Shown here: piece after piece, positions 1 through 44,136 of the stretch
Layout: every line of letters starts with the position of its first letter
How positions within the stretch are numbered: position 1 is the stretch's first letter
DNA from: a virus
Direction: 5' to 3' (one strand)
Length of the DNA stretch: 44,136 nt
IMG/VR virus record: IMGVR_UViG_3300022868_000039
Location: 1-44,136 of that record
Made by a program: the position numbers and the translations under genes
The notes under the pieces: generated by a model
What the model was told of the DNA's origin: nothing
Database searches by the model: none
Seen by the model: only the letters and a program-made list of their open reading frames with translations

Positions 1-2
1 GC

Positions 3-83
3 TATCTTGCCACAAAATTATCTCTACCATTACAAGATGCAGAAGACTTAACTATCTTATTAAATAATCTTAATACTTTATGA
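3..83 (+). CDS. C-terminal end of an upstream gene (partial)
   Basis: The first bases read open in one frame up to a TGA at 81-83, giving 26 residues ending LTILLNNLNTL. The stop overlaps the groES start as ATGA, the same tight join seen between several other genes here. That spacing, and the codon composition, suggest it is the tail end of a real gene whose start lies outside the window. No function can be inferred from so short a piece. Confidence 0.5.
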   Translation, partial: YLATKLSLPLQDAEDLTILLNNLNTL

Positions 84-370
84 AAGACACAAAATTATTC
101 ACACCAGTAGACGGAGTAGTAGTAGAAATCCCAAAACAAACTAACACAGCAGGCATCGAATTGCCCGAAAGCTCAAGTAATAAAAAGAGTGAAGGAGTAA
201 TAGTATCTGAAAAGATTAAAGTAACAGAGAAATTATTAAAAGACTTTGGGAATCCTATTGAATTACAAAAAGGCACAAGAATAAAATTTTCAGAGGGCTA
301 TTCATTAGAAGACCAAGAAAATCTTTATTTCGTACCATTAGAGAAAATTTTAGGTATATATGACAACTAA
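80..370 (+). CDS. groES: GroES-like co-chaperonin
   Basis: This 96-residue protein has the length and pattern of the 10-kDa co-chaperonin that caps the GroEL cage. The segment around residues 19-31 (QTNTAGIELPESS) matches the GroES mobile loop, which normally reads T-x-GGI-x-LP. It is followed by the EGVIVS strand and a C-terminal part with a late ILGIYD. One glycine of the usual GGI is replaced by alanine. The gene starts in an ATGA overlap with the gene before it and has no Shine-Dalgarno. The partner GroEL lies 2.1 kb downstream on the same strand, with eight small ORFs in between. Phage GroES homologues (T4 gp31 type) are known to help fold capsid proteins; that role here is inference. 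Confidence 0.85.
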   Translation: MKDTKLFTPVDGVVVEIPKQTNTAGIELPESSSNKKSEGVIVSEKIKVTEKLLKDFGNPIELQKGTRIKFSEGYSLEDQENLYFVPLEKILGIYDN

Positions 371-809
371 ATGGGAACCCAATTTAAAGAAGGTTAAACT
401 CAAGCGTTCCCGAAAAGGTGCATTAGATATGGGGTTTCAAAAATTATGTGATTTAAATACTAAATATAATACAAGTATAAAATATCTTTCAGACATAAAG
501 GACTACTATGGAAAGATTGCTATAAACTTAAATAAATATGTGTTAGTAGCAAAGAACTATCCTTATGGATTTATGGTAAGTGTAGATGAAATGATAGTTA
601 ATTATTGCAAGAACCAAAATAAAAAATTATTATTATATTTAAAAAGTTCAAACAATATTTATGAGTTTGACCCTACTCAAATCATTCAATATGGAGAACC
701 CAATCAGCGAGGCAAGTCCACAATGTTAAACTTCAAGATTCAATTAGGTCAGAATTTTGAAAAAGTAGCTGAAAATCAGCTAAAAGCTAAACAATCAAAA
801 ATGTTTTAA
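360..809 (+). CDS. Hypothetical protein, 149 aa
   Basis: The gene overlaps the end of groES by 11 bases and reads in a different frame. The protein starts with a basic stretch (LKKVKLKRSRKG) and then has an alternating hydrophobic, tyrosine-rich core, suggesting a small soluble globular protein. The C-terminus (ENQLKAKQSKMF) is again basic and probably helical. I do not recognise a family. Tight coupling to groES suggests co-expression. Confidence 0.7.
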   Translation: MTTKWEPNLKKVKLKRSRKGALDMGFQKLCDLNTKYNTSIKYLSDIKDYYGKIAINLNKYVLVAKNYPYGFMVSVDEMIVNYCKNQNKKLLLYLKSSNNIYEFDPTQIIQYGEPNQRGKSTMLNFKIQLGQNFEKVAENQLKAKQSKMF

Positions 810-820
810 TTAAAAAAATT

Positions 821-1183
821 ATGTCTATTCAATCATTTTTTATCACTATTATTGTTCTTAGTTTGCTAATAGGAGTTATTGTAATAGTAGGAACAATAAT
901 CAGGAACGGCGAAATCAAAAAGAATAAAAAGTCCACCCCTCTAACCGTAGAAAATTTATCAGACTTTGCTTTTATTCAAACCTTTGAAGAATTTAGAGTA
1001 TATAAAAGTATGGTGAGAAATAACTATTGTATAACTTTTACCTTGAAGGTCGGAGAAATATCAGTTGACCGCAGATTGGAGGCACATACCTTTGAAGAAG
1101 TGTTATTCAAACTTAAAAATTGGTATAAAAAGAATAAAAGTAATTTAGAATTCATAGACCAAACTCTGGAGAAAGTAGATTAA
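821..1183 (+). CDS. Membrane-anchored hypothetical protein, 120 aa
   Basis: Residues 6-27 form one strongly hydrophobic segment (ITIIVLSLLIGVIVIVGTII) followed by a positively charged stretch (KKNKKS). This indicates a single N-terminal membrane anchor with a cytoplasmic C-terminal domain of about 85 residues. That domain mixes aromatic strands with helices. The start follows an A-run plus ATT, with no Shine-Dalgarno. No family recognised. Confidence 0.7.
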   Translation: MSIQSFFITIIVLSLLIGVIVIVGTIIRNGEIKKNKKSTPLTVENLSDFAFIQTFEEFRVYKSMVRNNYCITFTLKVGEISVDRRLEAHTFEEVLFKLKNWYKKNKSNLEFIDQTLEKVD

Positions 1184-1193
1184 ATATAAAAGT

Positions 1194-1367
1194 ATGCTTG
1201 AAAAGATTAAATTCACAAGAGATATTATTTTAGAAAGTTGTAAAGGTGGTGGTAACATTTTTAGAGAGGGGGAAGAAGTTGATATTATTGAGGGAATGGT
1301 GAAAGGTGAGTATGTGATAAAAGAACCATTATCAAATTTTAGTGTTAAAGTAAGAATACAAAATTAA
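1194..1367 (+). CDS. Small hypothetical protein, 57 aa
   Basis: A short ORF reading MLEKIKFTRDIILESCKGGG at the start and ending SVKVRIQN. It begins 10 bases after the previous stop and follows the same A/T-rich leader as its neighbours. The composition (EGEEVDII, VKGEYVI) suggests a small beta-rich domain resembling a short SH3-like fold, but this is only an impression. Nothing else occupies this interval. Confidence 0.55.
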   Translation: MLEKIKFTRDIILESCKGGGNIFREGEEVDIIEGMVKGEYVIKEPLSNFSVKVRIQN

Positions 1368-1414
1368 ACAATTAAAGGTTGTAAATAAATTAAACATAGA
1401 AAGAATATAAAAAT

Positions 1415-1594
1415 ATGAACACTGCATTAAAAGTCTTTTCAATTATTGGAATAGTATTTATTGGGATAGCCTTTTTAGGTAATATGGGTAATTTAGAAGC
1501 ATTGGGATACACCTTTTTTGTTGCAATGATTTGGTTACCACAATCTATAATTGGATTAATTGTTTCAAATAAAAAAGAAGTTGAGAAGAAGTAA
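1415..1594 (+). CDS. Small membrane protein with two TM segments, 59 aa
   Basis: The ORF encodes two hydrophobic segments, at about residues 4-21 (ALKVFSIIGIVFIGIAF) and 31-50, with a short polar turn (GNMGNLEA) between them and a charged tail (SNKKEVEKK). This hairpin topology is seen in many small phage membrane proteins, including some holins. Its place in the early block away from lysis genes argues against a firm holin call. It starts 47 bases after the previous stop. Confidence 0.55.
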   Translation: MNTALKVFSIIGIVFIGIAFLGNMGNLEALGYTFFVAMIWLPQSIIGLIVSNKKEVEKK

Positions 1595-1631
1595 CAAACC
1601 CTACGCAAAAACGATAAAACCCTATACAAAT

Positions 1632-2021
1632 ATGAATCTAAACAAATGGCTAAAAATTAATAAAAGAAAAGAAATACTAAACTATAAAATATTTTGGTAT
1701 AAGTGTGTTCCTTTTGTAATTGCTGAAGTTAAGAATAGGGAATGGGGTAGATTAGAAGAAATAGAAAAGAAAGAAGGAAAGACTTTAGAAATATTAAAGC
1801 AAATGTATAATTCAAATGGTAACTGGTATATTGTAGAAGGATTGGATTATTTCTGGTTTCACAGGCAATTATTTACTAAGCAAAAGGAAGAAGTTTTATT
1901 TAATGATAGTATGCACTTACAATATAATGGAAAGTCAGACAATGAAAAGTTTAAAATGTTAAAAGAACACGCCCAAGCAGATATTGATTCTATTTGGAAT
2001 AAAATATTTAAGAAAAAGTAA
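1632..2021 (+). CDS. Hypothetical protein, 129 aa
   Basis: The frame is open further upstream to 1560, but that start would overlap the membrane-protein gene ending at 1594. The ATG at 1632 (MNLNKWLKINKRK) has the usual A/T-rich leader and avoids the overlap. The protein is charged, rich in Lys, Glu, Trp and Tyr, with motifs such as WYIVEGLDYFWFHRQLF in the middle. It looks like a small soluble protein. No family recognised. Confidence 0.6.
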   Translation: MNLNKWLKINKRKEILNYKIFWYKCVPFVIAEVKNREWGRLEEIEKKEGKTLEILKQMYNSNGNWYIVEGLDYFWFHRQLFTKQKEEVLFNDSMHLQYNGKSDNEKFKMLKEHAQADIDSIWNKIFKKK

Positions 2022-2025
2022 ATAT

Positions 2026-2205
2026 ATGACAACCAGAAAAGAGTTTTTAAAAAAGTTTGCAGATATGCCTTTAGAAAAAAGAAATAAGGTAGCTTTAAAT
2101 ATTAATCATAATAATATTAATCAGCCCGTTTCTTGGAATGTGTGTTGGCTGGAAATTCAGTACAATACAGAACTAAGTAAAGAAATATTAACTAAACTTA
2201 ATTAA
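2026..2205 (+). CDS. Small hypothetical protein, 59 aa
   Basis: I chose the ATG at 2026 (MTTRKEFLKKFADMPLEKRN), four bases after the previous stop, over one at 1984 inside the upstream gene. The N-terminal half is a basic amphipathic helix. The C-terminal half contains SWNVCWLEIQYNTELSKEIL. No family recognised. Confidence 0.55.
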   Translation: MTTRKEFLKKFADMPLEKRNKVALNINHNNINQPVSWNVCWLEIQYNTELSKEILTKLN

Positions 2206-2217
2206 TATATAACTTTT

Positions 2218-2460
2218 ATGGATAAAGTATATTGTAAAAATTGTAGGCATAAAGCATCTTGTGGATTATGGTGTGAAAACCCACTTGTTTTAGCTGTTGA
2301 AAAAAAGAAATTAGAAGATGAGTTTGGCGCAACGAGTGGTAATAAATATAGTGGTGTACAGAAAGATTATGTGAAAGTATCAGTAAGAACTTGGAAAGTA
2401 AATAAAGAGGGTGAGTGCAAAATTTACAAAAAGAAATGGTATAAATTTTGGATTAAATAA
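2218..2460 (+). CDS. Cysteine-rich, probably zinc-binding small protein, 80 aa
   Basis: Residues 5-20 read CKNCRHKASCGLWCEN, with four cysteines spaced C-x2-C-x4-C-x3-C. A fifth cysteine comes late (GECKIY), followed by a very aromatic, basic C-terminus (KKKWYKFWIK). This arrangement suggests a small zinc-binding domain. It sits directly upstream of groEL. The function is unknown. Confidence 0.65.
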   Translation: MDKVYCKNCRHKASCGLWCENPLVLAVEKKKLEDEFGATSGNKYSGVQKDYVKVSVRTWKVNKEGECKIYKKKWYKFWIK

Positions 2461-2484
2461 ATAATTAATAAAACTAAAAAAATT

Positions 2485-4104
2485 ATGTCTAAACAAATTA
2501 AGAAATCACTTGAAGCACGTAATTCCATTAAAAAAGGAATGGATACCTTAGCAGATATTGTAACTGCTACTCTTGGTCCGAAAGGACGAAACATTATAAT
2601 TGAAAAAGAATTTGGAGACCCTGATATTGTTCAAGACGGAGTAATTGTAGCCCGAAGTATAGAACTAAAAGACCGTTTTGAAAACACAGGGGCTGAATTA
2701 GCAAAGTCAGTTGCTATTAGAACAAATAATGAGGCAGGGGATGGAACAACCACAGCCATAGTATTGGCTCAAGCAATGGTTAATGAGGGAATGAAATATT
2801 CTGAATTGGGGATAGGTGCTTTGGGATTAAGACGAGGAATGAAAGAGGCTATTTCTGATATAGTGAAAGAATTAGAATCTCTTGCCACTCCCATAAAAGA
2901 TAAACAACAAATGGAAGAAATTGCTACTATCTCTGCAAAAGATAAAAGCATAGGAAAAATAGTTGCAGACTCAATGGATAAAGTAGGCAAGACAGGAGTA
3001 GTTAATACTGAAAAAGGACAAACCAATGAGATTACTCAAGAAATAGTTGAGGGATTTAGGTTTGACAAAGGATTTGTTTCTCCTTATATGGTAACTAATC
3101 GGGAAAAAGGAGTCAGTGAATTAGCAGATATTTATATTTTAATCACAGACAAATCTATTTCAGATGTTCAGAAAATATTACCACTCTTAGAAAAGGTAGC
3201 TACTCAAGGTCAAAAACAATTAGCCATAATCTGTGGAGATATAACAGGAAATGCTTTAGTAACTTTTGTAGTAAATAATGTAAAAGGAACATACAAAGGA
3301 GTAGCAATCAAAGCCCCTTATTATGGAGATAAGCAAAAACAAGCATTAGAAGACATTGCTATCCTAACAGGTGGAGTAGTTATCAGCCAAGATGTAGGAT
3401 TAGAATTAAAAGATGTAGAGATTGAACATTTAGGCAAAGCCAAAAAATTAGTTGCTACAAAAGACCATACTACTATTATTGAAGGACAAGGCGAGAAAGA
3501 AGAAGTTAAGAAAAGAATAAAGCAACTCCAATCTGAATTAGATAAAGAAAAGAATGATTACATAAAGGAAACTTTACGGGAAAGACTTGGCAGACTTTCA
3601 GGAGTAGTAGCAGTAATTAAAATTGGGGCTAATAGTGAGGTGGAACAAAGAGAACTTGAAACCAGAGTTGAAGACGCTATAAGTGCCACTCAGTCAGCCT
3701 TAGAAGAAGGCGTAGTTATTGGCGGTGGCTTAGCTTTAATTTTAGCTAATCATACACTCGAGCATTTAGATAAAGAACCACTTACTGAGGATGAAGAAAA
3801 GGGTTATAAAATAATAATGAAAGCAATAGAAAAACCGTTTATAAAAATATTAGAAAATGCAGGCGAGAAAAGTGAAGTAATTTTAGAAAAGATGATTGCT
3901 GAGCATACTAATAAGAAATCTAATTTAGGATATAATGCTGAAACAGGTGAGTATGTTGATATGTTTAAAGAAGGAATTATTGACCCTAAAAAAGTAGTTA
4001 GATGTGCTTTAGAAAATGCAGGCAGTATTGCAGAAATGTTCTTATCCACAGAAGGAGTAATCTGTTTTGAAGATGAGGAAATTCCTAAGCAACCTTTAGC
4101 CTAA
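2485..4104 (+). CDS. groEL: GroEL chaperonin (60 kDa, Cpn60)
   Basis: This 539-residue protein is a full-length group I chaperonin, the ATP-driven folding cage capped by GroES. Visible signatures are GPKGRN (residues 31-36) and GDGTTT (85-90), both nucleotide-binding, and EEGVVIGGGLALI in the second equatorial segment. The usual Gly-Gly-Met tail is missing; the protein ends DEEIPKQPLA. The gene follows a 24-base gap ending AAAAAAATT-ATG, with no Shine-Dalgarno. Phage-encoded GroEL is known but uncommon, and having both GroEL and GroES suggests the virus supplies its own complete folding machine. Confidence 0.96.
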   Translation: MSKQIKKSLEARNSIKKGMDTLADIVTATLGPKGRNIIIEKEFGDPDIVQDGVIVARSIELKDRFENTGAELAKSVAIRTNNEAGDGTTTAIVLAQAMVNEGMKYSELGIGALGLRRGMKEAISDIVKELESLATPIKDKQQMEEIATISAKDKSIGKIVADSMDKVGKTGVVNTEKGQTNEITQEIVEGFRFDKGFVSPYMVTNREKGVSELADIYILITDKSISDVQKILPLLEKVATQGQKQLAIICGDITGNALVTFVVNNVKGTYKGVAIKAPYYGDKQKQALEDIAILTGGVVISQDVGLELKDVEIEHLGKAKKLVATKDHTTIIEGQGEKEEVKKRIKQLQSELDKEKNDYIKETLRERLGRLSGVVAVIKIGANSEVEQRELETRVEDAISATQSALEEGVVIGGGLALILANHTLEHLDKEPLTEDEEKGYKIIMKAIEKPFIKILENAGEKSEVILEKMIAEHTNKKSNLGYNAETGEYVDMFKEGIIDPKKVVRCALENAGSIAEMFLSTEGVICFEDEEIPKQPLA

Positions 4105-4105
4105 T

Positions 4106-4327
4106 ATGAAAAGATATAAAGTAATGATTAGAGATTTCAGAAATTCACCAAACGGAGAGTGGAAAGTATTAGAATTAAGATATGACCACAGAACAGGAAA
4201 AAAGGGAGTAGCAGTTTTTAAACATAAACACGAAGCTAAGGAATGTGAATCAATCGCTCATCGTTTATCAGAAAATAGTATTAAAACTAAAATAATTTAT
4301 GAACAAAAAAATGAATACCGAAAATGA
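4106..4327 (+). CDS. Hypothetical protein, 73 aa
   Basis: The gene starts one base after the groEL stop, so the two are probably co-transcribed and translationally coupled. The protein is very basic and charged (MKRYKVMIRDFRNSPNGEWK at the N-terminus), with a strand-turn-strand feel followed by a helix (HEAKECESIAHRLSENSIK). It ends in TGA, showing that UGA is read as stop. No family recognised. Confidence 0.65.
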   Translation: MKRYKVMIRDFRNSPNGEWKVLELRYDHRTGKKGVAVFKHKHEAKECESIAHRLSENSIKTKIIYEQKNEYRK

Positions 4328-5324
4328 CAACCCAAATAAAACTTATCATCAAGAAGTAGCGGAAGATATTGTTAAGGGTCTAAACAAAAAAACTATTGAG
4401 TTAAATGACCCTTTAAATTTTGAGTGCGTTGCTTGTGGTAAATGCTGTTATAATCAAGATATTATTCTCAATACCTATGATATGTTACAGTTTCGCAGAG
4501 AGTTTGAAAAGCCGACCTTTGCTCTTGGAATTGCTGGTCTGTACACTGTACATAAAGGACCAAACTCAAAAATGCCCGTTTATTTATTAAAATTTCTTAG
4601 AGAACCAGAGAGTAATATATCAATGTGTCCTTTTCTTAGACCAGAATTTCAAACAGAATTAGACCAAGTAAAAAAAGATAATAGACCACAAGAAGAAGTA
4701 ATAGAAGAAATGAAAGTCATAGTTAAGAAAAATGTTACTTTAGGAAAAACTAAGCAAGTATGTTCTATCCATAAAAATAGTCCGACTGTATGCAAACTAT
4801 ACCCATTAGGCAGAGTTTCTGTTAGACCAAAAGATAGTGGTATTAGTAATACTAAAGAAGAAGTAAGATTCCTCAAATTAGAAAAAGACAGATTATTCTG
4901 CCCAGAGAAATGTTTTGAATGTAAAAATACAGTAAAAGATTATTTGACCAAAAATAAAGTAACAGATGAATTTAATTTTCAAAAGGAATATAATATGCTG
5001 ATTAGTAGATTTGCCGAAATAATCAGTGAGCAAAAAGTTTTTCCTGAATATAAACAACTGGCTACTCTTCTTTATGATTTTGATGCTATAGCGATATATC
5101 AAAAATTAAAAAAGCAAGCACCAACTAATGCTAATTTAGACGATGTAATAAGTAAAAATAAAGAGGCTGAAAGGTATTTTGAACAATTCCCAGAGTTAGA
5201 CCAAAGTTTACTATCAAAGTCGTTAGATAAAAATGCCTCTGACTCTTTATTAGAATATACTTTATCTCATCTAACTGACGCTTATAAAGAGTATTTAAAG
5301 GTACTTCAACAAAAATATGCTTAA
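4299..5324 (+). CDS. YkgJ-type cysteine-cluster protein (putative metal-binding)
   Basis: Near residue 45 the protein has FECVACGKCC, the C-x2-C-x2-CC signature of the YkgJ/FliB-like cysteine-cluster family (putative zinc- or iron-chelating domain). Later family features follow: CPFL, CSIHKNSPTVCKLYPLGR (the CxIYxxRPxxCRxFP-type element) and a CPEKCFECK cluster. The C-terminal 130 residues are helical and outside the family core. Members are often annotated as Fe-S or zinc proteins with unclear chemistry. The start is at 4299 or 4311 (MNTEND); both overlap the preceding gene. The stop overlaps the ParB start. A smaller relative lies just beyond ParB at 6162. Confidence 0.75.
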   Translation: MNKKMNTENDNPNKTYHQEVAEDIVKGLNKKTIELNDPLNFECVACGKCCYNQDIILNTYDMLQFRREFEKPTFALGIAGLYTVHKGPNSKMPVYLLKFLREPESNISMCPFLRPEFQTELDQVKKDNRPQEEVIEEMKVIVKKNVTLGKTKQVCSIHKNSPTVCKLYPLGRVSVRPKDSGISNTKEEVRFLKLEKDRLFCPEKCFECKNTVKDYLTKNKVTDEFNFQKEYNMLISRFAEIISEQKVFPEYKQLATLLYDFDAIAIYQKLKKQAPTNANLDDVISKNKEAERYFEQFPELDQSLLSKSLDKNASDSLLEYTLSHLTDAYKEYLKVLQQKYA

Positions 5325-6171
5325 AGAAATAAATATCAACCAAATCAAGAAAAGCCCAAGTAACCCAAGGTATTTATTTGATAAGATTGCTTTGCAAGAT
5401 TTGGCAGATACTATCAAAGTTCAAGGAGTAATCCACCCAATTGAAATAGATGAGAATGAAACGATTATTTGCGGAGAAAGACGGTGGCGGGCAGCAAAAT
5501 TGGCAGGATTAAAAACTATACCTTGCACAGTAAAAACAGGGCTAACCCCACTTCAGAAATTACAAAGACAGTACATTGAAAATGCACAGCATTTAGATTT
5601 AAACATAGTTGAGAAAGGGAGAGCTTTCAGAAATATGCTTAAATTTAAAAAAGATGAACTGTTAATGGATAGAGATGAACGCCACAAATCTGATTATCAT
5701 TCTAAAGGCATAAAGGAATTATCAGAGCAACTTGGAGAAACTGCCTGGACAATCAGAGAATCAATCTGTTTAGTAGATGAAGAAAAAGCTATTACACAAG
5801 CCATAGAAAAAGAAGAAGTACCTTATACACATATTATTCAAGCTAACAAAGTTAAAGAGCCAAAATTAAGAGAAAAAGTTAAACAAAAAATCTTAAATAA
5901 TGATTTTTCCAATCGTGAAACTTTAAAAGACACCATTGATTTAATAAATCAAAATCCTGATTATGCTAAAATTCTAATGAGCAAAGACGGAGAAGATTTA
6001 AAAGAAGCCATAGAGCATATTGTAGATACTGATTTGATTACCAAACAAGATTTAAAGAAAACAACCTTAATGCAAGCATTTCCTTATATTGAAGAAGAAT
6101 ATAAAAAGTTTAAAAAGTCCAGTAAGAATTTAGATAAATTTATTCAGCATTTAAAGGATATATGCAAGTAA
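5317..6171 (+). CDS. ParB/Spo0J-like DNA-binding protein
   Basis: The first 100 residues match the ParB N-terminal (CTPase/nuclease-like) domain: SPSNPR, the segment DLADTIKVQGVIHPIEI, the GERRWRAAKLAG box, and ENAQHLDLNIVEKGRAF in place of the usual ENLQR-E-E-A motif. A helix-turn-helix-like region follows (IKELSEQLGETAWTIRESI). The C-terminal part is helical. No ParA is seen in the window. ParB proteins bind centromere-like sites to segregate DNA; phage homologues also act as regulators or in plasmid-like maintenance. Which applies here is open. The gene overlaps both neighbours by 8-10 bases. Confidence 0.88.
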   Translation: MLKEININQIKKSPSNPRYLFDKIALQDLADTIKVQGVIHPIEIDENETIICGERRWRAAKLAGLKTIPCTVKTGLTPLQKLQRQYIENAQHLDLNIVEKGRAFRNMLKFKKDELLMDRDERHKSDYHSKGIKELSEQLGETAWTIRESICLVDEEKAITQAIEKEEVPYTHIIQANKVKEPKLREKVKQKILNNDFSNRETLKDTIDLINQNPDYAKILMSKDGEDLKEAIEHIVDTDLITKQDLKKTTLMQAFPYIEEEYKKFKKSSKNLDKFIQHLKDICK

Positions 6172-6452
6172 ATAAATGTAAGAAGTGTAATGGTGCTTGT
6201 TGTAAAGAAATGTTCTTAAATTTAGGTAAATATAATAAAGCAGATAAATACCATAAAGATTATGTCAAATGGATTAAATTACACGGAATTAAAACCAAAA
6301 TAGTTAATAACAATCTTTATATTCAATTAAAAATAAAGTGTACAAAATTAAAAAATAGTAAGTGTTTAATTTATAAACATAGACCGTTGCTTTGTAAAGA
6401 GTTTAATTGTAATGATTTATTTTTTATAAGACTAAATAAAAGATTTAATTAA
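6162..6452 (+). CDS. Small cysteine-cluster protein (YkgJ-like), 96 aa
   Basis: The sequence begins MQVNKCKKCNGACCKEMF, a C-x2-C-x3-CC cluster. It ends with CLIYKHRPLLCKEFNCND, close to the CxIYxxRPxxCRxF element of the YkgJ family. It is therefore a minimal version of the larger protein at 4299-5324. Between the clusters is a lysine-rich stretch. The gene overlaps the end of the ParB gene by 10 bases, so ParB is sandwiched between two cysteine-cluster proteins. Confidence 0.7.
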   Translation: MQVNKCKKCNGACCKEMFLNLGKYNKADKYHKDYVKWIKLHGIKTKIVNNNLYIQLKIKCTKLKNSKCLIYKHRPLLCKEFNCNDLFFIRLNKRFN

Positions 6453-6460
6453 ATAGCTTT

Positions 6461-6625
6461 ATGAATAAAAATGAAAAAATAATTCAAGTTATGCCACAAG
6501 ATGAATCTTATGGGGTAGTCCTCACTAACCAAGGCAATTTATATAATTACACACTAACAAAAAATTTAACTACAGGAAGAATCACAATTATTTCTTTATA
6601 CGCTGAAGTAGAGTTAGATGTTTAA
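6461..6625 (+). CDS. Small hypothetical protein, 54 aa
   Basis: A short ORF with start MNKNEKIIQVMPQDESYGVV, 8 bases after the previous stop. The pattern GVVLTNQGNLYNYTL and the end TIISLYAEVELDV suggest a compact beta-sheet, like a small WD/PQQ-type blade or SH3-like fold. No family recognised. It fills an interval with no competing reading frame. Confidence 0.5.
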   Translation: MNKNEKIIQVMPQDESYGVVLTNQGNLYNYTLTKNLTTGRITIISLYAEVELDV

Positions 6626-6887
6626 TCTTAATCCTATGAATATATTTACTAAATTTAAGCAAAAACGAGCCATAAAGCAATATCAGAAGTACCGAAATAC
6701 CCCTTGCCCAAAATGTAACCAGCTGAATTGGAATTATTGTTTTGCCCCTTATCTTAAAAATAAAGAAAAATGTAGTATAGAAGCCAGAGTGTGTAAAAAC
6801 TGTGGATATAAAGACACAAACGGACATATTATTTCTAATGAGATAAAACTTAATTCAGAACTTACTTTTAAAGTAAGTCAAAAATAA
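6618..6887 (+). CDS. Zinc-ribbon protein, 89 aa
   Basis: The protein carries CPKCNQLNWNYC early and CSIEARVCKNCGYKDTNG later, giving two C-x2-C knuckles of a zinc ribbon. The ATG at 6618 overlaps the previous gene by 8 bases; an ATG at 6636 (MNIFTKFKQKR) behind AATCTTAATCCT is an equally good start. The N-terminus is basic. A nucleic-acid-binding or protein-docking role is typical of such small ribbons, but no target can be inferred. Confidence 0.65.
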   Translation: MFNLNPMNIFTKFKQKRAIKQYQKYRNTPCPKCNQLNWNYCFAPYLKNKEKCSIEARVCKNCGYKDTNGHIISNEIKLNSELTFKVSQK

Positions 6888-6894
6888 TAATCTT

Positions 6895-7206
6895 ATGGAT
6901 ACTAAAAAAATACAAACTATCCCTGAAAAAGAATTAGTCAATGCCATTTGTTATAATTCAGGGCATTCCTCAGGACAAGTAAGAAAAATTCTTTCTTCAA
7001 TGAAAGAGCATATAACAAAAGAATTAAAATCAGGCAACGCAGTTAAATTAGGATTTTTTGGTAAATTCACCCCTTTTTATAGAGCACCCCGCCAAGTTAA
7101 AAACCCAAGAAATAAACAAATGATGGAAGTAAAAGGGTTAAAACTAATTAAATTTAGAGCCAGCAAAGCCCTAAAAGACACTGTAAAAGATACTTATGAT
7201 AATTAA
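6895..7206 (+). CDS. HU/IHF-family DNA-bending protein
   Basis: At 103 residues it has the size and pattern of the HU/IHF family: an N-terminal helical dimerisation part (KELVNAICYNSGHSSGQVRK), then AVKLGFFGKFTPFYR, in place of the usual V-x-L-x-GFG-x-F, then the arm AFRxxRxxRNP-like segment APRQVKNPRNKQ, and a final FRASKALKDTVKD. These dimers bend and compact DNA. In a phage it may serve packaging, replication or recombination. The start is one of the exact AATCTTATG contexts and the only one on the plus strand. Confidence 0.9.
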   Translation: MDTKKIQTIPEKELVNAICYNSGHSSGQVRKILSSMKEHITKELKSGNAVKLGFFGKFTPFYRAPRQVKNPRNKQMMEVKGLKLIKFRASKALKDTVKDTYDN

Positions 7207-7226
7207 GAGTATAGAATAAACTTTTT

Positions 7227-7505
7227 ATGAAAAACCAAAAATACATCAATGAAGATTTAGATTTCATTTTTATCCGTGCCCAAGATAAAAACGGAAAATG
7301 GAACAGCCTCTCAGTTCGTGAATTAGATAAACAGCAATGGGAAGATTATTTAACCAGACACTTTGGGGATGGAAAGAGATTTTGGAAGACTCTGACTCCC
7401 GAAGTAGAACAAGAAGAATGGAGTAATGAAGATAAATTAGGAATAATTAATTGGTTAGCTGACCAGGGGGCAGTATTTGTAATGATAAAAAGAGAAGCCA
7501 GATAA
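7227..7505 (+). CDS. Hypothetical protein, 92 aa
   Basis: An acidic, tryptophan-rich protein with DFIFIRAQDKNGKWNSLSVR near the N-terminus and EVEQEEWSNEDKLGIINWL later. The N-terminal part looks like a short beta-hairpin and the rest helical. No family recognised. It lies 20 bases after the HU-like gene. Confidence 0.65.
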   Translation: MKNQKYINEDLDFIFIRAQDKNGKWNSLSVRELDKQQWEDYLTRHFGDGKRFWKTLTPEVEQEEWSNEDKLGIINWLADQGAVFVMIKREAR

Positions 7506-7511
7506 AATTTT

Positions 7512-7802
7512 ATGCAGAATCAACCAAACACCACAAAAAATAAAAAGAAACAAAAGAAGTTTAAATTGAAACCTACAACTCTTTGGGAAAATTTGAGTCC
7601 TGAAAGTAGACAGGCACTGCTTTTAGCAAAGTCAAGTATCCATAAAGAGTCAAATCAACAATATGAGTCAAAAAAGCGAAAAAGAAAATTCAAAAGAGCT
7701 AAACAACATCATAACTACCTTAGCAAAAATACAAGACCAACTCTGGAAAGAAAAGAGAGTAACGACCAAGGAAGAGCTTTATCAAATAGCAGTTATAGGT
7801 AG
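7512..7802 (+). CDS. Hypothetical basic protein overlapping the next gene, 96 aa
   Basis: The first 50 residues look like a normal gene: a lysine-rich start then TLWENLSPESRQALLLAKSS. After 7663 another gene runs in a different frame. There this frame becomes Lys/Arg/Ser-rich and low in complexity (KKRKRKFKRAKQHHNY), as expected where the other frame is constrained. The two ORFs share 140 bases. Either both are translated, or an undetected +1 event or sequencing error joins the first half to the second ORF. Confidence 0.45.
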   Translation: MQNQPNTTKNKKKQKKFKLKPTTLWENLSPESRQALLLAKSSIHKESNQQYESKKRKRKFKRAKQHHNYLSKNTRPTLERKESNDQGRALSNSSYR

Positions 7803-7890
7803 TTATGTAAATTGTTTAGTCAGGGCATTTGCTGATAATGAGGTAACCCCGATAAAAGAAGAAGATAAACCCCAAGATGACACAGTATGA
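7663..7890 (+). CDS. Hypothetical helical protein, 75 aa
   Basis: The protein is predicted helical: EKENSKELNNIITTLAKI, then TTKEELYQIAVIGSYVNCLV, then an acidic tail (IKEEDKPQDDTV). Its composition is more protein-like than the overlapping frame. The TGA stop overlaps the next start as ATGA-type coupling. No family recognised. Confidence 0.55.
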   Translation: MSQKSEKENSKELNNIITTLAKIQDQLWKEKRVTTKEELYQIAVIGSYVNCLVRAFADNEVTPIKEEDKPQDDTV

Positions 7891-8315
7891 CTTTAAAAAC
7901 AAATCTTAGAGTACAAAAATTTATTTTAAATAAGGCTGGGTATCGTCTTCTGCCTATTAGAGATTTCAGACTAAGATATCACGAGTGGATGAGAAGTGTA
8001 TGCCCCCAAGAAAGTCCTTACCCAAGATTTCACATAGTTAAGGACTTTGGGAAGAAGAAGTATGAAATACATTTAGATATGTATCGCACTCATAGAAAAA
8101 AATTATCTGGAACAATAATATCAGAAGGATATATTTTAAGAAAAGAGGCATTAAGAATTTATAAAATATCCTTTTTAGATTATTTAGAAAAAAATCAAGA
8201 TATACCAGGTAAGACCTATAAAATTAAAAAGATGGCAATACGTTTAAAACGATTTCAAAATGGAGTAGACGAATTCGCAAAAAAAAAAAGAAGAAAGGAA
8301 AGATTAATTTTATGA
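7887..8315 (+). CDS. Hypothetical basic protein, 142 aa
   Basis: A strongly basic protein with aromatic and arginine-rich segments (LLPIRDFRLRYHEWMRSVCP; KKYEIHLDMYRTHRKKLSG) and a Lys/Arg tail encoded across an 11-base A-run at about 8279-8289. Charge suggests nucleic-acid binding, perhaps with the HNH nuclease that follows in a 4-base ATGA overlap. No family recognised. Confidence 0.65.
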   Translation: MTLKTNLRVQKFILNKAGYRLLPIRDFRLRYHEWMRSVCPQESPYPRFHIVKDFGKKKYEIHLDMYRTHRKKLSGTIISEGYILRKEALRIYKISFLDYLEKNQDIPGKTYKIKKMAIRLKRFQNGVDEFAKKKRRKERLIL

Positions 8316-8587
8316 CTCAAACCTTTTTTAAAGAAGAACGAGAAGAAAAAAGAGGAACTCCTATTCCTGAAGAAACGAGATGGGCGATATTTAGTAGGTG
8401 TCAAGGGAAGTGTGAGTACTGTGGTAACCCAGCAGTAGATGCTCACCATATTCTCTCCCGTGCCCAAGGTGGGAGTAATAATGTTAATAACTTAATTGCT
8501 CTGTGTCGAGAATGCCACGACAATGATAAAATAAGAAATAAAATCGCAGAAAAACCCAAATATTATATGGGTAGATACAAATGGTAA
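8312..8587 (+). CDS. Small HNH endonuclease, 91 aa
   Basis: Residues 29-70 form a compact HNH (beta-beta-alpha metal) nuclease: CEYCGN knuckle, DAHHILSRAQGGSNN with the catalytic His pair, then NLIALCREC knuckle and H. The zinc-binding cysteine pairs are intact. The N-terminus is charged (FFKEEREEKRGTP) and lacks a NUMOD or other targeting domain. Phage HNH proteins of this size may be free-standing nicking enzymes or packaging partners of the terminase. No terminase is near it here, and the homing modules at 8806 and 9988 are of a different type. Confidence 0.85.
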   Translation: MTQTFFKEEREEKRGTPIPEETRWAIFSRCQGKCEYCGNPAVDAHHILSRAQGGSNNVNNLIALCRECHDNDKIRNKIAEKPKYYMGRYKW

Positions 8588-8615
8588 GGATTTTTTAGAT
8601 AATTAAAATATTATT

Positions 8616-8783
8616 ATGACCTCACAAATGAAAAAGAATGTTAAAGACATTGTTTATGCTATTTTATTATTTATTGGTGTTTGTGTCCTTTTGGGTTGCT
8701 TATCTATATTTCTGTCAAAAATACAAAATTACCTCCTTCATCTTGGCTCTAACGAGGAGATAACCATTAAAAATAAATTCTAA
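8616..8783 (+). CDS. Small single-pass membrane protein, 55 aa
   Basis: The ORF begins MTSQMKKNVKDIVYAILLF and has one long hydrophobic segment at about residues 12-33 with two cysteines (GVCVLLGC), then a short polar tail (SNEEITIKNKF). This suggests a single membrane span with the positive N-terminus inside. It fills an otherwise empty 218-base gap. No function can be assigned. Confidence 0.5.
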   Translation: MTSQMKKNVKDIVYAILLFIGVCVLLGCLSIFLSKIQNYLLHLGSNEEITIKNKF

Positions 8784-8805
8784 AAAGTATGAATAAAATA
8801 ATTTT

Positions 8806-9912
8806 ATGGTTTCTGAAAAAACAAGAATATTAATGAGCAAAGCTCAAACTGGAAGAAAACACTCTGAAGCAACTAAAGAGAAGATACGCCAGGTAAGATT
8901 AGGAAAGAAACGAAAGCCTTTTTCAGAAGCAACTAAAAAAAAGATGAGTAAAGCTAAATTAGGAAATGAGTATTCTTTAGGTTTTAAACACGGAGAAAAA
9001 ATAAAGAAATTCCATAGAAATTTAATGTTAGGCAATAAGTATAGATTAGGAATAAAACATACTGAAGCTACAAAGAAAAAGATAAGAAAATCGTCTTTAG
9101 GCGAAAAAGGAAATAATTGGCAAGGTGGTATTACTAAATCTTCTTCTTTAATAAGAAGTAGTGCCAGATATGTAAAATGGAGAAAGGATATTTTCAAGCG
9201 TGACAACTATATTTGTCAAAAATGTCATTTAAAAGCAAGTGGATTTTTAGAGGTACACCATAAAAAATCTTTTTCTTCTATTTTAAAAAGGTATGGTATA
9301 GTTACAAACGAAGAGGCAGTAAAATGTAAGGAATTGTGGGGCTTGAAAAATGGTGTTACTCTTTGTAAGGAATGTCATAAATTAACCAATACACATATAA
9401 ATAAAATCAATACAAATATGTTAGCAAAAGTATCTTCACTCATATCTATTGACCCAGGAAGCATCCAAATCGGGATAGCTTTTTTTCAAGACGAAAAACT
9501 AATAGAGTCTAAACAAATAAAATTATCGGGGGATACTTTTTATAGTCGACTAAGAAATTTAAAGTTAAGTGTGATAAAATTTTTTGAAAAACACTCTATT
9601 GTAGAGTTTATGGCGGTTGAGACCCCCTTTATAGGGCGAAACCCTCAAGCAGGGCTAAAGATAGGGCAATGCAGGGGTCTGATATTAGGCATAGGGTTTG
9701 ATTATGATTGTAAAGTCATAGATATAGCCCCACAAGAGACCCGTAGCTATTATGGAGTTAGCACAAGAGCTAAAAAAGAAGAATATCAAAGAATAGTTAA
9801 GTTAGAAAATCAGAATAAAGTAATGGGCAGTGATGAAGCAGATGCTGTTGCCATTGGTTGTACTGCATTACATAAAATAAAAAAAACCCGTCTATACAAC
9901 GAAGCTATTTAA
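8806..9912 (+). CDS. NUMOD3/HNH homing endonuclease fused to a RuvC-type Holliday junction resolvase
   Basis: Two unrelated enzymes share one 368-residue frame. Residues 1-204 are a GIY/HNH-associated homing module: repeated NUMOD3 motifs (GRKHSEATKEKIR, PFSEATKKKMSKAKLG, IKHTEATKKKIRKSSLG), then an HNH core (RDNYICQKC, EVHHKKSF, VTLCKECHKL). From Met205 (base 9418) a complete RuvC-like nuclease of 164 residues starts: ISIDPGS (first Asp), FMAVETPF (Glu), and SDEADAVAIG (final acids). The RuvC part is full-length for phage members and could start on its own at ATG 9418. A homing cassette apparently landed at the 5' end and stayed in frame. Fusion or internal initiation cannot be told apart by sequence. 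Confidence 0.85.
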   Translation: MVSEKTRILMSKAQTGRKHSEATKEKIRQVRLGKKRKPFSEATKKKMSKAKLGNEYSLGFKHGEKIKKFHRNLMLGNKYRLGIKHTEATKKKIRKSSLGEKGNNWQGGITKSSSLIRSSARYVKWRKDIFKRDNYICQKCHLKASGFLEVHHKKSFSSILKRYGIVTNEEAVKCKELWGLKNGVTLCKECHKLTNTHINKINTNMLAKVSSLISIDPGSIQIGIAFFQDEKLIESKQIKLSGDTFYSRLRNLKLSVIKFFEKHSIVEFMAVETPFIGRNPQAGLKIGQCRGLILGIGFDYDCKVIDIAPQETRSYYGVSTRAKKEEYQRIVKLENQNKVMGSDEADAVAIGCTALHKIKKTRLYNEAI

Positions 9913-9916
9913 AAGA

Positions 9917-9952
9917 CACCACAAGCGATAGATTTTCTCCATCGCTTAGGTG
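9917..9952. other. Hairpin after the RuvC gene
   Basis: An inverted repeat CACC-ac-AAGCGAT ... ATCGCTT-a-GGTG surrounds an 11-base loop, with stem arms at 9923-9929 and 9941-9947. It has no T-run directly after it, so it is more likely a 3'-end stabilising structure or first part of a two-stage terminator than a stand-alone terminator. Confidence 0.5.
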
Positions 9953-9978
9953 AGATAACTATATTAAATAAAAAGGTG

Positions 9979-10013
9979 AAAGACAGTCTATTCGGTTGGA
10001 CTGCTTTTTTTTC
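9979..10013. terminator. Bidirectional rho-independent terminator at the convergent junction
   Basis: Stem AAAG-(a)-CAGTC at 9979-9988 pairs with GACTG-CTTT at 9999-10007 around a 10-base loop. It is followed by a run of eight T on the plus strand (10005-10012). Reading the minus strand, the stem is followed by CTTTCACCTTTTT, so it can stop both blocks. The left arm overlaps the stop codon of the minus-strand homing endonuclease. Confidence 0.75.
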
Positions 10014-10674
10014 CTCTTATGTCAATATATCGAGCTTTATTAGCATAAGTATCGGTTAATTTATGACATTCTTTGCAAAGAGTAAGACCATTTGAAAGTT
10101 TCCATAAATCTTTACATTTATATGCTTGAGATAAAAAAAATATAAAATATTTATCCAATAATTTAGATAAAGCAAGTTTATGATGTGCTTCTAAAAAACA
10201 ACCTCGTTGTTTACATTTTTGACAAATATAATTATCTCTTTCAAATACTTCTTTTCTCCATTTTCTATATTTAGCACTATTTCGTATATACAAAACAAGC
10301 TTTGTTTTACCGCCTTTCCAATTATTTGTTTTTTCTTTATTTTTTAACCAATAGTTACTCATTTTCTTTTTAGTTTTTTCAGAGTGTTTAAAACCTAAAG
10401 AACTTTTACGCATTTTTTTTATTGTCTCTTCTGAATGTTTTCTTCCTAACCAATATTTATTATTTTTGTTAGTATTACTAATTTTATCTTTCGTTGCTTG
10501 TGTATGTTTTTTGCCAAAGAAAGGATTATCCTTACCAATATATTTGCCTTTTTTACTATTACTCATTTTAATTTTTATTTTTTCTGATAAAATTACTCCC
10601 TTTCTTGAAGAAACTCTACCTTGACAGGCAAGACTAATGTTTTTTCTATGGCTTTTAGTAAATACTCTTGACAT
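9988..10674 (-). CDS. NUMOD3/HNH homing endonuclease, 228 aa
   Basis: The protein has NUMOD-like repeats (FTKSHRKNISLACQGR, KKHTQATKDKIS, RKHSEETIKKMRKSSLG, FKHSEKTKKKMS) followed by an HNH core: ERDNYICQKC, LEAHHKLALSKLL, LTLCKECHKLTDT. It is clearly related to the module fused to RuvC 70 bases away on the other strand; the segment KWRKEVFERDNYICQKC differs there in only a few positions. It is free-standing, with its stop in the terminator stem. A consensus sigma70-type promoter sits immediately upstream, so it can be expressed separately. It looks like a recent mobile insert at the end of the late block. Confidence 0.9.
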   Translation of the reverse strand: MSRVFTKSHRKNISLACQGRVSSRKGVILSEKIKIKMSNSKKGKYIGKDNPFFGKKHTQATKDKISNTNKNNKYWLGRKHSEETIKKMRKSSLGFKHSEKTKKKMSNYWLKNKEKTNNWKGGKTKLVLYIRNSAKYRKWRKEVFERDNYICQKCKQRGCFLEAHHKLALSKLLDKYFIFFLSQAYKCKDLWKLSNGLTLCKECHKLTDTYANKARYIDIRGKKSSPTE

Positions 10675-10682
10675 ATACTATT

Positions 10683-10711
10683 ATTATAGTATATTTATAG
10701 TAATTTGTCAA
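10683..10711 (-). promoter_or_regulatory. Consensus sigma70-type promoter for the homing endonuclease
   Basis: Reading the minus strand, TTGACA (10711-10706) is separated by exactly 17 bases from TATAAT (10688-10683). Both hexamers match the textbook consensus in full. The start codon is at 10674-10672, so transcription would begin only a few bases before ATG, giving an almost leaderless mRNA. An 8-bp inverted repeat (TATACTAT / ATAGTATA, 10674-10693) overlaps the -10 and the start, and could act as an operator. Confidence 0.8.
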
Positions 10712-10714
10712 CTC

Positions 10715-10915
10715 TTAAGGAGTATTTTTATTTTTTCTTAGGTCTAAATAAATAAATGTTCCAATTCCAATTACTAACAAAACTATTAACATCCAAAAAT
10801 TTAACTGAGTATCAATTAATTTATTAATAGCAAAAGCTACTAAAGCAGTCGCAATAGAGGATAGCCCTGCAAATTTAACTGCTGATTTCTGATTAAGTGT
10901 AAGAAGTTTTTTCAT
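10715..10915 (-). CDS. Small two-TM membrane protein, lysis-cassette candidate, 66 aa
   Basis: I chose the ATG at 10915 (MKKLLTLNQKSAVKF) because it follows the previous stop by four bases; a longer frame to 10951 would overlap that gene. Two hydrophobic segments (about 14-32 and 40-57) are separated by NKLIDTQLN, with a positive tail (LRKNKNTP). This fits a small class II holin-like or antiholin-like topology. It follows another tiny membrane protein and the cysteine peptidase, so a lysis role is plausible but unproven. Confidence 0.6.
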   Translation of the reverse strand: MKKLLTLNQKSAVKFAGLSSIATALVAFAINKLIDTQLNFWMLIVLLVIGIGTFIYLDLRKNKNTP

Positions 10916-10919
10916 ATTT

Positions 10920-11024
10920 TTACTTTCTCCACGGGTCAAATAGTATTCCAACTACAAACCCCGCAATTACTAATATTGTATTATGAATTAAAATAAATTC
11001 TAATGAGATTGAATTACAATCCAT
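10920..11024 (-). CDS. Tiny membrane protein, 34 aa
   Basis: A 34-residue ORF, MDCNSISLEFILIHNTILVI at the start and GFVVGILFDPWRK at the end, is predicted to be mostly one membrane helix with a basic C-terminus. It sits exactly between the peptidase stop (11029) and the next start (10915) with 4-base gaps on both sides, the spacing typical of genes in this block. Very short, so confidence is moderate. Confidence 0.5.
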   Translation of the reverse strand: MDCNSISLEFILIHNTILVIAGFVVGILFDPWRK

Positions 11025-11028
11025 ATTT

Positions 11029-11922
11029 TTATTTATTAGTTAATTCTAATTCACCCTCAATAATCTTGTCCCAATCAACTCCACCATCTTCCTTTTTAGC
11101 GATTTCTTTATTAAAGCCCAATGCCATAGAAATCAAAGTGTCTTCACTAATGGCAGGTATCCAAAAACCAACCGCAGATGAATTTTTATCTTTAATTATT
11201 TTTGTAAAATTATTCATAGAGTCTTCCTTCCAATTCTCTGGCAAATCTCTGAAAGACTTGCACCAAGTAATTGGGTAATTGCTACTTAAAATTTTTTCTG
11301 GTTTTCCACAACTATCTCTTACATACATTCTACCATTTTTATCAATATAATAAATATACACTGCGTGATGAAACTCTACTTTGTCAGGAGGCTGTACTTC
11401 TCCGTCTCGTTCCCAATTAGTATTATTATCACCAACAGCAATTTGTAAGGGTGAATGTTCTAAAGCGTCAATCATTGCAGATTTGGTTAGAACCCAAGAA
11501 TGATTACCACCAAAGTATCTCTTTCCCGCTTGTGGTAAATTAAATATACTGCCCCACTTACTCCAACCACCTGTTAGCATTTCTTGAGTAAAAGGAGTTG
11601 CATATTCTAAGTCTGTCCCTTTATTTATAAAAGTATCTGATACTTTATTAAAAGTATTTCCATTCTTTTTTGTTTTACTTTCTACTCCCAATCTTCTATC
11701 AGATAAATTTAGTTGAATTCCCAGCCTGTTAGCCATCGCCTCACCACAATCTAATCTACTAAAGATTACGCAGAAAGGAATCCACCACTGTTTTTCCCTC
11801 TCTGGTAAATAAGGCTTCCAATTAAAGGATTGCTTTTTTTGCGTTGTTCCAAAAATTAACTCATAAATAGCATCTTTTTTCTTTATCTTTTCTGGAATGT
11901 AGGTATTGATGTGTTTAATCAT
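11029..11922 (-). CDS. Papain-like cysteine peptidase, possible endolysin
   Basis: This 297-residue protein has features of papain-fold cysteine peptidases: a probable nucleophile in SRLDCGEAMANRLG near residue 59, and a later FHHAVYIYYIDKNGRMYVRDSCG-type element where His is followed by a beta-hairpin and Asp. No signal peptide or membrane span is visible. It lies after the tail genes and before two small membrane proteins, the usual place for a lysis enzyme. It could cut peptidoglycan peptides or a virion or host protein. The family call rests on motif pattern only. Confidence 0.6.
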   Translation of the reverse strand: MIKHINTYIPEKIKKKDAIYELIFGTTQKKQSFNWKPYLPEREKQWWIPFCVIFSRLDCGEAMANRLGIQLNLSDRRLGVESKTKKNGNTFNKVSDTFINKGTDLEYATPFTQEMLTGGWSKWGSIFNLPQAGKRYFGGNHSWVLTKSAMIDALEHSPLQIAVGDNNTNWERDGEVQPPDKVEFHHAVYIYYIDKNGRMYVRDSCGKPEKILSSNYPITWCKSFRDLPENWKEDSMNNFTKIIKDKNSSAVGFWIPAISEDTLISMALGFNKEIAKKEDGGVDWDKIIEGELELTNK

Positions 11923-11952
11923 AACAAATTATTATTTTTCTTGTTAAGATAC

Positions 11953-12192
11953 TTATTCAACGACCTTTGAAGTTTCTTCAGGAGAAGGTTTTTCTTCTTT
12001 TGGCGAAGATAATTTTTCCTTTAAAATTCTTAATTGTTGCACTGCCCCATCTAAAGCCAATAGATTTGATTCATTGTCGTGAATAAACTTCTTAGCTTCT
12101 GCAATTTTTGTGGCAAGTCCTTGAAAGTTTGCCGATTTTTCTTCTAACTCTTTTTCTATTAGAGTTAGTGTGTTTGTGTTTTCATTAGTCAT
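11953..12192 (-). CDS. Small coiled-coil protein, 79 aa
   Basis: The sequence is heptad-like and highly charged (TLIEKELEEKSANFQGLATK, then AVQQLRILKEKL), with a proline/glutamate-rich tail (SSPKEEKPSPEETSKVVE). This indicates an elongated helix that probably oligomerises. It sits after the tail-tip genes, so it may be a small tail accessory or chaperone. No family recognised. Confidence 0.65.
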   Translation of the reverse strand: MTNENTNTLTLIEKELEEKSANFQGLATKIAEAKKFIHDNESNLLALDGAVQQLRILKEKLSSPKEEKPSPEETSKVVE

Positions 12193-12209
12193 AATGTTCT
12201 TTCTCTTTA

Positions 12210-12617
12210 TTAATTATTATTTACTTTTTCCTCAAGCTCACGCACTTGTTTAGTTAAACGATTAATACAATGAGCCATAGTTAAATATAAATCTTGTTTA
12301 GATTCAAACATTCCTATCATCTGCCCTTCACGAAATACCTTTGGGTTTAGCCCACAAGTTGGCAGTACTTCTGGTGGAATGCTTCTTTTACGATTAGCAA
12401 TTGCTACCATATCATCAACATCACCCAAAGGTTCAAAAGTATCTGGGTTAAACTTATCTTTAGGAATAGGATTCATTTTTTTATTTATAACCTCAGTATA
12501 ATGTGCCTGTCGTTCTACGAGTGTTTTGGTTTTATTCAAATACAAAGGTTTGGCAGTTTGTTTTTTAAACTTTACCTCTATATCATCCTCTTTTTTTTGT
12601 ATTTTTTCTTCTGGCAT
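12210..12617 (-). CDS. Hypothetical protein after the tail-tip gene, 135 aa
   Basis: The N-terminus is charged and disordered-looking, the middle contains prolines and an FEPLGDVDDMVAIANRKRSI segment, and the C-terminus is a coiled coil (LTMAHCINRLTKQVRELEEK). It starts four bases after the tail-tip stop and is probably co-translated. Position suggests a tail-tip accessory or fibre chaperone. No family recognised. Confidence 0.6.
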   Translation of the reverse strand: MPEEKIQKKEDDIEVKFKKQTAKPLYLNKTKTLVERQAHYTEVINKKMNPIPKDKFNPDTFEPLGDVDDMVAIANRKRSIPPEVLPTCGLNPKVFREGQMIGMFESKQDLYLTMAHCINRLTKQVRELEEKVNNN

Positions 12618-12621
12618 AAAT

Positions 12622-15600
12622 TTAATAAGCAGTCATATCAAAAGTTCCTGTCCAAGCCCCTCCAGGCTGTCCTCTAAATTCTTCTAATCCGCCACTATCA
12701 TAGCATACAATATCTCCTTGTGCAGAAGGATTGGAAGTTCCGACATCTAACCCTAATTTTGTACAATTCAATACACCAATAATATCGGCATTGCCACTTA
12801 CATAGAAAGCATTAGTTGGAGTTATTGCCGCACCGACTGCCAATTTACTTGAAATAGATTGCTCTGTGGTATCGATTCGAGAAGTAGTAAGTTCATACCC
12901 TGTTATTGTATGTGCTAAAACTTGAGAAGCAGTAACCGACCTTGCATAAATATCACCACCATCTATTTTTGTTACATCACTGGCGTGTCTCCACGCTTCA
13001 ATATTTGTTTTTGTAGTACTGTTTTGAAATATTCTATTTGTTGCATCTGAAGCTAACTTTCCAACTACAATTGAAGTCGCCCCCAGTCTATCAACTGATA
13101 ATGTTCCTGTAGAAATATTACTTGCGTTCAAGTTGGTAATTGTTATGGTAGTAGCATTTATAGAACCAGATTTTAAATCATCCGCTACCAAATCACCTCT
13201 AATTGTTATGGTAGGAGAACCCCCAGAATTAAATCTTAAATAATGAGTAGCATCTCCGTATACTTCAAAATAAACAGCTCCCCCAGAAGTTTTTTGTAAT
13301 AAGAATCCTGCCACACTATCAGCATACGAACTTTTACCGTAAGAAGCAATCAATCCACCAATTCCTGAACCACCTACCTTTAGTGTATCACGAAAATAAC
13401 CATTATCACCAGCAATAATCGGAGAGTAAATTGCTTTATTAGAAATGAAAGTCCCTCCCGATAAGATGCCTTCTCGTAACTTATCTAAATTGCCATCATC
13501 TGTCCAGCCTACATCATTAGAGTATTCACTTAAATCCGCACTATTAGGAGGGTTGGCATCAGAAATTTGACTCCAAGTAATCGTTGAGCCTGGTCCCAAA
13601 ACAATATCTCCTGAAATTTCTAATACACCTGTTTGAGTATTAAATCTTAAATAATTATCTCCGTCATAATACATCTCAAATTTTGAGTAATCAGTAGCAG
13701 TTTTTTCTAACCAAAATCCTTTGCTTGCATCTGCATAATCTGTTTTGCCATAAGATTTTATAACAGAGGCAATTCCTGATTGGCCCATTGTTAGAGTATC
13801 TCTAAAATAACCATCTATACCTGCCAAAACAGGACTATAAATCACATCTTCTTTTATAAAGCTACTCCCACTGTATTCTATGTTAGCTTCAGTAATTGGA
13901 GTATCTCCTGCTTGGATACTTTCTATACTACTTTGAGCTTGTGATATACTTTGGTTAATCAAAGTTTCTTCCTCTGATACTGCGGCGGTTAAGTCGCCCC
14001 CTATCTGTCCTAATTCAAGTAAAGCAGAGTCAATTTTATACGATATTCTTTTAACAACCAAACCATCAGCAAAAGTAGTTTGTAAGTCATCACGAAGATT
14101 CCTGATACAGATTCTATGCCCTGGTTCAATACCTGCAATATTATATTTGTCAGTTACTTCAATTGTCAATTCTTGCTTAGGGTCTTTTCGGTAAGCCAAT
14201 ACTTTTGTTACTCTAATATCTGAAACTGCACTTGATAATACAGCAGAGTCTTGCTGAAATAAAGTAATTCTGCCGTAATCATCTTGTGAATCACTATTTT
14301 TATCATAATCAAAAACATACGAAGCATCTGCAGTTGAACGCCCATTCCAAAATACAAAATAATTAACTACACTTTCTATAGTTTTATGTGATTTAATCTC
14401 GGCAATGTCCCTACCAATAACTAATGTATGCTCCGTTTGTGAACTACTGTCTTTAACATACAAATCACCCTCACCATCTACATACCAATACCAAGTAGTA
14501 GGTAAATACTCTTCTATTTTTTTCAGAGTGTCTAAATGTTTCATTCTATCAAAAGTGTAAGATACAGAGTTACCACAATCATCAATCGTAGTTCCCCAAA
14601 TATATGAAACCATTGGATTGGTAGTTTGTAAGATAAAATTATCTAAAATATTTTTAATAATTTTTGAAGAGGATTCAGCAGTTTCTTCCACATAAAAGCC
14701 AGCAGGCTCAGTCGGCTCATAAGGCGGAGTACCAGAAATATTATAATAGTCATTACTCAATTTAGAAACCGCGCCATAAAAAGTCAATACAACAGTTTCC
14801 TGACCATTTGTATATTGTGGTCCGATAGCAACTAAATATCCGTAAAAAATTTGTTTATCTGTATTAAACCTATCAGTTAAAAATATTTTTAATCTATTGC
14901 CGTATTTGATTGCCCCCGTTGGATTCTTTACTGCATCATACTCATCATAATTATCTATTGGTTTTTTTAGAGAAATGGTTACTCCCCCCACGCCACCATT
15001 AATAGTTCGGCTAATCGTCAAGTTAGAAATTATTTCATCTGGGCTTAGAACCTTAATAAAAGTTCCGTCTGGCTCATATAATTTATAACAAAGTTTATTT
15101 TCTACCCTTTCCCTTTCTATTATGTTAGATTTGGCTGAAAGAGTTGTATAGGACATTACTATTAATTGTGCCTTTGCAGAAATATTAGTTAAAACGCCAG
15201 TTTCTTTAATATTTGCTTTGGTGGTAATAGCTTTTGTCTTTGTATTTTGTATTCTTGCTTTGGCAGACAAAAGATTAGGCAACCCAAGATTTCCTTTTGC
15301 TAACAGAGTTTGTATTGTAGTAGATACTAACTGTGCTTTGCCCAAAATTAAAGAAGAACACACACTTTTTAAATTAGAAAGTGCGGATATACTTGTTGAA
15401 GAAGTAGATAACCCAGTATAATGCACAGTTAAAGTAACATAGTCTATCTGTGGGTATACAGGAGTGTAGGAATGTTGACAACAGACTACTTTAACAGTAA
15501 CCCCGTTTATTATTGCCCCGCTTGGTACAGAGCAATTAAAATTAGTTACTTTCAAATAGTAAGAAGTTTCTATTGTTCCTGCAGTTGTTTTAACAGAATA

Positions 15601-16203
15601 AACAAACCCAAAATTTGAAGCATTTACTTGAGTATCTGTTAAAGACAGCCCCCACAAGACAGCACTTCCTCCGTAAGACACGGCAGTCAATGACTCTTCT
15701 GGTAAATAGGTATCCGTTGCTTTCTCATCGCCTACTATTGCATCACCAACAACTAATTTTATACTATTTTCTTTTATGCTATACAAATCACTATCCCCCA
15801 AAGTATTTAGACACGGAGACCCCCCTTCAAATTTAACATTATCAGTTAAATACCATTCCTTTGTTCCCACAGAAGTATCGTTGCCGGTTGTTCCTGGAGC
15901 AAGTTCGCCCGTGTCTGCCCCAATAAAATAGTTAGGAATTTTTAAGTTTAAGCGTCTAAATAACCAGCATAAGTGAATAGGTTTCCAAGTTTCTAACCAA
16001 TTAAAAAGTTTCATCTTCCTATTAGAAACACATTCACCTGTGCTAATTATTGGTAATCCTTCTTTAGAGGATTCTCCTGTGTAAAAATGAGCTGAATATT
16101 TTGTTATTTTATAAATTCTTTTATTTTTTGGTACTCCTAAAAACTTCCTTCCCAAAGGATTATTACAAATCTTTGCTAAAATTATTTCAGACTTTGTTTG
16201 CAT
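12622..16203 (-). CDS. Tail tip / baseplate hub and fibre protein with 14-residue repeats, 1193 aa
   Basis: A large modular tail protein follows the distal tail gene. Residues 1-260 end in a beta-sandwich-like region (VTLTVHYTG). Residues about 265-365 hold seven copies of the 14-residue repeat (e.g. NISAKAQLI, TLSAKSNII). Residues about 367-735 look like a siphophage hub domain (LTISRTINGGVGGVTISLKK; GNRLKIFL; IFYGYLVAIGP). A short coiled coil (INQSISQAQSSIESIQAG) leads to two similar fibre-like units at about 778-870 and 920-1005, both with IYSP..AG..GYFRDTL and YLRFN. The end (GGAWTGTFDMTAY) resembles receptor-binding tails. It likely contacts the host; the exact receptor is unknown. Confidence 0.75.
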   Translation of the reverse strand: MQTKSEIILAKICNNPLGRKFLGVPKNKRIYKITKYSAHFYTGESSKEGLPIISTGECVSNRKMKLFNWLETWKPIHLCWLFRRLNLKIPNYFIGADTGELAPGTTGNDTSVGTKEWYLTDNVKFEGGSPCLNTLGDSDLYSIKENSIKLVVGDAIVGDEKATDTYLPEESLTAVSYGGSAVLWGLSLTDTQVNASNFGFVYSVKTTAGTIETSYYLKVTNFNCSVPSGAIINGVTVKVVCCQHSYTPVYPQIDYVTLTVHYTGLSTSSTSISALSNLKSVCSSLILGKAQLVSTTIQTLLAKGNLGLPNLLSAKARIQNTKTKAITTKANIKETGVLTNISAKAQLIVMSYTTLSAKSNIIERERVENKLCYKLYEPDGTFIKVLSPDEIISNLTISRTINGGVGGVTISLKKPIDNYDEYDAVKNPTGAIKYGNRLKIFLTDRFNTDKQIFYGYLVAIGPQYTNGQETVVLTFYGAVSKLSNDYYNISGTPPYEPTEPAGFYVEETAESSSKIIKNILDNFILQTTNPMVSYIWGTTIDDCGNSVSYTFDRMKHLDTLKKIEEYLPTTWYWYVDGEGDLYVKDSSSQTEHTLVIGRDIAEIKSHKTIESVVNYFVFWNGRSTADASYVFDYDKNSDSQDDYGRITLFQQDSAVLSSAVSDIRVTKVLAYRKDPKQELTIEVTDKYNIAGIEPGHRICIRNLRDDLQTTFADGLVVKRISYKIDSALLELGQIGGDLTAAVSEEETLINQSISQAQSSIESIQAGDTPITEANIEYSGSSFIKEDVIYSPVLAGIDGYFRDTLTMGQSGIASVIKSYGKTDYADASKGFWLEKTATDYSKFEMYYDGDNYLRFNTQTGVLEISGDIVLGPGSTITWSQISDANPPNSADLSEYSNDVGWTDDGNLDKLREGILSGGTFISNKAIYSPIIAGDNGYFRDTLKVGGSGIGGLIASYGKSSYADSVAGFLLQKTSGGAVYFEVYGDATHYLRFNSGGSPTITIRGDLVADDLKSGSINATTITITNLNASNISTGTLSVDRLGATSIVVGKLASDATNRIFQNSTTKTNIEAWRHASDVTKIDGGDIYARSVTASQVLAHTITGYELTTSRIDTTEQSISSKLAVGAAITPTNAFYVSGNADIIGVLNCTKLGLDVGTSNPSAQGDIVCYDSGGLEEFRGQPGGAWTGTFDMTAY
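15110..15410 (-). repeat. Seven tandem 14-residue coding repeats inside the tail-tip gene
   Basis: In translation, units such as LLSAKARIQNTKT, AITTKANIKETGV and NISAKAQLIVMS recur every 13-15 residues. They match the repeat that fills the 1492-residue protein at 23699-28177. The DNA copies have diverged, so protein sequence rather than DNA identity is conserved. Confidence 0.8.
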
Positions 16204-16208
16204 AAAGA

Positions 16209-16970
16209 TTAGATATATGAAGCTGTGTATACAAGAGTTAAATCTACATTGAAAGGGGTTCCTGTTACAGTTATATCAACTGTATTTGTACCGATTTCAA
16301 AAGCTGGGAAGACACCTGTAAAATCAACTTCTGTACTATCCACTTGAACAGTCAAATTTTCACAATCAACAACTAAGCTTTCAGCATCACTAAAACTTCT
16401 GGCAATAGTAATAAAATCTCCGAGTGTTGTATTCTTAATTTCTATTGCAGTTACATTATCTCCCGAGGTAAGGTCAATGGTTATAACAGGGTATGCACCA
16501 ATACTCCCAATCATTGTAATTACTTTGCTAAAAGGAGAAGAAGTTTGAGCGAGTAGAGTTTCTGTAGTACTGGAAATTGCTTCACCAAATGGATTAGCAC
16601 ATTCAAATTCAATTGAAAAAGGACACCAATAACTATTAAAATGCTCTCTTTCTATGGTTATGCTTTTTACTGTGGCAGTATATCTTCGTGTTCCTCCTGC
16701 GTATCCTACATCAAGACTTTTCTTCTGCCCGACTAAATTTTGTTTTAAAGTATCTATTCGGCTTTCCAAATTTGAAATAGATGTTCCAATAATATGCCCA
16801 GTTACAAAAATCGTTTTCTTTCGCCAATAATTAGACATTAAAAAACTCCCATCTCGACGAGCCTTGCTCTCTGTGATTAAATCGTTTTCTGGTGCGGAAG
16901 TATGCAAAACTTTTTCAGTGATAATATTACTGGTCTGCAAGTTATATGAATTGAAAATTAGTGTAGCCAT
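16209..16970 (-). CDS. Distal tail protein (Dit-like)
   Basis: This 253-residue protein lies between the tape measure and the tail-tip gene, the standard place of the siphophage distal tail protein. It has the N-terminal pattern of that family: a short beta opening (TLIFNSYNLQTSNIITEK), a DGSFLMSNYWRKKTIFVTGHI strand pair, a helix (LESRIDTLKQNL), then the RRYTATVKSITI strand and FECANPFGEA, where tail-component proteins often have FxCxDPF. The C-terminal part is a beta-rich galectin-like domain. It forms a ring joining tail tube and tip. Confidence 0.75.
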   Translation of the reverse strand: MATLIFNSYNLQTSNIITEKVLHTSAPENDLITESKARRDGSFLMSNYWRKKTIFVTGHIIGTSISNLESRIDTLKQNLVGQKKSLDVGYAGGTRRYTATVKSITIEREHFNSYWCPFSIEFECANPFGEAISSTTETLLAQTSSPFSKVITMIGSIGAYPVITIDLTSGDNVTAIEIKNTTLGDFITIARSFSDAESLVVDCENLTVQVDSTEVDFTGVFPAFEIGTNTVDITVTGTPFNVDLTLVYTASYI

Positions 16971-16975
16971 AGATT

Positions 16976-19666
16976 TTAGTAAGCTCCATTTTTAGCTAAA
17001 CGGAAAGCTTCCCCAATAGTTACTTGGACTTGCTGAGATATTTTATCTATATAAGATTCATCAGTAACTACAGGATTATTAATTATTACATTCACAGGAG
17101 TCGGTCCTTCACTTGTTCCGTAAACTCCCATATTTATTTCATCTGAAGTTGGCAACCGACCATACATACCCCCCCAATTATTTACATACTCTTGTTCTGC
17201 TAATAAATTTCTTGATACATTAGCCCCTGAAATAGACCTCTCCAGTGCGTCCGCAGTGATTTGTGGTAGTTGCATCAAAAGAGACGGAACTCCTGACTCT
17301 CTAATAGCATCATAGATACCTTTAAATGCTTTTTGGTAATCTTCTACTATACCTGCCAAAGTATCCGCAGTTTTTTGTCTAATTTCATCTTGTTGTGCTT
17401 TATAATCAGCCAATTCTCTATCCATTTCTAATTTAATGTCATCTGTTCTTTGAGAGTATTCTAATTTTTCCTCTGCTAATCTTTCTCTTAAATCTTCTAA
17501 GCGTTCTCCATTTCTCCTTCGTTCATCAGCATCTGCATCTTCTCTTTCTGCAGTTTTGTCAGCCAAACTTTGAGCATAATCTCTATTCTCTCTTGCCATT
17601 TCTTTTTCTAACTCTTTAATTTTTTCTTGGTCAGCCCGCAAACCCATACCAATTTCTAAATCTAATTGATGTTGTAAATCTTCTACCTTATCTGCGTGAG
17701 TCTGAGACATTTTATCCATCGTATCCTCAAACTTTTTTGCTCTATCATCCATTGAATCAGAGAAACTTCTATTCTCATCAGAAATATCATCTTCAATTTT
17801 CTGAATCGTTTTTTCGTGTTTGTCTGTTAATCGAGATAACTCTGTATCTATGTCCTCTAAAAATCTTGAATACTTTAAAGCAGATTCTCCGAAAGCGTCT
17901 GCTTGTTCGTCTAATGCTTCTGTATAGTCATTAGCAAAACCACCTAAATCAACATAGAATTCACTAATTTCTTTTGTAACTTTATCTATTATTTTAGAAA
18001 TCTTATCTGTCGCCGAATCTATGTCGCCACCAAGTAATTCTTCTAAAGATGGAAAGTCTCGTACTTCGGGAGTAGTAATTCCTCCTGTCAGTGGAGTGAA
18101 TCCGTACATTGGGGACATCTGGTCTGCATATTCTTTTGCATACTTACTATAGTCCATTTGCCCTTTTTCAGGTGGGTCATAAAAAAATCCTGCAGGACCC
18201 ATCAACGCAATATGTAGAAGTTTCTTTTCAAGTTTCCCAACTAAATCTATGGCTTTTCCAAGCCAAGATAAAAATTTATTGCCATCTATAAAGTCTTTAA
18301 TTTTTTTCGCAAAATCACTTACGCCTTTCATTACATCACGAGTGCCTTCACCAAACTTCTTTAATATTTTTAGAATATTTCCAACCCACTGACCGTATTT
18401 CTTAAAAGCATCTATGACTGCCATAATTTCCTCTTTATGTTCATCAATATATTTTGCAACAATCAAAAGAACTTTCATAAACTCAAGCTGAAGTTTAGCA
18501 ACTACCTCACCTATACTTCTTTTATAGGCATCCCACTCAGCTCTGGCGGCTTCTAATTGTCGATTAATACTTTTATCAGCTTCTTCAAGAGCTTTGGCAG
18601 TTGACCCAGCCCGACCAGCTTGCTCTTCTAACATTTCATTAAAGCCTTTTCCATCATTAGCCGCCAAAACCATCGCAGCTCTCATACCCCTAATATTTGG
18701 AATAAGTTTTCCAACTACCTCAAAATTACCCTGTGAAGCCTTACTTAAATCTTCCATCATTCCGCCTAATCCCTTGGCTCTTAAAGTTGTAATATCCCAT
18801 TGAAAGTTTAAATCTTTATTTTGAGCATTCAATCTTTTGATAGTATCCCTTGCTTCATCTGTTGGGTTCATTATACTTCTCATCAAACTTTCCAAAGCAG
18901 TTGCAGATTCAGCGGCACTAATACCTCTCAAAGTCATTTCAGACATTGCAGCACTTATTTGCTCAAAAGGTATTCCTAATTGAGAAGAAGCCGTTACTAC
19001 TGAACCAATCTCACTGGCTAATTCATCAAAAGTAATAACACCTTTATCTACAGTTTTAAACATACTATCCATAATATCAACCGCATCTGCCCCAGTTTTT
19101 CTATTATAAGCATTCATCACTGCCATTAAGCCTCGGGCAGCAACTTCTGCATCTGTCCAACCAGCAATTGCACCTTGTGTTGCAACTTCTAAAATCTTCA
19201 TTGCTTCTGCTCCCTCAAAGCCAGAAGAATAGACATCATAAAGACCTCTGGCTAATTCAGGTGCGGCTTTTCCTAATGCAACCGATAAATCTGAAACCTG
19301 CCCTGTTAGTTTGGCTAAACTCTCGTCAGTTAATAAGGCAATAGTATTAGTAAATGCCATTGCTTCATTAAACTTTTTAAAATCATCTGCTACACCTAAA
19401 AGAGCATTCACAGCACTGCGGACAGCATAAATAGCACCGACTATCGCACCAAGTCGCCTTATATTAGTAGTAACCTCGCCAAAAGATTTACTCAAACTGT
19501 CCAAAGATTTAGTTGCTTTATTGGTCATTTTCTGAGTACTTCTTTGAACTTTTTTTGTGCTATTTTCTACATTTCTACTGAAAGTAGCCACATTAGTTTC
19601 TATCCGCTTAACTGTTGCGGAGAGATTATCTACTGCTTCTATTACAATGTCTATGTTACTTGCCAT
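16976..19666 (-). CDS. Tape measure protein, 896 aa
   Basis: The longest tail gene after the tube and chaperones. The N-terminus is heptad-rich (IETNVATFSRNVENSTKKV). Residues about 100-330 match the TP901-type tape-measure core: ALGKAAPELARGLYDVYSSG, GAIAGWTDAEVAARGLMAVM, FDELASEIGSVVTASSQLGI. A region around 380-410 is hydrophobic, and residues about 570-790 form a long charged coiled coil. The protein sets tail length; at the usual 1.5 angstrom per residue it predicts a tail near 130 nm. It overlaps the frameshifted chaperone gene by 11 bases. Confidence 0.93.
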   Translation of the reverse strand: MASNIDIVIEAVDNLSATVKRIETNVATFSRNVENSTKKVQRSTQKMTNKATKSLDSLSKSFGEVTTNIRRLGAIVGAIYAVRSAVNALLGVADDFKKFNEAMAFTNTIALLTDESLAKLTGQVSDLSVALGKAAPELARGLYDVYSSGFEGAEAMKILEVATQGAIAGWTDAEVAARGLMAVMNAYNRKTGADAVDIMDSMFKTVDKGVITFDELASEIGSVVTASSQLGIPFEQISAAMSEMTLRGISAAESATALESLMRSIMNPTDEARDTIKRLNAQNKDLNFQWDITTLRAKGLGGMMEDLSKASQGNFEVVGKLIPNIRGMRAAMVLAANDGKGFNEMLEEQAGRAGSTAKALEEADKSINRQLEAARAEWDAYKRSIGEVVAKLQLEFMKVLLIVAKYIDEHKEEIMAVIDAFKKYGQWVGNILKILKKFGEGTRDVMKGVSDFAKKIKDFIDGNKFLSWLGKAIDLVGKLEKKLLHIALMGPAGFFYDPPEKGQMDYSKYAKEYADQMSPMYGFTPLTGGITTPEVRDFPSLEELLGGDIDSATDKISKIIDKVTKEISEFYVDLGGFANDYTEALDEQADAFGESALKYSRFLEDIDTELSRLTDKHEKTIQKIEDDISDENRSFSDSMDDRAKKFEDTMDKMSQTHADKVEDLQHQLDLEIGMGLRADQEKIKELEKEMARENRDYAQSLADKTAEREDADADERRRNGERLEDLRERLAEEKLEYSQRTDDIKLEMDRELADYKAQQDEIRQKTADTLAGIVEDYQKAFKGIYDAIRESGVPSLLMQLPQITADALERSISGANVSRNLLAEQEYVNNWGGMYGRLPTSDEINMGVYGTSEGPTPVNVIINNPVVTDESYIDKISQQVQVTIGEAFRLAKNGAY

Positions 19667-20006
19667 TTTTTTGAGCTTTTAATTGTTTTGCTTCTTTTTT
19701 ACTTACCCGTTTGACTGGTACGTGTCCTGGTAACTGGTCTAAACCACCATAATGTAGTTTCTTAACAACAATTTCCTTGTCAGGGAAGGGTAAGGGAGAG
19801 TCTTTCCAATTCTTAATCGCATCTTTACTGCCTGCGTGTAGGCAGAAGTTGAAGAATAAATCTTGATTTTTTTCATATACAGTTGAATTCGCAGCTACCT
19901 GTACAACTTCCCATAGCTCTTCCCAGTATAATTCTTCAAAGATGTAATATTTTGTCCATCCATATCTAACCGCCAAGGTATCTACTATCCAAGCAAGAAA
20001 TCTCAT
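19656..20006 (-). CDS. Tail-assembly chaperone, frameshift extension (GT-type T domain)
   Basis: The frame contains an ATG at 20006, but is open upstream through codons that overlap the end of the chaperone gene. A -1 frameshift at 20087-20093 would join it to that gene, giving a 274-residue fusion (131 + 143). Residues after the ATG include DTLAVRYGWTKYYIFEELYWEEL, shaped like the helix-turn element of T domains that recruit the tape measure. No Shine-Dalgarno precedes the ATG, so expression by frameshift is the more likely route. Confidence 0.8.
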   Translation of the reverse strand: MRFLAWIVDTLAVRYGWTKYYIFEELYWEELWEVVQVAANSTVYEKNQDLFFNFCLHAGSKDAIKNWKDSPLPFPDKEIVVKKLHYGGLDQLPGHVPVKRVSKKEAKQLKAQKNGK

Positions 20007-20041
20007 CTTGGGTAGTAGAGTACCTCGAGTGGCTGAATGTC

Positions 20042-20479
20042 CTAATCTTTCTTGGTCGCCCCCAGACTCCCCAAAGGGGCTACGGAGTTTTTTAAGTTTT
20101 CGCTGAAATTATTTAATGAGATAACTTTTTCTGCCATATCAGATATTTCTTCTGGGTATGCCTCTGCTAATAATTTATCAGCTTCAACTTCTATACAAAA
20201 ACTCACAAGTTTAACAATTTCTTTCGGAAAGACAGAATAAAGCGTTGATACATCAAGAGGCAACTTACTGCTGATTTCTCCTGATTTTGCTTTATCTGTT
20301 TCGAGGGGTTTATTATCTTTTCCTACCTGTGGTTTTTGTACCATTTGCTTACGCAAGGAATCAATCATTCCAAGATAAATTTCTTGGGCTTCATAATACT
20401 TGCCAGCTCTTAGTTTGTTAATGGTAATTGTTTGTCCATTGAAAACTGTTTCAACGGATGTTTTTAGTTTCTCTGTCAT
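20042..20479 (-). CDS. Tail-assembly chaperone (G-type), 145 aa
   Basis: The gene sits between the tail tube and the tape measure, as tail chaperones do. The protein is mostly helical, with TVFNGQTITINKLRAGKYYEAQEI near the N-terminus, which resembles the TAC families of siphophages. Near its 3' end (codons 129-131: TTA AAA AAC) lies a slippery heptamer that allows a switch to the downstream frame. Without the shift, translation ends 14 codons later at TAG (20042). Confidence 0.85.
   Translation of the reverse strand: MTEKLKTSVETVFNGQTITINKLRAGKYYEAQEIYLGMIDSLRKQMVQKPQVGKDNKPLETDKAKSGEISSKLPLDVSTLYSVFPKEIVKLVSFCIEVEADKLLAEAYPEEISDMAEKVISLNNFSENLKNSVAPLGSLGATKKD
20087..20093 (-). promoter_or_regulatory. 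Programmed -1 ribosomal frameshift site A AAA AAC
   Basis: Reading the minus strand, the heptamer A-AAA-AAC sits in the correct phase for -1 slippage (zero-frame codons AAA AAC). Six bases later begins GCCCC ... GGGGGC (with an alternative CCCC/GGGG hairpin), a good stimulatory structure. The -1 frame has no stop until the end of the downstream ORF at 19656. All parts of the classical siphophage tail-chaperone frameshift are therefore present. Confidence 0.88.
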
Positions 20480-20509
20480 AATTTCTATTTACTTAGTTAA
20501 TAAAAGTAT

Positions 20510-21067
20510 CTATGCCAACGCTTCATTCACACTAAAGAGTTGATGACCCGAAGCGTGAGAAGTATCAGCGTAAGAAGTGAAAGTAACTGTTATAGCAGTA
20601 GGATTGTCTCTTTCAAAACTTGTTTCCATACCACCAGTAATAGTCTTAAAGAAAGTCCAAGTAGTTACTAAACTGGTATCATCATTATCAGTTATTTCAA
20701 GCATTAAGGGAGTGAAAGTAACTGTAACAAGTCCACCCACGCCGATTTTGTTTTCTGCCCCTGGATTTTGAGTATACGTACATTGTTGGATAGCAATTTG
20801 TAAATTATCTGCTTCACTTTCTAACATATCAAATTTGATAGTAGCAGTTTCATTAGTAATTGCTGTTTCGACAGGTGCAGTAACTTGGTCGCAATAAATA
20901 TCCTTAGTTTCAAAGCTGTAAGTAACTGTAACCCCGCCAGAAGTACATCCTACATTAGTCCCGCTTATAGTGCCAATGTAAAATCCATCTACATCTACGG
21001 TGTTGACAGTTCCACCAATGGTAACTGTTGCACCACCGGTATTAATATTCGTGATTGTTATAGCCAT
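20510..21067 (-). CDS. Major tail tube protein
   Basis: This 185-residue protein is almost entirely beta-rich, as tail tube proteins are: TITNINTGGATVTIGGTVNT, then YIGTISGTN, VTYSFETKDIYCDQ, and a long strand series ending VTFTSYADTSHASGHQLFSV. The FETKDIY.DQV.AP element is typical of siphophage tube proteins, which set the strand from a specified register of ions. It lies immediately before the chaperone and tape measure. Start is in an exact AATCTTATG context. Confidence 0.82.
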   Translation of the reverse strand: MAITITNINTGGATVTIGGTVNTVDVDGFYIGTISGTNVGCTSGGVTVTYSFETKDIYCDQVTAPVETAITNETATIKFDMLESEADNLQIAIQQCTYTQNPGAENKIGVGGLVTVTFTPLMLEITDNDDTSLVTTWTFFKTITGGMETSFERDNPTAITVTFTSYADTSHASGHQLFSVNEALA

Positions 21068-21085
21068 AAGATTTTATATCTAAAA

Positions 21086-21307
21086 TTAGTTATTAAGCTC
21101 TTTCCACTGGTCGTAAGTTATAAACAGAAGTGTGCCTTCTGAATTATGACATCGACACCCCTTGCCTCTTAACTTTAGAAGATTTTCTGCATCTTCAGTA
21201 TCTACTTCCTGGGGCTGGTTTTTATAAAACACTGCCCTCTTATCTTTTAGATTGTATTTTAAAACCCCGTTACCAACGAATACAATCTTAGTCTTCTTCT
21301 CTAACAT
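21086..21307 (-). CDS. Small hypothetical protein near the tail tube gene, 73 aa
   Basis: A beta-rich start (TKIVFVGNGVLKYNL) followed by EDAENLLKLRGKGCRCHNSEG. The layout (short beta-barrel plus LLKLRGKGC) resembles small phage proteins that report a value and position, but no family can be named. It overlaps the preceding gene by 20 bases. Confidence 0.55.
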   Translation of the reverse strand: MLEKKTKIVFVGNGVLKYNLKDKRAVFYKNQPQEVDTEDAENLLKLRGKGCRCHNSEGTLLFITYDQWKELNN

Positions 21308-21638
21308 ATTTGCGAATGATGATGCCGAGCTTATCCATACCGACCTTTTGCTTGTCGATTATGCATCTCCAAGAGTTATCTATGACTTCCTTTAATTCAG
21401 AAATCAGCTGTTCAGCAACTTCCTTTTCTAACTCTCTGGATTCCACTGCTCGACAGATTTGTGCAGTCATTTTTCTCATTTCATAGAAAGAATCGCCGCA
21501 TAAATCTTTTACTGCTTCGCCAACTTCAACATCTTCTATCTTTGTCCAAGTTTTAAACTTTTCCAAAAGAATTTGTTGAAATTTTGGTTGGGGGTTTTTA
21601 TCTTCGTTGGTTTTGATTGTTTTCTTTTCTATACTCAT
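21288..21638 (-). CDS. Hypothetical helical protein, 116 aa
   Basis: After a disordered lysine-rich N-terminus the protein is helical, with FQQILLEKFKTWTKI, then MRKMTAQICRAVESRELEKE and AEQLISELKEVIDNSW. No signature is recognised. It lies between the tail terminator and the tail tube genes, so a structural or assembly role is likely. Confidence 0.6.
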   Translation of the reverse strand: MSIEKKTIKTNEDKNPQPKFQQILLEKFKTWTKIEDVEVGEAVKDLCGDSFYEMRKMTAQICRAVESRELEKEVAEQLISELKEVIDNSWRCIIDKQKVGMDKLGIIIRKYVREED

Positions 21639-21653
21639 ACTCTTTATTATTAA

Positions 21654-22082
21654 TTATTTACTTGCATTAGTTATATTGTATCTGGCATTTATTCGCCAGC
21701 ATTGTGAGGTGTCATCATAAGTCTCATCTTGATATCCCCGATAACAAGTATAAACTAATATATTATCATCAGAAATAGTTTGCCCGTGCAATAAGGCATA
21801 TATTCTATCTGCAATATCGTCAGCTTCTTTCATCGAGCTGTCGCTGGAAAAGACATCTATGTTAATAATCAAAGTATTTATATCAGCATTTCTATCTGAA
21901 TCATAAGGGTTATCCTCTATGCCTAAAATACTATACACTACTATTGGATAAGGTATGTTACTTTCCTGTTTAGGGTGAAAGTGAAAAATGTTTTCATTCC
22001 CGCCCAGTAAAGTTATTAAAGTTGCGTCATCTTTTAAGACACTGAAAACTAACTTTTTTAAATTTTGCACTGAAAATCCCAT
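21654..22082 (-). CDS. Tail terminator / completion protein (DUF3168-like)
   Basis: The protein of 142 residues starts LKKLVFSVLKDDATLITLLG and goes on to IFHFHPKQESNIPYPIVVYS. These are the helix and P-YPxVxY strand of the DUF3168/gp17-like tail terminator family. Later INIDVFSSDSSMKEADDIAD continues the family pattern. Position after the gp10-like protein and before the tail tube fits well. It caps the tail tube and joins it to the head. Start in an exact AATCTTATG context. Confidence 0.78.
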   Translation of the reverse strand: MGFSVQNLKKLVFSVLKDDATLITLLGGNENIFHFHPKQESNIPYPIVVYSILGIEDNPYDSDRNADINTLIINIDVFSSDSSMKEADDIADRIYALLHGQTISDDNILVYTCYRGYQDETYDDTSQCWRINARYNITNASK

Positions 22083-22086
22083 AAGA

Positions 22087-22512
22087 TTACTTTGTTATTA
22101 AGGCTCTTCTAAAAGCCGTTTTTAGATTATCTTCGACCTTTTTTCGCATTTGTATTGCAGTTTTTGCCATATACCATTTTCCTTCAACCCAAGAAGCAAC
22201 TAACCTCTTGCCCAAAGCAGGTACATATCTACCTGGTTGTTGAGTATGCCCCGTTTCTACATAGACCGCATACGGTGCAATAGCTATATCAGGACCGACA
22301 GTTGCCTTAAATGTTCTGCCTTCCTGTGACTCTTGTGATAGTATACTTCTTCTTAGATTACCTGTCTTTGCAGGACAATTCTCTTTCGCGGCTTTTTCAA
22401 CTTGTAGCCCCGATGTTCTAACTGAAGCCCTAAGCAAATTATCCAAACTTGCCCGTTTACTTTTTATTGACAATAAGGCAAGGTCTGCCCCACGAACAGT
22501 AATTTTAATCAT
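22087..22512 (-). CDS. HK97 gp10-like head-tail joining protein
   Basis: I use ATG 22512 (MIKITVRGADLALLSIK) rather than the two earlier Met codons; it is the common start of this family. The motif VEKAAKENCPAKTGNLRRSI is diagnostic of HK97 gp10-like proteins, followed by IAPYAVYVETGHTQQPGRY. About 141 residues, normal for the family. It is placed between the head-closure protein and the tail terminator, as in related phages. Confidence 0.85.
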   Translation of the reverse strand: MIKITVRGADLALLSIKSKRASLDNLLRASVRTSGLQVEKAAKENCPAKTGNLRRSILSQESQEGRTFKATVGPDIAIAPYAVYVETGHTQQPGRYVPALGKRLVASWVEGKWYMAKTAIQMRKKVEDNLKTAFRRALITK

Positions 22513-22960
22513 AACGGTCATCATTTAATTTTTCTAACAATATATCAAAATAATAATAATTTGATGAAAAATGAACATTGGCGGCTTCTTCCTCGTCTAT
22601 CAATTTGACTCTGAAAGACTCTTCTGTCTCTTGGTCATAAAACATACTTCCTTCTTGAAAGTCAATTTCTATCGGCACATTTTCCCGAGAAATTACTTTT
22701 GGTAGAAATCCTCGATGAGTATAATTATATAATGTACCTTGTAACTCTCTTACTTCATCTTCCGTTAATGGTTGAATAGTGCCAGGAATATTTACATAAT
22801 CAGAAGTAAAAGTTTCATTCAAACCGCCTGTATCGTCCTTGGTTGTTGCCTTGTTCTTAACAGTAATCTTAGTATTAAACATTCTCAATGGAATGCCTAT
22901 TACTTTAGTAGGCTGAATTATCTTCAATTTGGCAGATAAGAATTGATTGGTAGTTGTCAT
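22505..22960 (-). CDS. Head closure (head-tail adaptor) protein, 151 aa
   Basis: The body of this protein resembles SPP1 gp16/HK97-type head-closure proteins: KNKATTKDDTGGLNETF, then LYNYTHRGFLPK, and FDILLEKLN at the end. Its position between the connector and gp10-like gene fits. It is related along its length to the last 138 residues of the giant protein at 23699-28177 (shared LYNYTHRGFLPK, KDD-G-L-ETF, LFLEKLN). At the N-terminus a single 14-residue repeat unit (QFLSAKLKIIQPTK) precedes the shared VxGIP. Confidence 0.75.
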   Translation of the reverse strand: MTTTNQFLSAKLKIIQPTKVIGIPLRMFNTKITVKNKATTKDDTGGLNETFTSDYVNIPGTIQPLTEDEVRELQGTLYNYTHRGFLPKVISRENVPIEIDFQEGSMFYDQETEESFRVKLIDEEEAANVHFSSNYYYFDILLEKLNDDRYD

Positions 22961-22965
22961 ATCTT

Positions 22966-23694
22966 TTAACCTAATGGTCCATTAGTAAACATTGTTTGAT
23001 TAGCTTGTCTATAAGGTCGGAGCAATCTTTCTACTTGGTCAACCCCACCAATCATTCCCATACTCTTAATACCACTACTTCTTTTTCTGGTTTCTCTATA
23101 ATTGCCTACTGCGATTGAGGTTAATTCAACATCATCTCCACTTTCAGACCTAATAAATTGTTCTGTTAATATTAATGTTGCTTTTGTAATTGCAGTAGGA
23201 ATTGGATAATACCCCGCTGAATAAACTACTTCTGCCATTGGTATAACATTTGAAGCGGTCGGGTCTCGTAAGCATAAATTCAAAGCATAATCGCTCAAAT
23301 TTAAGCCAAAGTATTCAAGATAACCTGTTGTTTCATTTATTCGCCAATTATCTACTTCAGTTGCTGTGTCCCAAGTTATAACTCCTGATGGACTGAAAGT
23401 AACTGTAATTTCTTCAACAGACACGATTGGTCGGTGTGGTAACTGAATAAATAATCCATTCTTTGGATAATCATAAGTAACTCTAATATCTTTTTCACAG
23501 CGAGAACTAAGACCGACACTTCCCCCCAACCATTGATTAATTGCTAAATGTGCTCTATCAACATACTCCTGTAAAACTGCGTCTGAATACTCAGCAAAAT
23601 CAATAATCGTTTGGCTTTTAAATTGAGCCAAAGTTAAGTAAATAGTTATTCCTACTGATGCCTTTGATGTGATTTGTGTAGTTGTAGTATCCAT
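22966..23694 (-). CDS. Head-tail connector (gp6-like adaptor), 242 aa
   Basis: The first residues, MDTTTTQITSKASVGITIYL, contain one unit of the 14-residue repeat. Then comes a helical part (FKSQTIIDFAEYSDAVLQEY) and a strand series typical of gp6/gp15-like connectors: LPHRPIVSVEEITVTF, LNLSDYALNLCL, VVYSAGYYPIPTAITKATL, with the SAGY-PIP element common in this family. It would bind the portal ring. Start in an exact AATCTTATG context. Confidence 0.75.
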   Translation of the reverse strand: MDTTTTQITSKASVGITIYLTLAQFKSQTIIDFAEYSDAVLQEYVDRAHLAINQWLGGSVGLSSRCEKDIRVTYDYPKNGLFIQLPHRPIVSVEEITVTFSPSGVITWDTATEVDNWRINETTGYLEYFGLNLSDYALNLCLRDPTASNVIPMAEVVYSAGYYPIPTAITKATLILTEQFIRSESGDDVELTSIAVGNYRETRKRSSGIKSMGMIGGVDQVERLLRPYRQANQTMFTNGPLG

Positions 23695-23698
23695 AAGA

Positions 23699-26600
23699 TT
23701 AATTAGTGTAAATACTATTATTTAATTTTTCCAAGAAAAGTTCATAATGATGATAGTTTGTTCTTGAAATCCAGCGATTAGCCAATCTTTGATTCCTTAC
23801 TGCTTTTACCCGATAGTTAATATTCTTTCGGGTATCATATAATAAATCGCCTTCTCTAATAGAAATATAGATAATTGTATTATTGCGGATTATTGCTTTA
23901 GGTAAAAATCCCCTATGTGTATAATTATACAATTTTCCTTGTAAAGTGGCAATTTCTTCTCCAGTTAGAAATCTAATCGCAGCGGGAACATAGTATTGAT
24001 TTACCGCAAAAGTTTCATCTAAATCCCCTACATCATCTTTTATATTTGTTTTTTGTTTAATATTTACTTTGGTATTTAGCATATTTTTAGGAATGCCCAA
24101 TACCTTTGTTATGACATATAAAGATGCTTTGGCTGAAATAGAATATTCGCCCAAAAGTAATAAAGATGCTTTAGCAGAAACAGTAACATCGTGTGTAGTT
24201 TTTATACTTCCTTTTGCTTGGATTGTTGGAGAGGCAGTTATTTCAATATATGCCAATGCCTGAATAGTAGATGAATACCTTATTACAATATTAGCTTTCC
24301 CGCTTATTGACTGATTTTCTGTCTTCTTTACTGAACCTAATCCTTGTATATTAGATTGACTGGTCTTTTTAATATCGCCCTTTGCAGAAATACCATTAGT
24401 AATATCAGATGTTTTAATTCTACCTTTAGCTTGGGTATTTACAGAAACTGCATACTTTTTAATACTGGCTAATGCAGTTATAGTCCGTTCAGAAGTATCT
24501 TGAATACTACCTTTAGCTTGTATATCTGTATCGAGAGTTTCAAGTAAATTTGCTTTGGCTTGAATAGTTTGTTCTCCAAGAACTTTAATACTTCCAAGAG
24601 CCTGAATCATTGTGCTACTTGTTTTAAAAATATCTGCCTTACCTTGAATATCTTGTTCACCCAGAGCCTTAATATTTCCAAGAGCCTGTGCACTCTTGCC
24701 CAGAGTACAAATTAAGTTAGCTTTAGACTGAATACTTTGTTGGCTGGTAACTTTAATATTTCCAATAGCTTGGATTGTGGTGCTGTCTGTCTTAAAGATA
24801 CTCGCTTTTGCAATTATATCTTCCCCAAAGCTAAATTTAATATTTCCTTTTGCAGTAATTAAGACCTCTGAAACTTTGAATATACTCCCTTTACAAGATA
24901 TAAGAGTACTTTGTGTTTTCTTTATGCTCCCAATGGTGGAAATACTTGTTCCTTCTCCGCCTGTCTGTATTCTTCCTTTGGCGGAAATAGCCGAACTAAA
25001 GGTTTGTTTGATAGACCCCTTACCAAAAATACTTGTACTTTCTTCTCGAGTAATCCGACCCTTAGCTTCTAAGAGTATATCACCAGAAATTCCTACTCTT
25101 CCCAAAGCAGTAACTGTCTGAGTCATTATTTTTTTAATATCCCCCTTTGCTGTTAGTGGATTATCAATACCTGAAATTTTTATACGAGCCTTTGCGGTTA
25201 TACTCTGATTAAAAGTATTTCTTATGTTTGCCTTAGCTTCTAATAGATTTGAAATTCCACCAAGCTCAATTCGTGCTTTGGCAGAAATACTCGTATCTGA
25301 TAAAGACTGAATACGAGCCTTAGCAGAAATTGAGATAGAATTATCTAACACTTTAATATCTGCTTTGCCTGAAATAGCTGTTTCGGAAGTTTTCTTTATA
25401 TCACCCTTTGTAGTTAAACTTACTCCTTCACCATATAAAATATTACCTTTGGCAGAAATGGCAGACATTTCTGTCTTTTCTATTCTTCCTTTAGAAGTGA
25501 TACTTTGTTCTTGTGTTTTCTTAACATCAGCTTTAGCACTAACACTTCCACCTATATTAGTTAATATTAATGCCTTACACTGAATAGAAGTTTCTACGGC
25601 AATTAACTTAATATCTGCTTTTGCTTTTATATTAGTTGCTTGACTAACTTTAATATTAGCTTTAGAAGAAATATTTGTATCAATAGTATTTCTTATATTT
25701 GCCTTGCCTAAAATATCCGTTTCGGATAAAAATTGAACCCTGCCTTTTGCCGTTACTGTTTTAGATACTTCTTGTTGTATTCTCCCCTTAGCAGATAAAC
25801 TGGTACTAACTCCACCAATTTGGATTCTGGCTTTTGCTGAAATTGGTAAATCATAAGTATTCTTCAAGTTTGCTATTGAAGTTATTAAAGAACTTTCCAT
25901 TCGTTGTAATCTTCCCTTTGCAGAAATGTTTGTTTCAACTGCTTCTTGCTTGATACTGGATTTTCCTTGAATGGTTTCTTCAGCAGTCTTCTTTACACTA
26001 CCCAAAGATTGAATATTTGTGCTTTGAGTTTGTCTAATATTTGCTTTGCCCGAGATAGCTCTGCTGGAAGAAAGGTCTACCCTTGCCTTACCAGAAATAT
26101 TAGTTATAGATAGATATTGAATTCGTCCCTTTGCAGAAACATTTGTATCTTTGGTTTTTTCTATTCGTCCTTTGCCAGAAAGATTTGTGCTAACCTCATT
26201 TCTTAAATTACCTTTACTTTGAATATTAGTAGAGCCAATCGCAGTTACCCTTGCTTTTGCAGTAATAGTTTGTGAAGTAACTAATTGTACTCTGGCTTTG
26301 CCAGAAATAGTTGTTTCAGAGATTAGTTGTACTCGTCCCTTTCCTTCGATAGAGGTTTCCTGCATCTTCTTTATATCCCCTTTGGCAGTAATAAAAGAAC
26401 CTTCAGTAAATCTGATATTAGCCTTACCAGAAATATTTGTAGATACTGCACTTCTTATATTTGTTTTACCTGAAATAGCTGTTTCGGTAAGTAATTGAAA
26501 TCTCCCCTTGGCAGTAATAGTTTTATCAAATGTTTTACTAATACCTCCTTTAGCCGTTACTGTCTGTGTTACATTAGCTTTAAGAATATTGGCTTTGCCT

Positions 26601-28177
26601 GAAATATTGGTACTGACTCCCCCCACAGTAACTCTGGCTTTTGCAGTTATTGTTTTTGTTAGTGTCTTTTGAATTCTCGCCTTTGCTGTGATTGTCGTTG
26701 CCACTGTAGTTACCGTTGTATAAGTAACACTTAAATATGGGTCTGAACTTGTGTTTGCATACTCAGAAGCACGAGCTGCAATACCATTTGCTTGTGTGTT
26801 GCTCAAACTAATTGGGTCATCTTCAATATCGTGACCTTCTCTCAATCCTAATTTTGTATAACTTGTTTTAGAAATCCAACCTCTACCAGTTGCATTTAAA
26901 ACAAACGTGTTATATTCACCAGAAGTAAAATCATCTAATATATTTTTACCAGTAGCTCCTTGTGTTGGGTCGTCAATACTTCCACACTGGTCAAAGTCAC
27001 CCCCAACAAGTGTTGTATTACTTGCTTGGGTGGTTTGTACTAAACCAATATAAGCTTGAGCGTCATCATCGTGTGCTGAATTCGTATCAACATATAAATA
27101 TAAAGTGGCAGCAGTAATTGTTGCACCAGAAGTTAAACCAGAGGTATCAGCAGGCAAGAAAAATCTTTGTCCTTGTAAATTTCCATTACTACCTCTAACC
27201 CACATCATTGCCTGGTCACCACTTCCGTAATTATAAGTATACGAATATGTTGTTCCTGTTGGATTTGCATTACCAGAAGACAAATCGTGAATTGTATCCC
27301 AAGAATAAGGGTCATCAGGAGAACCTATATCACCATCACCTGCACCCATATAATAACTTGTAACTGTATCTGTAAAGACATCACCAACAGAATCTTTAAT
27401 AAAGTCTGCTGTAATCTTTTTTCTTAAATATTTTTTATTATCTTTCTGAAAATAATCTACTTTAACTGTTTCTATTTTTTTATCATCCCAAACTTTAAAT
27501 CCTTTTAAATAAGTATGCCATTCTTTTCCATCTTCTTTATCATCACCAATCAATAATTCTTTATTACTATCAAATTCTTTATCTCTCATTAAATCTAATT
27601 CATATTTAATATTATCCTTAAAACCTCTTTTAATAGCTTTTTTTGGAAATTCTACTTCAAACTCAAAATTATAATCTTTAACTTTTTTAACTTTATCTTT
27701 AATTCTTACAGCTTTAACTAATCGAGAACGAGTAAAATATAAAAGATAATCAATTCCTTTACCGAAAGCATTTTTATAAATTACAGAATTAAGATGAGAC
27801 TGTTTAGTTATTTTAAGAGTTTCATCTGGCGTTAATAATTTACCTTTAATGTGGTTACACTGGGCTTTATATCTAATTGTCTGGTCTTTACCATCAAACA
27901 AATCTCTAAAAGAAACCCATTCATCTGCATATTCAGGCAAAAACGGTTGAAAAGAATGAAACTTAAACCCCCATCCTTTTTTATCTTCATCCCAATTTAA
28001 AGTCCAATCTACTTCACGAAATCTTTTGCTATCTAATTTATCAAGATAATGGATATGCCCTGCGTGAGCATTCATTATCCTCTCTTTATTGTCTAATTTA
28101 AAATGCTTTGAATTCAAAGAACGCAAATTTTTCAATTCGTCATTGTCAGTAAGAGGTTTTGGTATTTGCGAATACAT
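23699..28177 (-). CDS. Giant structural protein: beta-sandwich N-terminus, ~61 14-residue repeats, C-terminal head-closure domain
   Basis: This 1492-residue protein has three parts. Residues 1-490: a lysine-rich front and a beta-rich region ending with DPYLSVTYTTV, resembling a DNRLRE-type adhesion or carbohydrate-binding domain (GATITAATLYLYVD, GRGWISKTSYTKLGLREG). Residues about 491-1354: about 61 tandem copies of a 14-residue repeat (T-x-I-S-[AG]-K-[AG]-x-I). Residues 1355-1492: a domain related to the separate head-closure protein encoded two genes downstream. It lies among connector genes, so it is probably a virion part at the neck, perhaps a collar fibre; this is inference. The codons vary between units, so the array is old and kept by selection. 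Confidence 0.8.
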   Translation of the reverse strand: MYSQIPKPLTDNDELKNLRSLNSKHFKLDNKERIMNAHAGHIHYLDKLDSKRFREVDWTLNWDEDKKGWGFKFHSFQPFLPEYADEWVSFRDLFDGKDQTIRYKAQCNHIKGKLLTPDETLKITKQSHLNSVIYKNAFGKGIDYLLYFTRSRLVKAVRIKDKVKKVKDYNFEFEVEFPKKAIKRGFKDNIKYELDLMRDKEFDSNKELLIGDDKEDGKEWHTYLKGFKVWDDKKIETVKVDYFQKDNKKYLRKKITADFIKDSVGDVFTDTVTSYYMGAGDGDIGSPDDPYSWDTIHDLSSGNANPTGTTYSYTYNYGSGDQAMMWVRGSNGNLQGQRFFLPADTSGLTSGATITAATLYLYVDTNSAHDDDAQAYIGLVQTTQASNTTLVGGDFDQCGSIDDPTQGATGKNILDDFTSGEYNTFVLNATGRGWISKTSYTKLGLREGHDIEDDPISLSNTQANGIAARASEYANTSSDPYLSVTYTTVTTVATTITAKARIQKTLTKTITAKARVTVGGVSTNISGKANILKANVTQTVTAKGGISKTFDKTITAKGRFQLLTETAISGKTNIRSAVSTNISGKANIRFTEGSFITAKGDIKKMQETSIEGKGRVQLISETTISGKARVQLVTSQTITAKARVTAIGSTNIQSKGNLRNEVSTNLSGKGRIEKTKDTNVSAKGRIQYLSITNISGKARVDLSSSRAISGKANIRQTQSTNIQSLGSVKKTAEETIQGKSSIKQEAVETNISAKGRLQRMESSLITSIANLKNTYDLPISAKARIQIGGVSTSLSAKGRIQQEVSKTVTAKGRVQFLSETDILGKANIRNTIDTNISSKANIKVSQATNIKAKADIKLIAVETSIQCKALILTNIGGSVSAKADVKKTQEQSITSKGRIEKTEMSAISAKGNILYGEGVSLTTKGDIKKTSETAISGKADIKVLDNSISISAKARIQSLSDTSISAKARIELGGISNLLEAKANIRNTFNQSITAKARIKISGIDNPLTAKGDIKKIMTQTVTALGRVGISGDILLEAKGRITREESTSIFGKGSIKQTFSSAISAKGRIQTGGEGTSISTIGSIKKTQSTLISCKGSIFKVSEVLITAKGNIKFSFGEDIIAKASIFKTDSTTIQAIGNIKVTSQQSIQSKANLICTLGKSAQALGNIKALGEQDIQGKADIFKTSSTMIQALGSIKVLGEQTIQAKANLLETLDTDIQAKGSIQDTSERTITALASIKKYAVSVNTQAKGRIKTSDITNGISAKGDIKKTSQSNIQGLGSVKKTENQSISGKANIVIRYSSTIQALAYIEITASPTIQAKGSIKTTHDVTVSAKASLLLLGEYSISAKASLYVITKVLGIPKNMLNTKVNIKQKTNIKDDVGDLDETFAVNQYYVPAAIRFLTGEEIATLQGKLYNYTHRGFLPKAIIRNNTIIYISIREGDLLYDTRKNINYRVKAVRNQRLANRWISRTNYHHYELFLEKLNNSIYTN
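24116..26710 (-). repeat. Array of ~61 tandem 14-residue (about 42-bp) coding repeats
   Basis: By hand alignment, units such as TNISGKANIRFTEG, TSISAKARIELGGI and QTIQAKANLLETLD follow one another with rare 13-, 15- and 16-residue variants. Constant positions are a small polar residue, a hydrophobic, A/G, K, A/G/N and I/V/L. The count of 61 is from visual parsing and may be off by one or two. Confidence 0.85.
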
Positions 28178-28209
28178 AGCGTATCAAATTAGTCACACAA
28201 TCAAATAAA

Positions 28210-28740
28210 TTATGTGTCTTTTAAATGAATATCTTCTGAAGATAGAGTATAATTTACATCATTTTTACTTAAAATCTTACTAATAGCCTTTCTCTTTACT
28301 TTTATATCATCAGAGGCATACTCAAGAAAGTTCTTATTTAGCTTTGATAATAATTTAGTTGGCACAATAAGACCCAATAAAGATAACTTTTCAAAATTGC
28401 TGAATACTTCTGTCAATATAAAGAAGATGCCAAAAGAGTTAAATGCCCAACCAAAAAGAGAGGGTGAAACTACCACCAACCCCCAAATACTGCCCAAGCC
28501 AATTGCATAACGAAATAATTTAGCAGTTATCCGTGATAATCTGTGGCTTGTAAAAACTTTGTATTTAATTGATACCCAGATACCCAAAATTGTATCCAAT
28601 ATCAAAATAAACAACAAAGCATAAATAATTAAGTAATGTTGTTCTTTTAACATAAATAGCCCCACGGGTATAGTTAAACATAATTTAACCCAGAAGTAGC
28701 GTAAGAACACTGCGATTGAATTCCACACAGCTGTAAACAT
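28210..28740 (-). CDS. Phage holin, Holin_4_1-like, 176 aa
   Basis: The N-terminal 110 residues contain about three hydrophobic segments: FLRYFWVKLCLTIPVGLFML, YLIIYALLFILILDTILGIW and later YAIGLGSIWGLVVVSP. The second carries LDTILGIWVSIKYKVFTSHRL, matching the LD-x3-G-x6-K-x3-S signature of Holin_4_1 (toxin-secretion/phage lysis) holins. The C-terminal 60 residues are polar and lysine-rich. Holins make membrane pores that release the endolysin. It is 16 kb from the peptidase candidate, unusual for a compact lysis cassette. Confidence 0.75.
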   Translation of the reverse strand: MFTAVWNSIAVFLRYFWVKLCLTIPVGLFMLKEQHYLIIYALLFILILDTILGIWVSIKYKVFTSHRLSRITAKLFRYAIGLGSIWGLVVVSPSLFGWAFNSFGIFFILTEVFSNFEKLSLLGLIVPTKLLSKLNKNFLEYASDDIKVKRKAISKILSKNDVNYTLSSEDIHLKDT

Positions 28741-28745
28741 AAGGT

Positions 28746-29243
28746 TTAAGTAATCTTGGCTTTAGCAAAAAGTTTCCGACTCTGTTTATGTAGAATCTCT
28801 TTGACTGAAAAATCAGGAAATATTTGATATTCTTTCTTAATATTGACTCCATCAATATTGATATGCCAACCTAAAATGTAACAAAGATATTTTGAACTCT
28901 CTGTTGAGAGAGCTAAATTCATTGTCAAAAGTTTGCGTCTCCAAAATGAACATTTTAATTGATTGCCTGCAATTTCAATATTATTTTTTAAACGCACTCC
29001 TTTAAAAAGAAAATCACCTGTTTCTAAATCAACTTCAAAGGTAATAGTTTCGTCTTTTAAACTTATTAATTTAAAAGATTTGAATTGTTCAGAATATCGG
29101 TCTATTTCCGAAAAAGAAGTTTCTTCTATTGTATCTCCTGTTTGTTTAAATTGACAAAGGGTAGAGTTGTCTTTTCTGACAGCCACCCAAAAAAAGTCTA
29201 AAGCACCTTGATTGTATAATTGATTGATTAGTTCTTTATTCAT
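28746..29243 (-). CDS. Hypothetical protein, 165 aa
   Basis: The protein begins MNKELINQLYNQGALDFFWV and is a mix of strands and helices: LISLKDETITFEVDLETGDF then KGVRLKNNIEIAGNQLKCSF. No family recognised. It lies directly upstream of the holin gene and after a predicted terminator, so it may start a transcription unit with the holin. Confidence 0.65.
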   Translation of the reverse strand: MNKELINQLYNQGALDFFWVAVRKDNSTLCQFKQTGDTIEETSFSEIDRYSEQFKSFKLISLKDETITFEVDLETGDFLFKGVRLKNNIEIAGNQLKCSFWRRKLLTMNLALSTESSKYLCYILGWHINIDGVNIKKEYQIFPDFSVKEILHKQSRKLFAKAKIT

Positions 29244-29272
29244 AAGTCTCTTTATTATTTATTAGTTGCTCA

Positions 29273-29314
29273 CAAAAAGACCGAGTGCCAGCATTGTATT
29301 GCGTGATACTCAGT
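29273..29314 (-). terminator. Probable rho-independent terminator on the minus strand
   Basis: On the minus strand ACTGAGT (29314-29308) pairs with ACTCGGT (29286-29280), 7 bp with one G-T pair, with an inner GCA/TGC pairing in the loop. It is followed directly by CTTTTTG. It would end transcripts from the decoration-protein gene before the 28746-29243 gene. Confidence 0.6.
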
Positions 29315-29364
29315 AAGAGCTACCGATTGTATTCGGTTTTATGCTTCTTTAAAGGATATTTAGT

Positions 29365-29435
29365 TATAGAGGTCTCTATATATAATACCTGAATTTAGAA
29401 TTTTAGTTCATTCTCAAATTTGAGAATAGAGGTCT
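29365..29435. promoter_or_regulatory. Operator-like cluster: 18-bp perfect palindrome and repeated ATAGAGGTCT
   Basis: ATTCTCAAATTTGAGAAT (29410-29427) is a perfect 18-bp palindrome. ATAGAGGTCT occurs at 29366-29375 and again at 29426-29435, and the first copy is itself the left part of TATAGAG-GT-CTCTATA (29365-29380). Such arrays are typical of repressor-binding sites, but no regulator is known here. The palindrome lies just past the stop of the gene at 29434. Confidence 0.45.
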
Positions 29436-29937
29436 AATTTTCATCGTATTGAAGAGTGAAAGTGAAAGTTTCAGTATCACCTGCTTCAGCACTTGCGGCG
29501 GTTCTTAGTTGAAGAACAACATAATCAGAATAGCCTGCGGCACTCAAAGAACTTGCCTGACTATCATTGATTGATACATTGGAAGAAGCTGGGTCGGCAG
29601 TCGGCACGACCGCATCTGTGTAAGCATCAGTGGTTACAGGTTCTACAAAAGCAGAGCCACCGCCATCTTTCCAATATAATGATTCTCCATCGCCTTCAGC
29701 ACCACCACTTTTCCAAAGTTGCAAATTTTGAACTTTGTTAAAAGAGCCGGTAAAATGACCTCTTAACCAAACTTCATAGGAATTGCTACCCGCAGTAATA
29801 GGATACGAAGTATACTCTGCTGCAGAAGCAACATCTTGATTTTGAAAATTGAACAAGTTACCACTAATGCCTAAATCAGAAGTGATTGTAGCACTCGCCG
29901 CACCTGTTCTTTGATTCCAATTAAATGTTAAAGCCAT
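29434..29937 (-). CDS. Putative virion decoration protein, 167 aa
   Basis: The protein is beta-rich and contains many Ser, Thr, Ala and Gly residues. It opens with TFNWNQRTGAASATITSDLG and closes with GDTETFTFTLQYDEN, both typical of small Ig-like virion proteins. Middle segments (EVWLRGHFTGSFNKVQNLQL) are also stranded. It is downstream of the glycosyltransferases in transcription order and separated from neighbours by structured gaps, so it may be strongly and independently expressed. No family named. Confidence 0.6.
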   Translation of the reverse strand: MALTFNWNQRTGAASATITSDLGISGNLFNFQNQDVASAAEYTSYPITAGSNSYEVWLRGHFTGSFNKVQNLQLWKSGGAEGDGESLYWKDGGGSAFVEPVTTDAYTDAVVPTADPASSNVSINDSQASSLSAAGYSDYVVLQLRTAASAEAGDTETFTFTLQYDEN

Positions 29938-29988
29938 ATGCGTTTGATGTTTGATTAATTAGTATAAATTTCTATTTCCTCTTAATTC

Positions 29989-30032
29989 GCTAATTCGATT
30001 ATCCACGACCTTTATGGAGATAATCCGTTAGC
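29989..30032 (-). other. Long hairpin between a glycosyltransferase and the decoration gene
   Basis: Nested stems GCTAA/TTAGC (29989-29993 / 30028-30032), GATTATC/GATAATC (29997-30003 / 30019-30025) and CCA/TGG inside form a long stem. There is no clear T-run, so it is more likely a 5' leader structure or a processing/attenuation site than a simple terminator. Confidence 0.5.
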
Positions 30033-30059
30033 AATTATATAACTACTTTAGTCTTTAAA

Positions 30060-31148
30060 TTAATCTATGGCAGTCAATATTTTATCATATGCAGTTAGCC
30101 ATTTTAAAATATTGTCCTCTATATTCTGTGATTCTGCCCAGAATTTTGCTTTATTGCCCATTTCTTTACGCTTCTTCTCATCTTCAATTAATCCTTTTAG
30201 TGCATTATACCAATCCTTGTAATTATCTTGACATAAATATCCAGTAACACCGTGCTTGATAGAATTATTATAAGCAGGGACATCTGAAGCAACTGTTGGG
30301 ATTCCTAAGGTAGAGTACTCTTTAAAGCGTAAATCTGATTTTGCATCATTGAAAGAAATACTGACTGTTGGGGCAATTCCTATATCAAATGCTAACTCTC
30401 TTAATCTGACTGGATATTCAAGTAATGGAACTGTTGGGTAATACTCAAGCGGTCCTGAATGACTACACTTGGGGCAAGTTTGATGAACATTCGGCAGTTT
30501 CAAGAAAATATCCAATGGAGTAAATCCGAACATAACCAGATGAACCTTGCCTTTATATTCAAGAACTAAATCCTCTAATACTTTGGCAATTAACTCTAAA
30601 TCTTGTCGATGCCCAACACAGCCTTCCCAGCCGATTCTGATAATATCATCATCTCTCCGTTTCTCATAAAACTCTTTATTCTTTATTGGCATTTCCCACA
30701 ATTCCCTATCTAAGTAATTTGGTAGACAATGAATCTTTTTATTATAAAATGAGTATTCTCTTTGCAATCTTGGCGTTGAAACAGTAGCTCCGTTACAAAG
30801 ACTCATACAGTGCATTGCTCGGGTGGTCATTCCACCGATATGCTCCCAGTAAGGTCTGGCAGGATTGTCTGGCAAAATACCTTGCATATAATCATCTATT
30901 TCAAATACAATTTTCTTTCCGTTAGCTCTCCAATACTGAATAAACTCTGCCATATCATAGCTTGAAGGTCTTTGTAAGACGATTAAGTGTGCCCATTGGG
31001 CTACTCTTGGGTCTGAAATATCGTAGACTACTTCTACATTTGCTAACCCCTGCTTTTTAATTTGATTGGCGGGCATCAACATTCTATAAAATCCACACCC
31101 CATCTTGTCCTTTGGCACAAATAAAATGTTTGGTTTAGAATTTCTCAT
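30060..31148 (-). CDS. Glycosyltransferase, GT4-like, 362 aa
   Basis: The pattern is a GT-B enzyme: N-terminal NILFVPKDKMGCGFYRMLMP, IVFEIDDYM, then a C-terminal Rossmann-like half with IRIGWEGCVGHRQDLELIAK and KSDLRFKEYSTLGIPTVAS, carrying the acid of GT4 enzymes (E near the end), and KHGVTGYLCQDNY. One C-x2-C (CPKC) is inserted in the C-terminal half. It transfers a sugar from a nucleotide-sugar donor; acceptor unknown. Leader AATAGGAAAAAGTT-ATG has an AGGA, unlike most genes here. Confidence 0.82.
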   Translation of the reverse strand: MRNSKPNILFVPKDKMGCGFYRMLMPANQIKKQGLANVEVVYDISDPRVAQWAHLIVLQRPSSYDMAEFIQYWRANGKKIVFEIDDYMQGILPDNPARPYWEHIGGMTTRAMHCMSLCNGATVSTPRLQREYSFYNKKIHCLPNYLDRELWEMPIKNKEFYEKRRDDDIIRIGWEGCVGHRQDLELIAKVLEDLVLEYKGKVHLVMFGFTPLDIFLKLPNVHQTCPKCSHSGPLEYYPTVPLLEYPVRLRELAFDIGIAPTVSISFNDAKSDLRFKEYSTLGIPTVASDVPAYNNSIKHGVTGYLCQDNYKDWYNALKGLIEDEKKRKEMGNKAKFWAESQNIEDNILKWLTAYDKILTAID

Positions 31149-31168
31149 AACTTTTTCCTATTTGTTAA

Positions 31169-31960
31169 TTAGTAATTTATCATCTTTTGCAATTCCTCTT
31201 GAGTATAATCTTGTGCTGAAAGAATAACTGCGTGTTTTTGCACTTTACTCCAAGTATATAATGGTCTTAAAAAATCTGATTCTTTATGAACTGCTTTGTT
31301 CTGTCTTTTTTTCCAAATAGTGGCATACTCAGGTGCTCTTTTCTGATAAAACTTACATCTCTTTTCCCAGTTATCAACTGAAATTGCTTTGCCGTAGTGT
31401 CTGATTAGTCCTGCGGGTAGCCTTTGGCTATAAAGAGAAATTTCAGGACTCCGAGAATCTTTGCGAGTAAATCTTAGAGTGGGTAGATTCTTAAAAACAG
31501 AAACTATCTCTCTAAACTCAGGACCACACCACCTTCTCATTGAAACTAAATTGCCATTATACTCTCTATCTTTATCTTCTTCGGTTATATAAAAATCGAA
31601 CAATCTTGAATAAACCACATCTACATCATCACTTAAATTTTCAAAGTTAAAAAATAATCTTTCATCAGCATCTAAATAGACAAGCCAGTCTGGATTATCT
31701 TTTTGAGCTTCTTCCAGTAATTTTTGCCTTTGATGTTTCTCCACTATGGCTAACTCTGTTTTAGTATCCCACTCCTTAACTCCAATTACTGATTTTACTG
31801 CAGGATGCTTTTTACAAATTGCCACTGTATTATCTTGTGAAGCATCATCAAAGACATAGATTCCGCCAGTACAGTATTCTGCCATAGCATCTAAATGTTC
31901 TTTGATTATCAAAGATTCATTTCTTATTCGGGTCATTCCCGCTATTTTATATTTCCTCAT
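31169..31960 (-). CDS. Glycosyltransferase family 2-like protein, 263 aa
   Basis: The N-terminus (IAGMTRIRNESLIIKEHLDA, GGIYVFDDASQDNTVAI) and WLVYLDADERLF match GT2-like (Glyco_tranf_2_4) enzymes; the DAD motif binds the metal and nucleotide sugar. The C-terminal half is basic. It overlaps the stop of the upstream GT gene by four bases, so the three genes 30060-32907 form one unit. Confidence 0.85.
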   Translation of the reverse strand: MRKYKIAGMTRIRNESLIIKEHLDAMAEYCTGGIYVFDDASQDNTVAICKKHPAVKSVIGVKEWDTKTELAIVEKHQRQKLLEEAQKDNPDWLVYLDADERLFFNFENLSDDVDVVYSRLFDFYITEEDKDREYNGNLVSMRRWCGPEFREIVSVFKNLPTLRFTRKDSRSPEISLYSQRLPAGLIRHYGKAISVDNWEKRCKFYQKRAPEYATIWKKRQNKAVHKESDFLRPLYTWSKVQKHAVILSAQDYTQEELQKMINY

Positions 31961-32907
31961 ACCTTTATCTCATTGTAGATAGCTTCAAATCTATCTGCAA
32001 TTTTCTTAATATTATGATTTTTTAAAATAATATCTCTATTGTTCTTCCCCATCTTTGTATAGTCTCCTGAAAATATATTTTGAATTTCCTTTGCCAATTT
32101 ATTTCCGTCCCATTTCTCTTTGTTTGTTCTGCTTGAGAAGTTACGCTTCTTAATCTCTTGGTAAGACTTAGGAGTAATTACTCCGTCATACCCATTATAA
32201 TCTCCTACTATCGCTGGCTTACCCATTGCCATTCCTTCCAGTAAACTTCTACCCAAGCCAATTATAAGGTCACAATTTTTAATTATCTTTTCTGTATTGA
32301 ACATTATCTTTCCATTAGTTCCTATTACATCCATTTCAGCATTTAGTATTTTTACAGCCTTCCAAACTTCTTCAGCGTCCCATTCATTATGAAAGTAATT
32401 ACTGGCGATTAATATTTTAATTTTTTTGCCTGCTTTTTTAGGAGAGTAAAAGAATCTTTCTGTATCTATTGGATTGCGTATAATTTCTTTTAACTTTTCA
32501 GGAATATTTTTATATTGAAAATTTACTACTTCTTCTGAAACTCCAATATATCTGGCAATGTCCACATCTTTAGGATACTTTTCAGGTTCAGGTAATACTC
32601 CGTGACTAACAAAAATGACAGGCAATTTTGGAAATACTCTATGTGCTTCCGAAAGTGGTCGTGAATGTTGTCCGTGGATTACATCAAAACCATATTCTTC
32701 TGTAGCTTGATAAAAGGTATTTTCCAACTTTGGAAGAATTGTAATTCCCGCCTCTTCAAACCGTCTGCCTTGTAGAATTAAACTGATAGACGGCGAATAA
32801 ATTGAGACTCGGTGTCCGCGACTAATTAATTCTTTAGCCAAAGTATAAAGGTAAGTATCTGAACCAGAATACCAAGTCAATCTTAAATTGGTCATTAAAA
32901 TTCTCAT
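31957..32907 (-). CDS. Glycosyltransferase, GT4-like, 316 aa
   Basis: A GT-B fold enzyme: MRILMTNLRLTWYSGSDTYL opening, LAKELISRGHRVSIYSPS, DVIHGQHSRPL, then the C-terminal domain with GLGRSLLEGMAMGKPAIVGD, where E is the usual GT4 catalytic acid. It shares the leader AATAGGAAAGAGTT-ATGAGAA with the other GT4 gene at 31148. Acceptor unknown. It lies immediately after a small virion candidate at 32932. Confidence 0.85.
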   Translation of the reverse strand: MRILMTNLRLTWYSGSDTYLYTLAKELISRGHRVSIYSPSISLILQGRRFEEAGITILPKLENTFYQATEEYGFDVIHGQHSRPLSEAHRVFPKLPVIFVSHGVLPEPEKYPKDVDIARYIGVSEEVVNFQYKNIPEKLKEIIRNPIDTERFFYSPKKAGKKIKILIASNYFHNEWDAEEVWKAVKILNAEMDVIGTNGKIMFNTEKIIKNCDLIIGLGRSLLEGMAMGKPAIVGDYNGYDGVITPKSYQEIKKRNFSSRTNKEKWDGNKLAKEIQNIFSGDYTKMGKNNRDIILKNHNIKKIADRFEAIYNEIKV

Positions 32908-32931
32908 AACTCTTTCCTATTTAATTTTTTA

Positions 32932-33195
32932 TTAGAATAATTCAAGAATAGTTAATTTACCTGCAGAAGCACTTTTAATTACGGCAATCTTGACTACTTT
33001 ACTTAAATCCACAGTAATTGGTACATCGGCTGGCAAATAAAAACCAGTAGTCGCAGATACCGAATCCTGGTTAAAATTAATATAGCACGCAGTTGAAGCT
33101 ACCAAAATTAATCTTTTTGACATCTCTGAAAGAGTGCCAGCTGTGGAGGTATCATAACTTACCTGAGTTATTCTATTATTGGTAAATTGTTCCAT
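32932..33195 (-). CDS. Small beta-rich virion protein candidate, 87 aa
   Basis: The sequence has RITQVSYDTSTAGTLSEMSK, then TGFYLPADVPITVDLSKVVK and AVIKSASAGKLTILELF. This pattern of a small beta-sandwich ending in VxKSASAGxLxIxEL is common in small phage head decoration proteins. It lies two genes after the capsid protein. Start in an exact AATCTTATG context. Function inferred from fold impression and place only. Confidence 0.55.
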   Translation of the reverse strand: MEQFTNNRITQVSYDTSTAGTLSEMSKRLILVASTACYINFNQDSVSATTGFYLPADVPITVDLSKVVKIAVIKSASAGKLTILELF

Positions 33196-33204
33196 AAGAT
33201 TTAT

Positions 33205-33489
33205 TTAGCTTTGCCCTTGCCAACGAAGTGCGTTTGCTATTAGCTTAAATTCTTTTTCAAAAGCCCCGACTCTTTTATTTTCAGCATTATAAATATTTAT
33301 ACTGCCATCTGAAAGAACTTCTTTTTTAAATTCAGGCAATTCTTTGCCAGATAAAATATCTGCCATAGTTATAGCTAAAGCAGGCATACCTTCTTTAGTT
33401 TCACCTAAGATTTGACCTAAATATTTTCTTGATTCATCATAAAGTTTCCATATAGGATGAACCCTGTGTTTTTGTATAGTAATGTTCAT
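33205..33489 (-). CDS. Hypothetical protein in the head region, 94 aa
   Basis: It starts MNITIQKHRVHPIWKLYDES and has a beta-rich middle (GSINIYNAENKRVGAF) and a helical end. The placement between the capsid gene and the small virion protein suggests a head-related role. No family recognised. Confidence 0.55.
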   Translation of the reverse strand: MNITIQKHRVHPIWKLYDESRKYLGQILGETKEGMPALAITMADILSGKELPEFKKEVLSDGSINIYNAENKRVGAFEKEFKLIANALRWQGQS

Positions 33490-33531
33490 AAAATTAATGT
33501 AAGGTATTACCCTTAGTTTAAGTATTAATTT

Positions 33532-34017
33532 TTAAGGAGTAGGAGTTCGTTGTTGACTGGTTGCCAAGTCCTCGGATTCAATTTTAAACAATTTCTTTAC
33601 TTCATCAAAATCATACTGTCCGCCAACTAATTCTCCATCTTCAAATTCATTATCAAATACTTCTACATCCTCTTCCATTCCTGGAGTAGCTCTGCGTTCC
33701 TTCCAGAATAAAATAGCATCTCTTTCAAGCATTACACATCTACCATCATTATCAAATTGATAAATATTGAATTGGTCTCTTACTGGACCCGTTGGGGGAA
33801 CTATTTTCTTAAAAACGACAATGACCTTAACATTATATAAGGTTTTTGAAACTACTACTGCTTTATGATTAGTAGAAACTACCTCTTGTCGTTCTTCTTC
33901 CTCATTTAACTCCTTATCAGAAGAGGCTAAATCAGGTCTAATATAATTTACATTAGTTTCCTTACTTTCATCTTTAATTTCTTTATCCTCTTGATTTGTT
34001 TTCTCTTTATTAAACAT
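33532..34017 (-). CDS. Hypothetical protein in the head region, 161 aa
   Basis: The N-terminal 50 residues are acidic and disordered (NQEDKEIKDESKET). A beta-rich core follows (AVVVSKTLYNVKVIVVFKKI), then an acidic section (EDVEVFDNEFEDGELVGG) and a short C-terminus. No family recognised. It directly follows the capsid gene, so a decoration or head-completion role is possible. Confidence 0.6.
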   Translation of the reverse strand: MFNKEKTNQEDKEIKDESKETNVNYIRPDLASSDKELNEEEERQEVVSTNHKAVVVSKTLYNVKVIVVFKKIVPPTGPVRDQFNIYQFDNDGRCVMLERDAILFWKERRATPGMEEDVEVFDNEFEDGELVGGQYDFDEVKKLFKIESEDLATSQQRTPTP

Positions 34018-34050
34018 AAGTTTTCTATTTATTAATTAATCATTTAATGA

Positions 34051-34068
34051 GGCGGACAGAAATCCGCC
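34051..34068 (-). other. Hairpin after the major capsid gene
   Basis: GGCGGA and TCCGCC form a 6-bp GC stem with a 6-base loop just past the capsid stop. On the minus strand it is followed by TCATTAAATG, not a T-run, so it is a weak terminator or an mRNA-stabilising end for the highly expressed capsid message. Confidence 0.45.
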
Positions 34069-34081
34069 CGCCCCAAAAGAA

Positions 34082-35092
34082 TTAAACTTGACCAATATTG
34101 GAAATAATGGCTTGCCATTGCGGAATACGCAACTCAAGAACACAATTCCAAACAACAGTCTGCGTTTCTGCTAAGGTTAAACCACGATAAACTGGAAGTT
34201 TATACATTGGTTCAGCTTCAGCCATAGCTATCTCACCCATTGTTAAGATGAATGCATCATCATAAGGAGTATTAACAGAGTTGGTTGTATTAATGAAAGT
34301 ATCCATTATTACATTCAACGGACCTGCAAAACTCATATAACGAGCAATATTGTATCCAAAAGTCATTCCTGCTCCTGGGTCGTTGTAGGTAACTACTGAA
34401 GACCAAGTTGTTGCTAAATCTCTAATATCTCTGGCAGAGATAAATAAAGTATCTGGCAACCCACCATTATCAATTACTGTTTGAATAGCAGAATCGATGT
34501 AAGTAGTTGAAACTTTGTGTTGAGTAGCGTCTACAATATTACCTGAAGCGTAGTCAGAAACTATATTGTAAATACCATCAAATTCATTTGGTGAACCTGT
34601 GGCATCACCATAGAACGATTTCTTCTCAACATCCTGGATAATCTTACGCATACCGTGCATAAGATGCATATCCATTAGGTCGAAGTAATCGCTTGCCCCC
34701 CATTGTGCTTTATCGCACACTTCTACTTTAGAAGCAAAAGTTTTAATCTGGGCAGAATAACGAACTATGGTTGCTTCGTTTTCTGGCGGTGTTCCACACT
34801 CTGCAGTGGCGGTATCATTACTACCAAGAGCAGTAATCATATCCCATTCGTGTGTAATTCCATTGGCTTTTCGTTTGGCAACTTTATCTAAGAAAGGAGT
34901 CTTTCTGTCGGTAATGTCAGCTAAACGAGTGTCCAAGTGTTCCCGCTGGGCGTATGTTGAAGTAGTTGTTGATTGAACAGTCTTTTCTAAAATTTTAGCG
35001 GCTTGAGCTAAACCATCTTTAATATTAGATGATTTCTCTAAAACCTTGACTGCTTCCAACAATCCTTCAGAAACTGATTTATACATACGCAA
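34082..35092 (-). CDS. Major capsid protein (HK97 fold, SU10-like)
   Basis: The N-terminal 45 residues are helical (LLEAVKVLEKSSNIKDGLAQ), resembling a scaffolding delta segment, and are followed by LDTRLADITDRKTPFLDKVA. Later elements fit SU10/DUF5309-type capsid proteins: WDMITALGSND, YSAQIKTFASKVEVCDKAQW, DGIYNIVSD, ISARDIRDLATTW and the C-terminal DDAFILTMGEIAMAEAEPMY, LPVYRGLTLAE. Length 336 is normal. It follows the protease-scaffold gene, as in HK97-type assembly. Start is at 35092 or two codons later. Confidence 0.88.
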   Translation of the reverse strand: MRMYKSVSEGLLEAVKVLEKSSNIKDGLAQAAKILEKTVQSTTTSTYAQREHLDTRLADITDRKTPFLDKVAKRKANGITHEWDMITALGSNDTATAECGTPPENEATIVRYSAQIKTFASKVEVCDKAQWGASDYFDLMDMHLMHGMRKIIQDVEKKSFYGDATGSPNEFDGIYNIVSDYASGNIVDATQHKVSTTYIDSAIQTVIDNGGLPDTLFISARDIRDLATTWSSVVTYNDPGAGMTFGYNIARYMSFAGPLNVIMDTFINTTNSVNTPYDDAFILTMGEIAMAEAEPMYKLPVYRGLTLAETQTVVWNCVLELRIPQWQAIISNIGQV

Positions 35093-35130
35093 TAAGTTCT
35101 AAGAATTAATTTATAAAAGATAGTAAGAGG

Positions 35131-36651
35131 TTATTTCTCTTTACTCGCCCATTTTAAGCGAATCCTACCACATTCTGAAAAAGCTCTTTCAGGGTCATTC
35201 TCATTGGCTTTGCGAATCGCATCCAATTCCTCGTCAAGTGATTTATATACATCAGTATTATCATCACCTTCAGATTCGTCTTTGTCCACTGCTATGCCCT
35301 TAGTAGTTTTACGATTAACTACTCGATTCTTTTTCAACATCTTTGCCATCTTCTCCTGATTAGTAATTACTGATTTCAAAAGGTCAGCCGCGGATTTCTC
35401 CGTGTCCTTATCTTCCTCTCCTTCAACTTTTTCATCTTTATTTTCTTCAGTCTTTTTAGGTTGACTTCCATCTTTACCTAAAAGTTTTCCAAAGAAACCC
35501 TTCAAACCTTTTTCAAAGCCTTCTTGAATCATATTACCAACTTCCTTACGGGTAAGAGATTTTTCCTCGTCTTCCTCGTCTTCCTCATCTTCCTCAGAGT
35601 CATCTTCTTCCTCATCTTCTGAGTCCTCTTCTTCGGAATCTTCCTCAGATTCTTCAGAATCAGATTCTTCATCTGAAGCTTTGGAGTTGTCTTCGGCTGA
35701 TTCATCTTTAGAGTCATCCTCTGAATCAGAGTCTTCTTCTTCAGAAGATTCTTCTTCATCAGTTTTCTCATCAGAGTCATCAACTGCTTTTTTGTCTTCG
35801 TTCTCTTGGTTTTCTGATTCTGCCTCTTTAGTTCCTTTTTCATCTTCCAATTCAGAAGCATCTTTTTTAGCTTCGTCATTTTCAGCTTCAGTAGAAACTT
35901 TTTTCTTAGCATCTTCAGATTCAAGCGAAGATTGTTTTTTCTTATTCATAAGCGTTGAATCATTAACTTTCAGACTAAAGTTAGTTAATAATTTTACTAT
36001 ATTTTCATCTCCTAAGGTTTTCATACTTAGGTTGATAAACTTAATTAATTCCTCTCTTGTCATATCAGAAAAAGTGCTGACTGCTTCTAATCTTTCTGCT
36101 TTATCCATAGATTTAGCAATAGCACCCACCCAAGTCTTTGGATTTGCAGGAGTAGAAGTAACTGCGATGTGGTCTAATTCAATATCTTTATAAACTCTGG
36201 AAAATACTTCTTTCTTTTTATCCCATTCAAGTTTGTAATCTTTTACAAACCCACCAATTGACAAACCAAGTTCTTTTTTCTTTTCAGTCAATGCATACCA
36301 CAAATCTTTGGCTTTAGAGGTAATATCTAATTTAGCCTTCATTACCAAATGATTTTTTGTATCCACCGATAACTTAGTAACATCACCTAATTCTGATTGC
36401 CAAGACTTATCGTGTTCAGCATTCAAACCAATAATGTGCTTTTTAATGCTGTTAGCCATTGATTTTATTGCACTGGGAGCCATTTTGTCTCCGTGCAAAT
36501 CAATGTCCGTGGAAGAAGCAACTCCCTCAATAAATTTTTCTTTTTTCTCTTTGCCATCTTCATCTAAGTGAACTTCTTCATAACATTTCATAATTGGCAT
36601 AGAAAAGGAAAAACGGGTAGCTTCGGATTGTTTTTGTGCTGTTTTTAACAT
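35131..36651 (-). CDS. Prohead protease fused to an acidic scaffold, 506 aa
   Basis: Residues 1-180 match HK97-type prohead proteases: FIEGVASSTDIDLHGDKM, HIIGLNAEHDKSW with the candidate catalytic His80, LGLSIGGF with Ser131, and HIAVTSTPANP. Residues about 235-385 are an extreme Asp/Glu/Ser stretch (e.g. EEDSEEEDSEDEEE) with almost no hydrophobics. The C-terminal part is helical (IQEGFEKGLKGFFGKLLG), like a scaffold core, and ends GRIRLKWASK. Fusion of protease and scaffold is known in phages; the length and acidity of this linker are unusual. Confidence 0.85.
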   Translation of the reverse strand: MLKTAQKQSEATRFSFSMPIMKCYEEVHLDEDGKEKKEKFIEGVASSTDIDLHGDKMAPSAIKSMANSIKKHIIGLNAEHDKSWQSELGDVTKLSVDTKNHLVMKAKLDITSKAKDLWYALTEKKKELGLSIGGFVKDYKLEWDKKKEVFSRVYKDIELDHIAVTSTPANPKTWVGAIAKSMDKAERLEAVSTFSDMTREELIKFINLSMKTLGDENIVKLLTNFSLKVNDSTLMNKKKQSSLESEDAKKKVSTEAENDEAKKDASELEDEKGTKEAESENQENEDKKAVDDSDEKTDEEESSEEEDSDSEDDSKDESAEDNSKASDEESDSEESEEDSEEEDSEDEEEDDSEEDEEDEEDEEKSLTRKEVGNMIQEGFEKGLKGFFGKLLGKDGSQPKKTEENKDEKVEGEEDKDTEKSAADLLKSVITNQEKMAKMLKKNRVVNRKTTKGIAVDKDESEGDDNTDVYKSLDEELDAIRKANENDPERAFSECGRIRLKWASKEK

Positions 36652-36741
36652 AGATTTATTTTTTGAATGTTCTTTTGCCTATTTTTTGCTTTTGACAAAG
36701 AGATAGATAAGAACAAGTTTTCTATTAATAGTAAATGTAGA

Positions 36742-36816
36742 TTAATCTTTTTGAGGATTGGGGCTTAAAATGCCCTCAATCCCAAACGACAAAATCCCAA
36801 CCCTTAAAAAGATTAA
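36742..36816. other. Structured non-coding region with nested inverted repeats
   Basis: An 11-bp perfect outer stem TTAATCTTTTT (36742-36752) / AAAAAGATTAA (36806-36816) encloses GGATTG-GGGC (36755-36764) / GCCC-T-CAATCC (36772-36782). Together with the terminator next to it, it occupies most of the 328-base gap between 36651 and 36980. No ORF or tRNA is seen there. It may be a regulatory leader before the capsid genes. Confidence 0.5.
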
Positions 36817-36817
36817 A

Positions 36818-36858
36818 AGAAAAAAACCACGCCAAACTCAGAGTTCGAAGGCGTGGTT
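36818..36858 (-). terminator. Strong rho-independent terminator
   Basis: On the minus strand AACCACGCC (36858-36850) pairs perfectly with GGCGTGGTT (36833-36825), 9 bp, followed at once by TTTTTTTCTTTT. It ends the sugar-enzyme transcript before the head genes, so the protease-capsid unit needs its own promoter. I did not find a convincing -35/-10 pair in the remaining gap. Confidence 0.85.
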
Positions 36859-36979
36859 ATGTGCTAAAAATTATAATTGCACTAAATAAGCCTATGCATA
36901 GATTTTCCTTAACCTAAATTAAAGGTACACTATAATAACAAAAAAGTCAAGAAATCGATTAAAAAGGGTAAATAAACGG

Positions 36980-37303
36980 CTAATCTTCCAACCTTTTAGC
37001 TGTCTTTTTTGATATTGATTTCTTCATTGTAGTTGTGTCCAACTCTAAACACTCTCCTGGTTTATCCACAGGTATGTCTTTAGTATCTGGTGCTTCATTT
37101 TGAGGTGTATCTGTTAAATTACTTTGGTGCTTTTGACTAAACCCACAACTTACAACTACATTTTTTGTTGTTAGAGTTATCTTATTTTCTGACTTGCATC
37201 TGGAACAAATTGTTCTTTGAGTTACTGTAGCAAGCGGAGAAGAGCCAAGGTCTATATTTGACAGATACCTGAAACATTTTTGACATTTCCAAGTATAATT
37301 CAT
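36980..37303 (-). CDS. Zinc-ribbon-like protein, 107 aa
   Basis: MNYTWKCQKCFRYLSNIDLG and later TICSRCKSEN supply two C-x2-C knuckles. The rest is polar and disordered (DTPQNEAPDTKDIPVDKPGE) with a basic end (KKSISKKTAKRLED). It is translationally coupled to the large GT protein (4-base gap). Function unknown. Confidence 0.6.
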   Translation of the reverse strand: MNYTWKCQKCFRYLSNIDLGSSPLATVTQRTICSRCKSENKITLTTKNVVVSCGFSQKHQSNLTDTPQNEAPDTKDIPVDKPGECLELDTTTMKKSISKKTAKRLED

Positions 37304-37306
37304 AAA

Positions 37307-39169
37307 TTATTTAGCCTTAGGCGTTTCCGCTTTAATTACAAATTCTAATTGTCGGTCATAATCATCAGAAGGGGGAGTTACTTGCTTAACCCCAATAAAT
37401 CCTGCATCTTGTAAAAATTTAATCATAATCTCAGGAGTATAACCTGATAAGTATATTTCGGTTAAATCTTTTTGTGTGCCAAAAATAGCTTCTAAGTATC
37501 TTTCATCAAAAGTTTGCAAGAATTTACCCATTGCCTTCTTAACATCTACACAAATAATAGTCATCTCACTAACAGGCTTTAAAACTCTAAAGCACTCTTT
37601 CAATGCAGGAAGAAGCATTGGTTTGCCAATTCTTTGAAGAACTCTTTTAGCATAAATTTCATCTACAGAGCCATCTTCTAAAGGTAGTTCTGAAAAAGCC
37701 TTTGCAACTATTTCAGTATGTGGAAAGTTTTGTGTATCTAAATGAGTCCAATCTCCATTTAGATGCACTGGAGTTTTACTCCCCAATTCAATTTTCTTTG
37801 GGATTGTGTCGTTTGATGTTGGAATATTTGTGCTTTCTTCCGTCCCTTCCCTGGAAGGAACCGCTCTTTGTATTCCATCGAGATTTGTATTAATCATAGG
37901 ATTTTCCTTTTGGTTAATTATTAAATTATTGTGTTTATGTGTAATATAATTAGTTGCTATTTCTATTGATTTAGGATTTTGACAACTAATATCTCCTGAA
38001 TTATAAAGAGCAGTAAATAATGTTTCGTCAATATGAACTCCATATTTTCCTTTTTCTGCCATTGCCAACCACAAGTCCCAGTCCTGAAATCTCTCTAAAC
38101 TTTCATCAAAGCCCTCTTCAGGAAAGTCTTCTGCTTTAATTAAGCTCATAGTGGAAATATAATTTGTTCTCTTTAATTTATCAATGTCCCAAGAAACCCC
38201 ACGAACTTGCCCCGTTAGACTACCTTTTCTTTGATAATTACAATAAGAAAAAGAAGCGTTAGAATAAAATAATTTAGTTAATAATACTTCCAACATAAGA
38301 GGTTTCAATTCTATATCATCATCACAGAAAAATAAGAAGTTACCTTTTGCCCTTTTTCTGCCCTCATTTCTTGCCCACGAAGCCCCTCGCTGGTCTTTAT
38401 CTCTAACTATAATAATTTCAATATTCTTGTGTGTTTGCTTTTTTAGAGATTCAATAGAGTGTGGTTCTTTGTCTAATATTCTGGTTGGTATAATAACCGA
38501 AATTAACTCGTCTGTTGAAATCTTCTTTTTAACAATATTTAGTAATCTCTTTTTTGGAAAATGTTTCGTTAAGAGTCTGTGATTAGCAATATCATTATCA
38601 TATCTACCTTGGCTGGAAGAATGAAAATGGTCGCAAATAGTTTCAAGATGCCCAAAAGAATAGCCTTGTTCCAAAGCAGTCAAAAACAATTCGTTGTCTT
38701 CCCCACCATTTACATAATCTTCATTTAAACCGCCTAATTTTTCAAACACTCTTCTTTTTATCATAAACGCCGCACCTGTAGCTGGGATTTGGCAAGTATT
38801 GAATCCATCAAAACTTAACTGGGTTTTTACAGAATCAATTAAGTTATCTACATTGCCATATTTCCCCCAATACATATTCATTCCATAAACTATCTTATCC
38901 ATACTTGGTATTCTTAAAGGTAACCCAACAATATCTTCGTCGTGTTCTTGTAATTCTTTAAATGCCTGTTTAGTTAAGACCACATCATCATTAAGAAAAA
39001 GTAACCTATCCGCTTTTGATAGACTTGCCCCACGATTACACGCTTGAGCAAAATAAAACCCACGAACAATAAATACTTTATAGTCCATAGGTATGTTTTG
39101 TAAGCATCCTCCAATCAAATCCCAACGATTGTGATGGGGGATAATTATGTCTGGTAAATCTTTATGCAT
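37307..39169 (-). CDS. Tri-domain protein: two GT2-like domains and a methyltransferase-like domain, 620 aa
   Basis: Residues 1-205: a GT2-like domain (DIIIPHHNRWDLIG, RLLFLNDDVVLT, PATGAAFMIKRRVFEKLGGL, NGGEDNELF). Residues about 217-400: a second GT2 (LISVIIPTRIL, GASWARNEGRKRAKGNFLFF, CDDDIEL, FQDWDLWL). Residues about 425-610: a methyltransferase-like region (GDWTHLDTQNFPH, LPLEDGSVDEIYAKRVLQRI, ECFRVLKPVSEMTIICVD) with a degenerate SAM site, lacking the usual DxGxGxG. Met425 at 37897 follows AAAAGGAAAATCCT-ATG, so the methyltransferase part may also be made alone. Confidence 0.78.
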   Translation of the reverse strand: MHKDLPDIIIPHHNRWDLIGGCLQNIPMDYKVFIVRGFYFAQACNRGASLSKADRLLFLNDDVVLTKQAFKELQEHDEDIVGLPLRIPSMDKIVYGMNMYWGKYGNVDNLIDSVKTQLSFDGFNTCQIPATGAAFMIKRRVFEKLGGLNEDYVNGGEDNELFLTALEQGYSFGHLETICDHFHSSSQGRYDNDIANHRLLTKHFPKKRLLNIVKKKISTDELISVIIPTRILDKEPHSIESLKKQTHKNIEIIIVRDKDQRGASWARNEGRKRAKGNFLFFCDDDIELKPLMLEVLLTKLFYSNASFSYCNYQRKGSLTGQVRGVSWDIDKLKRTNYISTMSLIKAEDFPEEGFDESLERFQDWDLWLAMAEKGKYGVHIDETLFTALYNSGDISCQNPKSIEIATNYITHKHNNLIINQKENPMINTNLDGIQRAVPSREGTEESTNIPTSNDTIPKKIELGSKTPVHLNGDWTHLDTQNFPHTEIVAKAFSELPLEDGSVDEIYAKRVLQRIGKPMLLPALKECFRVLKPVSEMTIICVDVKKAMGKFLQTFDERYLEAIFGTQKDLTEIYLSGYTPEIMIKFLQDAGFIGVKQVTPPSDDYDRQLEFVIKAETPKAK

Positions 39170-40250
39170 AGAGTTCGTTTATAAATTTATAATTATGTCC
39201 TTTTAATGATTTGTAATAATCAAATTTTTCTTCTAAGCCATTATCACAAGCATTATGAATATGCCCGTGAACTGAATTACTATTTACTATATACAGCTTA
39301 CCCGTGTAATTTGAAATTTTCTTATTTTGAGCCAATACATAACCTCTCTCTGCTAAGACTTGATTCATCTCTTCTGTTCCTTCCCAAAAAGGTGGTTTAA
39401 ATATTTTCTTGAATACTCCCCATTGTTCGTATTTATCTAAAACTGCATTAGTTTGTTCTTTTGTCCAAACAGCACATTCAAGATGAGTGTGTTTATCTCC
39501 GTGCAATGCTAAATCTATCCAATCTATCTGATTAATCCTTTGGCAAAATTCTTTTGTGCAATCATTTGGTATTGTAAATAAAGTTACTTTCAATTCAGGA
39601 ATTGCCTCTTTTAATTTATTTAGCAAATCCATACGATTATTTTTCTCACTAAAATCATCAAAGTCAAAAACTAATTCTTTTTTTTGCCAATCAATTATTA
39701 TATAATTTTCTGACTCAGTAATAGTATTACCACCACCCGCAAACAATTTATTTATATCCTCTAAACTCAATGACCAATAGTGTTCTGAAGACTTGATGTG
39801 TTCTTCATTAGGCAAAATGGATAAAAATCTACCCCCTGGCTTCAGTACTCTTTTTACTTCTTTAATAAATGCAGGTAATTTTTCAATATGTTCTAACACC
39901 TCTATAGTAAATACCGCATCAAAAGAATTACTTTGAAAAGCAAACATTGGTAAAATCTCTGGCGTAGTTTGAAATTTTACTGAGGAATACTTCTTTTTAT
40001 TATACTCAACGGCAACACTACTAATATCTATACCTGTGTACTCAAGGCGTTTGCTTGTTAAAGATAGAGCCTCATAAAACTCTCCTTTACCACAACCTAT
40101 TTCTAATACCTCCCCCAAAGGTGGTAATAAATCAAGCATTATCTCAAATCTATCGCGGTTAACTCTTGGAATACTTTCTTTTATCTCTTTAGTATAAAGA
40201 GTGTCCCAATACTTTTTAGAATTAATGTCTTTTTCAAGTAGTTGTTTCAT
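39162..40250 (-). CDS. Methyltransferase fused to polysaccharide-deacetylase-like domain, 362 aa
   Basis: Residues 48-58 (VLEIGCGKGEF) and the DAVFTIEVLEHI (111-122) and VLKPGGRFL (135-143) segments mark a class I SAM methyltransferase. From about 193 a NodB-like pattern starts: LVFDFDDFSE (FDFDD in place of TFDD), KVTLFTIPND, DLALHGDKHTHLE (His pair, H-x3-H-x-H), and IFKPPFWEG in place of RxPxG. NodB enzymes remove acetyl groups from amino sugars using a metal. This pairing would both methylate and deacetylate a glycan. The family call for the second domain is by motif only. Confidence 0.7.
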   Translation of the reverse strand: MKQLLEKDINSKKYWDTLYTKEIKESIPRVNRDRFEIMLDLLPPLGEVLEIGCGKGEFYEALSLTSKRLEYTGIDISSVAVEYNKKKYSSVKFQTTPEILPMFAFQSNSFDAVFTIEVLEHIEKLPAFIKEVKRVLKPGGRFLSILPNEEHIKSSEHYWSLSLEDINKLFAGGGNTITESENYIIIDWQKKELVFDFDDFSEKNNRMDLLNKLKEAIPELKVTLFTIPNDCTKEFCQRINQIDWIDLALHGDKHTHLECAVWTKEQTNAVLDKYEQWGVFKKIFKPPFWEGTEEMNQVLAERGYVLAQNKKISNYTGKLYIVNSNSVHGHIHNACDNGLEEKFDYYKSLKGHNYKFINELYA

Positions 40251-40253
40251 AAG

Positions 40254-40901
40254 CTAATAAATATACTTTTTACTGAAATATCTTGGGTATCTTTTTTCTT
40301 GACCTTTAGTTGTTTCAAAATGTTTAACTTCAAATGTGGGTAAATATCCTACTTGAAAACCATTTTGTCTGAAGTATTCATTTAAGGTTTTATCATTTAA
40401 CACCTTACATTTACTTACTAACTCAGTGAAATCTTCAAACTTCATAGCTCTAAAAATTCCACCTATGTGCTGTGTTTCATTAAATTCAAAAGAGGCAACC
40501 TTTTTTGTCTTTACTATCTCTGGGACAGTATCTATGCCTTTAACTACGGGGCTAACAATTAATTTTTTTAAATCATCGGTAAATACTTCGGCTATTTTAC
40601 TTATAGTATCAGGAGTTAAAATTTCACAGTCAGGGTCTACCTTTATAACTATATCTATATGCCTTGATTTAAACCAATCATAAGCCTGTTTAGTTGCCCC
40701 TGTAATTCCCCTATTCTCATTATTCCTAATAACTTGGAAGCCTTCTTCTTTTAACCATTCGTAAGTTCCATCTGTTGACCCATTGTCTACAATTATATGT
40801 TCATACGAAATACCTGCTTTATCTTTTAAAGCCTTTAGACAATGGTAAGTATAATACAAACGGTCAAGAGTTATACTAAAAATTCCTATTTTTTTATTCA
40901 T
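40254..40901 (-). CDS. Glycosyltransferase family 2-like, 216 aa
   Basis: I chose ATG 40901 (MNKKIGIFSITLDRLYYTYH), which follows the previous stop by four bases, over 40934. GT2 features are HIIVDNGSTDGTYEWLK, NRGITGATKQAYDWFK and IVIKVDPDCEIL, with a DPD metal motif. It has an accessory C-terminus (FQVGYLPTFEVKHFETTKG). It forms one run with the GT-D-like and methyltransferase genes. Acceptor unknown. Confidence 0.85.
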   Translation of the reverse strand: MNKKIGIFSITLDRLYYTYHCLKALKDKAGISYEHIIVDNGSTDGTYEWLKEEGFQVIRNNENRGITGATKQAYDWFKSRHIDIVIKVDPDCEILTPDTISKIAEVFTDDLKKLIVSPVVKGIDTVPEIVKTKKVASFEFNETQHIGGIFRAMKFEDFTELVSKCKVLNDKTLNEYFRQNGFQVGYLPTFEVKHFETTKGQEKRYPRYFSKKYIY

Positions 40902-40905
40902 AAAT

Positions 40906-41694
40906 TTAAGATAATAATGATTCATCAAAATCAAATTTTTCTATGTGCATTCGTTGTTTTTCACCTTCACCTGCAAAAGCAGTTAGAATATGCCCAACAT
41001 CAAGAGATATTTTTCCCATTCTTTTTATTTGTGGTCCAAGATAATGTGAAGCAATGCCCATTCCCAGCAAGGCTACTTGAAAATCATATTCTTCAATTTC
41101 TTTCAACATTTTATGTGCTTCACTACCTAAATTAGAAAACTCTGAACAACCAACTGCCCCGACTACTTGTATTTTATGTAGATTCATTTTTTCATAATGT
41201 TGGACAAATTTTTTATGCTTCGTTCTTTCAAAAATAGCTGGAGCGTGATATCCAACCAATAATACTTTTGCCCCACTAAGCATATCAAACAATTCCCCCG
41301 AAGCAACCATTTGATATCTATCTGCTAAAGTAGTAATTATCTTTAATCCTTCAATACCATAATGTTTGAGTATTTCAGGATACATATAGAAAAATTTACC
41401 CCAATCAGTAGTTTGAACTCTGGTGTCTGTTTCTTTTCTTCTTAGTGGGTGAGAAAAAACATAATCATTCTCTGGCAATAATCGGATAATATCTTTTTTC
41501 AAAATAACATCACTTGGTTTAACTCCACTAATTGATAAATATTTTTCTAAATGAGGTATTTCCGCTATTTCAGGACACGCTAAAAATATTTGTTCAGCAT
41601 CACCAAGAGAATTTACTGAGAAAGGTAACTTACAAGTGTGAGCCACTTGCAAATCCTTTATCATTTCTTCGTAGGTTGCATTAGTATACTTCAT
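40906..41694 (-). CDS. GT-D-fold glycosyltransferase candidate, 262 aa
   Basis: I chose ATG 41694 (MKYTNATYEEMIKDLQ) because it follows the previous stop directly and has the exact AATCTTATG context. LPFSVNSLGDAEQIFLA resembles the S-x-x-R-x-GDGE opening motif of GT-D (DUF1792) enzymes, with an altered core. The C-terminal LLGMGIASHYLGPQ and ISLDVGHILTAF match the family's LG-P/iDiGHi elements. GT-D enzymes transfer glucose or related sugars onto protein-linked glycans. Confidence 0.65.
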   Translation of the reverse strand: MKYTNATYEEMIKDLQVAHTCKLPFSVNSLGDAEQIFLACPEIAEIPHLEKYLSISGVKPSDVILKKDIIRLLPENDYVFSHPLRRKETDTRVQTTDWGKFFYMYPEILKHYGIEGLKIITTLADRYQMVASGELFDMLSGAKVLLVGYHAPAIFERTKHKKFVQHYEKMNLHKIQVVGAVGCSEFSNLGSEAHKMLKEIEEYDFQVALLGMGIASHYLGPQIKRMGKISLDVGHILTAFAGEGEKQRMHIEKFDFDESLLS

Positions 41695-41698
41695 AAGA

Positions 41699-42142
41699 TT
41701 AAAATTTATAAATATAAGTTGCAAAAAGATGGTCTATTTCGTGTTGAAAAACTTTTGCAGTTTGACCCTTCACATCCTCCTCTATAAAATCTGTTAAGTC
41801 GCCTTCTTGAATTAATTGGTATTTAACTACACATTTATGGTGGCGTTGAACTGTGATAGGTGCTTCTTCTGGAAAAGTAACACAACCCTCAACAGAATCA
41901 ACCGTTGCGTTAGTGTGGTTAATTATTACAGGATTAACTACTATCTTTTTAGTGTTAGTTACAAAAAAAGCTAAGGGGTCTTGGTCATCTATTTGAGGAT
42001 GAGCCAAAGCAAATATCTGTGAAAAATTGCCTTTTGGTTTAAGACAAAAATCAAGCATTTTCTGAGCCTCTTGAATAACCCGTTGTAAGTCAGAAATAGC
42101 AACTTCTCGACTTATTTTTGTGTGTGGATATACTATTTGCAT
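41699..42142 (-). CDS. def: Peptide deformylase
   Basis: 147 residues with two of the three PDF motifs: EGCVTF (residues 85-90, normally EGCxS) and QHEIDH (133-138), the HExxH metal site. The first motif (GxGLAAxQ) is degenerate, reading IFALAHPQ at 43-50, with both glycines lost. PDF removes N-formyl from new proteins; phage-encoded copies are known, often in phages with their own translation adjustments. Start in an exact AATCTTATG context. Confidence 0.85.
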   Translation of the reverse strand: MQIVYPHTKISREVAISDLQRVIQEAQKMLDFCLKPKGNFSQIFALAHPQIDDQDPLAFFVTNTKKIVVNPVIINHTNATVDSVEGCVTFPEEAPITVQRHHKCVVKYQLIQEGDLTDFIEEDVKGQTAKVFQHEIDHLFATYIYKF

Positions 42143-42148
42143 AAGATT

Positions 42149-42646
42149 TTAAACCCAGTTAATTTCAGCATTCTTAGCTCCTGGCACAGAATTCTTTATA
42201 AAATCGTCATCTTCTTTTGTAACCTTTGTTCCCCCCCGACCATCAGCTAACTTCCTAATTGATTCTCCTTTATCTGTAGGAGTTAATTGTTTTCTTGAGA
42301 TTGTGTCGTTTTTTTCCAGCTTATCAATAGTTTTTAATAGTCTGGGGTCAGGTGGAGTTTTATTTGGTTCTACGGGAGTATGCCCCCTTACTGGTGGCAC
42401 AGGAGGGCTTCTAAGTAATTCAATCCTTTGCTTATAGCCACAGCTAAAACAATTTAAGATACCAGACTCTAAATCTATACTCATTCTGGTATCACACTTC
42501 GGACAGAACATTTCTGAACTTTTAGCTCGTTCAATTAACTCCATAATACCTGCGGTTGCCTTTCCTCGCAGTTCTTCTGGAATATCATAATTCTGAACAA
42601 ACTCCTCTACTCTTTGACGAATAGTTTTTTCTTTTTTTCTTGGCAT
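42149..42646 (-). CDS. Zinc-ribbon protein, 165 aa
   Basis: I chose ATG 42646 (MPRKKEKTIRQRVEEFVQNY), in an exact AATCTTATG context, over 42697, which overlaps the upstream gene. A helical N-terminus is followed by MFCPKCDTRMSIDLESGILN, then CFSCGYKQR, a C-x2-C / C-x2-C zinc ribbon. Then come a proline-rich linker and a basic C-terminus. Nucleic-acid or ribosome binding is plausible; no family named. Confidence 0.65.
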   Translation of the reverse strand: MPRKKEKTIRQRVEEFVQNYDIPEELRGKATAGIMELIERAKSSEMFCPKCDTRMSIDLESGILNCFSCGYKQRIELLRSPPVPPVRGHTPVEPNKTPPDPRLLKTIDKLEKNDTISRKQLTPTDKGESIRKLADGRGGTKVTKEDDDFIKNSVPGAKNAEINWV

Positions 42647-42650
42647 AAGA

Positions 42651-42875
42651 TTATTCTTTATTAAATGCTTTTGCAAATTTTTTAAAAAATTGGTCATAAT
42701 TTTCTTTTGGGCTAATGACTTTTTCTTCTTTGGGGGCTGGCAAACTCCGTTCTATCATTATATTTACTACTTTCATCCCCCTGTTTGCATCGTGGTCAAT
42801 GCTAACTCCTGAGGCATAACCAATAGTTGTCCCATTTAGTTTAACTTCAGTTTGTCCTCGAGCATACATATTCAT
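42651..42875 (-). CDS. Hypothetical protein, 74 aa
   Basis: Begins MNMYARGQTEVKLNGTTIGY and includes ASGVSIDHDANRGMKVVNIM, a short beta-rich domain, followed by a proline-charged linker and a helical end (YDQFFKKFAKAF). It overlaps the upstream gene by four bases (ATGA). No family recognised. Confidence 0.6.
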   Translation of the reverse strand: MNMYARGQTEVKLNGTTIGYASGVSIDHDANRGMKVVNIMIERSLPAPKEEKVISPKENYDQFFKKFAKAFNKE

Positions 42876-43033
42876 ACATTTCTATCAATTAAACTCGGCA
42901 CTAAGTCAGGCTTTTTCGCTTTTCGCATAACTGCCCCAACCTCGTCTTTGAAAAATTCATCATAAACTTCATCTTTTTTCTTACTCTTAATTCTGGTAGC
43001 CATTTTAATTTTTTTACCTTTTGTATATTGCAT
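42872..43033 (-). CDS. Small basic hypothetical protein, 53 aa
   Basis: The ORF begins MQYTKGKKIKMATRIKSKKK and continues DEVYDEFFKDEVGAVMRKAK. It ends in TGA inside an ATGA overlap with the next gene. A start at the second Met (MATRIKSKK) is possible. It fills a gap with no competing frame. Function unknown. Confidence 0.55.
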   Translation of the reverse strand: MQYTKGKKIKMATRIKSKKKDEVYDEFFKDEVGAVMRKAKKPDLVPSLIDRNV

Positions 43034-43035
43034 AA

Positions 43036-43344
43036 TCAAATAACGCCCCTTATAACTTTTTGTTTATAGAGAAATTTTTTCCGTTCTCTGATTTTATCCT
43101 TGTTCCTTTGATAATAGCTTTGGTCGTAACCTCTCTTTCTCTCAGATACTTTATTCTTTTCTAAAATCTCTTCTTTATTATCCAGATAATAGCTTTTGGC
43201 ACTGTCGTTTAATTTCTTACGATGCTGTTGGTAATAAATCTTTTGTTTAATTTTTGTTTTTGCTTTATTGCGATGGTAATACGAAGGTCTCTCAACTTTG
43301 TTGGTTGGATTTTCCTTTTTTTGGTTTGTGATTGCTTGTTCCAT
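43036..43344 (-). CDS. Basic repeat protein with YYxxNKxK motifs, 102 aa
   Basis: I use ATG 43344 (MEQAITNQKKENP) because the longer frame to 43419 overlaps the glycosyltransferase stop. Four loose repeats (YYHRNKAKTKIKQK, YYQQHRKKLND, YYLDNKEEILEKNK, YYQRNKDKIRERKK) give a highly basic, helical protein. Similar YY-x2-NK repeats are sometimes found beside HNH nucleases in phages; none is adjacent here. A DNA-binding role is a guess. Confidence 0.6.
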   Translation of the reverse strand: MEQAITNQKKENPTNKVERPSYYHRNKAKTKIKQKIYYQQHRKKLNDSAKSYYLDNKEEILEKNKVSERKRGYDQSYYQRNKDKIRERKKFLYKQKVIRGVI

Positions 43345-43351
43345 ATATTTA

Positions 43352-44095
43352 TTATTTAAAAACCCACTTTTTAGAATAGTAATACCAATTATCCGTTTCT
43401 TTAGAATATCTACCCTCACTCATTGACTCATAATGATAAAGCTCTGATTTACAGGCATACCAGATAGTTTTGCCATTTTCACGATAGCGATTACATAAAT
43501 CTATGTCCTCCCACCCTAACCAATACTTTTCATCAAATCCGCCCATATCTAAGAATTCTTTTTTATTGACCAACATACACGCACCAGTAACTGCAGGATA
43601 TTCTTTATCTTCATTGACTGCTTTAACATCTCTATCCACCCCAAAATACCTATGGAAAGGGTATTTAAACTGGTCAAATTTAATCCCTGCGTGTTGAATA
43701 GTGCCTGCCCCTGGAATAATTAGTTTAGCCCCAGTAACCCCCGCTTTATTGTGTTTATGGCATTTGAGCAACTCTATTAACCAATTCTCTAATGGTAAAG
43801 TGTCATTATTTAAAAAGCATAGATAAGTTCCTCTTGCTAATCTCGCCCCCTGATTGTTAGCCATTGAATACCCTTTATTTTCAGTATTTCTTACATACAC
43901 CCCTGCAATATTATAAGGTTTGCACTTCTTAAAAAATTCTTTTATGACTGTTTCAGAATTATCTGTTGAATTATTGTCTATAATAATAAGCTCACAAGGA
44001 TGATAATGGGTATTAGCAAATAAATAAGATAACATCTGCAGAGTAAATTCTCGCTTATTAAATATTGGAATGATAATAGAAATAGCTGGTTTCAT
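43352..44095 (-). CDS. Glycosyltransferase family 2, 247 aa
   Basis: A clear GT2 enzyme: AISIIIPIFNKREFTLQMLS, ELIIIDNNSTDNSE, NKGYSMANNQGARLARGTYL, the NNDT metal motif, VTGACMLVNKKEFLDMGGFD and GWEDIDLCNRYRENG. It is the first sugar-active gene transcribed in this window's minus block. Acceptor unknown. Confidence 0.9.
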   Translation of the reverse strand: MKPAISIIIPIFNKREFTLQMLSYLFANTHYHPCELIIIDNNSTDNSETVIKEFFKKCKPYNIAGVYVRNTENKGYSMANNQGARLARGTYLCFLNNDTLPLENWLIELLKCHKHNKAGVTGAKLIIPGAGTIQHAGIKFDQFKYPFHRYFGVDRDVKAVNEDKEYPAVTGACMLVNKKEFLDMGGFDEKYWLGWEDIDLCNRYRENGKTIWYACKSELYHYESMSEGRYSKETDNWYYYSKKWVFK

Positions 44096-44099
44096 ATTT

Positions 44100-44135
44100 T
44101 TATTCGCTAACCAAAGGATGATAATTATATTTTAT
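44100..44135 (-). CDS. C-terminal end of a further gene (partial)
   Basis: One minus-strand frame reads IKYNYHPLVSE and stops at 44100-44102, four bases before the glycosyltransferase start at 44095. That spacing is the norm in this block, so it is probably the end of a gene that starts outside the window. No function can be given. Confidence 0.4.
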   Translation of the reverse strand: MKYNYHPLVSE

Positions 44136-44136
44136 G

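Follow-up and report, generated by a model that had tools for sequence, protein, structure and literature searches.

The gene at positions 23699 to 28177 of the 44,136-nucleotide viral DNA stretch analyzed here (the window) encodes a 1492-residue protein, P0001, which we regard, with a probability of roughly 60%, as a virion neck fibre: a cationic, beta-structured stalk anchored at its C-terminus and carrying an adhesive head at its N-terminus. What is new here is the stopper anchor of P0001 and a conserved module of three genes, found in dozens of uncultured phages, in which the array gene is accompanied by two genes with the working names DECO and IGWQ150. The open reading frame, including its stop codon, lies where a preliminary description of the DNA had placed it; it is on the minus strand, running from 28177 to 23699. 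That description had also counted about 61 tandem 14-residue repeats.

A self-trained profile combined with chaining identified exactly 61 consecutive units in residues 494-1358 (24104..26698, minus strand), with 49 steps of 14 residues and 11 steps of 15 residues. The chain scored 1021.7, whereas none of 50 shuffled proteins exceeded 14.1, and a DNA pattern spanning two units matched nine times in the window and not once in 100 shuffles. These shuffles rule out a chance or low-complexity repeat. Autocorrelation of the protein peaked at 14, 28/29 and 42/43. The unit consensus is T-x-I-[STQ]-[AG]-K-[AG]-[RNSD]-I, in which position 9 is I, V, L or F in all 61 units, positions 3 (I/V/L) and 7 (A/G) are each kept in 59, and position 6 is K in 51. 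The additional residue of the 15-residue units falls past position 9, in the variable part, where several of these units read GGVS or similar. Mean hydropathy is +4.3, +0.9, +0.6 and +4.3 at positions 3, 5, 7 and 9, and -0.8, -1.4, -2.6 and -3.1 at positions 2, 4, 6 and 8. Judged from the residues, this alternation of hydrophobic or small with polar positions is the pattern of a two-faced beta-strand. In P0001 the repeat is almost devoid of Trp, Cys and Pro. The array carries a net charge of +68, arrays were cationic in all viruses checked (+0.6 to +3.6 per unit), and a charge check of six other virion proteins of the window found all of them negative. No stretch of the array was sufficiently conserved for ten-unit blocks to serve as seeds in an alignment-based search.

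Nucleotide identity between units averaged 0.457, compared with 0.448 when the same residues were re-encoded at random with synonymous codons. Synonymous sites are saturated between units and the residues are retained, bearing out the earlier suggestion that the copies have diverged in DNA while selection kept their amino acids. Adjacent pairs of units were no more similar than pairs that are far apart. DNA divergence at the level of re-encoding, retained residues and neighbours that are no more alike indicate that the array is old and under selection, not freshly amplified. Of eight codon-use comparisons between the array and the remainder of the genome, a single one gave a difference at p<0.05.

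The last 134 residues of P0001 (residues 1359-1492; 23702..24103, minus strand) share 46% identity with a stand-alone short stopper encoded two genes further on. When AlphaFold2 modelled this domain together with seven units, pLDDT was 83-95 over most of the domain and 62-76 in a few blocks. A Foldseek search of the PDB with the domain returned neck proteins of Milano (5.5e-5), 7-7-1 (7.4e-5), mycobacteriophage Douge and SPP1 (connector, gp6/gp15/gp16; 6.1e-4), with matches to entries 8fwe, 9rks, 2kz4, 8zdl and 7z4w at E 5.5e-5 to 6e-4, and a gene transfer agent at 3e-3. By sequence homology and predicted fold, the C-terminal domain is a phage stopper/head-completion domain. Both the identity with the stand-alone stopper and the neck-protein fold matches indicate that P0001 is a stopper that bears a stalk and a head N-terminally. 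SPP1 gp16 and the Milano and 7-7-1 neck proteins have their fold and gene neighbourhood in common with these 134 residues. The known stoppers among the PDB matches are about 110-130 residues long, whereas in P0001 another 1,358 residues precede the domain, and a short paralogue is encoded nearby. P0001 is a connector-protein fusion, a feature missed in the preliminary description, which had correctly located the gene inside the connector cluster: its neighbours are an adaptor and a stopper.

The P0001 gene was also present in four further IMG/VR contigs (L001-L004), with 99.7-100% DNA identity and unchanged copy number. Two of them hold only its 3' part, one holds the 5' part, and L001 holds the whole gene with its flanks. 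Since the match to this independent contig extends across the gene and its flanks on either side at 99.9%, an assembly artefact as the origin of the fusion between stopper and array is ruled out. A seemingly longer match in L001 was not real, as its open reading frame equals that of P0001 in length.

Units also occur on the neighbouring connector proteins. The head-tail adaptor (22966..23694, minus strand; phrog_442, 3.7e-16) starts with one unit-like motif (TQITSKASV), and so does the short stopper (22505..22960, minus strand; QFLSAKLKI). The short stopper gene follows the adaptor, as genes for head-completion proteins do, and lies between it and a gp10-like gene; its match to Phage_HCP (E=0.0027) was below the cut-off. 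Scores alone do not set these two motifs apart from chance; they are supported by their position and by L011, the closest relative, and they gain weight because the L011 homologues carry full arrays. The L011 adaptor, 58% identical to that of the window, is fused to 43 units, at the end that matches the single motif of the window adaptor, and the L011 stopper is fused to 59 units. Fusion of the array to the stopper is confined to the window virus and L011; elsewhere the array has a separate gene. In G004, G010, G020, G024 and G029 this gene comes directly before the adaptor and ends in a conserved tail, an endonuclease-like gene being inserted between the two in G024. A single unit forms the exact end of the stoppers of G004, G010, G020, G024, G025 and G029, and in a score test of such tags the terminal units of only two stoppers (G020 and G004) beat every shuffled protein. 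Such lone units at the ends of stoppers may act as docking tags, stacking with the end of the fibre. Seven more units, found with the profile, lie in a 1193-residue tail protein of the window (12622-16203; units at 15121..15396, minus strand), before its tail domain, for which a YqbQ-like match was below the cut-off. The repeat is not in itself specific to the neck, since some arrays are borne by tail-tip proteins.

At the other end of P0001, residues 262-493 (26699..27394, minus strand) form a head domain. Residues 314-485 matched NCBIfam NF033679 (DNRLRE) with E=7e-5 and 22.9 bits, below the curated 34-bit cut-off, in an alignment that is nearly full-length (model positions 11-164 of 164). 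The array protein in L039/G029 has a domain homologous to this head (5e-13). In relatives, lectin-type heads precede the array N-terminally: Laminin_G_3 in L011, L039 and L032, Disaggr_repeat in L039, and Gly_rich_2 in L025, L035 and L038. The DNRLRE-like head of P0001 is probably a carbohydrate- or surface-binding module. For the N-terminal region (residues 1-261; 27395..28177, minus strand), a weak Cren7 match below the cut-off was the only named candidate, and none of the sequences compared outside the same virus was a relative. The N-terminus of L011 was not accepted as a homologue of residues 1-270, given 26% identity over a gappy alignment.

IGWQ150 (28746..29243, minus strand) and DECO (29434..29937, minus strand) occur with arrays in most contigs. 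In order to avoid circularity, we searched IMG/VR with DECO alone. Among the 41 loci obtained, some of them near-duplicates and about ten of them on contigs already known from the array search, IGWQ150 was present in 40. In 36, an array lay on the strand of DECO, 1.1 to 6.5 kb further downstream, and the remaining five had less than 1.5 kb of DNA downstream; arrays were thus present in 36/36 loci with enough DNA. These arrays scored 83 to 873, compared with at most 32 for non-repeat open reading frames read backwards. The gene order of the module is DECO, IGWQ150, array gene, with DECO nearest the capsid genes. Where the gene after the array could be named, it encoded a neck protein: phrog_442/541 adaptors, SU10_adaptor (70.9 bits) or Neck1/Phage_tail_S-like proteins. 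On these sequence assignments, the module stays beside neck genes while the neck type changes among at least three non-homologous types. A companion relative in Psychrobacillus phage Perkons was weak (1e-4), had no array nearby and was rejected.

The DNA pattern of two units picked out 35 stretches in IMG/VR. The majority were true arrays, with 4 to 165 units each. A scan of 85,000 prokaryote genomes with the pattern gave 45 stretches, in which the only true array was in L048, a contig of a Blastocatellia MAG; the few others scoring above 25 were unrelated repeats. The L048 contig is probably viral, because both companion genes are also present, and 297 genomes of its phylum held no further arrays. 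Searches by tblastn with three array proteins against 50,697 GenBank phages gave no match, nor did a tblastn search of plasmids. The expectation that relatives would be found only in phage virion proteins held insofar as arrays are practically confined to viruses. The array of P0001 matched no named family in Pfam, PHROGs, NCBIfam or the PDB, in agreement with the earlier remark that no named family with this consensus was known. The only PDB profile matches, to coronavirus HR1, were set aside because we judged them to be an effect of 14 = 2 x 7 periodicity. Pfam names on arrays of other viruses (EndoS LRR, TetR_C_42, Prp3_C) were repeat artefacts, no single stretch having passed.

The repeat may fold as a beta-solenoid or fibrous rod, as had been proposed. 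An AlphaFold2 single-chain model of the array, built on an ungapped 37-row alignment, was all-beta and 14-periodic, with pLDDT 66 and pTM 0.49. Repeat pLDDT was about 51-61 in the second model (seven units plus stopper) and 51-73 across models. In a Foldseek search of the PDB, the array model had no match at E<=1e-3, and its best matches were mostly beta-helical (tapirin, GlmU, LpxA, VacA). The models fit a single-chain solenoid without proving one. Neither a known repeat family with an established function nor predicted disorder lacking a regular fold emerged from these searches and models. The triple beta-spiral of the adenovirus fibre shaft has a repeat of about 15 residues with alternating hydrophobic positions; the P0001 array is similar in repeat length and hydrophobic alternation, but no sequence match was found. 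Triple beta-spirals are cited in PMC12796354.

Low model confidence for the repeat (pLDDT 66 and 51-61), together with glycosyltransferase-like genes that we read near the module in the window, G004, G015, G024 and G029, would suit an array that acts as a flexible spacer rich in Ser and Thr, which the products of those genes perhaps glycosylate, and not as a folded rod. We consider this quite unlikely, given the strict hydrophobic/polar alternation with an aliphatic residue or Phe at position 9 of every unit, the fixed 14/15 spacing with the additional residue in a variable loop, and the all-beta periodic models. Disordered linkers seldom keep both strict hydrophobic/polar alternation and fixed spacing. 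The strong positive charge, on a protein fused to one that closes the DNA channel, raises the thought of an internal DNA-binding protein whose cationic array touches packaged DNA at the connector. The lectin-like heads that relatives carry at the distal end suit an external site instead, and arrays are also found on tail-tip proteins, making this reading most improbable.

The array protein might alternatively belong to a head (capsid) fibre system, generally binding the capsid via DECO, with the stopper fusion in the window virus and L011 being secondary. The nearly constant company of DECO and IGWQ150 and the position of DECO nearest the capsid genes agree with this, and flagella-binding head fibres have been reported for phage 7-7-1 (PMC12796354). 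However, the array gene adjoins neck genes of varying type, and in L011 the adaptor and the stopper both carry arrays, so that we hold a capsid fibre to be unlikely.

We therefore prefer a neck fibre, in which surface binding, outward orientation and incorporation into the neck ring are inferred. In the ring closing the head-tail connector, the stopper domain of P0001 would occupy or share a position, and those left free by the long form would go to the short stand-alone stopper. From the stopper domain would run the stalk of 61 14-residue beta-repeats, with one hydrophobic/small face (I3, A/G5, A/G7, I9) and one polar cationic face (T/S2, S/T/Q4, K6, R/N8). By arithmetic, textbook rises would give the stalk a length of about 30 nm as a one-chain solenoid and about 80 nm if of triple-beta-spiral type. 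The DNRLRE-like head, at the distal N-terminal end, could provide weak adhesion of the neck to the host or another surface before the tail tip engages. The stalk is part of an unnamed three-gene module, located between the capsid genes and the neck genes in many uncultivated phages.

To our knowledge, it is mainly in lactococcal phages that neck fibres bearing adhesive heads have been described. The neck passage structure (NPS) of TP901-1 and the 936 group consists of collar fibres ending in carbohydrate-binding modules and is non-essential for infection (PMC6669499, PMC4493119). The proposed likeness would lie in long fibres at the portal vertex or collar, terminal carbohydrate-binding modules and accessory adhesion, predicted for P0001 from its stopper fusion and its DNRLRE-like head. 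The NPS has an N-terminal BppU-like anchor, a coiled-coil stalk and C-terminal heads, whereas P0001 has a C-terminal stopper, a beta-repeat stalk and an N-terminal head. In TP901-1 the structural genes end, past those for the baseplate, with the NPS gene; the P0001 gene lies in the connector cluster. No BppU-like N-terminal anchor appeared among the Pfam, PHROG, NCBIfam or PDB matches of P0001, and in place of a coiled coil the array models are all-beta. As P0001 departs from the NPS in these defining features, we do not place it in that family. The CP-delta head fibre of Orsay virus, which serves attachment (PMC7565637), similarly has a short beta-repeat shaft and is covalently fused to a virion structural protein; being a pentameric beta-bracelet fused to the capsid protein of a nematode RNA virus, it is an analogy only.

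More tentatively, and at somewhat less than even odds, P0001 may represent a new appendage class: a three-gene virion module with a new 14-residue beta-repeat fibre that can be grafted onto any connector-ring or tail-tip protein, so far seen practically only in uncultivated viruses, between capsid genes and neck genes of unrelated type. The repeat may itself represent a new fibrous fold, one open to direct production and structure determination. Together with both companion genes, the 14-residue profile offers a simple handle for annotating large 'hypothetical' virion proteins and for seeking hosts. If the neck-fibre reading is true, the existence of so widespread a system, missing from the searched cultivated phages, would mean that neck-based adhesion is common among uncultured phages.

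The array of the predicted neck-fibre protein P0001 contains a 127-bp stretch (window 25557-25683, P0001 residues about 832-874) at which three independent contigs, L002, L003 and L004, each carrying part of the gene, all break. An overlap of this kind is typical of an assembly-graph branch; the array may exist in more than one allele in the population, or a k-mer may be shared.

The longest array protein seen, with about 3,080 residues and about 165 units, was encoded by DNA of another virus (L098 4572-13811). In virus G024, the array gene and the genes for the head-tail connector proteins adaptor and stopper were separated by inserted endonuclease-like ORFs (L097 9243-10049 and 10990-11793). 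The module of DECO, IGWQ150 and array protein was present twice, as an inverted copy, in viral contig L013, at 3691-4383 (+) and 9113-9805 (-), an arrangement that is probably an assembly palindrome. A distant relative of IGWQ150 was located downstream of the tail fibre genes in Psychrobacillus phage Perkons, an Antarctic soil isolate (L133 13887-14480), in a neighbourhood without an array.

Judging by its QHEIDH motif, read from the sequence, the ORF at window 41699-42142 looks like a phage-carried peptide deformylase. Several glycosyltransferase-like ORFs and one methyltransferase-like ORF were also read in the window (30060-32907, 37307-39169, 40254-40934 and 43352-44095), interspersed with structural genes. 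By the same kind of reading, ORFs resembling the glycosyltransferase-like ones were also close to the module in viruses G004, G015, G024 and G029. The predicted Thr/Ser-rich stalk of the array (residues 494-1358) and other virion proteins might be glycosylation targets of these ORFs.
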